The position numbers were made by a program, and so were the translations under genes. The notes beneath the pieces were generated by a model. The model was not told the origin of the DNA and did not search any database. It saw only the letters and a list, made by a program, of their open reading frames with translations. Positions 1 through 64,000 of a DNA stretch of 64,000 nt are shown here, one piece after another. Location of the stretch: positions 124,001 to 188,000 of the forward strand of contig JAQGDQ010000176.1 of assembly GCA_030141605.1 (NCBI GenBank), in the 5' to 3' direction. Numbering within the stretch: the stretch's first letter is position 1; every line of letters begins with the position of its first letter. This stretch comes from Tubiluchus corallicola (lineage: Eukaryota; Priapulida; Priapulimorpha; Priapulimorphida; Tubiluchidae).

Positions 1-1439
1 AACATGTCTAAGACTATGAGCCACCTACTTGTCTCTTCTATGCTCTAATCATAGAAAATGCTCTAAAACAGAAAGTAAGTTCACCATACGGACAGAAATT
101 TATTAACTTGTCACAACCATGTCACCATTTTGGTTTCGCACGTTTTTAAATATTATTGTTGATAGGATCTAATACCATTCTAGTTCCAACAACTGAAACC
201 AACTTCTCCTCTTACTGAATTCCAACTTATGGTAGCACAACCAGCGTAATAATTAATATTAAATAACTGATAATATTAAATATAATAGCGAATTATACAT
301 AATAAAAGTCAAACGGATCTCAATAACAGAGTTATTATGTATCAATAATGTATAATTATGCTCCTAATAATTTGCATTAAAATTTCAGTCAAGCAGACCT
401 GAAACTTAATTATATTTTAGTCCAGCTGCTTTAGCAGGTTGAGTTTATGATCTAATCATTCCCAGTAATCGAAAAGTTAGCCTTTCGTTTAAGTACTGGG
501 CACCATATTTAAAACAAATGTTTAAAGATAAATATTTAAATATAAAAAACGAATGGAAAAAAGTTCGTACAGCCTGTCAACTACAACTATCTCTTATTAC
601 CAAACAATTGGACTGTTGTTAAAATTCCTGAAATTTTTTTGAATTGTTCATCGTTAGGCATGTTGCTCCGCCGGGCAGGGATTAGGAGGAGTTGTTTGCT
701 CAGTTTCTTATCAAATAATAGGTTACTGATAAAAGAAGCAGAAGCAGCAAAGTTAATAGTTGACACGCTTATCTTGCAAGTATTCGTGGAACAAAGGGAG
801 GATCTAGGTTCTATATTCAAGTAAAAACGATAAGTAAAAGTAGCATCGCTTCAATTAAACAGAAATTAATAGAAGCAAGCAACACGCATTATACAGTTGT
901 TTTTAAAATATCCTTTTTACTCGTCATATGAATGTCTGTCTGACGATCCTTATTTCGTCACGAAAATGAATATCATATTATACTCTGTAAAATAACATGT
1001 TCATTTTTTGTTCCAATTTTTTTATGTTTTAAAAGAGCCTACTTACGGCGCAAATGTAGGTTCTTTTGTAAACACTGAGGGTGTATTACATGCATGACTT
1101 ACTCCCATTTATTATTTTCTCAACAATGAATAAAATTTTGAATTAGCAAGATTACGCCTGTAGACATACTATTACCAGAAATTGTATATGCGAAAAATTC
1201 TATAACAACTTTTCGTAATTCACCACCGCAAGAAATCTAGATAGGCCTACAGATATGCACTGCAAAACCTTCAAGAAAACTATTACTGGATTATCCATTA
1301 TCTAAATCTAATACAAGCCTAATATAAGTTTTAACCGAAGGTGAAGTTCGCCCTTGACAAAACATCTGTTATGAGCCGAAATCAGCGGCCAATCAATCAC
1401 CTGCAGATAACTGATACCAGTATAACCGGCAGGTAACTT
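1..1439. other. AT-rich non-coding stretch
   Basis: No gene is supported here apart from a weak minus-strand candidate exon at 601-725, listed separately. The stretch is A/T-rich with short AT palindromes and has no recognisable RNA gene. Confidence 0.5.
601..725 (-). CDS. candidate internal exon, unknown protein
   Basis: I do not recognise this sequence. On the minus strand a long pyrimidine tract (rich in ctgcttctgcttctttt) runs into ATCAG at 726-730, followed by 125 nt that are open in one frame and contain the peptide RRSNMPNDEQFKKISGIL. The segment ends at a GGTAAT that could be a 5' splice site (GT at 600-599). The frame needs two codon bases from an upstream exon, so it cannot follow the phase-1 signal-peptide exon at 23.1 kb directly. 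The opposite strand is also open here, which weakens the case. Without a homolog or transcript it remains a guess based on splice-site quality and amino-acid composition. Confidence 0.2.
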
Positions 1440-1633
1440 TATCATATATAAATTACAAATTTACAAAACTTTTTAAATATATGGACGAACGGTTACGAAA
1501 AGAAAAATGTCTATCATATGCATTCAATTTTTTAAGTGACAATTCCCTATTCAAGTTCCATACAGCTTTCTTTCTTGCAGAAAAGAGCATTAATTTTTAA
1601 CCTCACCAAGGTGATTTTTACATAAAACCAGTT
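1440..1633 (+). repeat. left arm of long inverted repeat
   Basis: This pairs with 3775-3970 on the opposite strand. The best-conserved core is at about 1523-1581. Confidence 0.75.
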
Positions 1634-2284
1634 TCGAACATTAATAACTCATTAATAAGATAAATATTAATAAACTCCTGAACAGCCGTGTTCTTTTTCA
1701 ATGTCACCTTTAAAAACAAATTTTTGACTCTGAAAAATATCGGCACAGCATTCGAATAAATGACGAAAGTTAAGTAACCACTTTGTGAAATTACATTTCT
1801 GAAAACACAGAAAATAAAGCGTATAAGGTTGCATAGAGTTCGTTTTTACTCAAAATTCTGGTAAACTACATTCAAAGAGAAGCATTAGGATTATAGTACA
1901 CATTGGAAACCTTACCCTATTAACTAAAACAACAGGTTTTGTAAATTTCGTTTTTTAAAACACTAAGTAATCATTCAAAGCAAAACAACATATGTTATAT
2001 ATAAACGATTAATTATTAACCCATCAGCTTAAGTCTACAGATTTTCTCAAAATAAATTAAAAAAGAGGTTTCTGAAAATTTGTTTATAATATATAATAGT
2101 TTTTGTCATCATCCAAACTTTCATGTAGTTTAATAAAAGCAATACCCGCACAAATTAATAATTTGATTAATTCTATTCACGTAACAACAGTCATACGACA
2201 GGTTTTTTTATATTATAATTTGTTACGTAGCAAAAATTCAAGTATTTCTTCTATTTTTAAATAGTTGCTGTTCCATATACACAT

Positions 2285-2334
2285 GTAAGCCAGTCCTCAT
2301 ATTGAATTAGTAAGCCAGTCTTCATATTGAATTG
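2285..2334 (+). repeat. 25-bp tandem duplication
   Basis: Two copies of a 25-bp unit (GTAAGCCAGTCYTCATATTG and following bases) lie head to tail and differ at one or two positions. This is a recent local duplication inside the inverted-repeat element. Confidence 0.9.
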
Positions 2335-3440
2335 ACGTCTACCATAATGTCAATCATTTTCGTTGACTGCCCAATCAGCGTGCAAGTTATTCACACACCC
2401 TGCAGCAGGTACGTTCGGGACATTTGGCTACAGCTCCGTCTAACGCTGTTATGTAAAATGCTCAACTTTTTATTAGTTAGCGGGAGAAATATTAGCCTGG
2501 TTCTAGATTTTATTATTGTCAATTGAAATTGCAAGTGAATTGGTGGAAATATATAGTCTAGTTTCGTTTATAGGATTAAATACACAACGCTTACGTCTAT
2601 GAGTTGATGATTAAAACATTTTGCAATCAAGAAAATACGCAGTTTAGTTATGGCTTTGCAAGTTAGATAAAAACAACTATTTGATTCAACTTTAAAGAAT
2701 GGCAAAACAAAATGTTTCCTTTCCTGGCTAGTTTTTATAAACACTAATGAGATCTTCACAGTCAAAATTAATTCAAATGTGGTCAAAACTTATATTATAC
2801 ATCAATGTAATATTAGCTAATTGTACGCTATGTTTCCGGTTATAATCGAGGTTAAAAGATACCATTGGGATGTATGTGACTCAGGCATTCAATATAAGGG
2901 TCGTCTATGGAATAGAACAACCAAATTTATTCCATTTCCGTAGCCTAACAAACGGAAAAATACAAAAACTTAATAAATTTTGCAGATGAGCACATGATCA
3001 ATTAATATAGAAAAATACATCGCAGGCTTGGTGTTCGTATGTTTAAATGCAAAAAACACTTAATATTTCTGTTGCTCGTTTATTGTAAAAAAGCAAGGCT
3101 AACTGGCTTAGTTTCTTTATTATATTTATGTCTCTGTATTTTGTAGTGCTTTGAAACTTCGTCTCTACATTCTGTTTAAATTGAAAAGTTATTTTTTGGC
3201 TACTTAAAGTGTTAATTTCGTGTTAAAATAGCTGCTGCTACGCAAATTTGAGTTTACGAAAAAGAGCAATTAGTTTATCTGCTGATTAGACAATAGTGGT
3301 GACTGTCATGTTGTTTAGTTCAGTTTATTTTAGCTTAAACAGTTGTTGTCCCGAATGCTGCTAAGGGTGCTACGTTGCAGCGGGGGCGGAGCGATAGACT
3401 AATATGCTTGACATCAATTATTAACACAAACGGCAGCTAC

Positions 3441-3534
3441 AGTAAATGCTAATTGCTTCGCCTATTGTATACATAATACATATGTGCTGTTGTTATAAAC
3501 AGTACATGTATACTAGAAGCAATTGGCATTTAGT
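3441..3534. repeat. short inverted repeat / hairpin
   Basis: AGTAAATGCTAATTGCTTC with GTATAC at 3441-3472 pairs with GTATAC..GAAGCAATTGGCATTTA at 3508-3534. A stem of about 25 bp with a ~35-bp loop is possible. It lies within the larger inverted-repeat element and may be a nested MITE relic. Confidence 0.6.
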
Positions 3535-3774
3535 GTAACATTAGAATAAATCCAGGGGCAAGAAGTTGATACGTGCACATTGCATTATGAAAACACACAG
3601 TGACTGCTATTGAAGAAGCACAAAGCACAAGTTTCTATTGTTTTCAATATAGTAACTACAGAACCCCCAAAACAGCCATGCAAATGACAAGATAGACACA
3701 AAAGCTTCATTAACAATAAATCAGGAAGCTTTGAACTCGGTGCCTTAAAGATGGACATATTATATGTATATCAG

Positions 3775-3970
3775 AACTGGTTTTATGTAAAAAAAATCAC
3801 CTTGCTGAGGCTAAAAATTGTAGATCTATTCTGCAAGAAAGAAAGCTGTATGGAACTTGAATAGGGAGGCGTCACTTAAAAAATTGAATGTATATGACTG
3901 AAACTCTTCTTTTCGCAACTGTTTGTCCATGTATTTAAAAAATTTAGTAAATTTGTAATATATATCATTT
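3775..3970 (-). repeat. right arm of long inverted repeat
   Basis: This is the reverse complement of 1440-1633; alignment limits are given with the whole element. Confidence 0.75.
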
Positions 3971-6550
3971 ATTTAGCGAATTAAAGTAGTACAGAGGTAA
4001 GTAGATATAGATAATGAGTAACAATAGGACAAGACCAAAAATCATTTGCCTGACATGACAATACCTAAACACAATAAGACGAAAAAGGCAGAAAAGAAAT
4101 GTGCACTATTTAGCAATATACTTATAGTATTTTTATTATTATTATCTGGATAAACTGCTGACAATTTGACGTGATCACACGTTTGAGCAACATTTTCGGA
4201 GCCTCCCTGTATTTTTGGAATACGTCCATGTGCTTACTATTCTTTCCTGTGTAAGAAGCTGTTTTCCTTTTCGCGTTTCATATCTTTGGCTTGAATTGGA
4301 TTATTGTCAGATGTGTCATGTATCAGCAGTCACACTTGGAGTCGCCTTTTCAGTTTTGGTATCCCCTCTCGGATAAATTATTTTAAAGTAAACAGCGCAA
4401 ACTATAATGAATTAATTATCACACATGCAGCTATACACTGGGGTGAACAGAGAACGGTAATCAGAGAACGGTAATCATCTCCTGATCATATGTATCTGTA
4501 TCAAGTATAGGATTCACGTACAAAATGCCGTACATGCCAACGCATGTATACAATCATTTGTGGTAAATACCTTTGCTTAACACATTCACACGCACAGACT
4601 GAACAGATAGACAGATTCACCTTCGTAATTGGACGCAAAAATAATGTTCTACATTGAAGCAGTATAGATCTATACCAGAATTTCATTAATCAACGACCAT
4701 ATAAATCATTGCTTTCAGGAGCGCACGTACACAGTAAGAGCTTTATGTGACACTCCTAGTTAGCAACATTATAATACGTATGTACAACTCCTTTGTGTAA
4801 TAGTTAGCACGCATCATTTACATTTGGCTAGGCATTTTCAAATGAACTTATTCAACGTACTAATATTAGGGACACCCACTAAAGCGATTTATCAATTTTG
4901 TTTGACGGCAACCATGCCACGCATATTATCTCAATGAATCAAGTCCAGGTGTACAGTTTTACGTGCATTAGACATCTCACCTGGTTGTGCAGCACCCCTG
5001 GACAGGCACAAGTTTTTCTAAATAAATGCCAGGCACGTGGCAAAAATATTTGAACAGTGGGATGCAGGATAAAAGCCTAGGAAGATGTCATCCCAAGATA
5101 AATATTACAGGGGAGGTGAATGAACAACAGCTTTCTATTTTACACAAAAAATCGACAGAGAAATTGCACATATCTGTGGAAAAATTTATTATTATAAACT
5201 TTATTATACTACGATTTTGCACACAACGAAAAAGATGATATGGTGGTGTATATAAACAGACTCTTAAAATAATTCAGCTTTCGCACGATGCTGGTTGACT
5301 CAATACTCCAAAAGACATATAGTTCAGGAGTACATCACGAGATGCAATCTGTAGGTTACAAAAACTCGAAAAGTTGGTTATTATACAATCAAACATAACC
5401 CCTAAAGCACATAACTCAAAAAGGTAGAAATGAAAAAGTGCATACAGCTAACTTTTTGAAGAGAAACTTCTCGTCAGCATAGAGAAGTACATAAATTTAT
5501 TATAGAATAAACATGGAAAGAGTACGAAAGTCACACAGACCATGATCAGCTGGTCACTCAGCTTTTAAAAAAGAAATTTGTATTGGATGTCTTTAATTGG
5601 CTTCAGAAGAAATAAGAACTATTTTGGTAATGTATAGTCATTAAAAGCAAACGCTTGCTAATAGGTCACACATGTCGTAAAGACTGTAATTTTTGCAGAC
5701 TATGCTAGTGAAAAAAGATAACTGAACTGACACGATCATAAAGAAAAATGACCATGCAGTTTTCATAGGAACTGCTTTCCTGTGATATAGAAGTAAATGC
5801 ATCCATATCATAAGAAAGCAGCTTCAAGCGACACAACAGACAGCCATCCATGAACATAACATTAATCAACGCGCGTAAAAACGATAAGGCTAAAACCGCC
5901 CAAAGACGACGGTCTGTAAAATCAATGAGTACAATCAGTTTTAAATTTGTAGTTGCAAATGCTGCTTATATTTCATTGAATAAGACAAGCATCTTCATCA
6001 TGCGTTCGTCAGGATTATTGAAAGACATTCTATATGACACGGTGCAAGGCAGAAACACGTCACCCTGAGATTTATGAATGAAAAAGACAGCGCCAAGCAC
6101 AGAGAACGCGGATCTATAAAATTATTGAACAGTTTCGAACAATCGCAACAACTAAAACAAAAACTATACGCTTAGTATCAAAATACGTTTATCTCGAATG
6201 CAAAGTTTAGGGCAAAAATATATACTGTAGCAGTTGAGAAACACTAATTTTACAATTGATTATAGCAATTGCAACTCCAGTTTCTGTTCTCATAATCAAG
6301 GCACTTATATGCTTTGTATTTTGAACACGCCTGGCGTTGTAGGTGGTTTAAACTAGCCGACGGGCAATTTGAGTAATAAAATTGTTACGTATATGGCGGC
6401 AACTTCGATTATGCACTGAGAAAACAGACTGAAAACTCTACGCCAGTCATAACGTAACCTAGCTGATTTTTAAAAGACAAAAACAAAGACAAGATTTATC
6501 TACCGTCGCTCTTTTAACAAACAACATCAACACCAACGGCTATTTAGTGA
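3971..6550. other. no gene seen
   Basis: A/T-rich DNA without a supportable exon. The only local structure noted is a perfect 14-bp tandem duplication (CAGAGAACGGTAAT twice) at 4448-4475. Confidence 0.5.
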
Positions 6551-6561
6551 CTTACACTTAC

Positions 6562-6599
6562 CACACACAAATAACGAATAACATGTACCCCGTATGCAT
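6562..6599 (-). CDS. possible short first coding exon with hydrophobic start
   Basis: On the minus strand an ATG at 6599 opens 12 codons reading MHTGYMLFVICV plus two bases. They run straight into a consensus 5' splice site, TGTG|GTAAGT (GT at 6561-6560). The hydrophobic run would suit the start of a signal peptide. The sequence upstream (6600-6640) is locally GC-rich, unlike its surroundings. Twelve codons are too few to be convincing. An alternative reading has a phase-1 internal exon beginning after AG near 6629. No downstream exon was identified. Confidence 0.15.
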
Positions 6600-8275
6600 G
6601 CCCTGGCGTTGGCAGCCGCTAGTCTCGAACCTCAAAATTGCGTGGTTGCAGACCGAAATCTAAATCACTCGGACAAAAAATCTCCGGACACAAAAAGAGC
6701 TCAAATTTGAGATTGCATAACCAGGAAAGCGCAGGAGTAAAGAGATTGAAAACTCCAACACCATGCAGATATCATATAGTGACATATTTACAGCGGTTTA
6801 TTTTACAAGGTTATCTGAGCTTTCGAATAAACCAAGAATACCCGCAAGTCAGGAAGCGCAAAATGAACGCTTCAAATTTACACGAAGGCTATAATTTTCT
6901 AACATTTTTCACACACCATTAATTATTGTTAAGCAATTTGACAGTTCGGTAACTCTAGTGAAAAAAATGAATGAAGAAGGGACGGGTTGACGCACATAGT
7001 GGGCGTTACAGAGACAGCTGTTACAAAGAATTTTTACCCATAAGAACCACGTGACAACGAAAAAAAGTTCTTTTGGAAACACGATAAGGCAATGAGTGTT
7101 ACGTCTATAGTTTTAACAAGTGTCTATGCCAGCGCAAGGCTACACTTTCATGGCTGTGATGCTTTGAAGCCTATAACTATGCAGACAAGTAGCCGCGAGG
7201 CCCAAAGATTTATAGTGCCGGCGTGCGTTTTTTCTCCGGTAAAAGCAATTGGGTTCGACTTCGCTGTAAATTAAACTAGATACTAGATGCACACCATGTT
7301 CAGTCTGGACGCAGTGCCTTGCCAGATTTCAAACGGCTCTCTATGAATAAAAGCACTATCCATACAGATTGAGCCTAAACAAGGTATATCAGTCATCTCT
7401 ATCACAATGCCAGATTTCTCAAAAAACATTCTAATTGTAGCACAGCATTTGGAAACTAACACGTCCCAAAAGACAAAGACATCCGGAGTCATCTAAGCTT
7501 TTATATATAAGACGGTTGATATTGGTGCGAATGAAAATTAACATATTGCAAGCGGTACTAAACTAGTTTACTCATAGGATCTTAATGTCATCTTAATTGT
7601 AAGTAAATTCTCCAAAGTTTATAGATAAAAACGATTTTGTCACGTGGTTTCTTCATTCATTACTCTTCATCGCCGTTCGTCACGCTAAAAAAACCAAACC
7701 GCGGGTAATTTTCCGCATAATTAACGACTATAACTGGAGACAGCCCGTCTAGCCGATATACGTGTACACCTGGTTTATACGTGTACAAAAGCTCGTCAGC
7801 TTATCTCACGGTAATTTCTCAAAAATGTTAGTCAATAAATGTAGCAAAATGGGTAGTTAAGCAAAGTGGGACACTGAAGGAAAAGGCTACCTGTAGATCT
7901 ATCATATATTCCGAGTGCACCCGGAGTTTCGATTCAACCTCAATGACACATTTTACTTGGGAAAACTGGAACTCTTCTATCCCAATAAGCAACGACACTG
8001 CAAAAGAACTCTAACAGCTAAACTGTGTTCACAACAGTGTAACATGACGCATTTTGACAACATCAAACATAACTGCAAATAAGCAACAGATTTCGTCATT
8101 ATTTCTTCTAGTGGACTAATGAAAGAGTAAAGCCGTTTGGCTGCAGGCAATTATCTTTCACTTTCCGCTTTGCTTTCTTTGAGTTGACGTGAGTGATGTA
8201 AAGTATTGCTTTCCTTATCGTCAAGTGCTCATGTTTTGCAGCGTTCTGTGTATCCTTGGAAACCCTGACAATAGT

Positions 8276-8387
8276 GAGCTTAGAATCCACATTAAGTAAA
8301 ACTTTTCCTGTTTATCCTGCTCAGTTCATTTGAGCTTAGAATCCGCATTAAGTAAAACTTTTCCTGTTTATACTGCTCAGTTCATTT
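8276..8387 (+). repeat. 56-bp tandem duplication
   Basis: The unit beginning GAGCTTAGAATCC is present twice with a period of 56 bp (8276-8331 and 8332-8387). The copies differ at only two positions, so the duplication is recent. Confidence 0.95.
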
Positions 8388-8704
8388 CTCCTGCACCATG
8401 CACTTTAAGCAAAAGTCACTGCTGTACGCCTAATCCAATGTTATTTCTTATTTACTGTTATATTTTTATAGCCTTTGCCAGCAATTACAGTCTATTTCAT
8501 TTTTTAAATGTCATCTTTTGAAACAACGCGGATTTTCCTACGCCGAAACACTGGCAAACAAAAATCATTCATAACATCACAATTATCATCGTCATCATAC
8601 GTGTTGCTGTCACCACCGCCGTGGCCACCCACAATCAGCACCACCAGTTTAAGCAAATAAACTTCAAAATAAACAACAAATCCAAAAAGACAGATAAGAA
8701 AAAG

Positions 8705-8730
8705 CCTGTGTGTGTGCGTGCGTGTGTATA
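8705..8730 (+). repeat. (GT)n microsatellite
   Basis: Short imperfect GTGTGTGTGCGTGCGTGTGT tract. Open reading frames crossing it are simple-repeat artefacts. Confidence 0.8.
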
Positions 8731-8829
8731 TAACGTTCATGTGCATGTTCATGTACAAAATACGACAACAAATTGTTCATACTTGTGCAACCTGATAAAA
8801 TTTAACAAATTTTGCTGCAATATATAAGG

Positions 8830-10600
8830 TTATTTCAAGAAACAGAAATGGTTTAATTTAATGTTTCTACGAAAAGAACTGTCAAACGGTTCTTATAACA
8901 AAGTAAACCTTTCATTTACAGAAAGCCTTTTAAAAACATTTCGCATTACCAGTATGCTATTACCGAAATTGTGCTTTATTCACACATTATGTAGGTTATA
9001 GAGCAAGTGCAATGACAAACTGCACAATCATTTAAAATGATTACACAGTTACTTCTCAAGGTAACTCTTGTCTTACACGTACAACACCTTGAGCTAGTCA
9101 AGATGGGTTACCAGCTACCTAACACGTGTTATAAGTAGAAACGTTTAACATTTGTGAAAAACGAATGTCTAATTTACCTTTGTAAGATACCAATATTCTA
9201 GCTATAATAAGCCTACAAAGCTGCATATATAGGCTACCGCCGAACCAGAATTTAGAATTCTGATAAGTATATACAATATATTCATATCAAAAAAGCCTTC
9301 GGGGTAGTTACTTTAATTGCATAAAACATATAATTAAATCCGCCTGTGTCAAAGAGTCGGTCTTCAAATTCAAAACATCTAGTGCAATAAAAATGTATTT
9401 TTACAACACTTTTACGAGCGCACCACCCTAATATTACATGTGCTTTCTTTGAAAAGATGCTGTTTAAATTTGGTAAGTACGTGGCAAAAACTTTTCTTTA
9501 CAAGTTTACAACGTCTGCAACATAATTGAAATTGCTCAAAGGACTTTGTTACAGTGAAAGGCTTGAACGTACAAAGAATAAACTCTTGTGATTTGTACTT
9601 ACAGACATGTATAAGTTATATAAATATGTAGGCCTAAACAGACAAGACATTAAGGCCCAATAAATAAGCCTACATGAACACGTATTGTTGTCAAATTTTC
9701 GCTTCATGGCGACAACTAATTTTCAAGGTAAAATTGTACAATATCCTTTTTTATTATAATACGTTATAATAAGTAGTATACATACTACTTATATATTATA
9801 TATATATATATATATATAATAAGCAGCACATAATAAACGTACCGCTTAAAAATCCACGCAGTGGAAGAAGCGATTACGATGACATGGTCTGAAACAGCAT
9901 CGCACCTTCACTCACTTCCGGACTTTAAATATCATCAAGAGAAAAACCTTAATGCAAAATGGCAGGCGGCTAAAAATTGAAACCTGTTTGGAAGAATGCT
10001 TTAATTCAAAAATAATCAACCAGCAGTTACAATTTCCTGGGCATGACCTTTAAATGGTATAGTAGATAGCTCTAATAATTTATTAATAATGTCGGCGTGC
10101 GTGCGTGTATAAGGAATTATGAACTTAATACAAAGGTAAAAGTCATGATCTGAAACACTGTGAAATACAGTGCAAATTGATGTAAAAGGAGGCTGCTATT
10201 TTTTTTAAAGAATATAATGCTACATATATGCTTTAAGGTCTGGCTACAAATATGTCTTCAAGGCCAGGCTAGCCTCTCAAGTGCTGCATCTGCACAAGGT
10301 CCATGCTGCCTTTTATACTAAGCACATACTATCCTACAGGACCAACAATAACATCATTCAGTGGCGGATACTTGCAAGATTGTTTCATTTGCATGCAAGC
10401 CCTAAAGATGCATCTAATTAATGCCACCGTTAAATCGAAAATTTAGATGCTTTAAAGTTTATGACTTAGCCGTCACAAAAGTCAAGAAAAACGCAAATCC
10501 TAAAATGATTAGGCAAATACAAATTAAATTAGTGCTATAACAATTAATCCCTTCAGCAAAGGTAAGTGCTTTACAGTGTATGTATATACTTACAGGGCCT
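8830..10600. other. no gene seen
   Basis: A/T-rich sequence without plausible exons. It contains an AAGTAGTATACATACTACTT palindrome near 9770-9790 followed by a (TA)n tract at 9797-9818. Confidence 0.5.
9797..9818. repeat. (TA)n microsatellite
   Basis: Uninterrupted TA dinucleotide repeat. Confidence 0.9.
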
Positions 10601-10604
10601 TACT

Positions 10605-10648
10605 ATACATACATACGTACGTACGTACGTACGTACGTATGTATGTAT
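10605..10648. repeat. 44-bp perfect palindrome in a tetranucleotide repeat
   Basis: A compound microsatellite runs from TACA units through TACG units to TATG units. The transition makes a perfect palindrome of 22-bp arms with no spacer, centred between 10626 and 10627. It can extrude as a cruciform. The TATG side continues to about 10656. Confidence 0.95.
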
Positions 10649-10679
10649 GTATGTATACAGCTGAGCGTTTACTGACGTG

Positions 10680-11130
10680 AGGTACATTTTTTCCTCGAGC
10701 GCCAAGCATCACGGACATAGGAAAACTCCCATTTTTCATTTGGGTTTTGAGTTACGGCAATTTTTTCACCAGTATTTACGGAATGTGGGGTAGATGTGTA
10801 ATTGGGCTTTTAAAAAGCTGGCACTCTTTAAGCGCCAAAATAGGAGCGAAAATGCTTACCAATGAATAACTCTAAAACTATAGTAAGCAGAGTCACGAAA
10901 CTTGCAGTGAATACACTTATGATACGGACTCAGACAATGGTATAAAGCTGAGATTATTTAAAAGCCCCAGACAGGAACCAAAATGTAAAAATTAAGGCAT
11001 CCACTTTTCATTCATGTTAACGGTCAGGTTTTCTCGATGATCATTTAACTCCCATGGGTTTTTGGATAAAATAATTTTTTTCATAAGCATTTAGATATTG
11101 TACAGGTAGATGTGTACCTACAGTCAAATG
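10680..11130 (+). repeat. diverged tandem repeat, period about 320 bp
   Basis: The segment starting at about 10727 (CTCCCATTTTTCATTTGGG... then AATTTTTTCA... then GGTAGATGTGTA) recurs at about 11048 in the same order (CTCCCATGGGTTTTTGG..., AATTTTTTTCAT, GGTAGATGTGTA). Upstream flanks also match loosely (TTTTCTCGA at 11028, TTTTTTCCTCGA at 10687). This is an old duplication or two copies of a dispersed repeat. No coding content was seen. Confidence 0.5.
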
Positions 11131-11139
11131 ATAATTAGC

Positions 11140-14100
11140 TACGTGCACCATGCGCAGTAGTTAATCACACTTGAACGTAATAATCTACAAGTACTGACGT
11201 GCGTTAACCACACTCGCCCAGGTACAGTAAGTTATAAGCACGGTCACAGCGTTACGCTCGCGGATCTGGATATGAATTCGCTCTGTCTTGTTGCATTATA
11301 AAAACCGTAACAGCTTTGAGGTGCTCGAGCAGTAACCCCATTCTCAACACGCCACAGATTATGTAGACAATTTTTGTGACAATCATGAAACAACCACTAA
11401 ATGCGCCGTTTGTTTGCTAACGATTATATCCATTTCAACATAACAGTAAAATAATAACATCCAAGAAAATTACCGTCGGATGAATAACCAGATAGGTTAG
11501 GCAAGTATTCTTAAAATAAATGGCAATTTCAAACATACAATGCATTTAGCATTGCACCTGAATAAATTCTACACATGTAATTTTGAGACTTAATACAGAC
11601 AAAAAATAAAATATCCCATTACAGGCTTAAAGCACCATGAGTGATGGTCATTAAGAGATTATGGCATACGCTACTGACATAATGTCAATATAAAAAAAAT
11701 AGTACAGTAAAATATAACATCCTTGTGGAATTTGTATTTACTTTACTCAATTAGATTTTGTTCTATTCTAGACATTTTAGCATTTTTGCAGACATACAAA
11801 AATCGCTAAAGGACAAAAAAGAAAAAAACCAAGAACTGCGATGCGCAAAGAAAAATTCTGAATGAAAAGACGCTAGTTGGGCATTGAAGGCTTTTGTATA
11901 AAAACGATGGAAAATTTCTTCCAACTCATTTATTCCTCGACCCTGTTACTCCCACACGCCGCAGAACTTTACAAAGACCTAAGGAGGCGTAAAAGCGTTT
12001 CACCAGTAAATTACAGTGTGCTGGACAGAAACATGTCTGAAGTGCTAACGCAGACTCGCTCAACTGTAAGATTAAACTTAAGGCAGTCATACACTGGATG
12101 ATCCGTGCAAATGGGGTGATGCGAGGTTCCACAGGCAAACATTTGCGCTTTTAAACAATGGACGGCAGTTGCCGGACATCTTGGGTAGATAGTTGTCTGC
12201 CTGTCTCACATCTTTGTATTGCATGCATTAGATGGGTACGTGCCTGTTGCCAGGCTGAACTAGAAACGGTTCTGACACACGCAAAGTAGTGTACTGGCCA
12301 TTTGTTGGCAACACCCCAGGACAAACGAGTAACTATATAAAAAGAATGCAATGATTAGCCTTGGACAGAAGACTTGCTGACAAGCTCAGTGTCCTTAATA
12401 ATCGTGGCATGCGCCGCTGTCAGGAAGTAAAGTTAAGCACGCAGAAAAGATTATTGAAACTTAGATAATATGTTTGCAAAGGTAAAGAATTTCTTTGCTT
12501 CTGGCGCAACTTTAAAATGCGTGCAGTTTGTGCTGAAGGTGAAATTATGAATGATTTAAAACACTTTGTGACTAGCAACATTCTAATAATGTCAGATATG
12601 ACAAACAATATAAATGAAGTCCATGCAAGATAGCCATCATTTCATTATATGCGTATGAAAGGTTACACCTATACTTGCAAACTAAATCCCTTCAGTAGTT
12701 TTGATATTATTTTTTGCCGTGTTATTAACTTAGGTTTAGTTTTCCAAGTTCTACTACTACATTTGTTTTGCGACTTGTGAATCCTCTTACGGTTGATTTT
12801 CTCTTGAATGTGACTTAATTATGTGGTATCATTTATGAAATTAAAAGTTAACTCAAGTTAGGACGAGTGAAAAGCGGACCTTCCACTTTCTTTCTCTTCA
12901 GTCCTCCCAGAGTTTTCCTGGAAGATTTCCTTTAATCATTCTGACGATATCGTAAAAAGAATCTGCTTCTGCAGAACTGTGGTTATATTATTAGTTACAC
13001 TGTTTAGAAAAGGTTTCCGTAGTGACAAAGTTGCGCACGGAAGTTGCCTTTGATGCTGTGACAAACATGCGTTAATCTTGTAAACTATTCATATACTCCC
13101 AGTATTTCATTTACATTAGTCCAAGGTTGCATGCAAATTCGCACGTACAATATGAGAAAAGCAAGCAAGTTTTACATGATAAAGGTTCGCAAATGGATGG
13201 TAAAAACAAGTTAAACAACAGGCTCGAAAAATACCGATGAAATTACTTCAAATTACAAGATCGTTTGTAAGGGCGACTGTAAACACGTCACAATTATTAC
13301 GGCTACAAAAGAACAAGGATAATTTAAAAGTTTACATTAGGTCACGATGTGTTTTTACGTACTACGTTTAAACATGTGGCCGTGCATACTAAACACATAT
13401 TACAACTTTTACACAGGTATAGCAAAGGCCACTGTTTATACACGGGGTTTGACTTCCGCCCATCCTACATTTACCCGCTGAAGTTATGTTTGTGCTTCTC
13501 TGCTCGCATGACAAATATCGCGCGCATAAAAACAGCCTCCTCTGCTAGTGATGAGATAGTACAGGATACATTTGATTACCTAAATCTTTACTATAAACGT
13601 TGTAAAATTATACTGTATTAAGTACACATAAAGGTTACACGCACTTTATTTTACGCAAAGTACAAACCTCCACAAACCAAGCAAAACAATAACGCGAGAA
13701 GGCAGGGCTAGAGTTCTAGATATTCGTGATAGCACACCTGTACTGTAAAAAAAATCTACCGGACGGAAAAGTTATAACAAAAAATATCAAATATGAATAT
13801 CAGAAAATTGCTAAAACGGTACAGTTTTAAACAGAAGCAGGTCTATGAAAACTGAAAATGTAAAACGAAATTGAAGAATACACTCTGAATGTACCAAAGC
13901 GAAAAATGTGGTTGCCCAATCGCACTAATGTCCAACAATTTTACGAGATATTTGGCATTCTCCTCACATTGAGATCACATTCATTAGTATATTTACCGTA
14001 TGTAATGAATATTCGCTTGCGTTCAGTTGCAAATGTTCTTTTCGTTTGCTGAAGTATATAAATAGGTTACACTGGCAATTTTGCCGCCAGCAAGCCTACA

Positions 14101-16190
14101 ACCATCATCATCATCATTTTTTCATAGTCCTTTTATTCTGCCCAATACATTATACAGTCAAATCACAAAGTCCAAAAGTCACAGTTTTGCGCTGACTTCT
14201 TGACATGATATCAACTAAAGCACACAAATCACATTCGCTAATTATACACATGCAACAGGATATGCTATATTTGAATAGTAATTCGATTACAATAACTTAG
14301 TACTTATTACTTTGGTACATATGGTGGTAATTAAAAATTTTACTGATTTACAAATACTTCTGGAAAACAAAATAACTGATTTAGGACCACTCAATTTGTC
14401 GCTATTCAGCCTAATCTTCGCTTTGATAAATAAAATAATTTGAAAGTAAATTTAAAAATCCAACTATTGGCGCTCAATGCAATGGCGCATGCGTACTACG
14501 TTTTTCACTTAATAAACAAACGGCGCGTCAGCTTCTTTATTTTCGTTAAACTAGTTTAATGGAGGAATTTGACCCAAATGGGCTGTTAAATTGACGAATT
14601 TATGAGAAACCGTTTTGGATGTGTGTATAAACGAGGCGTGGGCGCGCGAACCATCCGGTATTCGTCTGTTAGTCTACGTCCTCAATCAAGAAGCAAATTA
14701 TTGCCAATGCAAAACAAACCCAGTGTTTGAGAGAACACAAACATGGCAAACTTTTCAACAAACCAACAGATTTTCACTGCTTGCTAGCAAAGGTCTGATT
14801 TCATTGACTGACAGGCAGACATAGGTATCATTAAATCGATCTCAATTAAAAGTGGTGCCAATTACAAAATAATGAAAACAACATATTCAGACACGATTAA
14901 TCGAACAACTGTCTTTGTTGATAAGTTAAAATAAGGTTTTAACTGGAAGAAGATAGCGATTGATTGCTGTCAAAATTCAAGAATCGGGTCAAATATGGCT
15001 AATCCTAATTGGCTAGAGGTCAAAACAAAAGCTAAGAAGAATAACAAACAAACCTACAGCTGGAGCACAGATATTTGAAAGCTACTAAAATCAACCACTG
15101 TCGACTTGTATTCTCCCCTTCGAGTTAAGTTGACTGAATTCTTGATTTTTTACGGCCCAACAATAGCTATTGCTGCTTATATATTTTCATAACAAATAGC
15201 CCACCTGTTATGAGGCGGAATGTAATGTTATTCTCACCTGAACGCCTTACACCACTGTACCTCGTTTTACAAAGTGCATTGTTCAGACAATGAGACCTTG
15301 ACAGAGCTCAACAGATCTGGAAAAATCGTTTGGATGGACCTTTGGCAAGGCTTACTATTGTGAAACATTTTCTTTCTTTTTGTCAATGAAGCTGTGTTTT
15401 TTAAAACCAGTAGAACATGCTATATACGTTTGACGTTTGTGTGCAAAAGCCAGACACAATTTATTTAGGTTTTCTAGCACAGGATTGATTCTAGAATCTC
15501 ATGCTGACTGTGGCGTTTCAAGTTAAGATCGAACCAATGACCAAAATATTCCAATTCCGATTGCGTACACAAAGAAGACAAGCTCCCCATAAAATAACAA
15601 GAACTTCTGCCAACTAATATTAAAGATGACTTCAGATTAGGCAACGAATACGCCTTTTATGCAAACAAATTAACATAAAGTTGCCAGAGAACATGCCTGC
15701 TTGAAGGCTAAACCATCTATGCATATTACGTATTATAAACATCTATTAACTATGCAACACGTTAAAAACATGCCACATTGTTGACAGCCAGCTTTCGATG
15801 TAACTTTGTCATGCAAATCTCCACATTTGTGTAACAATATCAAGTTTACCGCGGGAAGGGTTTCCTGCAATGCCAGGGATAATTAACTAAAGAAAACCAC
15901 ATAGTTAGACGCGCATACAAATCGCCTGAAAAACTCAATGTCATCAAGCGGTAAACACAGCTGGTTCATGCTGCGCTTGCCAATGGTCACCCCACACACG
16001 TAGAGAGCTATTCCCCCAGGGGCAGGTTGCAACATTCATATTAGTTTTTCATTTCCTTCACAAAATCGATACTAGTACGGTAAAAGACGTGTACACAAGC
16101 GTTTATGGTGGCAATAACCCCTCTAACTAAGGTTCTTTGATATAGGCTAGCACTGGCCTTGTGTTACTAGACCAACAGTTTCATACGGCC
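11140..16190. other. no supported gene
   Basis: Mostly A/T-rich sequence. A slightly GC-richer patch at 12140-12350 is open on the minus strand, but it has no recognisable domain and no convincing splice sites. An (ATC)n tract lies at 14102-14116. A GCGCATGCGT motif at 14484-14493, the core of an NRF1-type site, sits in a CpG-containing patch (14460-14530) and is the only promoter-like signal. Confidence 0.4.
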
Positions 16191-16195
16191 GAGCA

Positions 16196-16207
16196 GGGGG
16201 GGGGGGG
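16196..16207 (+). repeat. poly-G run
   Basis: Twelve consecutive G residues, striking in this A/T-rich window and prone to length error in sequencing. Confidence 0.9.
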
Positions 16208-16209
16208 CA

Positions 16210-17589
16210 ATAAATATGAACGTCTGCTAATTAACTACTGAAAGCTATTCAGTAGAGGTATTTCAGTTCAGAAGTTGTGGCATATACTTAAGAACTGTAT
16301 TCTTTTCTCAGGTCTGCTTGCATGGAAAAGATGCAACTATGGCCATTCAGCTTGTAGTCACCTTCAAGGCTGGGTCGACTAAATATACGGAGTAAACACT
16401 TCAAAGGGACTAGTGTCACATTTGTAAAGTTTAACAATAGATTAATTGAGTCCAGGTGCTCGAAAACAAACTGTAGCCATTCCAGTCATACTTTTGTTGT
16501 AGTAGGTTGCCTCGATTTCAAATTATAGGCTGTAAAATTAGCACGTTAATGTGATAATTAATGTCAACTGCGGGACACATACACAAGCCAATAATTTGCA
16601 ACTGTACTGATAGTTGTCAAGGGTTCTGGAGGGCTGTGGACTGGTTAACAACTTTGGAAACAAAGCCGCCAGTCCATATTCAGTGTTTACAAAAGTGGTT
16701 GATGAACTGAAAACTAAAATGTAGTTCCATTTGGAGGGATATAATGCAACATCGAACTTCCAGGAACGTTCAGCAGTCTCTGGCATTTTCCCGTTAAACA
16801 TATACGTATGCCGCTCTCAGCAAGAAACAGGTAAACATACCGTGCAGACGGCTAAAGAATTTTCAGAGCTCAAGCAAGGCTAAAACACTTTTCTAAACTC
16901 TAAACTGTAAAGTCATCCGATGAGTCATCTCTTAAGCAGCTGCTGTTGAAAGAAAAGACGGAGGCAAGGCAAATTTCACGGATATTGAATTTCACGCATC
17001 CCACACCTATACACTGGCGTTTAGCCGAATATCAACACTAAATGCATGGCAATGACCATCAGACAGATGAAAATGCTGTGAATTTCCTCAAAACTAATTA
17101 TAGTCCACATTGAATTTCTTCGTCGTATCTGTAAACACTAGACGCTAGCAATAAATGCAGGGAAATTAGTATGGCCAACCGGCATTTCTAGTTTAGTCAA
17201 CCGACATAGATTAACCCAACAGTAATGATCGATTTCACTTCATGTACTTCATGTGAAAAATGTCAAACACTGTTAAATTAAATCAATTAAAAATTACTTT
17301 ATGTATCTATATCTGGTGCAATTTTCATTATTTTATCAAAACCAAAATAATTCTAAAACAGAAAGAAGCATTTTTGAAGCAACTATAATGTGCACGATTG
17401 GGCTAACATGCTGTTAGAAGTCAACTACAAAAAGTCTATACATAAAGTGTAAACACACAACAATTTTTCTAGGCAAAGATTTTAGCGTCAAATAAATACT
17501 GGCGAGCGATTTTTGATAATTTAAAAGCAAGCATGTTCGTTTTGCTATGAACACAAGTGACAAACTATATAAAGTTAATTTACTGTGAC

Positions 17590-17627
<38 letters not shown>

Positions 17628-20080
17628 AGCACGCTCTATAAGCAGTGAGCAAACACAATCAAACAAACATCTGTTCATGATGCATTAAAAATACCTTCAA
17701 GGGTAGTTGAGAGACGCCAATGAACAACAGAAAATAGTTCTCAAAAATTATTTAGAATCTGCACAACCCTTCATTTGCTGACAAAGACAAGCGTTGTGTA
17801 ACGCCAGACAAAGCTGAAAATTGATGTCTGTGGAGCATCAATAACACAAACAGGTAAAATTTTATTAAAACTCTGAAAAATCCGGCAAAACGAGTATTTT
17901 AGTCTGAGTTTTGTAATTTAGTACTACAAGGACTTAGATTGACATTCGACAATCAAATGAATTTTAGGAACAGCCACTAGGTGTATGAATTTTGTCCATA
18001 TGTTCCGTCTAGCTTTGTTTATTTAGGAAATACACGTTTTCTGATAGTAACTTTCTGATAAAAGTCACTAAACATGTTGGCAACTTGTAAAGCAACTCCG
18101 TAAAATAATTTACCACAGTTATCGAGTAATGCAGCCAGGATAACCGCAAAAGCATTTTTTTGCTATATTTTACATGTAATATATATGCCCTGTCATAGCG
18201 GACAAAACCAAAATAAGCATCCAGTCAAAGCGGAATACATTGGGATGTGAGCACGTGCTTTGATTTAAGAGTCTACATCTGATATATCAGCCTGGTGTTT
18301 ATTTCACAAATAGCCATAGTGATATGCTAGATTGAGTACATTTACTTCGAGTTAAATGGGCAAAATATCCTTGCTTGCTTATTTGTGATATTCCGTTTTC
18401 TGTTGCGCCACGTGTTGCTTATAAAGACCAGCTACCTAAACACCCAGAAAAGGGATTTGTTCGCTCGCGTAAGCAACTTCATGAAATTCGCTTCCAAAAT
18501 CTCTTACTCGTGATATACGTAAAATCATTTGCCCATTTACAAGGAAGGAACGGACACTCGATTTTGGATCTATCGATTTTGTGTAAGTAGGAAAGTGTGT
18601 AGTAGGATCTACTACTTTACAGAAATGCCTTGTATGTATGAAACAGCATGCATGTATTGGACATGCGCATGGTGCCTAGTTCTCGTCCCCACGGATTTGT
18701 TAAATACTAAAAACTGGTCACTAGAAAATGCAATTTAATCATATGATTACGTCGCTTTGCAAATTTCTTGATACTACCAAGATTTATCCCGATGCTTGTC
18801 CAACTTTAAGTCAATTCACGTAACCACCTATAACAAGCTTTTAATTACTTCCTGTGTTTATATCAGTGGCTTCTGAGATGCAGCGATTACTATAAATGGC
18901 TTCCTTGAGTCTTCCTGCTAATCCATCAGTGTACCGACGTATACATGTGATTCGCGCACTCTGCAAACGTGTCACCGGAAGTGTACGAATCGGACATTAT
19001 CTCCGAACTATGATTCACCTTTTGAGGGCATGAGTGTAGGTTCAAGTACTTTATGTATTACCTACTAACCCGCTGCATAAGATGGGCCTATGTGTAAAAT
19101 CTTTTCTACATAAAATATATCCACTGTCAATCAGTTGATAACAGATACGTGAAACTGTTAACCTGTAATGACTATAAGAAGATCACACATTGGGTACTGA
19201 GTGAGTGACCCTGCGACGCATCGTTTAATTTTGAATACGTTAAAATCAACTGTATAATTAGTTAATTATACGCACATAGCCTACATTGGTTAACACAAAC
19301 ATGACATTCCTGTAACTCTTGTGTTACTTTAAGAGGCAAAATTTCAACTTTCATCCGTTTGTGTTTTGAAATAGAATAAACGTGGCTTATGGCTAAAATG
19401 ACCGTTTTATAGCCTTTGAAACAGCGAAATTAACTGCATACAAACAGTGTGAATATATACAGCAGTGTAATATAACTGTAAGTCTCTCTGTTTACTTGTC
19501 TTTATTTATTAGATTTAGATTATCAGGTTATATGGACACGATAAATCAGGCGAGTAACAAACTGGGCTGCCGATATTGTCAGTTAAGGAGAATTTGACTA
19601 CACAACACTTGGGAAACATGTTTGGGGCACCCCGAAAATTTAAGGAAGACAACACAAGAAAACACCATAAACATCAGAGTAAACAGTTCTGACTAGAGAA
19701 AAATCGATATATATATATACCCGACATATTATTGCAATTGTTGTAATATATATTTATGTAATTATATATATATGTATAATATCATATTGTAATAACACAT
19801 GTAATATCATAATAGTGTTAAATCCCACAAGAATATGCCTGTAATTAATAAATATATAAAAACCTCCTTTTTATTGGGAGATTTGTTATTTGTAGTTCGA
19901 AATTTTGATATTTTTCACGTAAAAAATCATTCCTGAATTATCTGTCTTTAAATTTTATCTTAATTATTTGCATGAAAAAAATCGTAAAAATCCGTATTTC
20001 TACCTACTAACGAGAAGGGAATTTCCATATGTAAGGAGTGTCCACGGAAGTTCTGACCAGAGGTTAGTTGCCCCTTGGCT
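16210..20080. other. no supported gene
   Basis: An 87-codon ATG-initiated frame at 16801-16538 (minus) has ordinary protein-like composition but no recognisable domain or good flanking splice sites, so it is not called. The rest is A/T-rich, with a (TA)n tract at 17590-17627 and shorter AT runs near 19706-19770. Confidence 0.4.
17590..17627. repeat. (TA)n microsatellite
   Basis: About 19 TA units with one C interruption. Confidence 0.9.
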
Positions 20081-21340
20081 CTTGAATGACTAGCGTGTCA
20101 ACACAAAACAATAATTGAACAACATTAGACGAGCGACTCCGGGGAAACATCCTTTTTGGACAAGCCAAGCCTTTGTAGCAAGAGAAATTCTACTCTCACT
20201 AAAACAGCAATTGTTTGTGTTTACACTTTCGGGCAGTATCATTGCACCAGAGAAGAGAAAGTAAGTAGAGATGTAGTAGATAGGAACGATATCACGTAAC
20301 AGCACACCCAATCTTGCCTCAAGCTGCGACAAATATAAGCGCTGGTCGAAGCAAAGCAGTATTCGCTAAATTGTTGATTAACATAATTTTTGCTGTAGTC
20401 TGCGTACTTTCATCCAGGTAATATACTCGTTAAACAGCGACGGAATTTAAATTTTAATCGTTTGGAAGTCATTTTGATTTTTGATATCTCATAAGGAAAC
20501 ATTAGGCGAATGAACAACTGTCAAACTGAATTAGTAATAGGGAAACACTGGATTTCCAGGCATTATATATTAATGTACACTATAGGATCTCAGTAAGTAT
20601 ATAATAAATAATATACCAATATTGCAGACAATTATTTGAAATTTTGCAACGAAAATCATATTCTTCTAAAATTTGGTGTGAGCTATCAGTTTTTTGTCTA
20701 AATCTACAACAGAAGACTCTGCAAAACATTTGTAGGATTATAAACGAGCCAGCCGTGCAACATTTGGCTTCAGCATATAGGAATTAGTTTTAGGCTTTCC
20801 AGGCATAAAAATCTCTTAGAATAACAGCTTCAAGAATTCTCACGGATTTTACATTGGCCAAGTGCCAGACGAATTGCCTAATGCTGGGCTGTGGCGGTAA
20901 GCCAGAGCTTTTGTCTCCGTGTAAAAATGGTGTTCTCACGGATTCAGACTCGCCAACATCTGTGTGAACTGAGATGTTATTCGCTTTGAACTTCAGCACA
21001 ATCGTGTAGTTACTTGGCGAATATCAGTTCTAAAGAGTGACATCTATAGAAAATCTCATGAGAATCACATCTATATAAACGCAAGCAGAAGATGATGCGA
21101 ACTATATCTATATGTGTGACTTTATACGTAATTTTCAGCTTAATATCTACTTCGATGTACTCAGCGCGAAGCCCAGCGAAATGTCGGAAATCGGCAACGA
21201 TCCCCAAGAGCCTCCTCATGCGTTTCAGTCTATTCAGATGGTGAACACTTGCGACCAATTAAAGCTGAATCAACAGGCGCATTTTTCGCATCCTGTTTTC
21301 TTTACCCTTTCTCATATCTACCTCTGCTGCTTTCGCCCAG

Positions 21341-21431
21341 AATAGGAGCTCAGGGAGGAAGACCGTCACCAGGCGAACAACACCAGGAAGCTGAAGGTAC
21401 CTCAGCGGCACAGCCAGACAGGCAGCTTTAA
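21341..21431 (+). CDS. candidate terminal exon, unknown protein
   Basis: A 3' splice site with one of the longest pyrimidine tracts in the window (about 21294-21338) ends in CGCCCAG at 21340. The next 91 nt are open in one frame (GAQGGRPSPGEQHQEAEG in part) until TAA at 21429-21431. The peptide is hydrophilic and low-complexity (G, P, Q, E). A second open plus-strand segment begins after TTTTCAG at 21138 and could be a preceding exon. I found no 5' splice site that joins the two in frame. Elevated GC at 21140-21420 supports coding or UTR function only weakly. Confidence 0.25.
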
Positions 21432-23113
21432 TTTATTTAAGGTTAGGCATGTCCAGAAGTCCGCCATCTTGCAATTTATTATAAAATGTAAACTATCTGA
21501 TCGGATGGTTGTCAGCTTGAGCGTTTCCGCTTAAAAGCGGGATTTGTTAATTAACAATTTTGTTTTGACTTTTACCGGAATCAAATCGGATGTGTAACCT
21601 TTGGCCTCTGTATCCGTCCTTGAGACATTCAGTCTTAGTTGGTCAGTGAACATATGAAAAAAGAGCATTGCATCTCCTTTTATCACGCTTTTTTCTAAAT
21701 ATTTTAAACACAGTGTAGCACAACTTACACACCATAAGTTACTAAATTTTAGAAGAAACGATGAACACATATACAACAATTTCGGACATTCATTCTATAC
21801 TAAAGGCAGTCATTCTAGAAACACAAAAATGTACTGGCTGCTGAGTGACCATATGCTGACTGCATGCCCCCAGTAGTATGCTATGTTGCGATCTGGTCTA
21901 TGATAAACGATTGCTACCATGATACCATGATGCTGATGATGAGAATGATACTCACTACAGGTAGTGCAGTAAAGTGAAGATATGAACACATGTCCAGAAA
22001 AAACTAATTTGCTATTGATAGAAGGCATCTGTTGATGCTCTTTTTTAATTGAGTGATTTTGTAGTTTTCGCATAAATTGGTAGAGAATTTCACAAATCAA
22101 GCTGAAAGAAAAACTTGATATATTTATTAAGCAACTGTTATAGTGCTAAATTTAGCGTGTACTAAATATTGATCAACAAATACATGTATCACATAATTAT
22201 GCGTTTAATACTTAGCATATGATCAACTTCAATATAAAAATATTTTGTTCCATCTGAAGGCTTCTTTCACGCAACAATTTTTTATTAATTAAATTATGAA
22301 TGGTGAATGTAGAGCACATACGATGTTAATAATGTGAAGCACGCCTACTCACGACCTGCTATATTCTGAGTCCACAATGAGAATCATCCACAAAGAAGAT
22401 GATTGTTATAAAGCGCAAGTTTCCTCCACCAAGGAGCCCCTATAGCAAGCAATTTCCCGACCTTTCTACAAACATACTTCATCAAACACCTTTAGGGAGA
22501 ATTCAGATTAATTACCGCCTGCTGTTGCCCAGGACAAACAGCACATGCACGATACCTTTGATTCGACACCCCAAAGGTATCCTCACAGAAACAACTTAAT
22601 TTGCAACCTGGCAGTAACTTTCTAAAAATATATATATTGACCACGCTCAAACCATTCACAAGTAAAACGCTTTCAGGAGTATTTACATATTTACATATCA
22701 TCAACAGGATTATTTACCAAACAATGAAATTATGTCCTATTCAATGTTCACACAAGTTCAACAATTAGGATCGAAACTTCATAGGGTGTTGTGCCAGTGT
22801 TGCTAAAAAAATTATGTCCCGTCCTCATGAACTAATGTATCGGGTAAGTGATGAAGTATAGGACCCTCCTTTTTTGTGTAAACTGAATATGGTTAACTTG
22901 ATTACATACAAAAAGAGGAGCTGTAATAAGTGGAATATACTCACGAAATACTGGTCATGTCGTCCTAGCGTATAATATAATCTAACTACTGAGCTGCACG
23001 AAGTTTTGAATCACTCCTTACAAAAACGTGAATTGTTCCGATTTTAATTTGCAGCAATGTGTGAGTCATTTAATAAAGGAGCAAAAATATTGTGAACAAT
23101 AATTCAAACTTAC

Positions 23114-23210
23114 CCGATTCGGACGATGAGGACACGGTGGCTGATCCACGCACTATTAGAACCACCACTATCACCGCCGCAGCCCACCCGCTGAACATCT
23201 TATTTACAAT
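23114..23210 (-). CDS. signal-peptide exon of a secreted or membrane protein
   Basis: Read on the minus strand this is a complete internal-type exon. A pyrimidine-rich tract plus TACAG (AG at 23212-23211) is followed by 12 nt of leader, an ATG at 23198, 28 codons plus one base, and a consensus 5' splice site GGTAAGTT (GT at 23113-23112). The peptide starts MFSGWAAAVIVVVLIVRGSA and continues TVSSSSES. It has a short polar start, an 11-residue hydrophobic core, and small residues Gly and Ala at -3 and -1 of a likely signal-peptidase site after Ala20, then a Ser-rich mature start. The intron is phase 1, the phase most common after signal peptides and between extracellular modules. The mature protein is encoded further left or beyond the window and cannot be named. 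The call rests on the agreement of acceptor, ATG, signal peptide and donor; RNA evidence is lacking. Confidence 0.6.
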
Positions 23211-23215
23211 CTGTA
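23199..23215 (-). promoter_or_regulatory. 3' splice site 12 nt before an ATG
   Basis: A pyrimidine-rich run and TACAG precede ATTGTAAATAAG and the ATG. The very short distance from acceptor to start fits a 5'-UTR intron or a trans-spliced leader site. Confidence 0.5.
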
Positions 23216-24491
23216 CAACAAACAAAAGTGCATGTTAAAATGTCGTAATTAAAAATTGAAAGCACTGAGCAAGACCGCCACAGCTCAGCACAAATAAAGC
23301 TGACTTAAAAAGAACTGTTACAGATTTAATTATTAATTATTTAAATTTCACTACATTTTTGTAGCTGCACTGTCGCAAACATACATTTCATTAAAAATGT
23401 GAGAGAAAACATTGGAAACCATCAAAAAACTCTTGCTGCATGACAACAAAATAAAATTGTTTCCACAGAAAATATAAATACAGCGTGCAAGTCTTGTGCA
23501 GAAGAAAATTACTGATACGTCAGATACAGCAGAATGTTGATTTAACCCACAAACTAAATGTTAACTACTATCTTAGTTGCTATAACACTGATATTAAATA
23601 TTTTAAAGGCGTAGGTTGCCATTTAAACACCTATCTATGCTCTCATTTGTTCCATAATTAAGAAACCAAGAATAGTGCAAGTTATTGAATTAAGAGATTT
23701 CACGATGATTTAATAGGCCTTGCCTATTTTAGCGCAAACTTAAAAATTGACAATGCTCTGACAATTAATAAAAAATATTAAGTCATAAAAAATATATTAA
23801 AAAATATTAACGCGAAGTTAAAATCCATTGAACTAACTCAGTTTCAGAACTTCTGCTATTATGACTGGACTAAGTGTAGCATCGGTCCATTGGATCCACA
23901 GGGCTTATGAATTCACGCGAGGCTGTGAGTCCAAAGCTCCAAGAAAATAACAACTCTTTGCAAGTACTCGAAGCTAAAATTTAGGCTTTTCAACCAGTAT
24001 AAAAGCACCCACTCCCTTCACTGGTTTTTGCATATTTCAGTAACTTTAGCTGCAAACGTTAGCTTTACTAGAGGCGATTAAACATACGCAAGACTGTGAC
24101 AGAAAGAGGACCGACCCCTCATCACGATTATAAAAATCCTCTCAGGTAACATTACACGGTTAGATCAAGCTTTCAAGCGCGGTTTCCCTTTTGCACAAAT
24201 AGCGCTTAACACCATATTGACATTTACCATGCAACAAGTAACAATCTACTTAAAGCAAACATCTGGCTTTTATATTCTTCCGTATAAGAGATCATCGATT
24301 TTGGAAAAAAACGATAGCTTACGCGGGGTATAAATTTCATCCAGTAGAAACATTTAATGGGACAAGTAATTAGTTAATGTTAGATCAATGGCCCCAGTTG
24401 ATGGACTGTAAATATTGTACGCCTAGATGTCATTTCTAACATTAACTATAAACAACAACAAGTATCTTTCTACCCATCAACTAATCATTAG

Positions 24492-24546
24492 CCACCTGTT
24501 ATGGGGAGGATTGGGCTCCCACTCCAACATTTTCCTTCCAAGAACG
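24492..24546 (+). other. candidate small exon (UTR or coding)
   Basis: A branch-point-like CTAAT and CATTAG (AG at 24490-24491) precede 55 nt ending at AACG|GTAAGT (GT at 24547). All three frames are open, one with an ATG at 24501, so the reading frame cannot be chosen. The first ~25 bases (GCCACCTGTTATGGGGAGGA) resemble sequence at about 15198-15220 (GCCCACCTGTTATGAGGCGG), so the segment could instead be a repeat fragment. Confidence 0.25.
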
Positions 24547-25015
24547 GTAAGTACACAAAGTAAAAGAGTGGCAAATTTTCAATACGTTTAGAAAATGTAG
24601 CAAATTTCCGCTAACTGCTGCTGAAATTTCAGATGCCCATTCGCATCAAAAGCGCTTTCCACGTTGAACTTCTTAGCACCCCGTTTGAGGACCGGCGCCC
24701 CACTGCAGAACTACAAGTTTACAACGTTAGAAAAACATAACAGTTTCAAGTGACGTGTCTTTTCAAAACAAGTGACACATGAACCACAACACGTACATTC
24801 CAAGCGTAAACCACACTGGCACTTGGATGCACCACTTGAGCTATAGTGATTTCAGATTTGTTTCTTCAAAACAAAACCGATACTCCTAATGACGCTGGGT
24901 GCTCCAGTCGTGCAAGAATTTTGCTAAAACTTGGTGTAAACAAACTCAGGTTGCCTGATAATCTGAAGGAATTAACGAGAGAGATTTAATCCCAAACGAA
25001 AGCAGGAAGGATGAT

Positions 25016-25231
25016 TTACACCTGCAAAACTAAAGCGTTTTGACGCCAGTAGATTTGACTCAACGTTATGAATGAATTTTCAATGATGTGATGGTACAAA
25101 ATTGTCTCTTTTTGCTTCAGAGTATAGAACTGTTGCAACTGCAAGTGAACCTTATGAAACGTATAGACTACCACTGCTGCTCCTGCTGCTACCGCCGTCG
25201 CTGCCGCCAACGCCAACGCCGAAGACAACAT
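25016..25231 (-). CDS. candidate ORF with hydrophobic Ala/Val-rich N-terminus
   Basis: An ATG at 25231 (minus), preceded by two adjacent in-frame TAA codons about 9 nt upstream, opens 71 codons. Residues 1-23 form a hydrophobic segment (MLSSALALAAATAVAAGAAV...) able to act as a signal peptide or signal anchor. A Gln/His-rich, probably helical stretch follows. The frame ends LVLQ-V-stop, and TTTTGCAG|GTGTAA near the end could be a 5' splice site, so it may be a first exon. The Ala codons come from a GCN-rich simple-sequence patch, so the hydrophobicity may be accidental. It lies 1.8 kb upstream of the signal-peptide exon on the same strand but is not joined to it in frame. Confidence 0.3.
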   Translation of the reverse strand: MLSSALALAAATAVAAGAAVVVYTFHKVHLQLQQFYTLKQKETILYHHIIENSFITLSQIYWRQNALVLQV

Positions 25232-25901
25232 TTCACTATATTATTAGTTTCACTGCAAGCTTATACATCGTGGCATGACGCAAGTAATGGATTAGGGGCT
25301 ACAAACCACATTGCGTAGCTATTACAGTGGTTTCATAACACGATACAGTTCTGTCCGTGTATAAGCAGCCTATGAGCTGCGCATTACGAATACATGATAA
25401 GTTCAGAAAATGCGAAGACCCTTGAGATTCGTTTAGAATCAGCTAAGCACAAGCTCAGCTTCAACGTCAATACAAAATTACCGGAATTACCAGTGATTCC
25501 CAAAAATCTCTCTTTATATATATGTACTTCATGTTATAATTTAATATCACATTCCTATTCCTGGGACAATATGTTTTAAAATTCCGACCCATGCCGGTAC
25601 GGTAACAATGACAATTTCTGTGTAAATTTCTGGGCCTGTCTTTCTTGCGCATAGGAAATCAACATACATATTTTATAGTTTTAATATCGATATGCTCAAG
25701 TAGTGTTCTAACTCAACGCAGGGGCCGATTTACTGCTAGGCAAACTATGCAGTTGTCTAAGACGCCAAATTCTGGAAGTAATTCCTCAATTTTAAAGTTT
25801 AGCATAAGTAACATAGTGACTGACGCGTTATCAAGTTCTTGTCTACAGTTTATATTGTATGTATACGACAGCAGACAAAGTAACAATTCCTTCCGTTAAT
25901 A

Positions 25902-25939
25902 AAAAAGTTTCTTGCAATGGAAAAAGTTTCTTGCAATGA
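25902..25939 (+). repeat. 19-bp tandem duplication
   Basis: AAAAAGTTTCTTGCAATGG and AAAAAGTTTCTTGCAATGA lie side by side. Confidence 0.9.
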
Positions 25940-25944
25940 CATTC

Positions 25945-28440
25945 ATCTAATTATGGCAGATAAACCTATAAGAACTGAAGTCTTCAGGAGTGTAATGCAA
26001 GAAACGAAAAAAGGTGGTGGACATTAAACAGCAACAGAATTTTAAATGAAATATTTGCAACCAGACCAGCGTTATATGGTTGCGAAGATGACAATACTAG
26101 TGAAATGGATGTATGTAAAATAACGAGTCAGACTCAGTGTTTCAAAAATTTTCTGATGAAAAGGCTGAGGGGTATCTAGCCATGAGAATGTACATGTATG
26201 AAGACTGCGCAACAGAAATTGTAGAAATTTGATTGCTCCTGAAGGCTCACGACGTATTATGACGTAAATGCAGATGCAGCTGTAGACAGGTAATTAACTT
26301 CTGTTAATTAGTACACTATAATACATGTATAGGCCCAACATAAAAGCACCGTTACACTTCAATGTATACAAGAAAAAATCAATTTTGTACGTGGATGCAT
26401 AGGGTCGGTGGGGAAGGGGTTGACCGTTGGCGAGGAAGCCCTAAAATACTTTTGCTTAGCGCGTCAAACTACCTAGATACAGCCCTGAAGCAAACAAAGT
26501 ACAAATCCTTTGTTGCACTCATTGGAAAAAAGAAATTAACCAAATGGGAATTTAACCCTAGTCTTTCTAGGCATGAGGGGTAATCATGGTTGTCGGTGCA
26601 CAGATGATCCTAGAGATGGTTTCTGTTTCGTGGAGCAAGGCTGAAGCCAATTATCTGCGACATTCAGTTTGCCTAATGACAGTTTGCTACTACTTATACA
26701 AGAAAAAATGCTCAAAGAATTCCTGAAGCTTGTTTTAATTAAAGTTCTGTACACGAAGAACTACTCAGTTAGCATCACGAAGAGTTTCTCACGCTCTAAG
26801 AGTGAGTTTAGTGCATTCCATACAAGATACAGAAAAACACTCCGAAAAAAGTAAGTAAAAATCTAGGCTGAATATTTAACATGATAAATCCTAAAATCCT
26901 AGACTCCTATTTGATATTACAAGTATTTTTGCGATAAAGCAAATAGTTAATAATGAAACTGAATCGCACGTAAAAATGATCCTATGAACTTATAACCTAT
27001 AACTAGTATAACACATATAAGTTTACACCTATATTGCCTACTTTCACAATGCAACACTGATACATTTAATATCGTAAAATTGGTTTTTAATTACAAAAGA
27101 TATTATAACCAAAGAAGATTAAACTAAAAGTTGAGTACAGTGATCATACAGTCAGTCTCCATCGCCTTAATTACTATACATATATAATATACATACATGA
27201 CATAATTAATTAATTATGAATGTTCATGCTTACCAAAAAATATCAAATGTCGGTGCGTGATAATACTTCCTGGTACCAATTAGAACATCACTCCACACTG
27301 CCGACACTATCAATAAATGATCGGTAGTATGCGTCTAATGAGCTCAACACGCCTCAATAATTAGGCAGATTGTCTTTTTACGTCAAGTCACCTGAACATA
27401 CAATAATAAATGAAGCTCAACTCAGCTCAGCGTTTCTGAGGATGCCTCAGTTAAACGTCTGTCTCTTTCTCTCTTGGCACACAATCACGCATGTGTGTGC
27501 ACAATAACTGCACATGTTCAACTGAAAAGCATGGAGCGGAACGATGACAGTAATATATCTGGGCCTGCGTACTCCTCGCGCTCTAGCCTAATGAGCCCAC
27601 GGCTTTACAAATAAGATCCCACGAAACAAAAAATAACACCCCTTCTGAAATCAGAGCCAAGTCTTAGCACATATGCTCGCCAGACGACGTGCAAGTTCCT
27701 GCGTCATACAATGTACTTCTGTCTACATGTATATACATCATACACACTATAATATACAGTAGCTCATCTACAACAACACTGCACACATCCAATGTCAAAA
27801 TTTAATTGCATAAAAAAAAGAATTTAATTATTAATTATCTAAAAGTGATAATTTTAGACACTATATACATTTATATTTACAGGTGGCAAAAATGTACAAA
27901 CTAAATTTGGTAAAACAGTGAAGCCATTAAAGAAAATGACGTCACTATATGTTTCTGTAAAATACGACGTTTCATTTTGATAACGAGCGCTTGAGTGTTT
28001 TGCAACCGCGTGTTTTCAATGACACAAGCTGAAAAGTTTCATATGGAGTGTTACAAAAAAGTTTCTCTGTCTGCATCAGAATCAGAAGCAAGCTGTTAGC
28101 CAAATGTCTGCGAGACGGAACCGTAATTTGCGCTGAAAAAGTTTGCAAACAACGAAAACGTCGTAATCGTCTTATACAATGTGTTAAATAGGTCGCGTTA
28201 ACTAGCAAAAGCTGACGAACAGCAAAATATTCAGGCTGCCAACAAGTTCCACGAACTTCTTCGCACTAGATGCAAGTACCTCTGTTTCGGAGCTACATAG
28301 TTTAGTGTAAGAATCTACAGAGGTTTCCAAATCAAACTTCAGCTCCTCGGCGTAGTGGAATTACTCAACGAGCTTCATAAGCTTGAACTCTAGAAAATGT
28401 GCTCTGGATAAAAAGATAGCAGCCCCAATTCTTGGCACCC
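25945..28440. other. no supported gene
   Basis: A plus-strand open segment at 26669-26850 ends at AAAAAA|GTAAGT, a good 5' splice-site match, but it lacks an acceptor and recognisable sequence. The rest is A/T-rich. A perfect CRE palindrome TGACGTCA occurs at 27937-27944. Confidence 0.4.
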
Positions 28441-28485
28441 AATTCCTAACCTATCAATCGCTGGGTCACAGTTCAGTTGATTTAG

Positions 28486-28860
28486 AATCCGAGTCCCAAA
28501 TGTGCATATCTTAGTAACGCCAAAAGCAACGACCTCGGAGGACATTTACTCCAGCACCCGAGCGCTGTGTCATCAGCGCCGACAACACATTACTACGCCA
28601 TCATTAAACGCAAAATTGGCATTTTTATGGACCGCTATCCCACATGTGGAATCAATGAAGCTCACGTGCAGGGTAGATTCGTACACCTCATTCCATTGGA
28701 ACATGCACCTCCAAAAGAGCGCCACAGTTACAGAACTGAGGAGGGTGGTTGAAGTAACAACCTCTTCGATCCGCCACGACACATGTCAACAACATCTACC
28801 GCCTGATACAAACCTCATCAACATAATGAAGATTTGGACCGTCAGCTAAATACGGCCCGT
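28486..28860. other. GC-richer island open in several frames
   Basis: This ~370-bp block is clearly richer in G+C than its flanks and lacks stops over long distances in two plus-strand frames (28486-28752 and 28502-28849) and one minus-strand frame (28782-28573). It contains no domain I recognise. Several open frames at once are what GC-rich sequence gives by chance, so no frame is called. It could be a decayed exon, a transposon fragment or a regulatory element. Confidence 0.3.
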
Positions 28861-28869
28861 GAGAAAGAA

Positions 28870-31800
28870 TCACTGGGTCGTACATTTCCTGTTAATGAAA
28901 ATTTTAATGATCACAATTTCAACAGTTTGATAAGCTTGCTGCACCCCACTTTCCTGATTCACAAACTGGAAACAGATTGTGAAAAATTAATTTTACGATT
29001 TAAATAGAAATTATACCACAAGTATGCGCTTCCGGTCTGGTAAAATTAGCTAGTCGACTTCCGGTCTGAAGAAATTAACCATAGTTTGACAGATATTTAC
29101 CTGGAGAGACAATTGTGATTCTTACACAACAGGCCCTGACTGCACGTCAAATTCAATTAAATCTTCAACCTTCAAATTTCAACCTAAAACAAAAAGGACT
29201 GTCTGTAAAGATGGCGCATCTAGCTAACGTAATTAACGTCCAACTAGATGCAAAGAATATTATATGAATGCATGTACTCCATTAGTATTACAAACCACAA
29301 GTACGTTGCTATGCAGGTATGGCGATAAATTAGTTTTCCTTCTTCTATATGCTGGAACGATTTATAAGGCTTTCTGTTAGGGTTTCAGTTAAGGTAATTG
29401 AAGCAGAATGATTACTAGTCCATCGTCATTTAAATGCAGAGCAAACTTCTCTGACTGAGTCATAACTGATGAGCGAACAATTATCAGATAACTTTTTTCC
29501 TGTATGTAAACCATGGTCCTGTTAGACATTTCATCATTCTTGTTTCTGTTGTACTCGGTTCTGTAACTGTGAATAGTGAGTTTACACTTCTGTGTTTCGC
29601 CCTTGTTTTTATCCACTGTGCTTCTGAGTCTTTCTACATGGTCGTATCCTTTTAGTGTGATATCCTTTTTATGTTAATAATATAAACAAAAAAATTAATT
29701 TAGCAGCTTTACTAATTTCTTGCAATTTTTTCTCTTTTTCTATTTTGAAGAACTACTGTCGTAGTTCGAAATGTTGTGAATTCCTTTCCTTTTCCTCCAA
29801 GGACTCGAACAAATCGCTATTCATCTGGATATTGTTGTTCTTGTCTTGTTGCGCGATAACCTTTTGAAAAAAATCCCTAAGGCTCCGCCAAGTTGCAATG
29901 AATCGTCATGAAATTTTGCAGGAATATACTGGGTAAAACTCCGCATCGACCGACGGAGTCGGATTTTCGATCCTCTGTTTCATTTTCGTAATAGCATGAC
30001 TAAATTACTAAGACTTGTGACTAAATTACTAAGACTTTACCTGTACAGTTAAGTTTAAACTTTAGCTACTGTATACTTTTATATTATTTATATCTAGGAG
30101 GAAAAAATACGAGAATACTGAAGCGGCTCAGGCTCTGAGTTTAATTCTTGGATTTGGGAAATTCAATTATTCACTGCCAGTTTACAAAATAAAGGCATTC
30201 TTAGCAATATGAAAAATCTAAGGTTCAAGAGCACCTAGGACAAGAAAAAGATTATGGAGAAGACAATACGACTGCACGAGGCCATGAGCAACGTCAACCG
30301 ATTTACTCAGACGATGAGATGGCATGCTTAGAGGAAAAAAATTATTAATTATATACTCATCGTAACTCGTGCATGTTAGAAATTCTAATTGAGCGAAATA
30401 TGCATGAACTGAAATTGGGATTAATTCTCATTTTTACACGTTAGTACTTTCACGATTACCGTAAGCGTATTTAGAATAATAGAATAAGTAAATAATTTGT
30501 CTTTAAATTTTTACAAGACAAAGATAAATAAAAGCAAAAAACTTTAATAATAAAGGAAAGAGAAGGGGTGCCGAAGGTCACCAGGTCAGCCACCCCTATC
30601 CAAATTTAAAGGAAATTGAGTGACGTGTCAAATGGGTATATACAAATAAATATTAATCAATAATTTGAAAAGAGAGAAAAAAACAACTTGGCAAAAACTG
30701 AGATAAGTTTAAATGACTTTAAAATTAAAAATGGCAAACAGTAAATAACTATGGAAGATGAGGCTAAACAAAATTTAATTTAGCAAACAAAACAAAAATT
30801 TGAATTTAATTATTTAGAAAATGTAATAATTTATTTCAGTGTTCTACTGACTGCTGTCTGGCCAATACGGTATTTAATCGAAACGAAAAAAGTTACACTG
30901 AAATACACACGTGTCTACACGGTGAATATTGACATAGATGGAACTGTACGCTGCGCACAGTGTGTACTCAAGCCATAATACTGCTTATAATATACATCTC
31001 TACCTGTCTGACGCTCCTGTAATTTGCAAACAGGTGAGTCAACACGCGACATGCACACCGAGTTAACTCTTTCTACAGGTGTTAAAGAAATCAGCGCAGG
31101 GCAACCTAATCAGATTTAATAGTTTTATATCGATGAGTTGCACATTATAAATTTTCAGCTGTGAAATTTCGGTAAGATTATAATAAGTTCCATTTTCTTT
31201 TATTATTACATAAGTACACATACGGCGTATTCATACAGCCAGGTGCAAAACCCCCTTGAATGCCTTCACTTAACAAAGAACTTGGCATCCCACATCCACC
31301 CCATGTAACGACATCCTACAATATTACAGCATACTCGCACAACACTGCAGGTACAATAAAATTCATGAATACTTCTGCAACAATAGCTTGTACAGGATAT
31401 CCCGGCGAGGCAGCAAATAAGTATCGAGCGAAAAAATTGCTGTTGTATATTTCATTCAAAGCGGGTCTAATTATACTCGATGAAATTAATTCATTCGCGG
31501 TTTACGCCTTTCTGATTTTGAATTGACTTTCCGCCTAGCTTTTCCATATAATACATAGCTAACCGCATAATAAAAATTCATTGTGCGATTTTATGTTAGT
31601 GGTGTGACGATGTCCTAAGCGCAATCTATACCTGAGAACTTACTAGCAAATTGAGAGAGCGGCCATTATACTTATTATACCTAGTACAGATATGTACTGT
31701 TCTTGAAATCATTGTTAGTGAACCATGTTTTCCTTTCACGCGTCAATTCCTGGTCATACTGCTGTTATGACTAACTGAATGGAAAAATGGATAGGTCTAC

Positions 31801-32890
31801 TTATATTTTGGTTTTACACAGCAGTATACACCCATACATTTCTTCCACATCGCAAGCCTAAGATTGCTATTACTAAACAGCCTGAATGCCAGTTTCAGTT
31901 GTGAAAATCATACAACCCACTGGGAAACCCCATAATAGCAAGATATGTTACACTAGTTTTATGACGAACATGAGGAACCATTTTGTTATGAAATATGCAT
32001 TACCCCACCACAAGAACAAACAGCTAATAAATGTGCTGACCCGTCGAATCCACAATACAGCAGTGGATATACCGATTTTTCAATTTATAACAGTAACAGA
32101 CACATTCTGAGAGAAGTCGCATAATGCGCCATTCGCAGAAAAGAAACGCAAAGAAAGGTGGAAAGGTACATTCCCATTTGAGAAACGAAAACACTGCCCT
32201 TACAACGCATATTTGCTTTTAATTAACAAAGACTTTGCGCGGAAAACATTCACTATACCATAGTATACATATGCCGTTACTATGTTTCAACTCTCTAGAC
32301 GCACACTATATAGAGTAGAACTTTTTTTCTGTTTTCCCAGTTGAGCCTCAGTGCCAATTTATCGTGCAGTCACAAAAGAAGGGCCAACTCAGGATAAAAT
32401 GGCACCGTTGCTAATGAACACTCCGTTTTATAGGCTTTATAAATGTCTATACATGCTTGAGATTGACTCGTTTACAGTGCACGTTTGGGTAATTAAAAAT
32501 AATGATTTTTTACTAACGTTCGTTGCGAGGTATAAAGTCTAAAAAGACTAATCAACAACGAAACTCTTTCCGCCACCAGTGGATAAGTACTATTGGTTTA
32601 TATTATATATCGCCAACGTAACCCATGCAGTTCTCAACTACAAAACCAACCACACAGCGATGAGACCCATCAAACTGATAACGGACAGACAACATTTCAA
32701 CTCTTAAATTCCGAACGTTCCGCATCAAAATTGTGAAAACCACATTAGCGTCTGAGAAAATTGCCATTACAGAAGATTACGCTACTCCCACGCCACCCAC
32801 GCGCAAAATCAATTGATGGTAAATTTAGAAATGCGCTGCAACGGCAAGCACGTTAGAGATTCAATTTATGAGAAATCCGGCGTGAAAACG
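28870..32890. other. no supported gene
   Basis: Contains a 21-bp-period duplication of TGACTAAATTACTAAGACTT at 29997-30037. A GGGGTG...CACCCC hairpin lies at about 30564-30596 in a GC-rich patch unlike its A/T-rich flanks. A minus-strand open frame at 29616-29389 has ordinary composition, but neither an ATG start nor a polypyrimidine acceptor was found. Confidence 0.4.
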
Positions 32891-34080
32891 AAGAAACCTG
32901 CATGATGACGTCACGTCAGAAAATGACGATGCCAGGTTCAGCAGGAATGCTGCAAAAATGTGCAAGACAATAATCACTGTCATTTAACTAACGGAAAAAA
33001 TTCCATTGACTTACACCAGTCAACTATTAAAGTTCTAAATTCTATTACTGCTAGAACTTCATCAAGTGATGCACCAGATCTTGGTGTCATAATTAAAACC
33101 AGTCACAACTAAACTCTTAGTCTTAGTGCATTTATTTATTAAGTTATATTAATTATGCTTTTCAGAACCAAAGTCACAATCCAACAGTCTATAACTGGAC
33201 ATGCTTTTGGAGGGATTCGAACATACCTATCTAAACCTGAAGGCAGACAGATTATAGCACTACACCACTGAATAGACTCATAAAGCAAATCAAAGTTTGT
33301 TCAGCTTCGTGTCGCTCAGTTTTTTACACGTAAATCGATAAACAAAATGGACATCTAACTAAACATGTTTAAACTGATAGGGTAAACCGTCGATGATTTT
33401 ACAAGTTAGTTGTTTGAAACAAAATAATTTTATTCTTTAAAATACTGTCAATTCTAGCATTTAATAGATTTACTTTGTTAAACTGTGTTGCTACGCTCAC
33501 CTTTCCAGGAATATAAACCAAATAACTGATAAACTTGAGGCACTTCGATTAGCACACCACAAACAATAGTCAATTGAAACACTTGCATGGTGTATACTAC
33601 ATACATTGCAAATGGTTTGCAGGAAAAATTGCATCAACACAATCATGGGCCCACAAAAACTTTAAAAAGTAATCATTTATTAAATAAATCGATATCTCCA
33701 ATTCAACAGACAACAGATGGAGGAACAGCCAGGAGAAATTACTTGTGATATAAATAATTCCTGCCTGCAGTTAAAAATGGCTGTTGTCATCCCATCATTC
33801 ATAAACATTTGTCAAGGATAAAAACATCAGTCTAAGGAAATCAGATCAGTACGTTCCTAATTGTGAAATAAAATACCGGCTAGAACTTCCGTTGCTAAAC
33901 GGATATTGACAACTGCGTCGAGGTCACGGGTACGGTGGGCTTCGTTCAAATCGGGTCACTCGTCTGTGACGTCATCACAAACCTGATTCCAATCACGATA
34001 GACTGACAGGATTACTCAGTCTGCTCGCGTCACCATGGCGACTGACACCTGCATCTCATTATGCAAATTAAACTTGCCAA
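32890..34080. promoter_or_regulatory. cluster of CRE, X-box-like and octamer motifs
   Basis: Two perfect TGACGTCA cAMP-response-element palindromes lie at 32906-32913 and 33967-33974. The first has extra CGTCA and TGACG half-sites beside it. An X-box-like GTCACCATGGCGAC (one mismatch to the RFX consensus) is at 34029-34042, and a perfect ATGCAAAT POU octamer at 34061-34068. CpG dinucleotides are locally frequent at 33880-34050. No single motif is significant alone; the clustering suggests a promoter or enhancer. A 76-codon ATG-initiated minus-strand frame (34246-34016) overlaps part of it and cannot be excluded as coding. Confidence 0.3.
33205..33285 (-). repeat. tRNA-like relic (degraded SINE head or pseudo-tRNA)
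   Basis: On the minus strand TGGTGTAGTGC (33268-33258) resembles an RNA polymerase III A box, and GTTCGAATCC (33222-33213) matches the B box, at spacing normal for a tRNA. The T-arm and acceptor stems do not pair, so this is not a functional tRNA. Decayed tRNA-derived SINE or tRNA pseudogene are the likely explanations. Confidence 0.4.
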
Positions 34081-34249
34081 AATTGTAATTCGTGTTTATT
34101 TTTAAGAGTCGTATGAAGACGGCCATGTTTTGAACCGGCGGAGGAAATACTTGCATCTGCAACTCATTGCAGAGCAAAGAAGATGTACAACAGTTAACCT
34201 CAGGGACAGAAATTCTAGAAGCAGTTAAACGTCTTATACTGTTCATCTA

Positions 34250-36930
34250 TCATACTATACTATACTGACTCGTACGCATTTGGCTTGCTAACGTGCGTAC
34301 AGCAAGAATGGCCGAGAAAAGACTAACAAGTGTTACCTTGCTAACCTTGCTATAGTTTCATTATTACCCCAGTGAGCCAACTCTGAGAAGCACGCGAGAA
34401 TGGGTTATTCTAAGTCGTCTCAGGCATGACAGCACTGCTTCACTTGGCCTACAGCATAAAAACTGGAAACTCAGATTATAAACATACATGTAGAAACGTA
34501 ATGTACAAGGCCGACTGGTACAGTAGAAAGTCAACATGCTCTTATGATACAACCATTCCTTCAGTTACGCCCCAACTCCACAATCCTTTACAACATCTTC
34601 CCTCAGAATTAATTAAAGGTCTTGAATTGTCTTTTCTGACACTAGTCTGGCAGCTAAATGCGCTAAATATTAGACTTTGTAAACTACAAAGACTATGTTG
34701 AATTAAAATTCTATTAAACAATGAAAAAAACTTAAGTAGCTTCGTTTACTTTCGGTAATTAAATAAAACAGGACAATGCACAAACTTCTGACACCGTTTT
34801 TTTTCGTTCAGCACTAAAACATGTGCGACTGAAATTATCCAAGAATGAGTTGATCTGACAGATTTGAAACATGTTCCCAAAAACAATTAAAATGCACTTC
34901 CTTATGTTCCCAAAAATGATTAAATATGACATTAATAAATTACAATGTTAACAACAGTCTTCAAAGTTTATGCTGTAATAAACCATCGAAAAATAAACTC
35001 AAAACTGTTCTGAGTGATAGTGAATACAGGTAACAATAAACACCAATTTGAAAGGTTTCTGAAAGTTTAAGTCATTCAGCGGTCAAGTTACGTGGTTCAC
35101 TTTGAAGTTAGTGCCGAGTTACGTATAGCGCTCTGCATTAAATAATAACTGTCCATTTACAGTCCAAGCGAGCCTGACAGATACTTAGTAAATTAAAGCT
35201 TTGTGCAGTACCCAATTTACAAAATGGCTTCAAATTCACGATAATTCGCGTAAGTGAGCTTCACCGAATTGTCGTCTTATTTCATTACATATAACAATGA
35301 ATAAATGTTCTATTAGCAGCTCAACTTATAAAGTATGTAATATGGGTTTCTCGCTTCGGTAGGAAACGACGTAAAGGACTTAGTAATGTTTCTGGTGTAT
35401 CAATCTCCTCTCTCTGAATTTTCCTATGGCATAAACTGATTGCACAAGAGCGGAAGCAAAGTGCCATATGGTTTTTCTGAAATAATTCGAACACGAATGG
35501 GCGATAACATAACTAGAACAAACATTAACAACAAGCAGCCAGTCTTTGCATCTCGACAACAAATCACTGTTTAAATGTAACTATTAGGAGAAGATCGAAC
35601 AGATCCATAATCGATCATCGCCCTGATGAGAACAGTAAATTGTTAAGTAAGGAAAATCGTCAGACAATAAAGAATTCTGTCACCCAGCGATTTAAAAGCA
35701 CTGCTGCACGAACAGGAACAACGTATGACTAGTTCTCGATCTATAACTGAACCAGGAATAGATAACCAATCGATAATAATAATAACATAAATTAGACGCA
35801 GCCATACGAATATCTCATAAAAAAGAAACTTTTGGGGTGACACAAAAAGAAATTCCAGTTAACGATCAGCGATTATAACCAACAAAAGAGCCAGAATCCC
35901 CCCAAATGTTTGCCTAAAAACGCCAACCAGAGCTAGAATTTCTCAAACATTTGCCGAAAAAGCGCCAAATACTCAAAAACTTAAGGACAAGAAAAGGGTA
36001 CCAGAAGTAGGTTTCAGAAAAATTGCGTTGAAAAATTATATTACTTTATAGCAATTTTATGCGTATATCGTACTCGCGTTAAAAGGAATTTTTGTTTGTT
36101 TTCATTTTAAATCTCCCGTAATACTGTTCCGAACGCACCATTACATGATGTCATATACGCACAACGTAAATCAGGGGAAGAAAAGGAAATGTTAAATTAT
36201 GTCCCAAAAAACTTTTCACGCAAAGTTATATTACTTAGCATTTCGCTTGCCTGCTTGAAAGACTTATGTAACTAGAAAAGAAAGTTATTATTTAAAATGT
36301 TTTACCAATTGATAAAATATCGTGTCACCTCCAGGGTGCACTCACTAACCAAAAACAACTTATTTTTGATCTTACTGACAAGGTGCAGTAATTTAACATT
36401 TGACTTAGTTAGTAATGTGTGCGCTGCCAATGCTTTAATTATTTTTTCAAACTCAGTCTTATCTAAACTTGTTTCAAATGACTTACTGTCAAAATGGCTG
36501 CGGCTAACGGTCATCGCAGGAACTTAAATTTACATGTTTTATGCAGCGTTATTGTCACCACAAGCCCTGTATGTAAAAAGGCAGCATATAAGTGGTGTAA
36601 AATTTTAAGACGTATTTTTACGCTTTATGTAAGTGAAAGGTTTCCTTGTGCGTTAATACTCTTAATCTTAACCTATAACTTATTAAAGAGACCCGTAATC
36701 GGAGAGCATTAACTGACCCATAAAAATCACCTACGAGGTTACACTGGACTAACCACAGCATAAATTTCACATACAAAAATTGCAGATCATTACACTTCTA
36801 AATTGAAACCATAATTTCACACATTTTGTGTCTTATAATGACAGACTCCCTATAACAATTAAAAGAACAGAATTCATTTCCCCACTTGATGCTTTTTTAT
36901 ACGAGTGAGTTAGTAACAGGTATCCTGTTT
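34250..36930. other. no supported gene
   Basis: A/T-rich sequence with an (ATACT)3 run near 34250-34266. Open frames of up to 91 codons occur at 34426-34701 but have no flanking splice logic or recognisable domain. Confidence 0.4.
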
Positions 36931-37002
36931 ATTTTTTATTTATTTTAATTTATTATTTATTTTATTCACACCCAATAGTAAAATACTGTTTATAATAATA
37001 AA

Positions 37003-37006
<4 letters not shown>

Positions 37007-37035
<29 letters not shown>
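37007..37035. repeat. (AT)n microsatellite
   Basis: Uninterrupted AT tract, preceded at 36930-36965 by a TTTA/TTTATT-rich tract that may be an old retroelement tail. Confidence 0.9.
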
Positions 37036-37040
<5 letters not shown>

Positions 37041-38105
37041 CGTTGGCAAAAAACATACAAATACAATACGTATTTACAAGAGTGTGGTAAAGACACAAAG
37101 AGATTAACTGCTTACATGTCTATTGTGTAGAAGGAATTTATGCAAATTTACATTATATTAGCGGCTTTTAAATAATTTAATGTTTTGTGCAATTACGAGG
37201 AGTGCACCATCAACATAAGCAGATAAAACTCGATTTGAAAAAACTGGCCAAATGATAGTTCAGCAGGTCGACGCACGAAATGCTTCAGAGAATGATTTTG
37301 CTTTATACACGGGCAAAAAATTTGTCAAAATTTGATCGGTAACAACTAACAAGGCAACGGCAACTGCATGTTAATTAGCGGAAAATTACGCAACCAAGTT
37401 TATAAAACCTGCACAAAAATTTCTTGGAACTTAAAGTTCTGTAACATATAATCCTCCATCCAGTCGGCACTTGCAAGAAACTGAATACAAACTGATTACA
37501 TTTTGAAATTTCTTTGCGCTGCCATACATGCTTTATAATAATTTATGAAACTATAACTATGGTAATTTTACCATCATGGAGAGCGGGAAATTTAATCAAA
37601 AGACAATCGATTAATCAAACTGTGGCAATTCATAAATACAGTTTGCTGTATAAAGACGATTAGATGCAGTTTCGTACAATTTATGTAATCAAAATCTGGC
37701 AAAGAAAACCATCTCGCAAGCATTGTCGAGAAGCGTTTGCAACTTGACTTTAAGCAAGATAAGCGTTTAGCCTAGCAATTATAACGGTACAGTTTGAAGT
37801 CAACCTCAACAATAAATTTATTTAGGTACGTCTTGGCTTGGACTTTGGCAACCTTTGTAGATTTTTTGATTAGCGGCAACTACACGCGGGGTTTTGTGTT
37901 TGATTTTCAGTAGCTTTACACACTAAGACTCATTTGTAGCAGGGAGTGTCTTAAAGTTAGGATAAACTATCTGAGATATTACATATGGCATGTTTACGGA
38001 ACTTAGAAAGATGAACTATCCATGCGGCAGGATGGCATTAAACTTATAAAACTTGGAGTTCTAGATCTAGATAACTGAGCAATGAGTATTTTAGCACGCC
38101 AGACT

Positions 38106-38346
38106 TTACCAGATAGTATAGTCTAGTGGTAACGCGTCCGTTTTTCATCTGGGAGCTCGTGAGTTCGATACTGCGGCCGGGTAATACCGAAGGCTTTAAA
38201 CATGGTACCTGCTGTTGCCCTGCCTGATGCGTGGTATTTAGGATAAAAGCGGAGTAATAATAGTCTCTGCATGTAGGTGTGGATTTGTTGTTTAAGGTCG
38301 GCAAAAAGCTCTTTGAGCTTATGTTAATTGTTAATCCAAAAGCCAA
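38106..38346 (+). mobile_element. tRNA-derived SINE
   Basis: The 5' part is a tRNA-like head with A box TAGTCTAGTGG at 38119-38129 and B box AGTTCGATAC at about 38162-38171. The intervening AACGCGTCCGTTTTTCATCT...GGGAGCTCGTG pattern is familiar from invertebrate tRNA-derived SINEs. A tRNA-unrelated body follows, containing GGTACCTGCTGTTGCCCTGC, and it ends near CTCTTTGAGCTTATG, an ending reminiscent of SINE/LINE 3' tails. Small changes in the B box suggest an old inactive copy. The exact 3' end and any target-site duplication were not determined. Confidence 0.75.
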
Positions 38347-38530
38347 CTTTAACTAAAGACTATTATTATAGTGTGAAAGTTTGCTAAAATACTTTGAGTA
38401 CTACAGGTATTTCAAATAAAAAATTGGTGAATAAATCAACTACTTCCAGAGTTGTTTGTTAAGGAATGCAAAAGATGAGAAATACAAAATGAGCATGACA
38501 TGCCATGTGGAACAACCACAAGGGGCTTTT

Positions 38531-38560
38531 TTGTATTGTATCGTATTGTATTGTATTGTA
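38531..38560 (+). repeat. (TTGTA)n tract, retrotransposon tail
   Basis: Six pentanucleotide units, one variant, at the 3' end of the minus-strand LINE fragment. Confidence 0.85.
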
Positions 38561-39240
38561 TTTTATTGACAAGTAATAAATTCTACATTCACAGCACCAA
38601 ACAGGTGCAATATACACACACAATATTTACAAGATTGGGGTCCATTAAACGAACCAACATTTCTGTTTGCAGTAACTTCAATATCTGCCTCTTTCTAGCC
38701 TTGACTAAATCAGTAAACCTAACACATTTAACAAATTCCACCAATCCTATTACTGTGATTATGTTTTTTTCTTACGTTTATGGGGCATTACAATAAAAAA
38801 TGTTCTATAATTTCTACTGTTTCTGCATTACACATTAAACATGTTCTTTCTTCTTTGATAACTGCTCCCAGCTTCTGCTTCCTCTCTTAAGTCATGCGAA
38901 CGTTTAGCTAACATCCAATTGATACTATATTTACATTCTGAATTTCATTGTCTATAAAATCTCCCTTTTGTTGTTTCACTGGTTCTCAGTTTCTCTGTTA
39001 TAGCTCTATAGCATTCATCATTATGAATTCTCTTAATATCCTTACTTTTGAACATCCCATATTCTATTAGTGTTTTCATACTGATGAAGATAATCAACAT
39101 TTTCATTTAAGGCATTACAAATTCCAGCTTATGGTGATGTAATGTTTGTGTATATTTGTGTTATTAAAATCTTTCATCTTTCTCCAAAATGCTTACACGG
39201 ACTACAATCTCTAAGTGATTCATGAGCTTTTCTAACCCTG
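38531..39240 (-). mobile_element. 3' fragment of a non-LTR (LINE) retrotransposon, degenerate
   Basis: Read on the minus strand, the region encodes broken fragments typical of the C-terminus of a CR1/L2/jockey-like ORF2. It includes the CxxC...HxxxxC motif CLMCNAETVEIIEHFLL-stop-CP (38841-38785) and, upstream, peptides such as INWMLAKRSHDLREEAEAG. Frames are interrupted by TGA and TAA codons and frameshifts. After the motif another frame reads FVKCVRFTDLVKARKRQILK to a stop. The sequence ends in a polyadenylation-like CAATAAAATA and then (TACAA)n at 38560-38531, the 3' tail expected of such elements. The reverse transcriptase core is absent, consistent with 5' truncation, so the copy is dead. 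Confidence 0.75.
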
Positions 39241-39250
39241 GGCAACTGTC

Positions 39251-40290
39251 ATGGTGCCAAGACTGCTATACTTGCCAAACCTGCCCAATCCTCCCCAATG
39301 CCAAGTCTGCTAAATAACCTAAGTGTCAAGACTGCCATTCTACCAAGCCTACTAAAGCGTTAAGACTGCATACTGCCAAAGTCGCAAATTGCCAAATCCA
39401 CCCCACTGCCAAACTGTCAAATCCACAAATCTTTAAGGAGGACTATCAAAATTATCAAGATTAGAAGTATATACAAGCCATATAATAATATGCCAAGGCT
39501 ATCACTAACTGACTGACTGACGGAAGCGCGAAATCATTTGCTATTTTAAGTGCCAATTTCGAAAAAAATGCTAAGATTTCTTGTATCACTTTAACACAAT
39601 GCTGCACATAACAAGGTTTAGACGAACATGGTTTTCTCGTCACCTAAATCTTTTTTACACCAAGTGCAGGTAATGGTGCAGGTTTTACACCAAGCCATTT
39701 GAATAAGATTTGGCTTAAAGAAATACCAAAAAAAAAGGAAATTCAAATTCCATTTAGTTTCAAAAATAATTTTAAATTGAGAAACGGATTTGATCCAGAT
39801 TCGAAAATTGTTTTAAACTGAGATTTACATTATGATCAGGATTCGAAAATTATTATAAAATGAAATAAGGTTTAGATTTAGAATACGGTAATTTCAGATT
39901 CTTGACATTGACTGGCTGCTTGGTTACAATGATTACTTAGTTAATAATTCATTCATGAGTTTGTGAGTTCATTAATCAGGCAATCATTCAATTAACTAGT
40001 CAGCCAGTCAGCCTATCAGTCAGTTAGTTAGTAAGTCATAAAATTGGTACAGAAACTAATAATGTTATTGTACAGACTGCTCCTGATTTTGAAAGTTTTA
40101 TGCAAATTACACTTTATAAAGATTTGTGGATTTTGCAGTTCAACAGTACAGTAGTCGTGACACTAGTCTTGACAGTCACTTTGTTACTGAAGCGGTTTTA
40201 GCAATTTTATGGTATGGCAAGTTTGGCACAGTGGCACATTTGGCAGTTTGGCATTTGGCAGGCTTGGTAAGTGTGATGGTGTTAAAGTAA
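39251..40290. mobile_element. foldback element with TGCCAA-rich inverted arms
   Basis: The left arm (39251-39435) is packed with degenerate TGCCAAGACTGC-like repeats and ends in AATCCACAAATCTTTA. The right arm (40115-40276) carries the same in reverse complement: TAAAGATTTGTGGATT at its inner edge, then TTTGGCAG repeats. Subterminal ACTG-type tetranucleotides are also mirrored (39505-39520 and 40001-40036). Repetitive inverted arms around a unique centre are the architecture of foldback-type DNA transposons. No transposase frame is visible. It directly abuts the LINE fragment on its left. Confidence 0.6.
39757..39881 (+). repeat. about three copies of a 42-bp tandem repeat
   Basis: Units begin GATTCGAAAATTRTTWTAAA at 39798 and 39840, with a more diverged copy at 39757. 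They lie in the centre of the foldback element. Confidence 0.7.
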
Positions 40291-41335
40291 TGAGAGTGCA
40301 TGTGAGGCACTTACAGGAAGTGCCTGAGTGCAACGTAAGCCCTTTGTGTGTGTTCCATATGGCATGCTAATGCATTAGAAGTTTTCCAACATGTCGCGAC
40401 ATTCTCACGAGGGATATGTACCGTAATTCAGAAGTCTGAAAGAAAAACAATCACAATAAATCTAAATAAACACATGGTCACATAACATTTTTTATTTTTT
40501 GCAAAAACAAAAAAGTTGTCAATAAGCTTTTAATTCAAATTTAGTCCTTTCGACAAAATTTCACAGGCATTTACTGAACTATTGATGATGATAATTACTT
40601 ACCTAGAATTTAATATTGCAATATGTAAAGTACTTAGGTAGCTAGACATTAGAGTCTATGACCAGTAGGCTTGCTAATAAGATAAACCTCTAAAGCTGGT
40701 TATATACCTGGCTGTTGTACTTGGAGTTAAAAATAAAATTCTGTCTTTTGAAAGGCATATAATAAAAGTATAAAAGTCCACCAATGCAAACTTGTGTGAT
40801 GGTGGTATTAGAGTTTGTTAGACACATTTGTTAAGTTTATAAAAAAATCTCTGTTTGTTTATTAATTTGCCTAATATAAGCTGAATAATAAAATGAAATC
40901 ATTCATAGTTAAAATGCACATTTCAATAAAAACGTAGGTCATGGAATAACGATACATGCGCCACATTATAGGCCACAACACATTAAGTAAGTGTTAAGTA
41001 AACTACATTTATCATTTCTAAGGCCTTAAGAAAGGTTACACAACATGAAAATTACTACAGAAACTCTCCATTACCAACACTTCGCCTGTACTCTCGAGTA
41101 CCAAATATCAATTGCTCAGCAAAGCTTACAAGTTCAGCGACTCACCGTCACTCTTATAATGTCGAAACTGATACGGCAAATTTCAGCAAACGCCCGGTAT
41201 TACGGAGGGCAAACATGAATTTTTTATTCTTACGTTAATAAGAGTAATACGTATTGATAATTTTTGCCTTAGCGAATTAATTAATTACACTTCGATGAGT
41301 TCGTGGTTACAACTTCAGCAACTATTAAACTTCAG

Positions 41336-41444
41336 TTTCGCAACACAAGGATTCTCTGCTATAAACCAGCAACAACCGTTACAGGTCCGTTACAGCGTTT
41401 ACCTGAAATGGCTGAATTACATGTACTTGGTTTACACACTAACA
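41336..41444 (+). CDS. candidate exon, unknown
   Basis: A CTTCAG acceptor at 41335 precedes 109 nt open in one frame and ending at AACA|GTAAGT. A second 5' splice site (ACG|GTAAGC at 41456) lies 12 nt further. Within the frame an ATG at 41408 opens MAELHVLGLHTN. It may be a first coding exon or chance. No domain can be read in so short a peptide. Confidence 0.2.
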
Positions 41445-43702
41445 GTAAGTTCACGGTAAGCCTATTTTAACATTGATCATTTACTATGAAAACATAATTC
41501 ATTAAGCCATAATAATAAGAATGCTAAACATACCTAAAAATTCCAAAAGTACGCGTTGAAAATAACGATAAAACAAGCAAAAAGTAAATCACGTGTTTAT
41601 CACTGTTGTTACTGCGCGCTTACGTCTGCACTGCTTTTGCTGTACAAACTGTGTGCAAGTGCACGAGACCTGAAAGGGGGCTTGGCAGCAAAACAGTAAT
41701 ACATGTACACCCCAAACAGGTCTAGGAGTATTAATGCATTAAACCAAGGATTTTTAAACGTAAAACTGGTGAGGTAAGTGCCCCACTAGTGGTCAAAATT
41801 ACCCCACTATTTGGTAACATTTGCTCCACTGCCAGGAGTGTGTTTAAACCGCGGCACTTTGGTTTCTGGCGTACTCACAGGATAGCTTCCTTCCTATACT
41901 AGTATATACTTCCTATGTGGTCCGTCCTTTGTGTGATGCTCAACTGTTGTACCAACAGGTTGGACAACTAAAATTCAATATAAAGATACAAATTACTTGA
42001 ACTTGGTCTGTCTTTTTTGCCGACCAGTAAAATTCCCTTAAAATACTTCCTTGCGCCATACAGACTCGTGTGATGTGGTCCAGTTATTTGAGATTTTAGA
42101 CTTCTACAGTTATCCACCGAGAGGACAAAAATGAGCCGATGCGAAAATTGATTTGGAGGGCTTCTCCCCTCCTCACCACCGAACTTTAACGTCTTACACC
42201 CTCACCCATCCGGCCATCCCATCCTCTTCCCAAGTCCATAGATATGCAAGCACACTTGTCACCAACTCACCATCTACACAAGTCACATGTAAGACGTCAA
42301 GATTATGCAGTAATTAGCCTATCGACCTGCCAGTCATAATAGGCAAGACTAAGAACAATGACACAACACATAAACAACAAAATTAGAGTATGAAACTATA
42401 TTATGTCTCTCGAACGATCTATTATCTCGCTTGACATAATTTTTGTCACTCGTGTCACATAATTAATGCATTTGAGTCAGAACATTACTTTTTTGAATAC
42501 TGAACACTTACGGACTTGTTAATAGTAGTTATGGTCCCCAACGGGTTTCCTTAAGTTTTAATTTTGCACATTGTCTAATAATCATATTGTTTATTATACG
42601 ACAGTCAGCTGTCAATTCCAGCAAAATCACTCATCCCGCAACCACAACGTGGAAGACTCATTTCCCGGAAAAGCTTTTCCCTAGAAAATTTTTTGCTAGA
42701 AAAATTCTTGGCAGGAGAAATTCGCAGAAAATTTTTTTGCCTAGAGCCGTCATTTCACAGAAGATGCAACAAATCTTTTTTCAAAGCTCAATTAGATATT
42801 ACGTAATATAAAATATTATAATAATTTCTACAAATTCGATATAAACATTGTAACTTTATTCTAAACATTGTATTGATTGATATGGATCGTAATTACATTC
42901 TGTTTTTGCAGAGCGTTCGTTAAAACATGTAATTTATAGCATTGTTAGTGATACTGACAAGGCTATTACTCACAGCTATCTGGCTTGCAAAAAATACGGT
43001 TAACTGCATTGCATTAATATGTACACCAATGTATGTTAGCTTGCAAACTGCTACGTGTGCGATTCGTATGGGGCGTAGTGCAGCACATTGTTTGGCATTT
43101 ATAAATTTTATTAGCTATTGGGTGCCCTCAGTTTAGTTTGCTATTAATTATTATTAGTTACTTTGTCATGTCTATTTTTCTCACAGTTTCCTGGATTACT
43201 GATATTCAATTGCAATAAATGAACTTGAAACTAGAAATTTAAAAAAATCGGTCAATTGGTTAAGACAAGAAAGTAGATCTATAACGTCAGAACGATTAAG
43301 CAGTGAGGCAGATTGACCTTCGCATGAACGTACAGCAGTACCGGGTACATGGCTTCGGTGTAAATTAGCCATTAACAGCATAAAATCATTAGCAGCAAGA
43401 TAAAACGAATCATCTTTTCATTGTTGTTGGTTTGTTGTTCCTTCTGTGACCAATCAAAGTTCAAATAAGTTTTGCACCATTGCTTCAAGCTAGATGAAAC
43501 TTGGCAGAGTGCCACTAAAGAAAAGAAAAAGAATATATATATCAAATTTTATCAGCGAAATCCGTATCCTTAGTGTTATATATATATACATCTTCTCATC
43601 TTTTCCCTATGCGGGGTCGCCGTTGTGAATAAGTCGTCTCCAGGCATTCCTGTTGTTAGCCATCTCTTCATTTATGTTCTTCTCTCTAAGGTCTCCGTTA
43701 AT

Positions 43703-43744
<42 letters not shown>

Positions 43745-43865
43745 ACCCCTACCCTATGCATCTTCCCTAAACGACGGAAAGAATTCAGCGCCGCAATGAA
43801 AGAAACTGCCCATATGTATATGTGTATGTATGCATGTATGTATGTATATACATATCTATCTATCT
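43703..43865 (+). repeat. microsatellite cluster (AC)n, (AT)n, (TATG)n, (TATC)n
   Basis: (AC)n at 43703-43712 passes directly into (AT)n at 43713-43740. A further TATG/TATC tetranucleotide run covers about 43816-43865. Confidence 0.85.
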
Positions 43866-44937
43866 AATCGACTAACCAACGAATCAAGTGAATTCAAATT
43901 CACATATTCCCTAAAATATAAAATACCAAAGAAAATGATATTAGAACAATTGAATATTTGTTCTTTTTCAGATTTATTCAGCATTCTACAAAATTCCCAG
44001 GAAAAGTATATTCAATATCTAAGAATCGCATAATTTGCCTAGACAAACTTGTCTACTAGACAAACTACTAGACAGACTAGCCTACGAAAACTACAGAAGG
44101 AACCATTTTACACACTTTACCTGGTTTATTTTGACACTTAATAAAATGCTTAGGCATTCTATAGAATACACGATTTCACACTTTGCTTGTAACATATGCG
44201 CTACATTATACTGCAGATGAAGGACGAGTAGAACTTACAAGCAGATAGACACCTGTTTGACAAGTGAGCGTTTCGTCTAAAACCGGCCGTATAATGCACT
44301 CATCTAAACTGGGTTCAAGTCATCTAAACTGTCACGCTGAGCCTAAAGCACGTGCGATACAGGCACTTAAAAACCCAGGAAACCCAATGCTCATATTGCT
44401 TAATTGGGCTTATCCACTAATTCGAGGATGTTTTTGTATCAGTGGGTAACGTCCTGCGCGTAATGGCTGTTCTGGGGGTGACCACAATACGGCTGTATAA
44501 ACATTTGTTGTTATTATCCAGAGTAGGACGAGATTTCTAATATAGGTCTATGTCTAATATAGATTTGCGCTGAATTGGTGTGAATCTTTAAGGACAAGAC
44601 GAATGGGCCTAAAACTTTCTCAAGATTAGAACATATCAAATGACTTTGATGTGCTCTGAAACATCACTGGCTATTCAACTTCAGGAGTATATACGAATTA
44701 GTCATTCGAATAACTGAAATTCGTCAACGACCTCAATTAATTAAGAGAACTTTCGAAAGCCAAGAATTTGCCAAACTTGTGACAATCACAGTTTGCTTCA
44801 TGAGCTTAAAATGTTAGTGTCTTTTCATTTAGATAATAGGAACTGTCTTTATCACATTAGCATTTTTGAAAAAAGGGAAACATTCAAATGTTTACAAAGG
44901 TTCACTAAATAAAAAGCAAAGCCTTTGGGGAAATTAA

Positions 44938-45040
44938 GTGACGTTTAGCTGGCATCCGGAATGTGTATGAGTTATGGAGGGTGCGGAATAGCTAAAATAG
45001 CTTTATATTGTTTTCTGTGCACCCGTTTATCAGACATTAC
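44938..45040 (+). mobile_element. partial copy of the intron MITE family
   Basis: GTGACGTTTAGCTGGCATCC and the following ~85 bp match the left half of the element at 53438-53628 (shared GCGGAAT, TTTATATTGTTTTC and TTTATC blocks in order). The right inverted terminus was not found, so it is truncated or decayed. Confidence 0.6.
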
Positions 45041-45049
45041 TAGACTCTT

Positions 45050-48000
45050 GTTGGAAAGTTCTTTGTTAGCCATGATAGCAAGGTAAAATGATCATTATTT
45101 AAGAAATACGTTTGTTGTAATTGTAAGTTCATCTCAGGTTTAATTCACTCAGAATGTTATTATGCACAAATCAGTGATCATCATGCTCAGTCGTGACTGA
45201 TAAAACAATTCTGACTATACTATACAATGAAGACACTTGCCAAACGAGGCAAGTGGCTAATAAAATACGCAAAGTATGTAATAAAAATTTATTAAATACA
45301 TGATTATTTGTGAAACGGACTCTGAAAATTGCGTTTTATTATTACTCTTGTCTCTTCAGAAATTTTCTGTTTAATTTACCAACTACCCGTCTGTTGTAAA
45401 TCTTAGTGATTGCGGCGGTAGTCTGCAGAACTTAACTAGTCACATAAATTACGAAAAACGAAAAAGGCAAATTTTTACATGAGCATTCACTAGTGTGCAC
45501 AAAAAGTAAAGGTTATTGATAGAATAGCAATAAATGAGTTTTCGTAAGGAATGTTCGTGAGCATGCAGGAATCGTAGTAGGAATCTAATTTTTGTGTGAA
45601 CTTTAGGTTTAGGTACTTTTAACATTGCAGTGTTTTTTCTGTAATGTGGAATTTTTATATATAATGTACCACTGTATATTGTTGAAACTGCTTTACTAGG
45701 CTTTTGGTATAATTTTGTAATGTGTAATACTTTATTATGTTTGTAGTCATAGATGCAAGTCAATATTGTGATTAGTACAGTCACGTATTGGCTGGGGCGG
45801 TATTTGGGTGTGCCCCACCGTTTTTGCCTTGTTATATTGAATATATTGTCATTTTAATAAATGACCTCATTTTATCAACAAATTTTTGGTGCTTATGCAA
45901 AAAACTAGCCAGGTTTAGCCAATTTTACCGTTAGGTGGGTTTTATGAACATTAGCTTACAAAAATTAAATTTTTAACCTATTGCATGCACGTTTCCTTGA
46001 ATTCTTACGAAAAGTAGAGTTCACATTTTCAACAGTGATATGCGAAACTTAAAAAATAAACCATTATTTTGTAAGTGTAAATACTTACATACTACTAGTT
46101 CGTTCGCTAATAAAGTAAAGCAAGTGTGCACACTTAGCACCTCCTAGTGTGCACATTTAGCAGCGCAAATCGCTAGCTTGGCGACAACGTCAATACCGAA
46201 GTAGCATTAGTGTTCCTTTGTGAATAAGCTTTTTTCTGAGATGCTGGTGCACTTTGATGCTACTGACGGGAATTACGCACTAAATTCTTTCTGCTAATTC
46301 AAACCTTTTAAACAAGAATACGTGCTGTTACCCAGTATAACTTGTTTTTGTGGATTTTTTAGCGTACGGACTACTGCTCTTTAGCATTCGGTGATGTTTA
46401 AGCAATCCTTAAGCAGACAGAGCCACCTAGCGGTGAAATTTGCAAACGTCTAGAATTGATGCAATTAATGTGCTAAAGCTTACTTTCTTTTAATAATTTA
46501 ATGTAAATCAATTTCTTTTTTATATATTAAACATTTTAAGCTTGAGGCTACTCATGTCTTGCACTTTCGATTAAACGACTGATAACATATTGCTAATATA
46601 ATTCAAAATTCAATGTTCTGTGATTGCAGCCCCCTCCTGCCGCGTCCTCAATTTAAAGCGTCACTGTACATATATTTTGTAATTTGCTGAAACAAATTTG
46701 TTTGACTATATGAATCACTATGTTTACAAATCCATCAAAAAACAATAAAACCGACTTGAGTAAGACCGGAAATCACAGTGCCTAACATCCGATCACTCTG
46801 TCGTACCACAACAAGCAACAAATATTCTAAATAGAGAAAACACAAACAAACAACAATTCTTAACATTTTTGCAAGGAAAAAACTGAGTAGTGCAGCGGCG
46901 TTGAAAAATAAATATGTGCGCACTGTGGTTGTGCCACATTCCTTTGCTATTTTCCTTTTCAAAATAACACTTTATTTTTGGAGAAATACCAGGGATCGAC
47001 TATTAAAAACTCTTTAACCCCACTAATATAAAATGTCAGCCTAATGTAAGGGTTTAAATATAAATATGAAAGCTAGAGTCAAACTGGCAGATTGTTAGAG
47101 TCAAAACAATCATTGTTTACGAAGTTGGTGGTAACGTTGAGGCGTATGCTTGTTGCACTTTGTGAGAGGAGTACATTGAAGCTTATTCAACAGTCATTTA
47201 TTGTTGAAGTTTTCTAGAAAAGAGGTTTCCGAAGCCCGAATCATTTTTCAAATAAGTCAGTTTTTATGAGTGTTAAGAGCGAGTGTCAAATGAGTGAAAT
47301 AAAAACAAACATTAGGAAAATGAAAGATAAAGCCCAACTGTAACTGTTATTAATTTTTATTACATGAATCAGCTGATTTCCACCGGAAGCGTAAATCGTT
47401 TGAGAAATTTACTTAAATTTGAATTACGATTTTATAAAATATTATAATTTTCTGGAGGCAAGTCTGAGTCTAAGCAAGTCTAAGCCTTGATGTTTTAAAT
47501 TTTACAATTATTGTTTATTAAGCTTTATTTCAAATCCTATAGAATCATTTGAATTTGAAGTGATTATACCCTGCAAACGATATAATGCAAGTTACTCTGA
47601 GAAACCAATTTCATCCTATATGGGACGGGGTGCACTTTCACGGAACACATCATCGTTCACGGGACACACACTCAGACTGAATGTAACTTATCTGGTATAG
47701 ATAATAACACACTTTGGATGATAATAGACGACATATATGACAAAAAATAAGATTATCTAAATTTGGTACAGGGATGCAGATGACGTCATCGCTGCCCTTG
47801 CCGTACAACTTAGACCCAAAATTCCCTATAGCAAATAGCCGATTTAATATTAATTCATAATACATTTCATCTCATTTTTTGACTTGGCTTTCAAATTACA
47901 TACAAATATTCGATTTTGTGAAATGGACAGAGGGGTACTGGTGACGTAAGTTGGCCACTTCGTGTGTTCCAATGTTCCAATCATACCACCAAATGAAAGC

Positions 48001-48890
48001 CCTAATAGTAGCCAAGTGTCTATCTGTGAACGTTTTGGAGTTATAAGCCTCCAAAGTACAGGGCCATTTCTTGATTTTTTTTTTGTGTCCCAGGACAGCG
48101 GGCCAAAGTGTGAAATTGTATAAAAATGCCCAAAACGCTGTTAAAGTGATCTGAACAATCATTCTTGAAAGTTTGGCTGCTGTATATCCACTTTTTCTCG
48201 GCTATCAGACCAGACTGTAAATTACATATATAGATATTTGATGAAAAAGAGCATTCTGGTTCCAAAATGCGGCAGACACCATAATTTAATAAACTAAATT
48301 AAAATTTATATTAACTAATTTGTTGTTACGTGCTTTGAGCATTTTTCTTAATAAGCACATTTTTTTCAACAAAATAGTATTGGAAGGATATGATACCTAG
48401 GGTACTGAAACCCAAAATTCCCTTTTGTGTTTCTGGTATAAAAAAATAAAAATCTCTTTAAACCAACTCCTAAACACATTTTCTTAAAGCACTCTGATCA
48501 TTATTTATGAATCATAATTAAATTTTTTGCAACTTTTGTTTTTGCACAGCTATTTAAATAAAAGATGTGAAAATTTGCATATTATTGTCAATGGGAAAAT
48601 TGCTTTGTCCAAAATGTTACACGATGTTGTGCTTAAATAAAAACACAATATAATATAATTAACATAGGGTTATTTAGTTATTTTTCTCAATTTTTGTCAG
48701 AGGTCTTTTTTATACATACAGCTTGCACTATATTAATATGAAAATTGCCCGATAGTACTCATAAGTTTGAAGCTGGTACCAGTTTATAAAGTTTTCTCTT
48801 ATTACTCGCATGGTTTGCAGTGCTTGTGTCCCCATCTACTAAAACTATTACTGAACTAAAATAAGCCAGTCGGTGTACCTTACTGCGGCG
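45050..48890. other. no supported gene
   Basis: A 111-codon minus-strand open frame (45784-45449) lies in A/T-rich DNA. Its basic, Tyr/Leu/Lys-rich composition is what A/T-rich sequence gives by chance. GTGTGCACAYTTAGCA is directly repeated at about 46117-46160. A perfect CRE TGACGTCA occurs at 47781-47788. Confidence 0.4.
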
Positions 48891-49370
48891 TACCTTGCTC
48901 TACACATAATTTGTATAATGACTTTGTGCAATAATGACCAACAAATTAGAAATTAAAGATTAATACTGTGCAACCTGGGAAATAATTCTAGTTCGAATAA
49001 TTACTTTTGCCATGGTACTCCCATCGCTCTCCTATTAGCTGCCATGCAACTTGAAAACACCCGACACGAGATCTACCCGTGTCGCTCATCCTGTATTATA
49101 TCAGTTTAACTCAAGTTTATCTAAAGTTCGTTTTAGTGTTATTTCATTCGCGTGTCAATAGTGCAGTACAACGTAATCCAAGGCTCATTTAACATAACTG
49201 TGAATGAAAAAGTTTCATTTAGGTTATACGCTTCATTTAGTCTGTATTTAGTTAATATGCCTAATAAGTAGGTTTGCTATAATAATTTACAGTATTATTC
49301 TGTGTGCAAGTGGAGCAAAATGTGACCGTTTATTTCTACACGGTCCGTGGTTTACCTTGAATTTAAATAA
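48840..49370 (+). repeat. upstream copy of a diverged direct repeat
   Basis: This aligns collinearly with about 51210-51690. Shared landmarks in order are GATTAATA..GTGCAAC..GGGAAATAATT, CTTTTGCCATGG, ATTAGCTGCCATGCAACTTG, AACTGTGAA, TTTAGGTTATA and GCTATAATAATT. Identity is perhaps 60-70% by eye. It may be one LTR of a decayed LTR element or a duplicated upstream region. Confidence 0.55.
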
Positions 49371-49968
49371 TTATGCTTCTGAGAAGTGTATAATGTGTTC
49401 TTGGTGAGCGGAATTATCACTCACTAGACACAACTTGTACTTGGTTAAGCCGAGACATGCATGCTTGGTAAAATAATAGTCCTAGTCCTGCCACAATCCT
49501 CTGCATTAAGTAAATCGTCCCATTGAGTGCTGGAGTGTCTCAAACCGTAATGTCCCCGATAAAAATATTGATGTCCGGCCAGAGAAAGCATTGCTTTGTT
49601 TGTTTCAATGCCTCTACTCGTGCTAAGCTTGTGTTGTCTGTTGAATTTAAAACCGACTTTAAAAATGGCCCTTTCAAGATCAAGGCAGTGCCACTGCAGC
49701 AAAGATCAGCGCGTAAACAAAATACTCTGTAGTATGATCCTAAAACCATTCAAGTATTTGAATTCCATGTAAACTAGTTTCACGTAAGCAGAAAAAAGAA
49801 TGAATAGAACTACCTAGTGACAAAATCTCACAAAAAACACACGTTGTTACATGAATTTAAATAAACAGTGCAGTAAATCAGTAGGGGATGGTATAACAGA
49901 TCATTTTTCTTGATACGACTTAAAACTCAATGATGTTTTTTTTCAAATATTATAAACTTTTAAACTGC

Positions 49969-50105
49969 GGGTCGGGATTGGGGTCGGGCAGGATGAGAAC
50001 TCTGCCAACGGGTTTAGGGATGGGGCTGAATGGATCGAAAAGTTCGGAATCGAAATTTGGGGGTCGAGAGACTCGAAGACCATGGCAACCCCGATCCCGA
50101 ACACC
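49969..50105 (+). repeat. G-quadruplex motif and short inverted repeat
   Basis: GGGTCGGGATTGGGGTCGGG (49969-49988) fits the G3+N1-7 quadruplex pattern with four G-tracts. A loose reverse complement, AACCCCGATCCCGAAC, ends the block near 50088-50103, so the GC-rich ~135-bp unit could be a small inverted-repeat element. It stands out sharply from its A/T-rich flanks. Confidence 0.6.
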
Positions 50106-50160
50106 ACAGTAATTAATAATAGTACTAGCCAAACCCTGTAAAAATTGCACATAAACCCAA

Positions 50161-50520
50161 AGTGACAACCCAACCATATTACACCACAACACCAACACCA
50201 CACCACACCACATTATGCCACACTCATCACACCATACCATGCCCACCCGACTATCTACACCACACCACCTAAATCATGCTACCTACTCAAACGCACCCAC
50301 ACAATGCCACCCTCCCCCCTCCCCCACATAAACCCCATCACACTGTAACCACACTACACTACACCACCCACATCACACAATGCCACACCATACCTAACAC
50401 ACCACAACACCCACATTACCGCTAACCACACCATGCCACATCCACGACAGCATACCACACCACACCACACCATCCACAGCACACTCACCACACCCACTAT
50501 GCCATACCACATCACACTAA
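50161..50520 (+). repeat. AC-rich low-complexity tract
   Basis: About 360 bp almost devoid of G on this strand, composed of CACCACACC and CCACACTA-like words. The strand asymmetry is extreme. Any open frame through it is an artefact. Confidence 0.85.
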
Positions 50521-50537
50521 ACCCACTATGCATGATA

Positions 50538-50609
<72 letters not shown>
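50538..50609 (+). repeat. (ATG)24 trinucleotide microsatellite
   Basis: 24 uninterrupted ATG units, then a decayed GATGAC tail to about 50636. Poly-Met, poly-Asp and poly-Ser frames across it are not genes. Confidence 0.95.
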
Positions 50610-50882
50610 GTGATGACGACGATGATGACGATGACGCTACAACATTAACATCAACAACACAGTACCATAGTGAAACGATGCAAAACATTTTACACAAAGT
50701 TAAAACTATGCAATTTACATGTACAATCTACATCACATTAGAATGGTGGGTGAATACAATGCCCAGTGTAAGGATTATGGGGTTGAAAAAGAAATTTGAA
50801 ATTCACTCTTCCCGTTTTGTCTAGTGGACATCTCTCCCAACGATACCTTAGCATCTTGTCAACCGTTTCCTCCTCTTTTCAG

Positions 50883-51079
50883 GAGTGTCTTTATTTTTTC
50901 TCAGCGTGCCTAAGCAGTTGCACAAATCGAATTTTTCTGGAGGCTGTTTGTGCAGTTCTTCGCAAAATTTGGGTGTATGGGTCCGGGAAAATGCCCGAGG
51001 CGGGAAACTATTATTATATAGATTACTCTATTATTTATATCCCATACCACCGAAATTGATATATACGATGGAGTGTTCT
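50883..51079 (+). other. candidate exon upstream of the channel gene
   Basis: A strong acceptor (GTTTCCTCCTCTTTTCAG, AG at 50881-50882) and a consensus donor (TTCT|GTAAGT, GT at 51080) bracket 197 nt. Two frames are open throughout, neither with recognisable sequence. It lies on the same strand and 1.3 kb upstream of the DEG/ENaC start, so a 5'-UTR exon of that gene is the most economical reading. Low confidence without transcripts. Confidence 0.3.
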
Positions 51080-51209
51080 GTAAGTAATATTTTTCTCAAA
51101 AGTAAGTCTCAAAATAGCGTATTATACAGTTGGCTAAGGTGTCAGACATAGTAAGGGGCGCCAACTAATAATACTTCTCCCTCGCTGTGCCTAAAAACTT
51201 TTACCAGCG

Positions 51210-51690
51210 TTGTTTAAAAGGCTACACAATAGTATATTGAACTGGAGTAAGCGTCACTAAGTGCCATTACGCCATTACCCAATCATAATTTATATATTAT
51301 TTTGTGTAAAAATGGCTAATGATTAATAGTGTGCAACTGAGAAATAATTTTGTTATAATTGCTTTTACCATGGCATCACTTGTAATTATCCCATTAGCTG
51401 CCATGCAACTTGTTAGTCCATTATAAGGTCTCTCGTATGTCTATTGAAGTCGTATGTAACTGAAGTTCAACTATATGTGTTTGCTTCATTCTCTGTGTCA
51501 TCCTGTTATGATCATGGGTCGTTTGTCAGTGTAGCATTATATGTTACAGAGCTATTTAACTGTGAACTTAAAAAAGACCAATTTAGTTTATAGCTACATG
51601 CGTCTGTGCTTTAGAAATGAACAACCTATTATGGTAAGTAGACTCGCTATAATTAATAACACCATTCTGCAGAGTTTTCATAAGCTTGGA
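51210..51690 (+). repeat. downstream copy of a diverged direct repeat
   Basis: Collinear with 48840-49370. In this copy an ATTATG|GTAAGT splice-donor match lies at 51633. The other copy has lost the GT. It ends about 730 bp before the channel start codon, so it may include part of its promoter or 5' UTR. Confidence 0.5.
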
Positions 51691-52225
51691 AAGTTTTCAT
51701 TAAGGTTTAAGATTTGTGGTTACTTTGACAGGTTAGCCAGCTAAAAGATACGTTTGGCTAGAATGAGATTTTTGCACTGTCCGGGATGCCCAGTCGAATC
51801 GGGGTTCGCATCCTCTTCACCCACCTAGATATCACCACACAACCATTGACGGTTTCTCAAATAGGACCTTTGCTAAAAATACTCGTATATTTATGATAAT
51901 ACTATATCCATATATAACTATAAATAACTTTAGTAAAAAGCGAACGTTCGTCCATTAATGAGTTTCAGAATGATAATGATTGCGCAAATATGCAAATGTT
52001 TTCTATACTGCAAAGCTGTATTTTCCAAAAAAGCCAAAAAGGTCAAAAAATAGTGTTTTTTTCCTTGCCGCACATCCATAAGAAAAAATAAACCATTAAT
52101 AAAAAAGATATGTTTTAATATATTTCACGATCCAAATGGTAATAATTTGGTCGAAATTATAACGGAAATTTAGTCACTTACACATATACGAATATGTGCT
52201 TTATTAATTTTATCCTTTCATTTCG

Positions 52226-52233
52226 TATAAATA
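52226..52233 (+). promoter_or_regulatory. candidate TATA box
   Basis: TATAAATA about 195 bp upstream of the channel ATG. If used, transcription would start near 52255-52265. Small upstream ATGs would then lie in the leader unless removed by splicing at 52408. Confidence 0.3.
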
Positions 52234-52388
52234 CAAAGCAAAATTTACTGTCGTGGTCTAAAAACTTTCCGAAGATGCTCTCATTTAAGAAGGAAACAGA
52301 CATCTAGCTTCTGTCGCAGGACAATGAGGACATGATCTTTGTAACAGCTTGTGATGTTTCTAGAATAACTAAAATTTAGTAATAATTC

Positions 52389-52421
52389 TAGTTCGTCTTA
52401 ATTAACAGATACCAAGCAAAA
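52389..52421 (+). promoter_or_regulatory. 3' splice site 13 nt before the channel ATG
   Basis: TTAATTAACAG ends at 52408 and is followed by ATACCAAGCAAAA and the ATG. An in-frame TAG at 52389-52391 fixes the start codon unless an upstream exon is spliced in. The arrangement fits a 5'-UTR intron or a trans-spliced leader. Confidence 0.45.
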
Positions 52422-53350
52422 ATGTCCTTTCGCCAAGTTTTTAATAATTGGGCAGAGAATTCTTCTACCCACGGAGTATCAAATATTCACCGAGAGACAA
52501 CCTTGCTGCGAAAAGTGATATGGATTTTGATATTTATAACTGCTGTTGTTGCAACACTTGCATATACATCAGACAGACTTATTTATTATCTGTCCAAACC
52601 AACTACTGTAGAATTGCGGGAAGTGTTCACCAGTGACTTTGATTTTCCTGCAGTGACAGTTTGCATGGACTGTGGTATTCGTTTTAGCAAAATGATGCAG
52701 GCATTGAGAAATCGTGTAAAAATCACAGAAGACAACATGAAGGACTTGTTTGTCAGTACTGATGACACCGAATACTTTTGTCGGCTTGATGACCTTAACA
52801 ACAAGTTTAAAGGGATAGAATACGAAAAACAAAGCAAGTGTAGTGTGATTCGAAATACATGGATTTCTGGTACCTACGATACCAACTGTTTTACGTTCTA
52901 CACAGACATTTCCAGAATTGAGCCGCCCATAATTCGAAGCCAGTTTGTAAAAAAAATCGGGGGAACGACCCGACTGTTGCTGAAAATGGATCTTGACTGG
53001 ACCGATTGTACATTAAACAGGCAAAATAGGGAATTTGTAATAGTGGCGGTGCATCCCAAGTCTCAGCGTCGGATTAACAGTTTCAAAATTTTCAGACCAG
53101 ATAATGGAGCAATTCTCGCAAGTGTCGATGTCTACAACTCATCCACTACTCGAATCGCGGTTGATGGAGTGTGTGATTCCACGTCTCCTGATATTCCTTT
53201 TTCTGTAGGGCACGAAGCTCGCTGGCACAACTGCATTTGTAAGGCACAATCAAAAGTTTGTGGTTGCATGTCTGGCAAAATATGTAGTCATCTTATCTAT
53301 TACAATATGACTTCTCAAACAGAACGATGTTCACCAAAAGAAATTACAGA
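52422..53350 (+). other. DEG/ENaC coding exon 1
   Basis: Encodes residues 1-309 and two bases of codon 310: N-tail, TM1 and roughly the first half of the extracellular domain. The 5' splice site is ACAGA|GTAAGT at 53350/53351. Reading on would hit TAA at 53352, which confirms the exon end. Confidence 0.93.
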
Positions 53351-55007
53351 GTAAGTTTATTTGTTTTACTCAAATTTACTTTTTATCTTAAATTTCGTAG
53401 CGCAAAAATAAACTAGGCGGTACAACTGCGATCTAACGTGGCGTTAATCTGGCATCCAGTATATGCGCTATGCAGATGCGGAATTATATAAAATCGGTTT
53501 ATATTGTTTTCAATGAATACATTTATCTGAACTGCGTTATTTTGTCTACAGCTATTTCTTATTGATTTTTTTATTCCGGAGCTATTTCGTAGGTGGATAA
53601 CGCATTCCGGATGCCAGGTAAACGCGACTTTATATAAGGCCTCGCAGGTCGTACATCACTGACTCACACACACCATGTTTGTCACTAATTTTTTATTTTA
53701 TTATTTTAATTATTATTTTAGTATTATTACTTTATTTTAAACATAAGTTCATAACACGAAAACACAACATAAAAATAAAAGTACACTAAGAATACAAAAA
53801 ATAATGACAATAATAAGTAAATAAATTAACACATAAATTATATTCATAAATGTAAATCTCCAGCACAGTGAGATCACATGTTACATGAGAACCCACACGC
53901 TATATACACTCGCATAATTTATACTAATGGTTCTAATTAACTGACTGTCTGACCATCTCTTCGCTGTTATGTTTCATGTTCCTCAGTAATAAAAACTGTA
54001 CCCAGAGAATCAGCACGTGTCACCTCGACGCCCAATACCTTAAGGACTTAGTAGTTGTTATCTTTTCAAGGCAAGAGGACGAGCACAGTATCATTTGTGA
54101 ACATGAACAATCTATTTACTCGCCTAACTGGCAATTACCTACTTACCTACAAACTTAGCTAACTACTACCTGCCTGCCTATTCACCTGCCAGTTTTATTT
54201 TCTCTGTTTTTTGTTGTTAGTCGATGGAAAGAATAATAACTGTATTGACAGTAATGTTGAAATTACGCAACATTTGGAATACATCATTCATGTTGCAGGT
54301 GTAGGGAAAGGGGAGGAAATGAGGAATTGCTCTCGCAAAATGAATACGACTGTGTCTTTGCTTTACCGGAATGCACTGAGATTGTCTATGATGAGTTTTG
54401 GGAAGGAGCATCTGACTGGAGCGCTTCAACAGAGATTCACCATTCTGATCCTAATAAAGGATTGTATCCAAGCATCAGATACTTCACGGATAGGTTAGAA
54501 CACCACAATGATACAGAAAATGACTTGGCAAAGGATTTCCATCTCCTGGAACAATGCAAGGAACAATGTAATGCAGGGCCTAAAGGAATATGTAGAGCAG
54601 TATGTTGGCAATACCAGCTAAACGAGATTTATTTACCTGAAAATTATACGCAGCTAGGGTTCTTGAATTTACCTACGAATTTACCCTTCAATTCTTCTAT
54701 CTACGCTCACGAGGCCTATGAAGGTTACCGTAATTCACGTGACAACGTTCCAAAACTGGAAATTTCAGTGAGATTAGGCGATTCACACTATACAGAAGTT
54801 ACTGAAACGTATGCCTACGATATTATAAACTTTGCAGCAGATGTTGGAGGTTTGATAGGCCTTTTCTTGGGCTTGTCAGTAATAGCACTTGTAGAAATGA
54901 TACAACTATTAATTGAATTAATAATTACCTGCTCCACCAACAGGCAGAAATCGACTGTTGTAATGGATTTGAAGAAAATGTCTTCAAAACAGGCTAATAA
55001 ATTTTGA
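52422..55007 (+). CDS. DEG/ENaC (amiloride-sensitive Na+ channel family) subunit, two coding exons
   Basis: The joined product of 52422-53350 and 54299-55007 is 545 residues, within the usual 450-700 of degenerin / epithelial sodium channel subunits. These assemble as trimers to form plasma-membrane cation channels gated by peptides, acid, mechanical force or left constitutive. Visible hallmarks are the N-terminal His-Gly gating motif at residues 17-18, TM1 at about 32-49, and the post-TM1 motif FPAVTVC at 75-81. A Cys-rich extracellular loop carries C-x-C pairs in exon 1 and Cys 396/400/408/412 in exon 2. Pre-TM2 DVGG starts at Asp491 with a small residue, Ala490, at the degenerin position. 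TM2 spans about 493-519 with the selectivity-filter GxS as Gly501-Leu-Ser503. Both tails are short (about 30 and 26 residues). Potential extracellular N-glycosylation sites occur (NSST, NMTS, NYTQ, NSSI). No frame break is seen. The ligand and orthology group cannot be told from sequence alone. Confidence 0.95.
53351..54298 (+). other. DEG/ENaC intron, 948 bp, phase 2
   Basis: GTAAGT...TTGCAG, canonical. It splits the Glu310 codon inside the Cys-rich extracellular domain. It holds a 191-bp inverted-repeat element (53438-53628), an A/T-rich tract at 53690-53860 and degenerate CCTA-type tetranucleotides near 54119-54197. Confidence 0.93.
53438..53628. mobile_element. MITE-like inverted-repeat element in the channel intron
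   Basis: The termini GTGGCGTTAATCTGGCATCC (53438-53457) and the reverse complement of GTCGCGTTTACCTGGCATCC (53609-53628) are imperfect 20-bp inverted repeats with a shared CTGGCATCC. A related partial copy lies at 44938-45040. It is non-coding, and its size suits a non-autonomous DNA transposon. Confidence 0.65.
54299..55007 (+). other. DEG/ENaC coding exon 2
   Basis: Starts after TTGCAG at 54298 with G completing codon 310 and Cys311 next, and continues to TGA at 55005-55007. It encodes the rest of the extracellular Cys-rich domain, the pre-TM2 loop, TM2 with the GxS filter and a 26-residue Lys/Ser-rich tail. The frame has no stop between the acceptor and the terminal codon. Confidence 0.93.
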
Positions 55008-55333
55008 TTTTTCTGGTCATTCTTTTCGCGATTATGTCTTCTGCAACATAAAATTTGTAAGTTATAGTAAAGTGTGTGCCCTGTTAGTTATGCGTACTTA
55101 GTTAATTAGTGAACTTCCGTAATTAATTGCTGAATGTGATATCTTGATCGCTTAAGTTTCCACCTAATGCGTTTTAGGTGTTTTTAGTTCCTGAAACCTA
55201 AAAAAATAATTTATTTTTTACGCAGCGAAATTAATTTTACAAATTAAAATGCCAGGCTAAAACTTCATGGTAAGCGAAGCATGGTTATTTCTTTTTTTTC
55301 AAATCACTTTCTTATCCAAGTCCAAATGAAACA

Positions 55334-55339
55334 AATAAA
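55334..55339 (+). terminator. candidate poly(A) signal of the channel gene
   Basis: The first canonical AATAAA after the stop codon, about 327 nt downstream. It gives an ordinary 3' UTR length. The cleavage site is not determined. Confidence 0.4.
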
Positions 55340-57940
55340 ATTCTGATTATGCTTTACCAACTGTTTTGAGCTTCTAGTTTTAGTTCAGCTTTGCTATCAC
55401 ACACTTTAAGCGATACGAGTATATCGTACGCATTATGACACGTATTTAATATTATTAGAAATGGTGCTTAACAGCAATGTGCCTTGTCTTCGTTAAAGTT
55501 TTCCTTTTGCTGCTGTTTATAAATTTATCAATTTTTTTTACAAATCTAACCGCCGGAATAAAAGGTGAGGGACGACACGGGGCAGGCGTTTAATGGAATT
55601 TAATGACTATTAATCGGTAATTACAAATCCAGTATTCAAAGCTTTCACTCCATCGAAATGGTCTAGCCAGATATCCTCGTAGCTGGTTTATTACGAAAAA
55701 AAGCTAATCTCGTTAAAACACAAGAAAACACTTCATAAATAAAGTTTAAAAAATTCGTCTTAGTACTTTTTTATCTTTAGTATCTTTAGTACTTGCAGAT
55801 AAGACTTGTAAATATAAACTCCCGCGATTGCCGTTAGGCATAGCCATTTAACGGTAAATCGTTTGAAACAAGCTTAGATAACATAGCGTAAAGCTTGAAA
55901 AAATAATCATAGCATTCGCCGTACATTTACTTAAACTAAACAAAAGTACAAATTACTTTACATTGTCAGTAATGTGTTTTTGTGAGTCAGCGGTGCACAC
56001 TGGGAGGGCTATACAGTGCCGTTTTACCAGGTGGCGTGAACATTTTATGTTATTAAGAACTTTCTTTCCAAAAAAGTCTTTTTAACAGGTGAGTGTGTGC
56101 AAAGTAATATAACTTTGTCGAAGAAGTTTATTTGGCATATACTTGAAATTCCCTTTTCTTCTCTTTTAACGGCGTTAATAGGGTGACCGGTGGCTTAGCA
56201 GAATTGGGAGAAACGGTGGCATTCTTTTCTAAATGCCGATTATATTAGTGTGAAACCCTGTAGTGTTCTGTATCTTTCATAACTTTGCATGTTTTAATGT
56301 TGCAGTTGAATGTTTAACGACTGTCGCATTACAAACAACTTTCTTAAACACATAGAAGAGAGTTATCTGGCGAGGAAGTGGAAAAAGGAAAGTTTATAAT
56401 TATATCGATCTAGTATAAATGAATTTACTTATTTGATTCCATCGAAAGAGCTTATATTTTAGGCTATGAGTTCTCAAATTTAAGATAAGGTTAAGTAAAA
56501 ATTGTAGGTTGTTTATATAGTGGTGCATGAACAGAAGAGTGACGACGACAATGGTCTGTCTTTATTAGCTTATTAACTTCTTTTTGTAGAGTTGTGATGA
56601 CCCTGATCGTACGGAAATCAAAGAGGGGCGTGCTGTGTTAGTTTTACACCTCATAACAGAACAGAGTTAGTAACGTAGGCACTAAATGTATGGATGCAGA
56701 TCGGCCTAAGGCGGATGTTAAAAATACGGGGGACTATGGCCTATTTGCACTCTATATACACTAATGGATCTGAAGAAAAAGAAAGATCAAATGGCAAATA
56801 TTAAAATAATTAATCAAACAATTTAATCATCAACAAATTCCAAAGTGATTCACAACAGTTTAAGCAAAAGTTTAATAATAATAAAATATAGCAATATTGA
56901 CATAGCTTGAGGTTAGTAGGGTATATACGTTTGCAAAAAGTTCATGTTTGCCCACTATGTACCTAAGTTTTTTCAGGAATACATTTCCTTTAAATCGAGC
57001 AGTTTGTAGAACGGCAACAATACGTCGTAATGTAACCCGTGAGTCTGAATACAGCTCTGATTCCAAACGTCGTCAGAGAAACTACTAATTAGTCTTTACC
57101 AAGCAAGTAGTATTGAAGAACATTAGGCTCGTATACGTGATGTTTACATTATCAGTGCGACATTAGTTACCACCTTGGATGTGGTTCTGTAGTAGGTCGA
57201 TCATTTGTCAGTCAGTGAGTAACTCCACTACTGCAGACTGCAAGCCCACATCTCTGGGACAACTTTGGTTGACGACCACAAGTTATACCAACTAGGCTCT
57301 CACAGTGTCACCATGTACATTACACACCATATCTTGTGTGAAACTTTCTAGTACGAGAAATTCTCTAGTACGCATTTCTCTTCAGATAATATAGCTTCAC
57401 ATATACGAACAAACGACCTGCTCGTTCTGTGTCAAGTTACCGTCTATATCTAAGCAGTGTTACAGGGAAGCCACTCGCTTAAACAGCTATAATTGTATTC
57501 GCCTGTGTATTAATTTTGACTTAGAAAATGCATTATGAACGCCATAGGGCAGACAAGAGTGGGTCAGACGAAATTCAAAAGGGAGTTTGTTAGTAAGTCC
57601 CTACATCCCAACAAAATATCAATAATTGATAATGCAGTTAACTGTCACTGCCAGTAACTAAATATCATACATATCGATTAATTAACTTAAACATGCACCG
57701 CGAATGGGGCTTAATGTTGCATAAGCATAATGTGAGAATTATTAAATGTAGGCCGAAACATGACAGGAGTGAAATAGTGTCGTGCGCTTACAAAATAAGC
57801 TTGCAAAATTCTCTTACTTTCTGAAATAAGATGGTGCCCACATTTCAATCATTTTTTAATTTATATTCAGTCATTCGCCGCTCAGGGTAAAGAGCTTTAG
57901 GGTACAATTAAATTTACTTGTCGGAAAATGCCAAAATTCA
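55340..57940. other. no supported gene
   Basis: A/T-rich intergenic sequence. TCTAGTACG is directly repeated near 57347-57370, and TTAACGGCGTTAA at 56167-56179 is a short palindrome. No second DEG/ENaC-like exon was found downstream. Confidence 0.45.
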
Positions 57941-57944
57941 AATA

Positions 57945-58126
57945 TAGGTTTTACATGTCAATTATAGGCCTACGTTAACTCAAATGTAGACTTAGGTAGT
58001 TCAAATGTGTTAACAATGGTTTTCAAGAAATTTTACCAAAACACATTTGAAATTCTTATGTCTGCATTTGACTTACCTAAGTCACATCTGAACTTTCCTG
58101 TGTCTAAATTTGACGTGTAAAACCTA
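57945..58126. mobile_element. 182-bp MITE flanked by TA (Tc1/mariner-type)
   Basis: Left end TAGGTTTTACATGTCAA and right end TTGACGTGTAAAACCTA are inverted and each is flanked by TA, the Tc1/mariner target duplication. Inner parts also fold back: CAAATGTAGACTTAGGTAGT against the reverse complement of TTACCTAAGTC. The whole unit can form a long hairpin. No transposase is encoded. Confidence 0.8.
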
Positions 58127-58129
58127 TAA

Positions 58130-60060
58130 TACTGATTCGTTTATGAACATAAATGAAAATAATTTATTTAATTGATATGTTTACAATGAAAATAAATGTG
58201 TAGCATTTAATGATTTATTTACAGTGAACTATCCAAAAAAAATCAGAATAACAATCAAAAACTAAAACATTCAAACAAAAAACGCAAAACTTAGTTTAAT
58301 CGGAATAAAAAAATGTCACTTTCGTTAATTATCAGTAAATTACAACGAAAGTACGTAAAAGTATCATAAAATAAGAAAATATATAAATCTCCCTATCTGG
58401 GCGTGTGTCCTGTGAGTTTCGTGAACATAGCCCTGTTTGTGTGAGAGTTACTAAACTTTCTTCTTTTATCTTCTTTTATGTCTTCGTTTCCTTTTTGCTT
58501 TCGTTATTGACGAAATTAAAATAAATGTCGGACCCTTGTCAAAATGAAAGCACATTTTTGTTAACTGGAATAATGTCGACATCGACACGTGTAGTGACTC
58601 CATCGTCATTAGGAGAGGTAGAAATTGAATAGATTCTTGATTGCTTTTCTATACAATCTAATACTTATTTTGTACATTATTTGTAACTGCATTCTAACAG
58701 AAATATTTGCATTCACGCTACACTACAAAGTTACATGGAGGTTCCAATTAGGCCCTGAAACCAACCAACGACCACTGTTTGTCGTACAGTCAGGACATTT
58801 TGTGGAACAATGACATTCTTCGCTTGCGTTCAGTTTCACCGGTATTCTACGCAAGCGAATTGTATTTGTTGAATTTTCCGGCACCAGATGGCTCTTGGTC
58901 TTTACTGTGATATTACGTTTCAGTGTACTATTTCGGACTACAACTCAATTCATCTTCAGACATATAAATCAAAATTATCAGCTGTAGTGATAAAATGAAA
59001 TAGTTATAATTCCTTTTAATTACTTTTTACTGATTTTATATTTTTACACCTGTGGGACACCGCTTGCTGTTTCTGGGTTTTGACCTGGCGTAGACTATGG
59101 TGAATGACTAACAAAAATGCACAGGTTTCAAGCAAAAATTTTTACTGTTGTAATTGCTCCCGGTCACTAACTATCAAGATCACATAAGTTACTTTTGTGC
59201 GTTGTTTGATTACCGATTCGTAAAATAAAGTAAATAAAATAGGTAATTAAGTTCATCATAGAACAAGGCTTCACCTTTGTCCACAAAACCTAAGTATGAT
59301 TTTGCTGTGGTTTATTTTGGTTTTCTTACATTTTCATAATATATTTTACTGTTTTTAAGTATCTGAAACGCTACTACAGCTTTTCAGTCTAGTTGGAGTT
59401 TTAGAGTAACATTAAACTATTTTTTTGCATCGCAGAAACTCTAATGATATCGCAGAGTTCTTGTGAATGCGCGGCATTTAAATCTGTAATTGACCTACAA
59501 ATAATCATTTGATAATACTGTGACATGCACGCACAGCAGTGGACGTCATCTTCTTATTTCGCCTTTTATTTTGGTTGAATTTAAACAAAAACCACAATAA
59601 GCAGATGGGAAATAGTGAATTGCAACTGCCATAAATTCGTATTACTTACATAGATACTTAGAGCGGTCTGATGAGGAGCGTTCTAGGATAGTGAAGAATA
59701 GAGATTCCATTCTCTAGATTTTGTCGCCTATGCCCTTTTTATAAGGCTAATGATCCATCCATTTACTTTGTGGTAAAACTAGGAAATACCATCAAAAATG
59801 CGTTGATCAATTACATACGTCAGTTTTCTAATTTTATATATTTTCATGCGCTAATTTTTTCAAATCAATTATCAAATTTTTTTCATTTCCTCTAGGTTTT
59901 AATTTGTCGAATCTGTCGTCCGTTCTTTATACTAGCTTTCCTGAAGCTGAGCAGTCTTATACACAAGTAAGCTGAAAGGAACCTTCTTGTTGTACTTACT
60001 GCCGTCGTGACAGAGAAGCACGTCGGCAAAACATAGTCAAACGTTTGTCATTGCATCCAC
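58130..60060. other. no supported gene
   Basis: A/T-rich sequence. A short frame at about 58573-58620 (MSTSTRVVTPSSLGE, then GAG|GTAGAA) could be a first exon, but the donor is weak and nothing downstream supports it. Confidence 0.4.
58819..58859. repeat. perfect 11-bp-stem hairpin
   Basis: TTCGCTTGCGT at 58819-58829 and ACGCAAGCGAA at 58849-58859 form a perfect stem with a 19-nt loop, GC-rich against the local background. Confidence 0.8.
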
Positions 60061-60067
60061 CTTTAAA

Positions 60068-61771
60068 GGTGCTCAGCCAGGAACCTTCAGGTCGATCACG
60101 CGAGATACCATAATTTAGTCATATAAGATGCTTGGTCATAATATGTGATGTTCAGGTATGGACGTCTACCGAAATGCCGTTAGTACATATGGATGTAAGA
60201 CGTCCACCTAAATGTCGGTCCAAATTGGAGCCCGGATTGAACTTATGGGGTACCAAACTGAAATTAAGTGCAAATGGTGGCTTAGCAAAGCGTGGTCCTT
60301 AAATGCAACAATGACAACTAATTTAAGTGGTATTGACTACCCGCTAGAAAGCAGAACAGCCCGAAATTGGGACCTACAATTAATGTAATAGTTGCCGTCT
60401 GATTTACTTATAAATGATATGTAATCGTCTTGAAGGTTAAGAAATGATATTTTATTTGAAATTCGGTAGCCATCATAAGCTATAAAATCCACTCTATCTG
60501 GCAAGTGGTCAGTACCACTTAACTTGTCATTTATTGATAAGCTATCATTTACATCATTGATTTCAGGTGGTCTTTAATACGTTCTATCAGATCTTAATTT
60601 GGTCCAATGTTTTTGGTAACCGGTAGATACCAGGTGACAATCGAAGTATCTGTCAATACATATTTCAGCCTTTAAGGATGCTTACATATAATTACATACC
60701 ATTTACAAGTAAATCAGATCGTAGCCGCTACATTAATTGTAGGGCCTAGTTTTGGGCACTCCTGCTTTCAGGGTGTCTGGCGGGCAGACAACGCCACTTA
60801 AATAGTCTGTCATTGTTATGTTTAAAGCAACCGGGCCCAATCTTAAACTGTAGGTCAGAACAATCTACTCTTTAAAATATTGAAAGGAAACATATTATTT
60901 TTTTCAAAAATGACTTATGTGAAACAATTATTAGCACACAAACGTAATTTCGCGTTACTAGTTCTTCGCTGTTACATGCATTTCGCCATCCGCTAGTTAG
61001 ACGGCCACTAAAGCCTGCATTTCGGAAACGCATTACACAAAAAACAGGTGCTGTACTTCTCAGTTCAGATGTGTTAGTTTGTGACGAACTGCACACGTTC
61101 GAGAGCTCATGCGTGATAGCGGTAAATTTGAAACTTGAATTTTTATCTTAAAACTAGTTTTAGTACAACATACTGAATATCTTACAGTAACACTGTACTT
61201 CACAAACACGTGCAACACGCTCGTGGAATATTTTTGCTGTTGAAAATTATGTTAGTTTGTGATGTCATCAATAGTTGGGTTTGCCCGCCATTAATAAGTT
61301 TTTAATCTATCATTTAATTATCAGAAACGCTTTTGCAGTATTAATTGTGTTAAAATTTATACTTTTATCGGACTTGCCATAGGGTAGTATATGAAAAATC
61401 ACACTGTCTTCCTTTAAGGTCAAAGATAGGCATCATTTACATTTAATTTTACCCGGTGTCTCCCATCACGGACTTACGTCTCAATTTTGTTCTACATTTA
61501 GGATGTCTGTCGGGCACCTGATGCCACTCAAAAGGTCTGTTGTTATCAATTGCGAGCTCCAAGGATCATAAGCTATAACATAAAATTAAATCAGGCTGAT
61601 ATCTCTTATTTTTGATTTTTGATTAAGGCGATTTTGTGGGGTCGCTTAGAAACTTCTGATATGTATAAACGGCATTCATTCTGAATATCGCATATTATGA
61701 CATTATATATGACTAAATACCGGTATCTCGCTCGATCTATCCGAAGGGTCCTGGCTGAGGGTATGTGCCCA
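60068..61771. mobile_element. complex foldback element with three related arms
   Basis: The left arm, 60072-60500, is matched in reverse complement at its outer end by 61759-61640 (shared CTCAGCCAGGA, GCGAGATACC, ATTTAGTCATATA, TCATAATATG in order). Its inner part is matched in reverse complement by 60830-60600 (shared CAATGACA, ATTTAAGTGG, CTACAATTAATGTA, CTGATTTACTT) and more weakly by 61560-61390. The right side therefore carries two partial copies of the arm in direct orientation to each other. No open reading frame of note lies inside. It is best read as a non-autonomous foldback transposon with a duplicated arm or nested insertion. Confidence 0.65.
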
Positions 61772-64000
61772 TATTTTATATTTACATTTGCTTTTACTTT
61801 GTCAAACCGATATTACATGTATTCTACTTCATTTAAATTTAAATGAGAATGAGTCGCGGACATGCTTTACTGTGTGATACTGACGTTAATTTCTGCATTA
61901 ATTATCAGTTTAATGAACTCTCGTCTCACGACTTGCCTATTTGTTGCGTGTCTGTAATTAAAGCGGCCATGTTTTTGTGTAATTAGAATAGCTTTACTAG
62001 CGGCCATATTAACCACACCATATACAGGTCTTTCTTAAGCTTTTTAGTACATCAGCTAGTGCTTACGAATACCCGGTATAATATGTTCGAAGTTTCCATC
62101 ATCATGTTTTTCTATATACATTATCGCCGATTGTGCCCAGTTTATTGAACTGTGGGCGCCATTTCAGGCACAACCGCCACCTGTCTGCAATGTATTGCAA
62201 ACAAACTATAAGCATGCATTGCAGTGTATGTAATCTAACATTAAAACATTTCAAATTAAACCACCCTGTTATTAAAAAGTAATCTTCCATTCGTAAACTC
62301 TTTTAACCGAATGCCGTTTTCTCATTGGTTAACCCGTTTAATCATTGATTTTGATTGGTTGGGGTAAGTTTTGTTAGGTGTTCCCTTCTGTTTTGGTGAG
62401 CTGGGCACCTGACTTAGTTTAACAATTTAACAAGTCTTACTTGCGGTACATACTAGTTCTGGGGGTAGACAGATTGGAAGATGGTAATGTAAGCTTCTGT
62501 CGTGTAAAGTTTAGTGTTTCTTTTAGTATGTTACTGCTATCTAGCAAGTCTGGTAACAGTTCCTTAGTTTTCTTTGCGTGGCAAATCTGTAGTTCTGATT
62601 TTTATTTTTCTTAGCTTCTGCTGTCTCGTTTTAAAAACACTAATATTCGACCTTCGACTTTATCATAGTCTATGAAAACATTTAGCTGTGACTTCAAATG
62701 GTCGCTTTTGCTTGCGCTAGCACTGGATATGTATACGTTGGGTTGCTAGCCTCCCTAACCTCTATTGACCCGAGCCATCTTGGGATGATGAGGGCTTGTC
62801 AGCGGTGCAATATCATCATTAGCGTTATTACTGTTTTTATTTCGTATTTTATCGATACTGGTATGAATACATTAATAAAAACACGAGTACTATAGACTAT
62901 CCCGCGGATAGTCTACTGCCTTGATTATTTAAAAGATGATTACCATGTTTTCGCAACCTGCTAATCTACACAAGACTATGACTGTTTTGCTTGCCTGTAA
63001 CAATATCCTCGAAAGAAATGATGTGCACTTAATCCAAGTAATAATTATTAAGCCAAAATATGTTGTTAGGAATTGTAAGGCGACGTTCACATTACAACTG
63101 TATAATCATTAATTCGGTAAGCTACTCTGTAACACGCACTACCGACTGCGTGACGATAATGGCCGTTGCCTTTAGTTTGCAGACAAATTGGGCTCATTAC
63201 ATTTCTGTGGCTAAATTAACTTTATCATAGACGCGTCGTAGAGAAGATGAGAAATTATTAGATTATTGGCATGAGCTGTGGTGGCTTGCTGAGGTCTGCT
63301 TCTCGCGGTATTTTACTTTTGTTTGATTCTTTATCCAGTTGCTTAAAGGAAATGGGGTACCAGTAAACTTGTTGTTTTTCACGCAGGCTATCCATGTTGT
63401 TTTTTAAATGTCAGCTTTTAATTTTTTGCATGGTAGAGGTGCAAAAACAAAAAAGGCAATGACAATCAACGATAGTACTTAATGAAAGTGCAAAGGAAAT
63501 AGAATATTTGCTTATATGCTTGTCTGTCTATTGCCTATTAGCTTATAGAGGCAAATCTGAAAAATAAGTTACGTAATGGCAGTCTTTTTCCATCTCTTTA
63601 CCAACACAAGACTCGCAAATATTGAGTAACATTTTCGTTTAGCTTTTCCAATATATAGAAAGCAACTAAAATTGCCTTTGTTTTAGTGAAAGCACGTGTA
63701 CTGTTTATTGAGCGAATTCGCATCGTTAATGATACACCTTGCTTAACACGGTCAATTTGAGAAACTAAAAGCTAGGCCGTGCCGCCACTAGTGCAAATGT
63801 AAAAACGATCTGGGATGGATTCTCCATGAAAACCATCGTTTTAACGTCCGGTGTCAAAAAGACCCGCGGCGAAGCGCCAGAACAAGTTCGACTAGAAAAG
63901 GGAATGACGATGTAATTAGTTAATTTAACATTTAGATTTTTAGACGATTTCCTGCATCATGCACAAAAATAAGACTATTACATCTGACCTGTAAGGATGT
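61772..64000. other. no supported gene
   Basis: Inverted CCAAT-type words (CATTGG, GATTGGTTGGGG) cluster at 62324-62364 and could be promoter elements. A 65-codon hydrophobic plus-strand frame starts at 62698 with ATG but has no supporting homology or splice context. The window ends without a recognisable exon. Confidence 0.4.

Follow-up and report, generated by a model that had tools for sequence, protein, structure and literature searches.

A signal-peptide exon of Tubiluchus corallicola as the probable start of the coding sequence of an FGF receptor gene 40 kb downstream

The window, the whole 64,000-nt stretch of Tubiluchus corallicola DNA analysed here (C698:124001-188000 on its contig; window positions are given without a prefix), holds a 97-nt signal-peptide exon on its minus strand, and the flank examined together with it (C698:1-124000) carries the exons of an FGF receptor (FGFR) on the same strand. 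The features of both are collected in Table 1. In the first-pass annotation, an acceptor, an ATG, a signal-peptide core and a phase-1 donor had been placed within 97 nt, and these coordinates proved exact. The acceptor region (23220-23211, minus strand) reads tgttgtacag, and the ATG at 23198 (minus strand) is followed by 28 codons plus one base, leaving the exon in phase 1. The predicted peptide combines a hydrophobic core of 12 residues with a cleavage site marked by small residues, the putative signal-peptide stretch being MFSGWAAAVIVVVLIVRGSATVSSSSESDPPVFKKLPQG. Signal-peptide cleavage obeys the -3/-1 small-residue rule, by which it would be expected after Ala20. The acceptor further suggests an upstream non-coding exon, or some other upstream splice partner, and no such partner was found in this analysis.

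Table 1. Positions of the signal-peptide exon, its splice signals and the FGFR exons; all lie on the minus strand.
Feature	Position	Strand	Remarks
Signal-peptide exon (probable first coding exon), 97 nt, ending in phase 1	23114..23210	minus	Top internal-type exon of the window's minus strand
Coding part, MFSGWAAAVIVVVLIVRGSATVSSSSES plus first base of a split codon	23114..23198	minus	Codon would be GAC, Asp, once joined to the Ig I exon
12-nt 5' leader inside the signal-peptide exon	23199..23210	minus	GC 17%
Acceptor AG of the signal-peptide exon	23212-23211	minus	5.03 bits
Branch-point-like TTAAC	23234..23238	minus	Branch A at 23235, 25 nt upstream of the signal-peptide exon
Donor GT of the signal-peptide exon (GG/gtaagt)	23113-23112	minus	7.35 bits, phase 1
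Intron portion inside the window	1..23113	minus	Part of a predicted 40,118-nt phase-1 intron, C698:106996-147113
Ig I exon, 270 nt, phase 1-1	C698:106726-106995	minus	Splice-and-codon scan
Acid-box exon, 87 nt, phase 1-1, TIYDDDDASDANY	between Ig I and Ig II	minus	Splice-and-codon scan
Transmembrane exon, SITTIMACIIPVLLLVIAFLAYLGYRFRLRK	C698:102503-102738	minus	Single segment between Ig III and kinase, judged by eye
Kinase exons	C698:101390-98155	minus	FGFR1/2/3 match

Splice sites were scored with generic metazoan matrices, and on this scale only 7 of the 7634 GTs on both strands reach 7.35 bits (the donor itself included), while 55 of the 6878 AGs reach 5.03 bits. Between the ATG and the donor the GC content is 59%, compared with 30% and 36% in the 100-nt flanks on the downstream and upstream side of the exon, respectively, and the leader is poorer still (Table 1). 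Since the GC step is equally sharp at two other places in the window, it is by itself not unique. Past the donor, the reading frame continues and stops after 42 codons (MFSGWAAAVIVVVLIVRGSATVSSSSESGKFELLFTIFLLLY), and the second half of this frame is hydrophobic, so that a short independent ORF encoding a membrane microprotein could be proposed. However, AT-rich intron sequence tends toward hydrophobic residues when translated and would read hydrophobic in any case, and the fall in GC from 59% to 30% coincides with a 7.4-bit donor, which makes a microprotein hardly credible.

The exon ranks first in the exon scan of the window's minus strand, with a score of 17.9 against 11.9 for the runner-up. 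A chance coincidence with no transcript behind it appears very improbable. In a set of 400 simulated 64-kb windows (order-4 Markov model), where an acceptor, an ATG, a hydrophobic core and a donor were required together, thresholds at about the exon's own strength (donor at least 7.3, acceptor at least 5.0, hydropathy at least 3.0) were reached in none of the 400, compared with one instance in the real window. At middle thresholds, 22 of the 400 simulated windows contain at least one instance (mean 0.0575) and the real window contains one, the signal-peptide exon alone; at loose thresholds the corresponding numbers are 291 of 400 (mean 1.34) and three. Many features could have been chosen, and because the thresholds were picked after this one had been seen, the simulation serves as a guide and not as a clean probability. 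With thresholds matched in this post hoc way, the simulation agrees with the earlier judgement that the four signals are unlikely to have come together by chance. A further point against chance is that the receptor downstream, which shares both strand and phase with the exon, has no signal exon of its own. A DNA search of the whole genome (343.5 Mb, 2344 contigs) with 131 bp around the exon returned one match, the exon itself; as this search skips very common words, the single match is weak evidence against the exon being a repeat.

Within the window, nothing resembling the body of the gene was recognized: the three minus-strand frames of 1-23113 gave no Pfam family above the cut-off, with one chance match to bCoV_NS6 (E 6.4), and the other frames covered in the window likewise revealed no body, their sub-cut-off matches to Izumo-Ig (0.13), Tom37_C (0.028), CR_prot_dom_plant (0.31) and WHD_CHMP7 (0.093) being taken as chance. 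The same stop-masked method recovered the ASC channel family on the plus strand with E 5e-22, which served as a positive control. Pfam coverage of the window took in the plus strand outside 45001-51599 and 57601-64000 (less two of the three frames of 51600-57600 and one of the three of 30000-45000) and the minus strand outside 52103-64000; beyond the window, it took in only the minus strand of C698:104001-124000. In this last region, Ig families were found at the receptor exons and no further family exceeded its cut-off; a reverse-transcriptase match stayed below it (E 0.00025, 21.2 bits where 29.6 are required), and others, such as AceES-2 (0.11), were at chance level. Searches of PDB sequences with the 28 residues of the signal-peptide exon, with one stop-masked minus-strand frame of the window and with an out-of-frame stretch of the kinase region gave no match, nor did Rfam at gathering cut-offs, and ARAGORN found none. 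No relatives were detected in a phage DNA search with window positions 22100-24200.

Downstream of the window, the splice-and-codon scan revealed a run of strong minus-strand exons from C698:106995 down to 98155, in the order Ig I, acid box, Ig II, Ig III, transmembrane and tyrosine kinase. The kinase exons match FGFR1/2/3 with E about 4e-116 among PDB sequences, and the best 60 of the 917 matches are all FGFRs; one kinase exon, absent from the first chain and query, was found in the gap as a 36-residue stretch. When the ectodomain spanning Ig I through Ig III was used as a query, with the exons absent from its first version read from the sequence, its best matches were FGFR1 (5.9e-66) and FGFR3 (9.7e-64), and FGFRs make up the first 20 of the 26 matches. 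The first, gapped ectodomain query had placed titin ahead of FGFR3 and FGFR1, since Ig domains of a generic kind are already matched by Ig I on its own. Three marks of an FGFR are present, namely an FGFR-type tyrosine kinase, a single transmembrane segment, and a set of three Ig domains in which an acid box separates the first from the second. FGFRL1 was considered as the identity of the gene and rejected, as a tyrosine kinase lies downstream on the same strand; kinase exons together with an FGFR-matching ectodomain indicate a kinase-bearing FGF receptor and not FGFRL1.

The Ig I frame reaches just 7 codons upstream of its acceptor and includes no signal peptide there, so the receptor needs one from elsewhere. 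A scan for initial exons ending in phase 1, run on the minus strand between C698:188000 and 106900 (hydropathy at least 2, donor at least 2), gave six rows. The signal-peptide exon is the best of them (23.6); the other five score at most 14.0 and are located further upstream, none of them nearer than C698:157500. A lenient version of the scan added two candidates in the 40 kb of minus strand between the signal-peptide exon and Ig I, but these score 2.2 and 0.6 against 23.6, and no comparable signal-peptide exon was found in that interval. Over the whole 188 kb, the exon is the best of 27 minus-strand rows. On the plus strand, 3 of 38 rows score above 23.6, with hydropathy of 2.0-2.4 compared with 3.7 for the signal-peptide exon, and their higher scores are explained by the coding term, which is lifted by strongly coding plus-strand sequence.

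Joined to Ig I across an intron of 40,118 nt, the signal-peptide exon gives an open frame with GAC (Asp) as the split codon. The resulting eight-exon model runs from the signal-peptide exon through Ig I (1-1), acid box (1-1), Ig IIa (1-0), Ig IIb (0-1), Ig IIIa (1-0) and Ig IIIb (0-1) to the transmembrane exon (1-0); its phases agree, all junctions are GT-AG, and the frame is open for 440 residues. For Ig IIb and Ig IIIa, the exon ends were placed manually by inspection of the sequence, and some junctions of the model are weak, with 0.5 for the acceptor and 1.1 for the donor at Ig IIIa. Permissive chaining with a low exon penalty also placed six weak exons (6.8-14.3) between the signal-peptide exon and Ig I, which mostly score like background and were not accepted, and a phase-neutral 42-nt exon of phase 1-1 (C698:107351-107392, minus strand), which may be an extra piece between the two. 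We consider the exon at 23114-23210 to be the first coding exon of the FGFR gene with a probability of about 0.88. Sequence, strand, phase, frame and the lack of comparable rivals all fit an FGFR whose signal peptide sits on its own phase-1 exon, and we infer the splice to Ig I, the upstream non-coding exon and the signal cleavage. The exon would thereby send the receptor into the ER, and the mature protein, if cleaved after Ala20, would begin with the eight residues TVSSSSES ahead of the 40.1-kb phase-1 intron, to be followed by Ig I, the acid box, Ig II and Ig III (two exons each), the transmembrane exon and the tyrosine-kinase exons.

Because signal-peptide sequence is not conserved in the family (PMC2806250), homology cannot tie the exon to FGFR. 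Signal sequences hold no family information, and the exon might accordingly belong to another gene, nested in the FGFR gene or situated upstream of it, e.g., one whose fast-evolving exons encode a small secreted protein, the receptor then using a different first exon. A cysteine-rich candidate exon with phase-1 entry does lie 0.5 kb downstream at 22516-22607 (CKLSCFCEDTFG...), and permissive chaining yields further weak candidates. The former has weak splice sites (acceptor 2.4, donor 2.6) and was rejected as a next exon at chance level, and the candidates in general score like unsupported exons of either strand. In the interval that separates the exon from Ig I, no Pfam match on the minus strand exceeds the cut-off, and the FGFR would still require a signal exon, for which these 40 kb yielded no other comparable candidate; a separate gene is therefore quite unlikely. 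Another possibility, also unlikely, is that the exon is one of several alternative FGFR first exons, with a distant promoter giving rise to a receptor isoform distinct in signal peptide and N-terminus and the 40-kb intron containing the switch.

As the first coding exon of the FGFR gene, the exon would occupy a familiar position. Kinase-bearing FGFRs have the same N-terminal exon layout as FGFRL1, their kinase-less sister, and it is FGFRL1 whose published layouts are compared here. The signal peptide of sea urchin FGFRL1 is found on exon 1, whose gtaagt donor is in phase 1; Ig I follows on exon 2 (273 bp) and the linker on exon 3 (84 bp, phase 1), the splice phases being those of the human gene (PMC2806250). 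The Nematostella and human genes share the same exon order and phase-1 ends (PMC2754479). In human and rodents, the signal exon of FGFRL1 is found about 10 kb upstream. It shows little sequence conservation, and automatic annotation of the sea urchin gene misinterpreted or missed it (PMC2806250). Exceptions have been described, as a Ciona FGFRL1-like gene with 11 coding exons is without a signal peptide (PMC2806250) and the Xenopus linker is divided between two exons (PMC2754479). More generally, an excess of phase-1 introns occurs around the sites of signal-peptide cleavage (PMC1626468), and long phase-1 introns of human and mouse genes have been connected with signal peptides and with the shuffling of 1-1 exons (PMC7259759).

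The present gene resembles FGFRL1 of human, sea urchin and Nematostella in its one-exon Ig I and short linker or acid-box exon, and probably also in a separate signal-peptide exon followed by a phase-1 intron. Its Ig I exon measures 270 nt against 273 nt in sea urchin FGFRL1 and its acid-box exon 87 against 84 nt, and the signal exon would likewise lie far upstream, although intron 1 would span 40.1 kb compared with about 10 kb in human and rodents. Unlike FGFRL1, it possesses a tyrosine kinase, and Ig II and Ig III, encoded by one exon each in FGFRL1, are both split over two exons. In vertebrate FGFR1-4 genes, Ig II and Ig III are divided between exons as they are here, and the signal peptide has an exon to itself. 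With the classical FGFR1-4, the gene shares the three Ig domains, the acid box between I and II, the transmembrane segment and the FGFR-type kinase, and no difference of kind was found in the comparison of these features. The gene would repeat the common arrangement with a longer intron.

Earlier, the exon had been called an orphan and taken to mark an unannotated gene for a secreted or membrane protein, whose body was hidden by either a large first intron or fast-evolving mature domains. That it is the signal-peptide exon of a minus-strand membrane protein is very probably right, as FGFR exons follow on the same strand. The large intron was also the better of the two explanations, since the join to the FGFR exons leaves a phase-1 intron of 40,118 nt and the body would lie about 40 kb downstream, outside the window, whereas fast evolution does not apply to Ig and kinase domains that are readily recognized as FGFR. 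The term orphan does not suit an exon that very probably belongs to a conserved and well-known receptor. A conserved receptor kinase is normally annotated. At most, the first exon of the FGFR might be absent from annotation, as described for sea urchin FGFRL1 (PMC2806250), in which case the FGFR model would start without a signal peptide. The result is ordinary and of use for annotation, the gene layout being an expected one.

Elsewhere on the contig, several other features were observed. A gene for a channel of the degenerin/ENaC/ASIC family, with at least two exons, extends over 52422-55004 on the plus strand (Pfam ASC, E 5.1e-22; best PDB match ASIC2, 8e-9), and a viral-contig scan with the channel protein found no relatives. 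An AG at 52409 (plus strand, acceptor score 0.8) precedes its ATG by 13 nt, resembling the 12 nt of the signal-peptide exon, and is most plainly read as the end of a 5'-UTR intron; spliced-leader trans-splicing was considered on account of this spacing and set aside, the AG scoring only 0.8 bits and nothing else supporting it. Just 3' of the channel gene lies a weaker signal-peptide-like ORF (55477-55565, plus strand, donor 7.1), of a kind for which 1.3 per window are expected by chance at loose thresholds. Adjoining long simple repeats of ACCAC and ATG type occupy 50348-50634. Two inverted repeat arms of 174 nt (1446-1619 and 3792-3965), 87% complementary and 2.2 kb apart, are possibly the terminal repeats of a transposon, and no transposase rose above the Pfam cut-off on either strand of that region. 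Convergent with the FGFR gene, plus-strand frames at C698:68997-94079 include WW- and FF-like stretches and resemble TCERG1; a retrotransposon with gag-pol-like frames, recognized by eye, lies within this region (C698:74062-77624). On the same strand, PDZ- and PX-like exons at C698:47664-54231 resemble sorting nexin 27.
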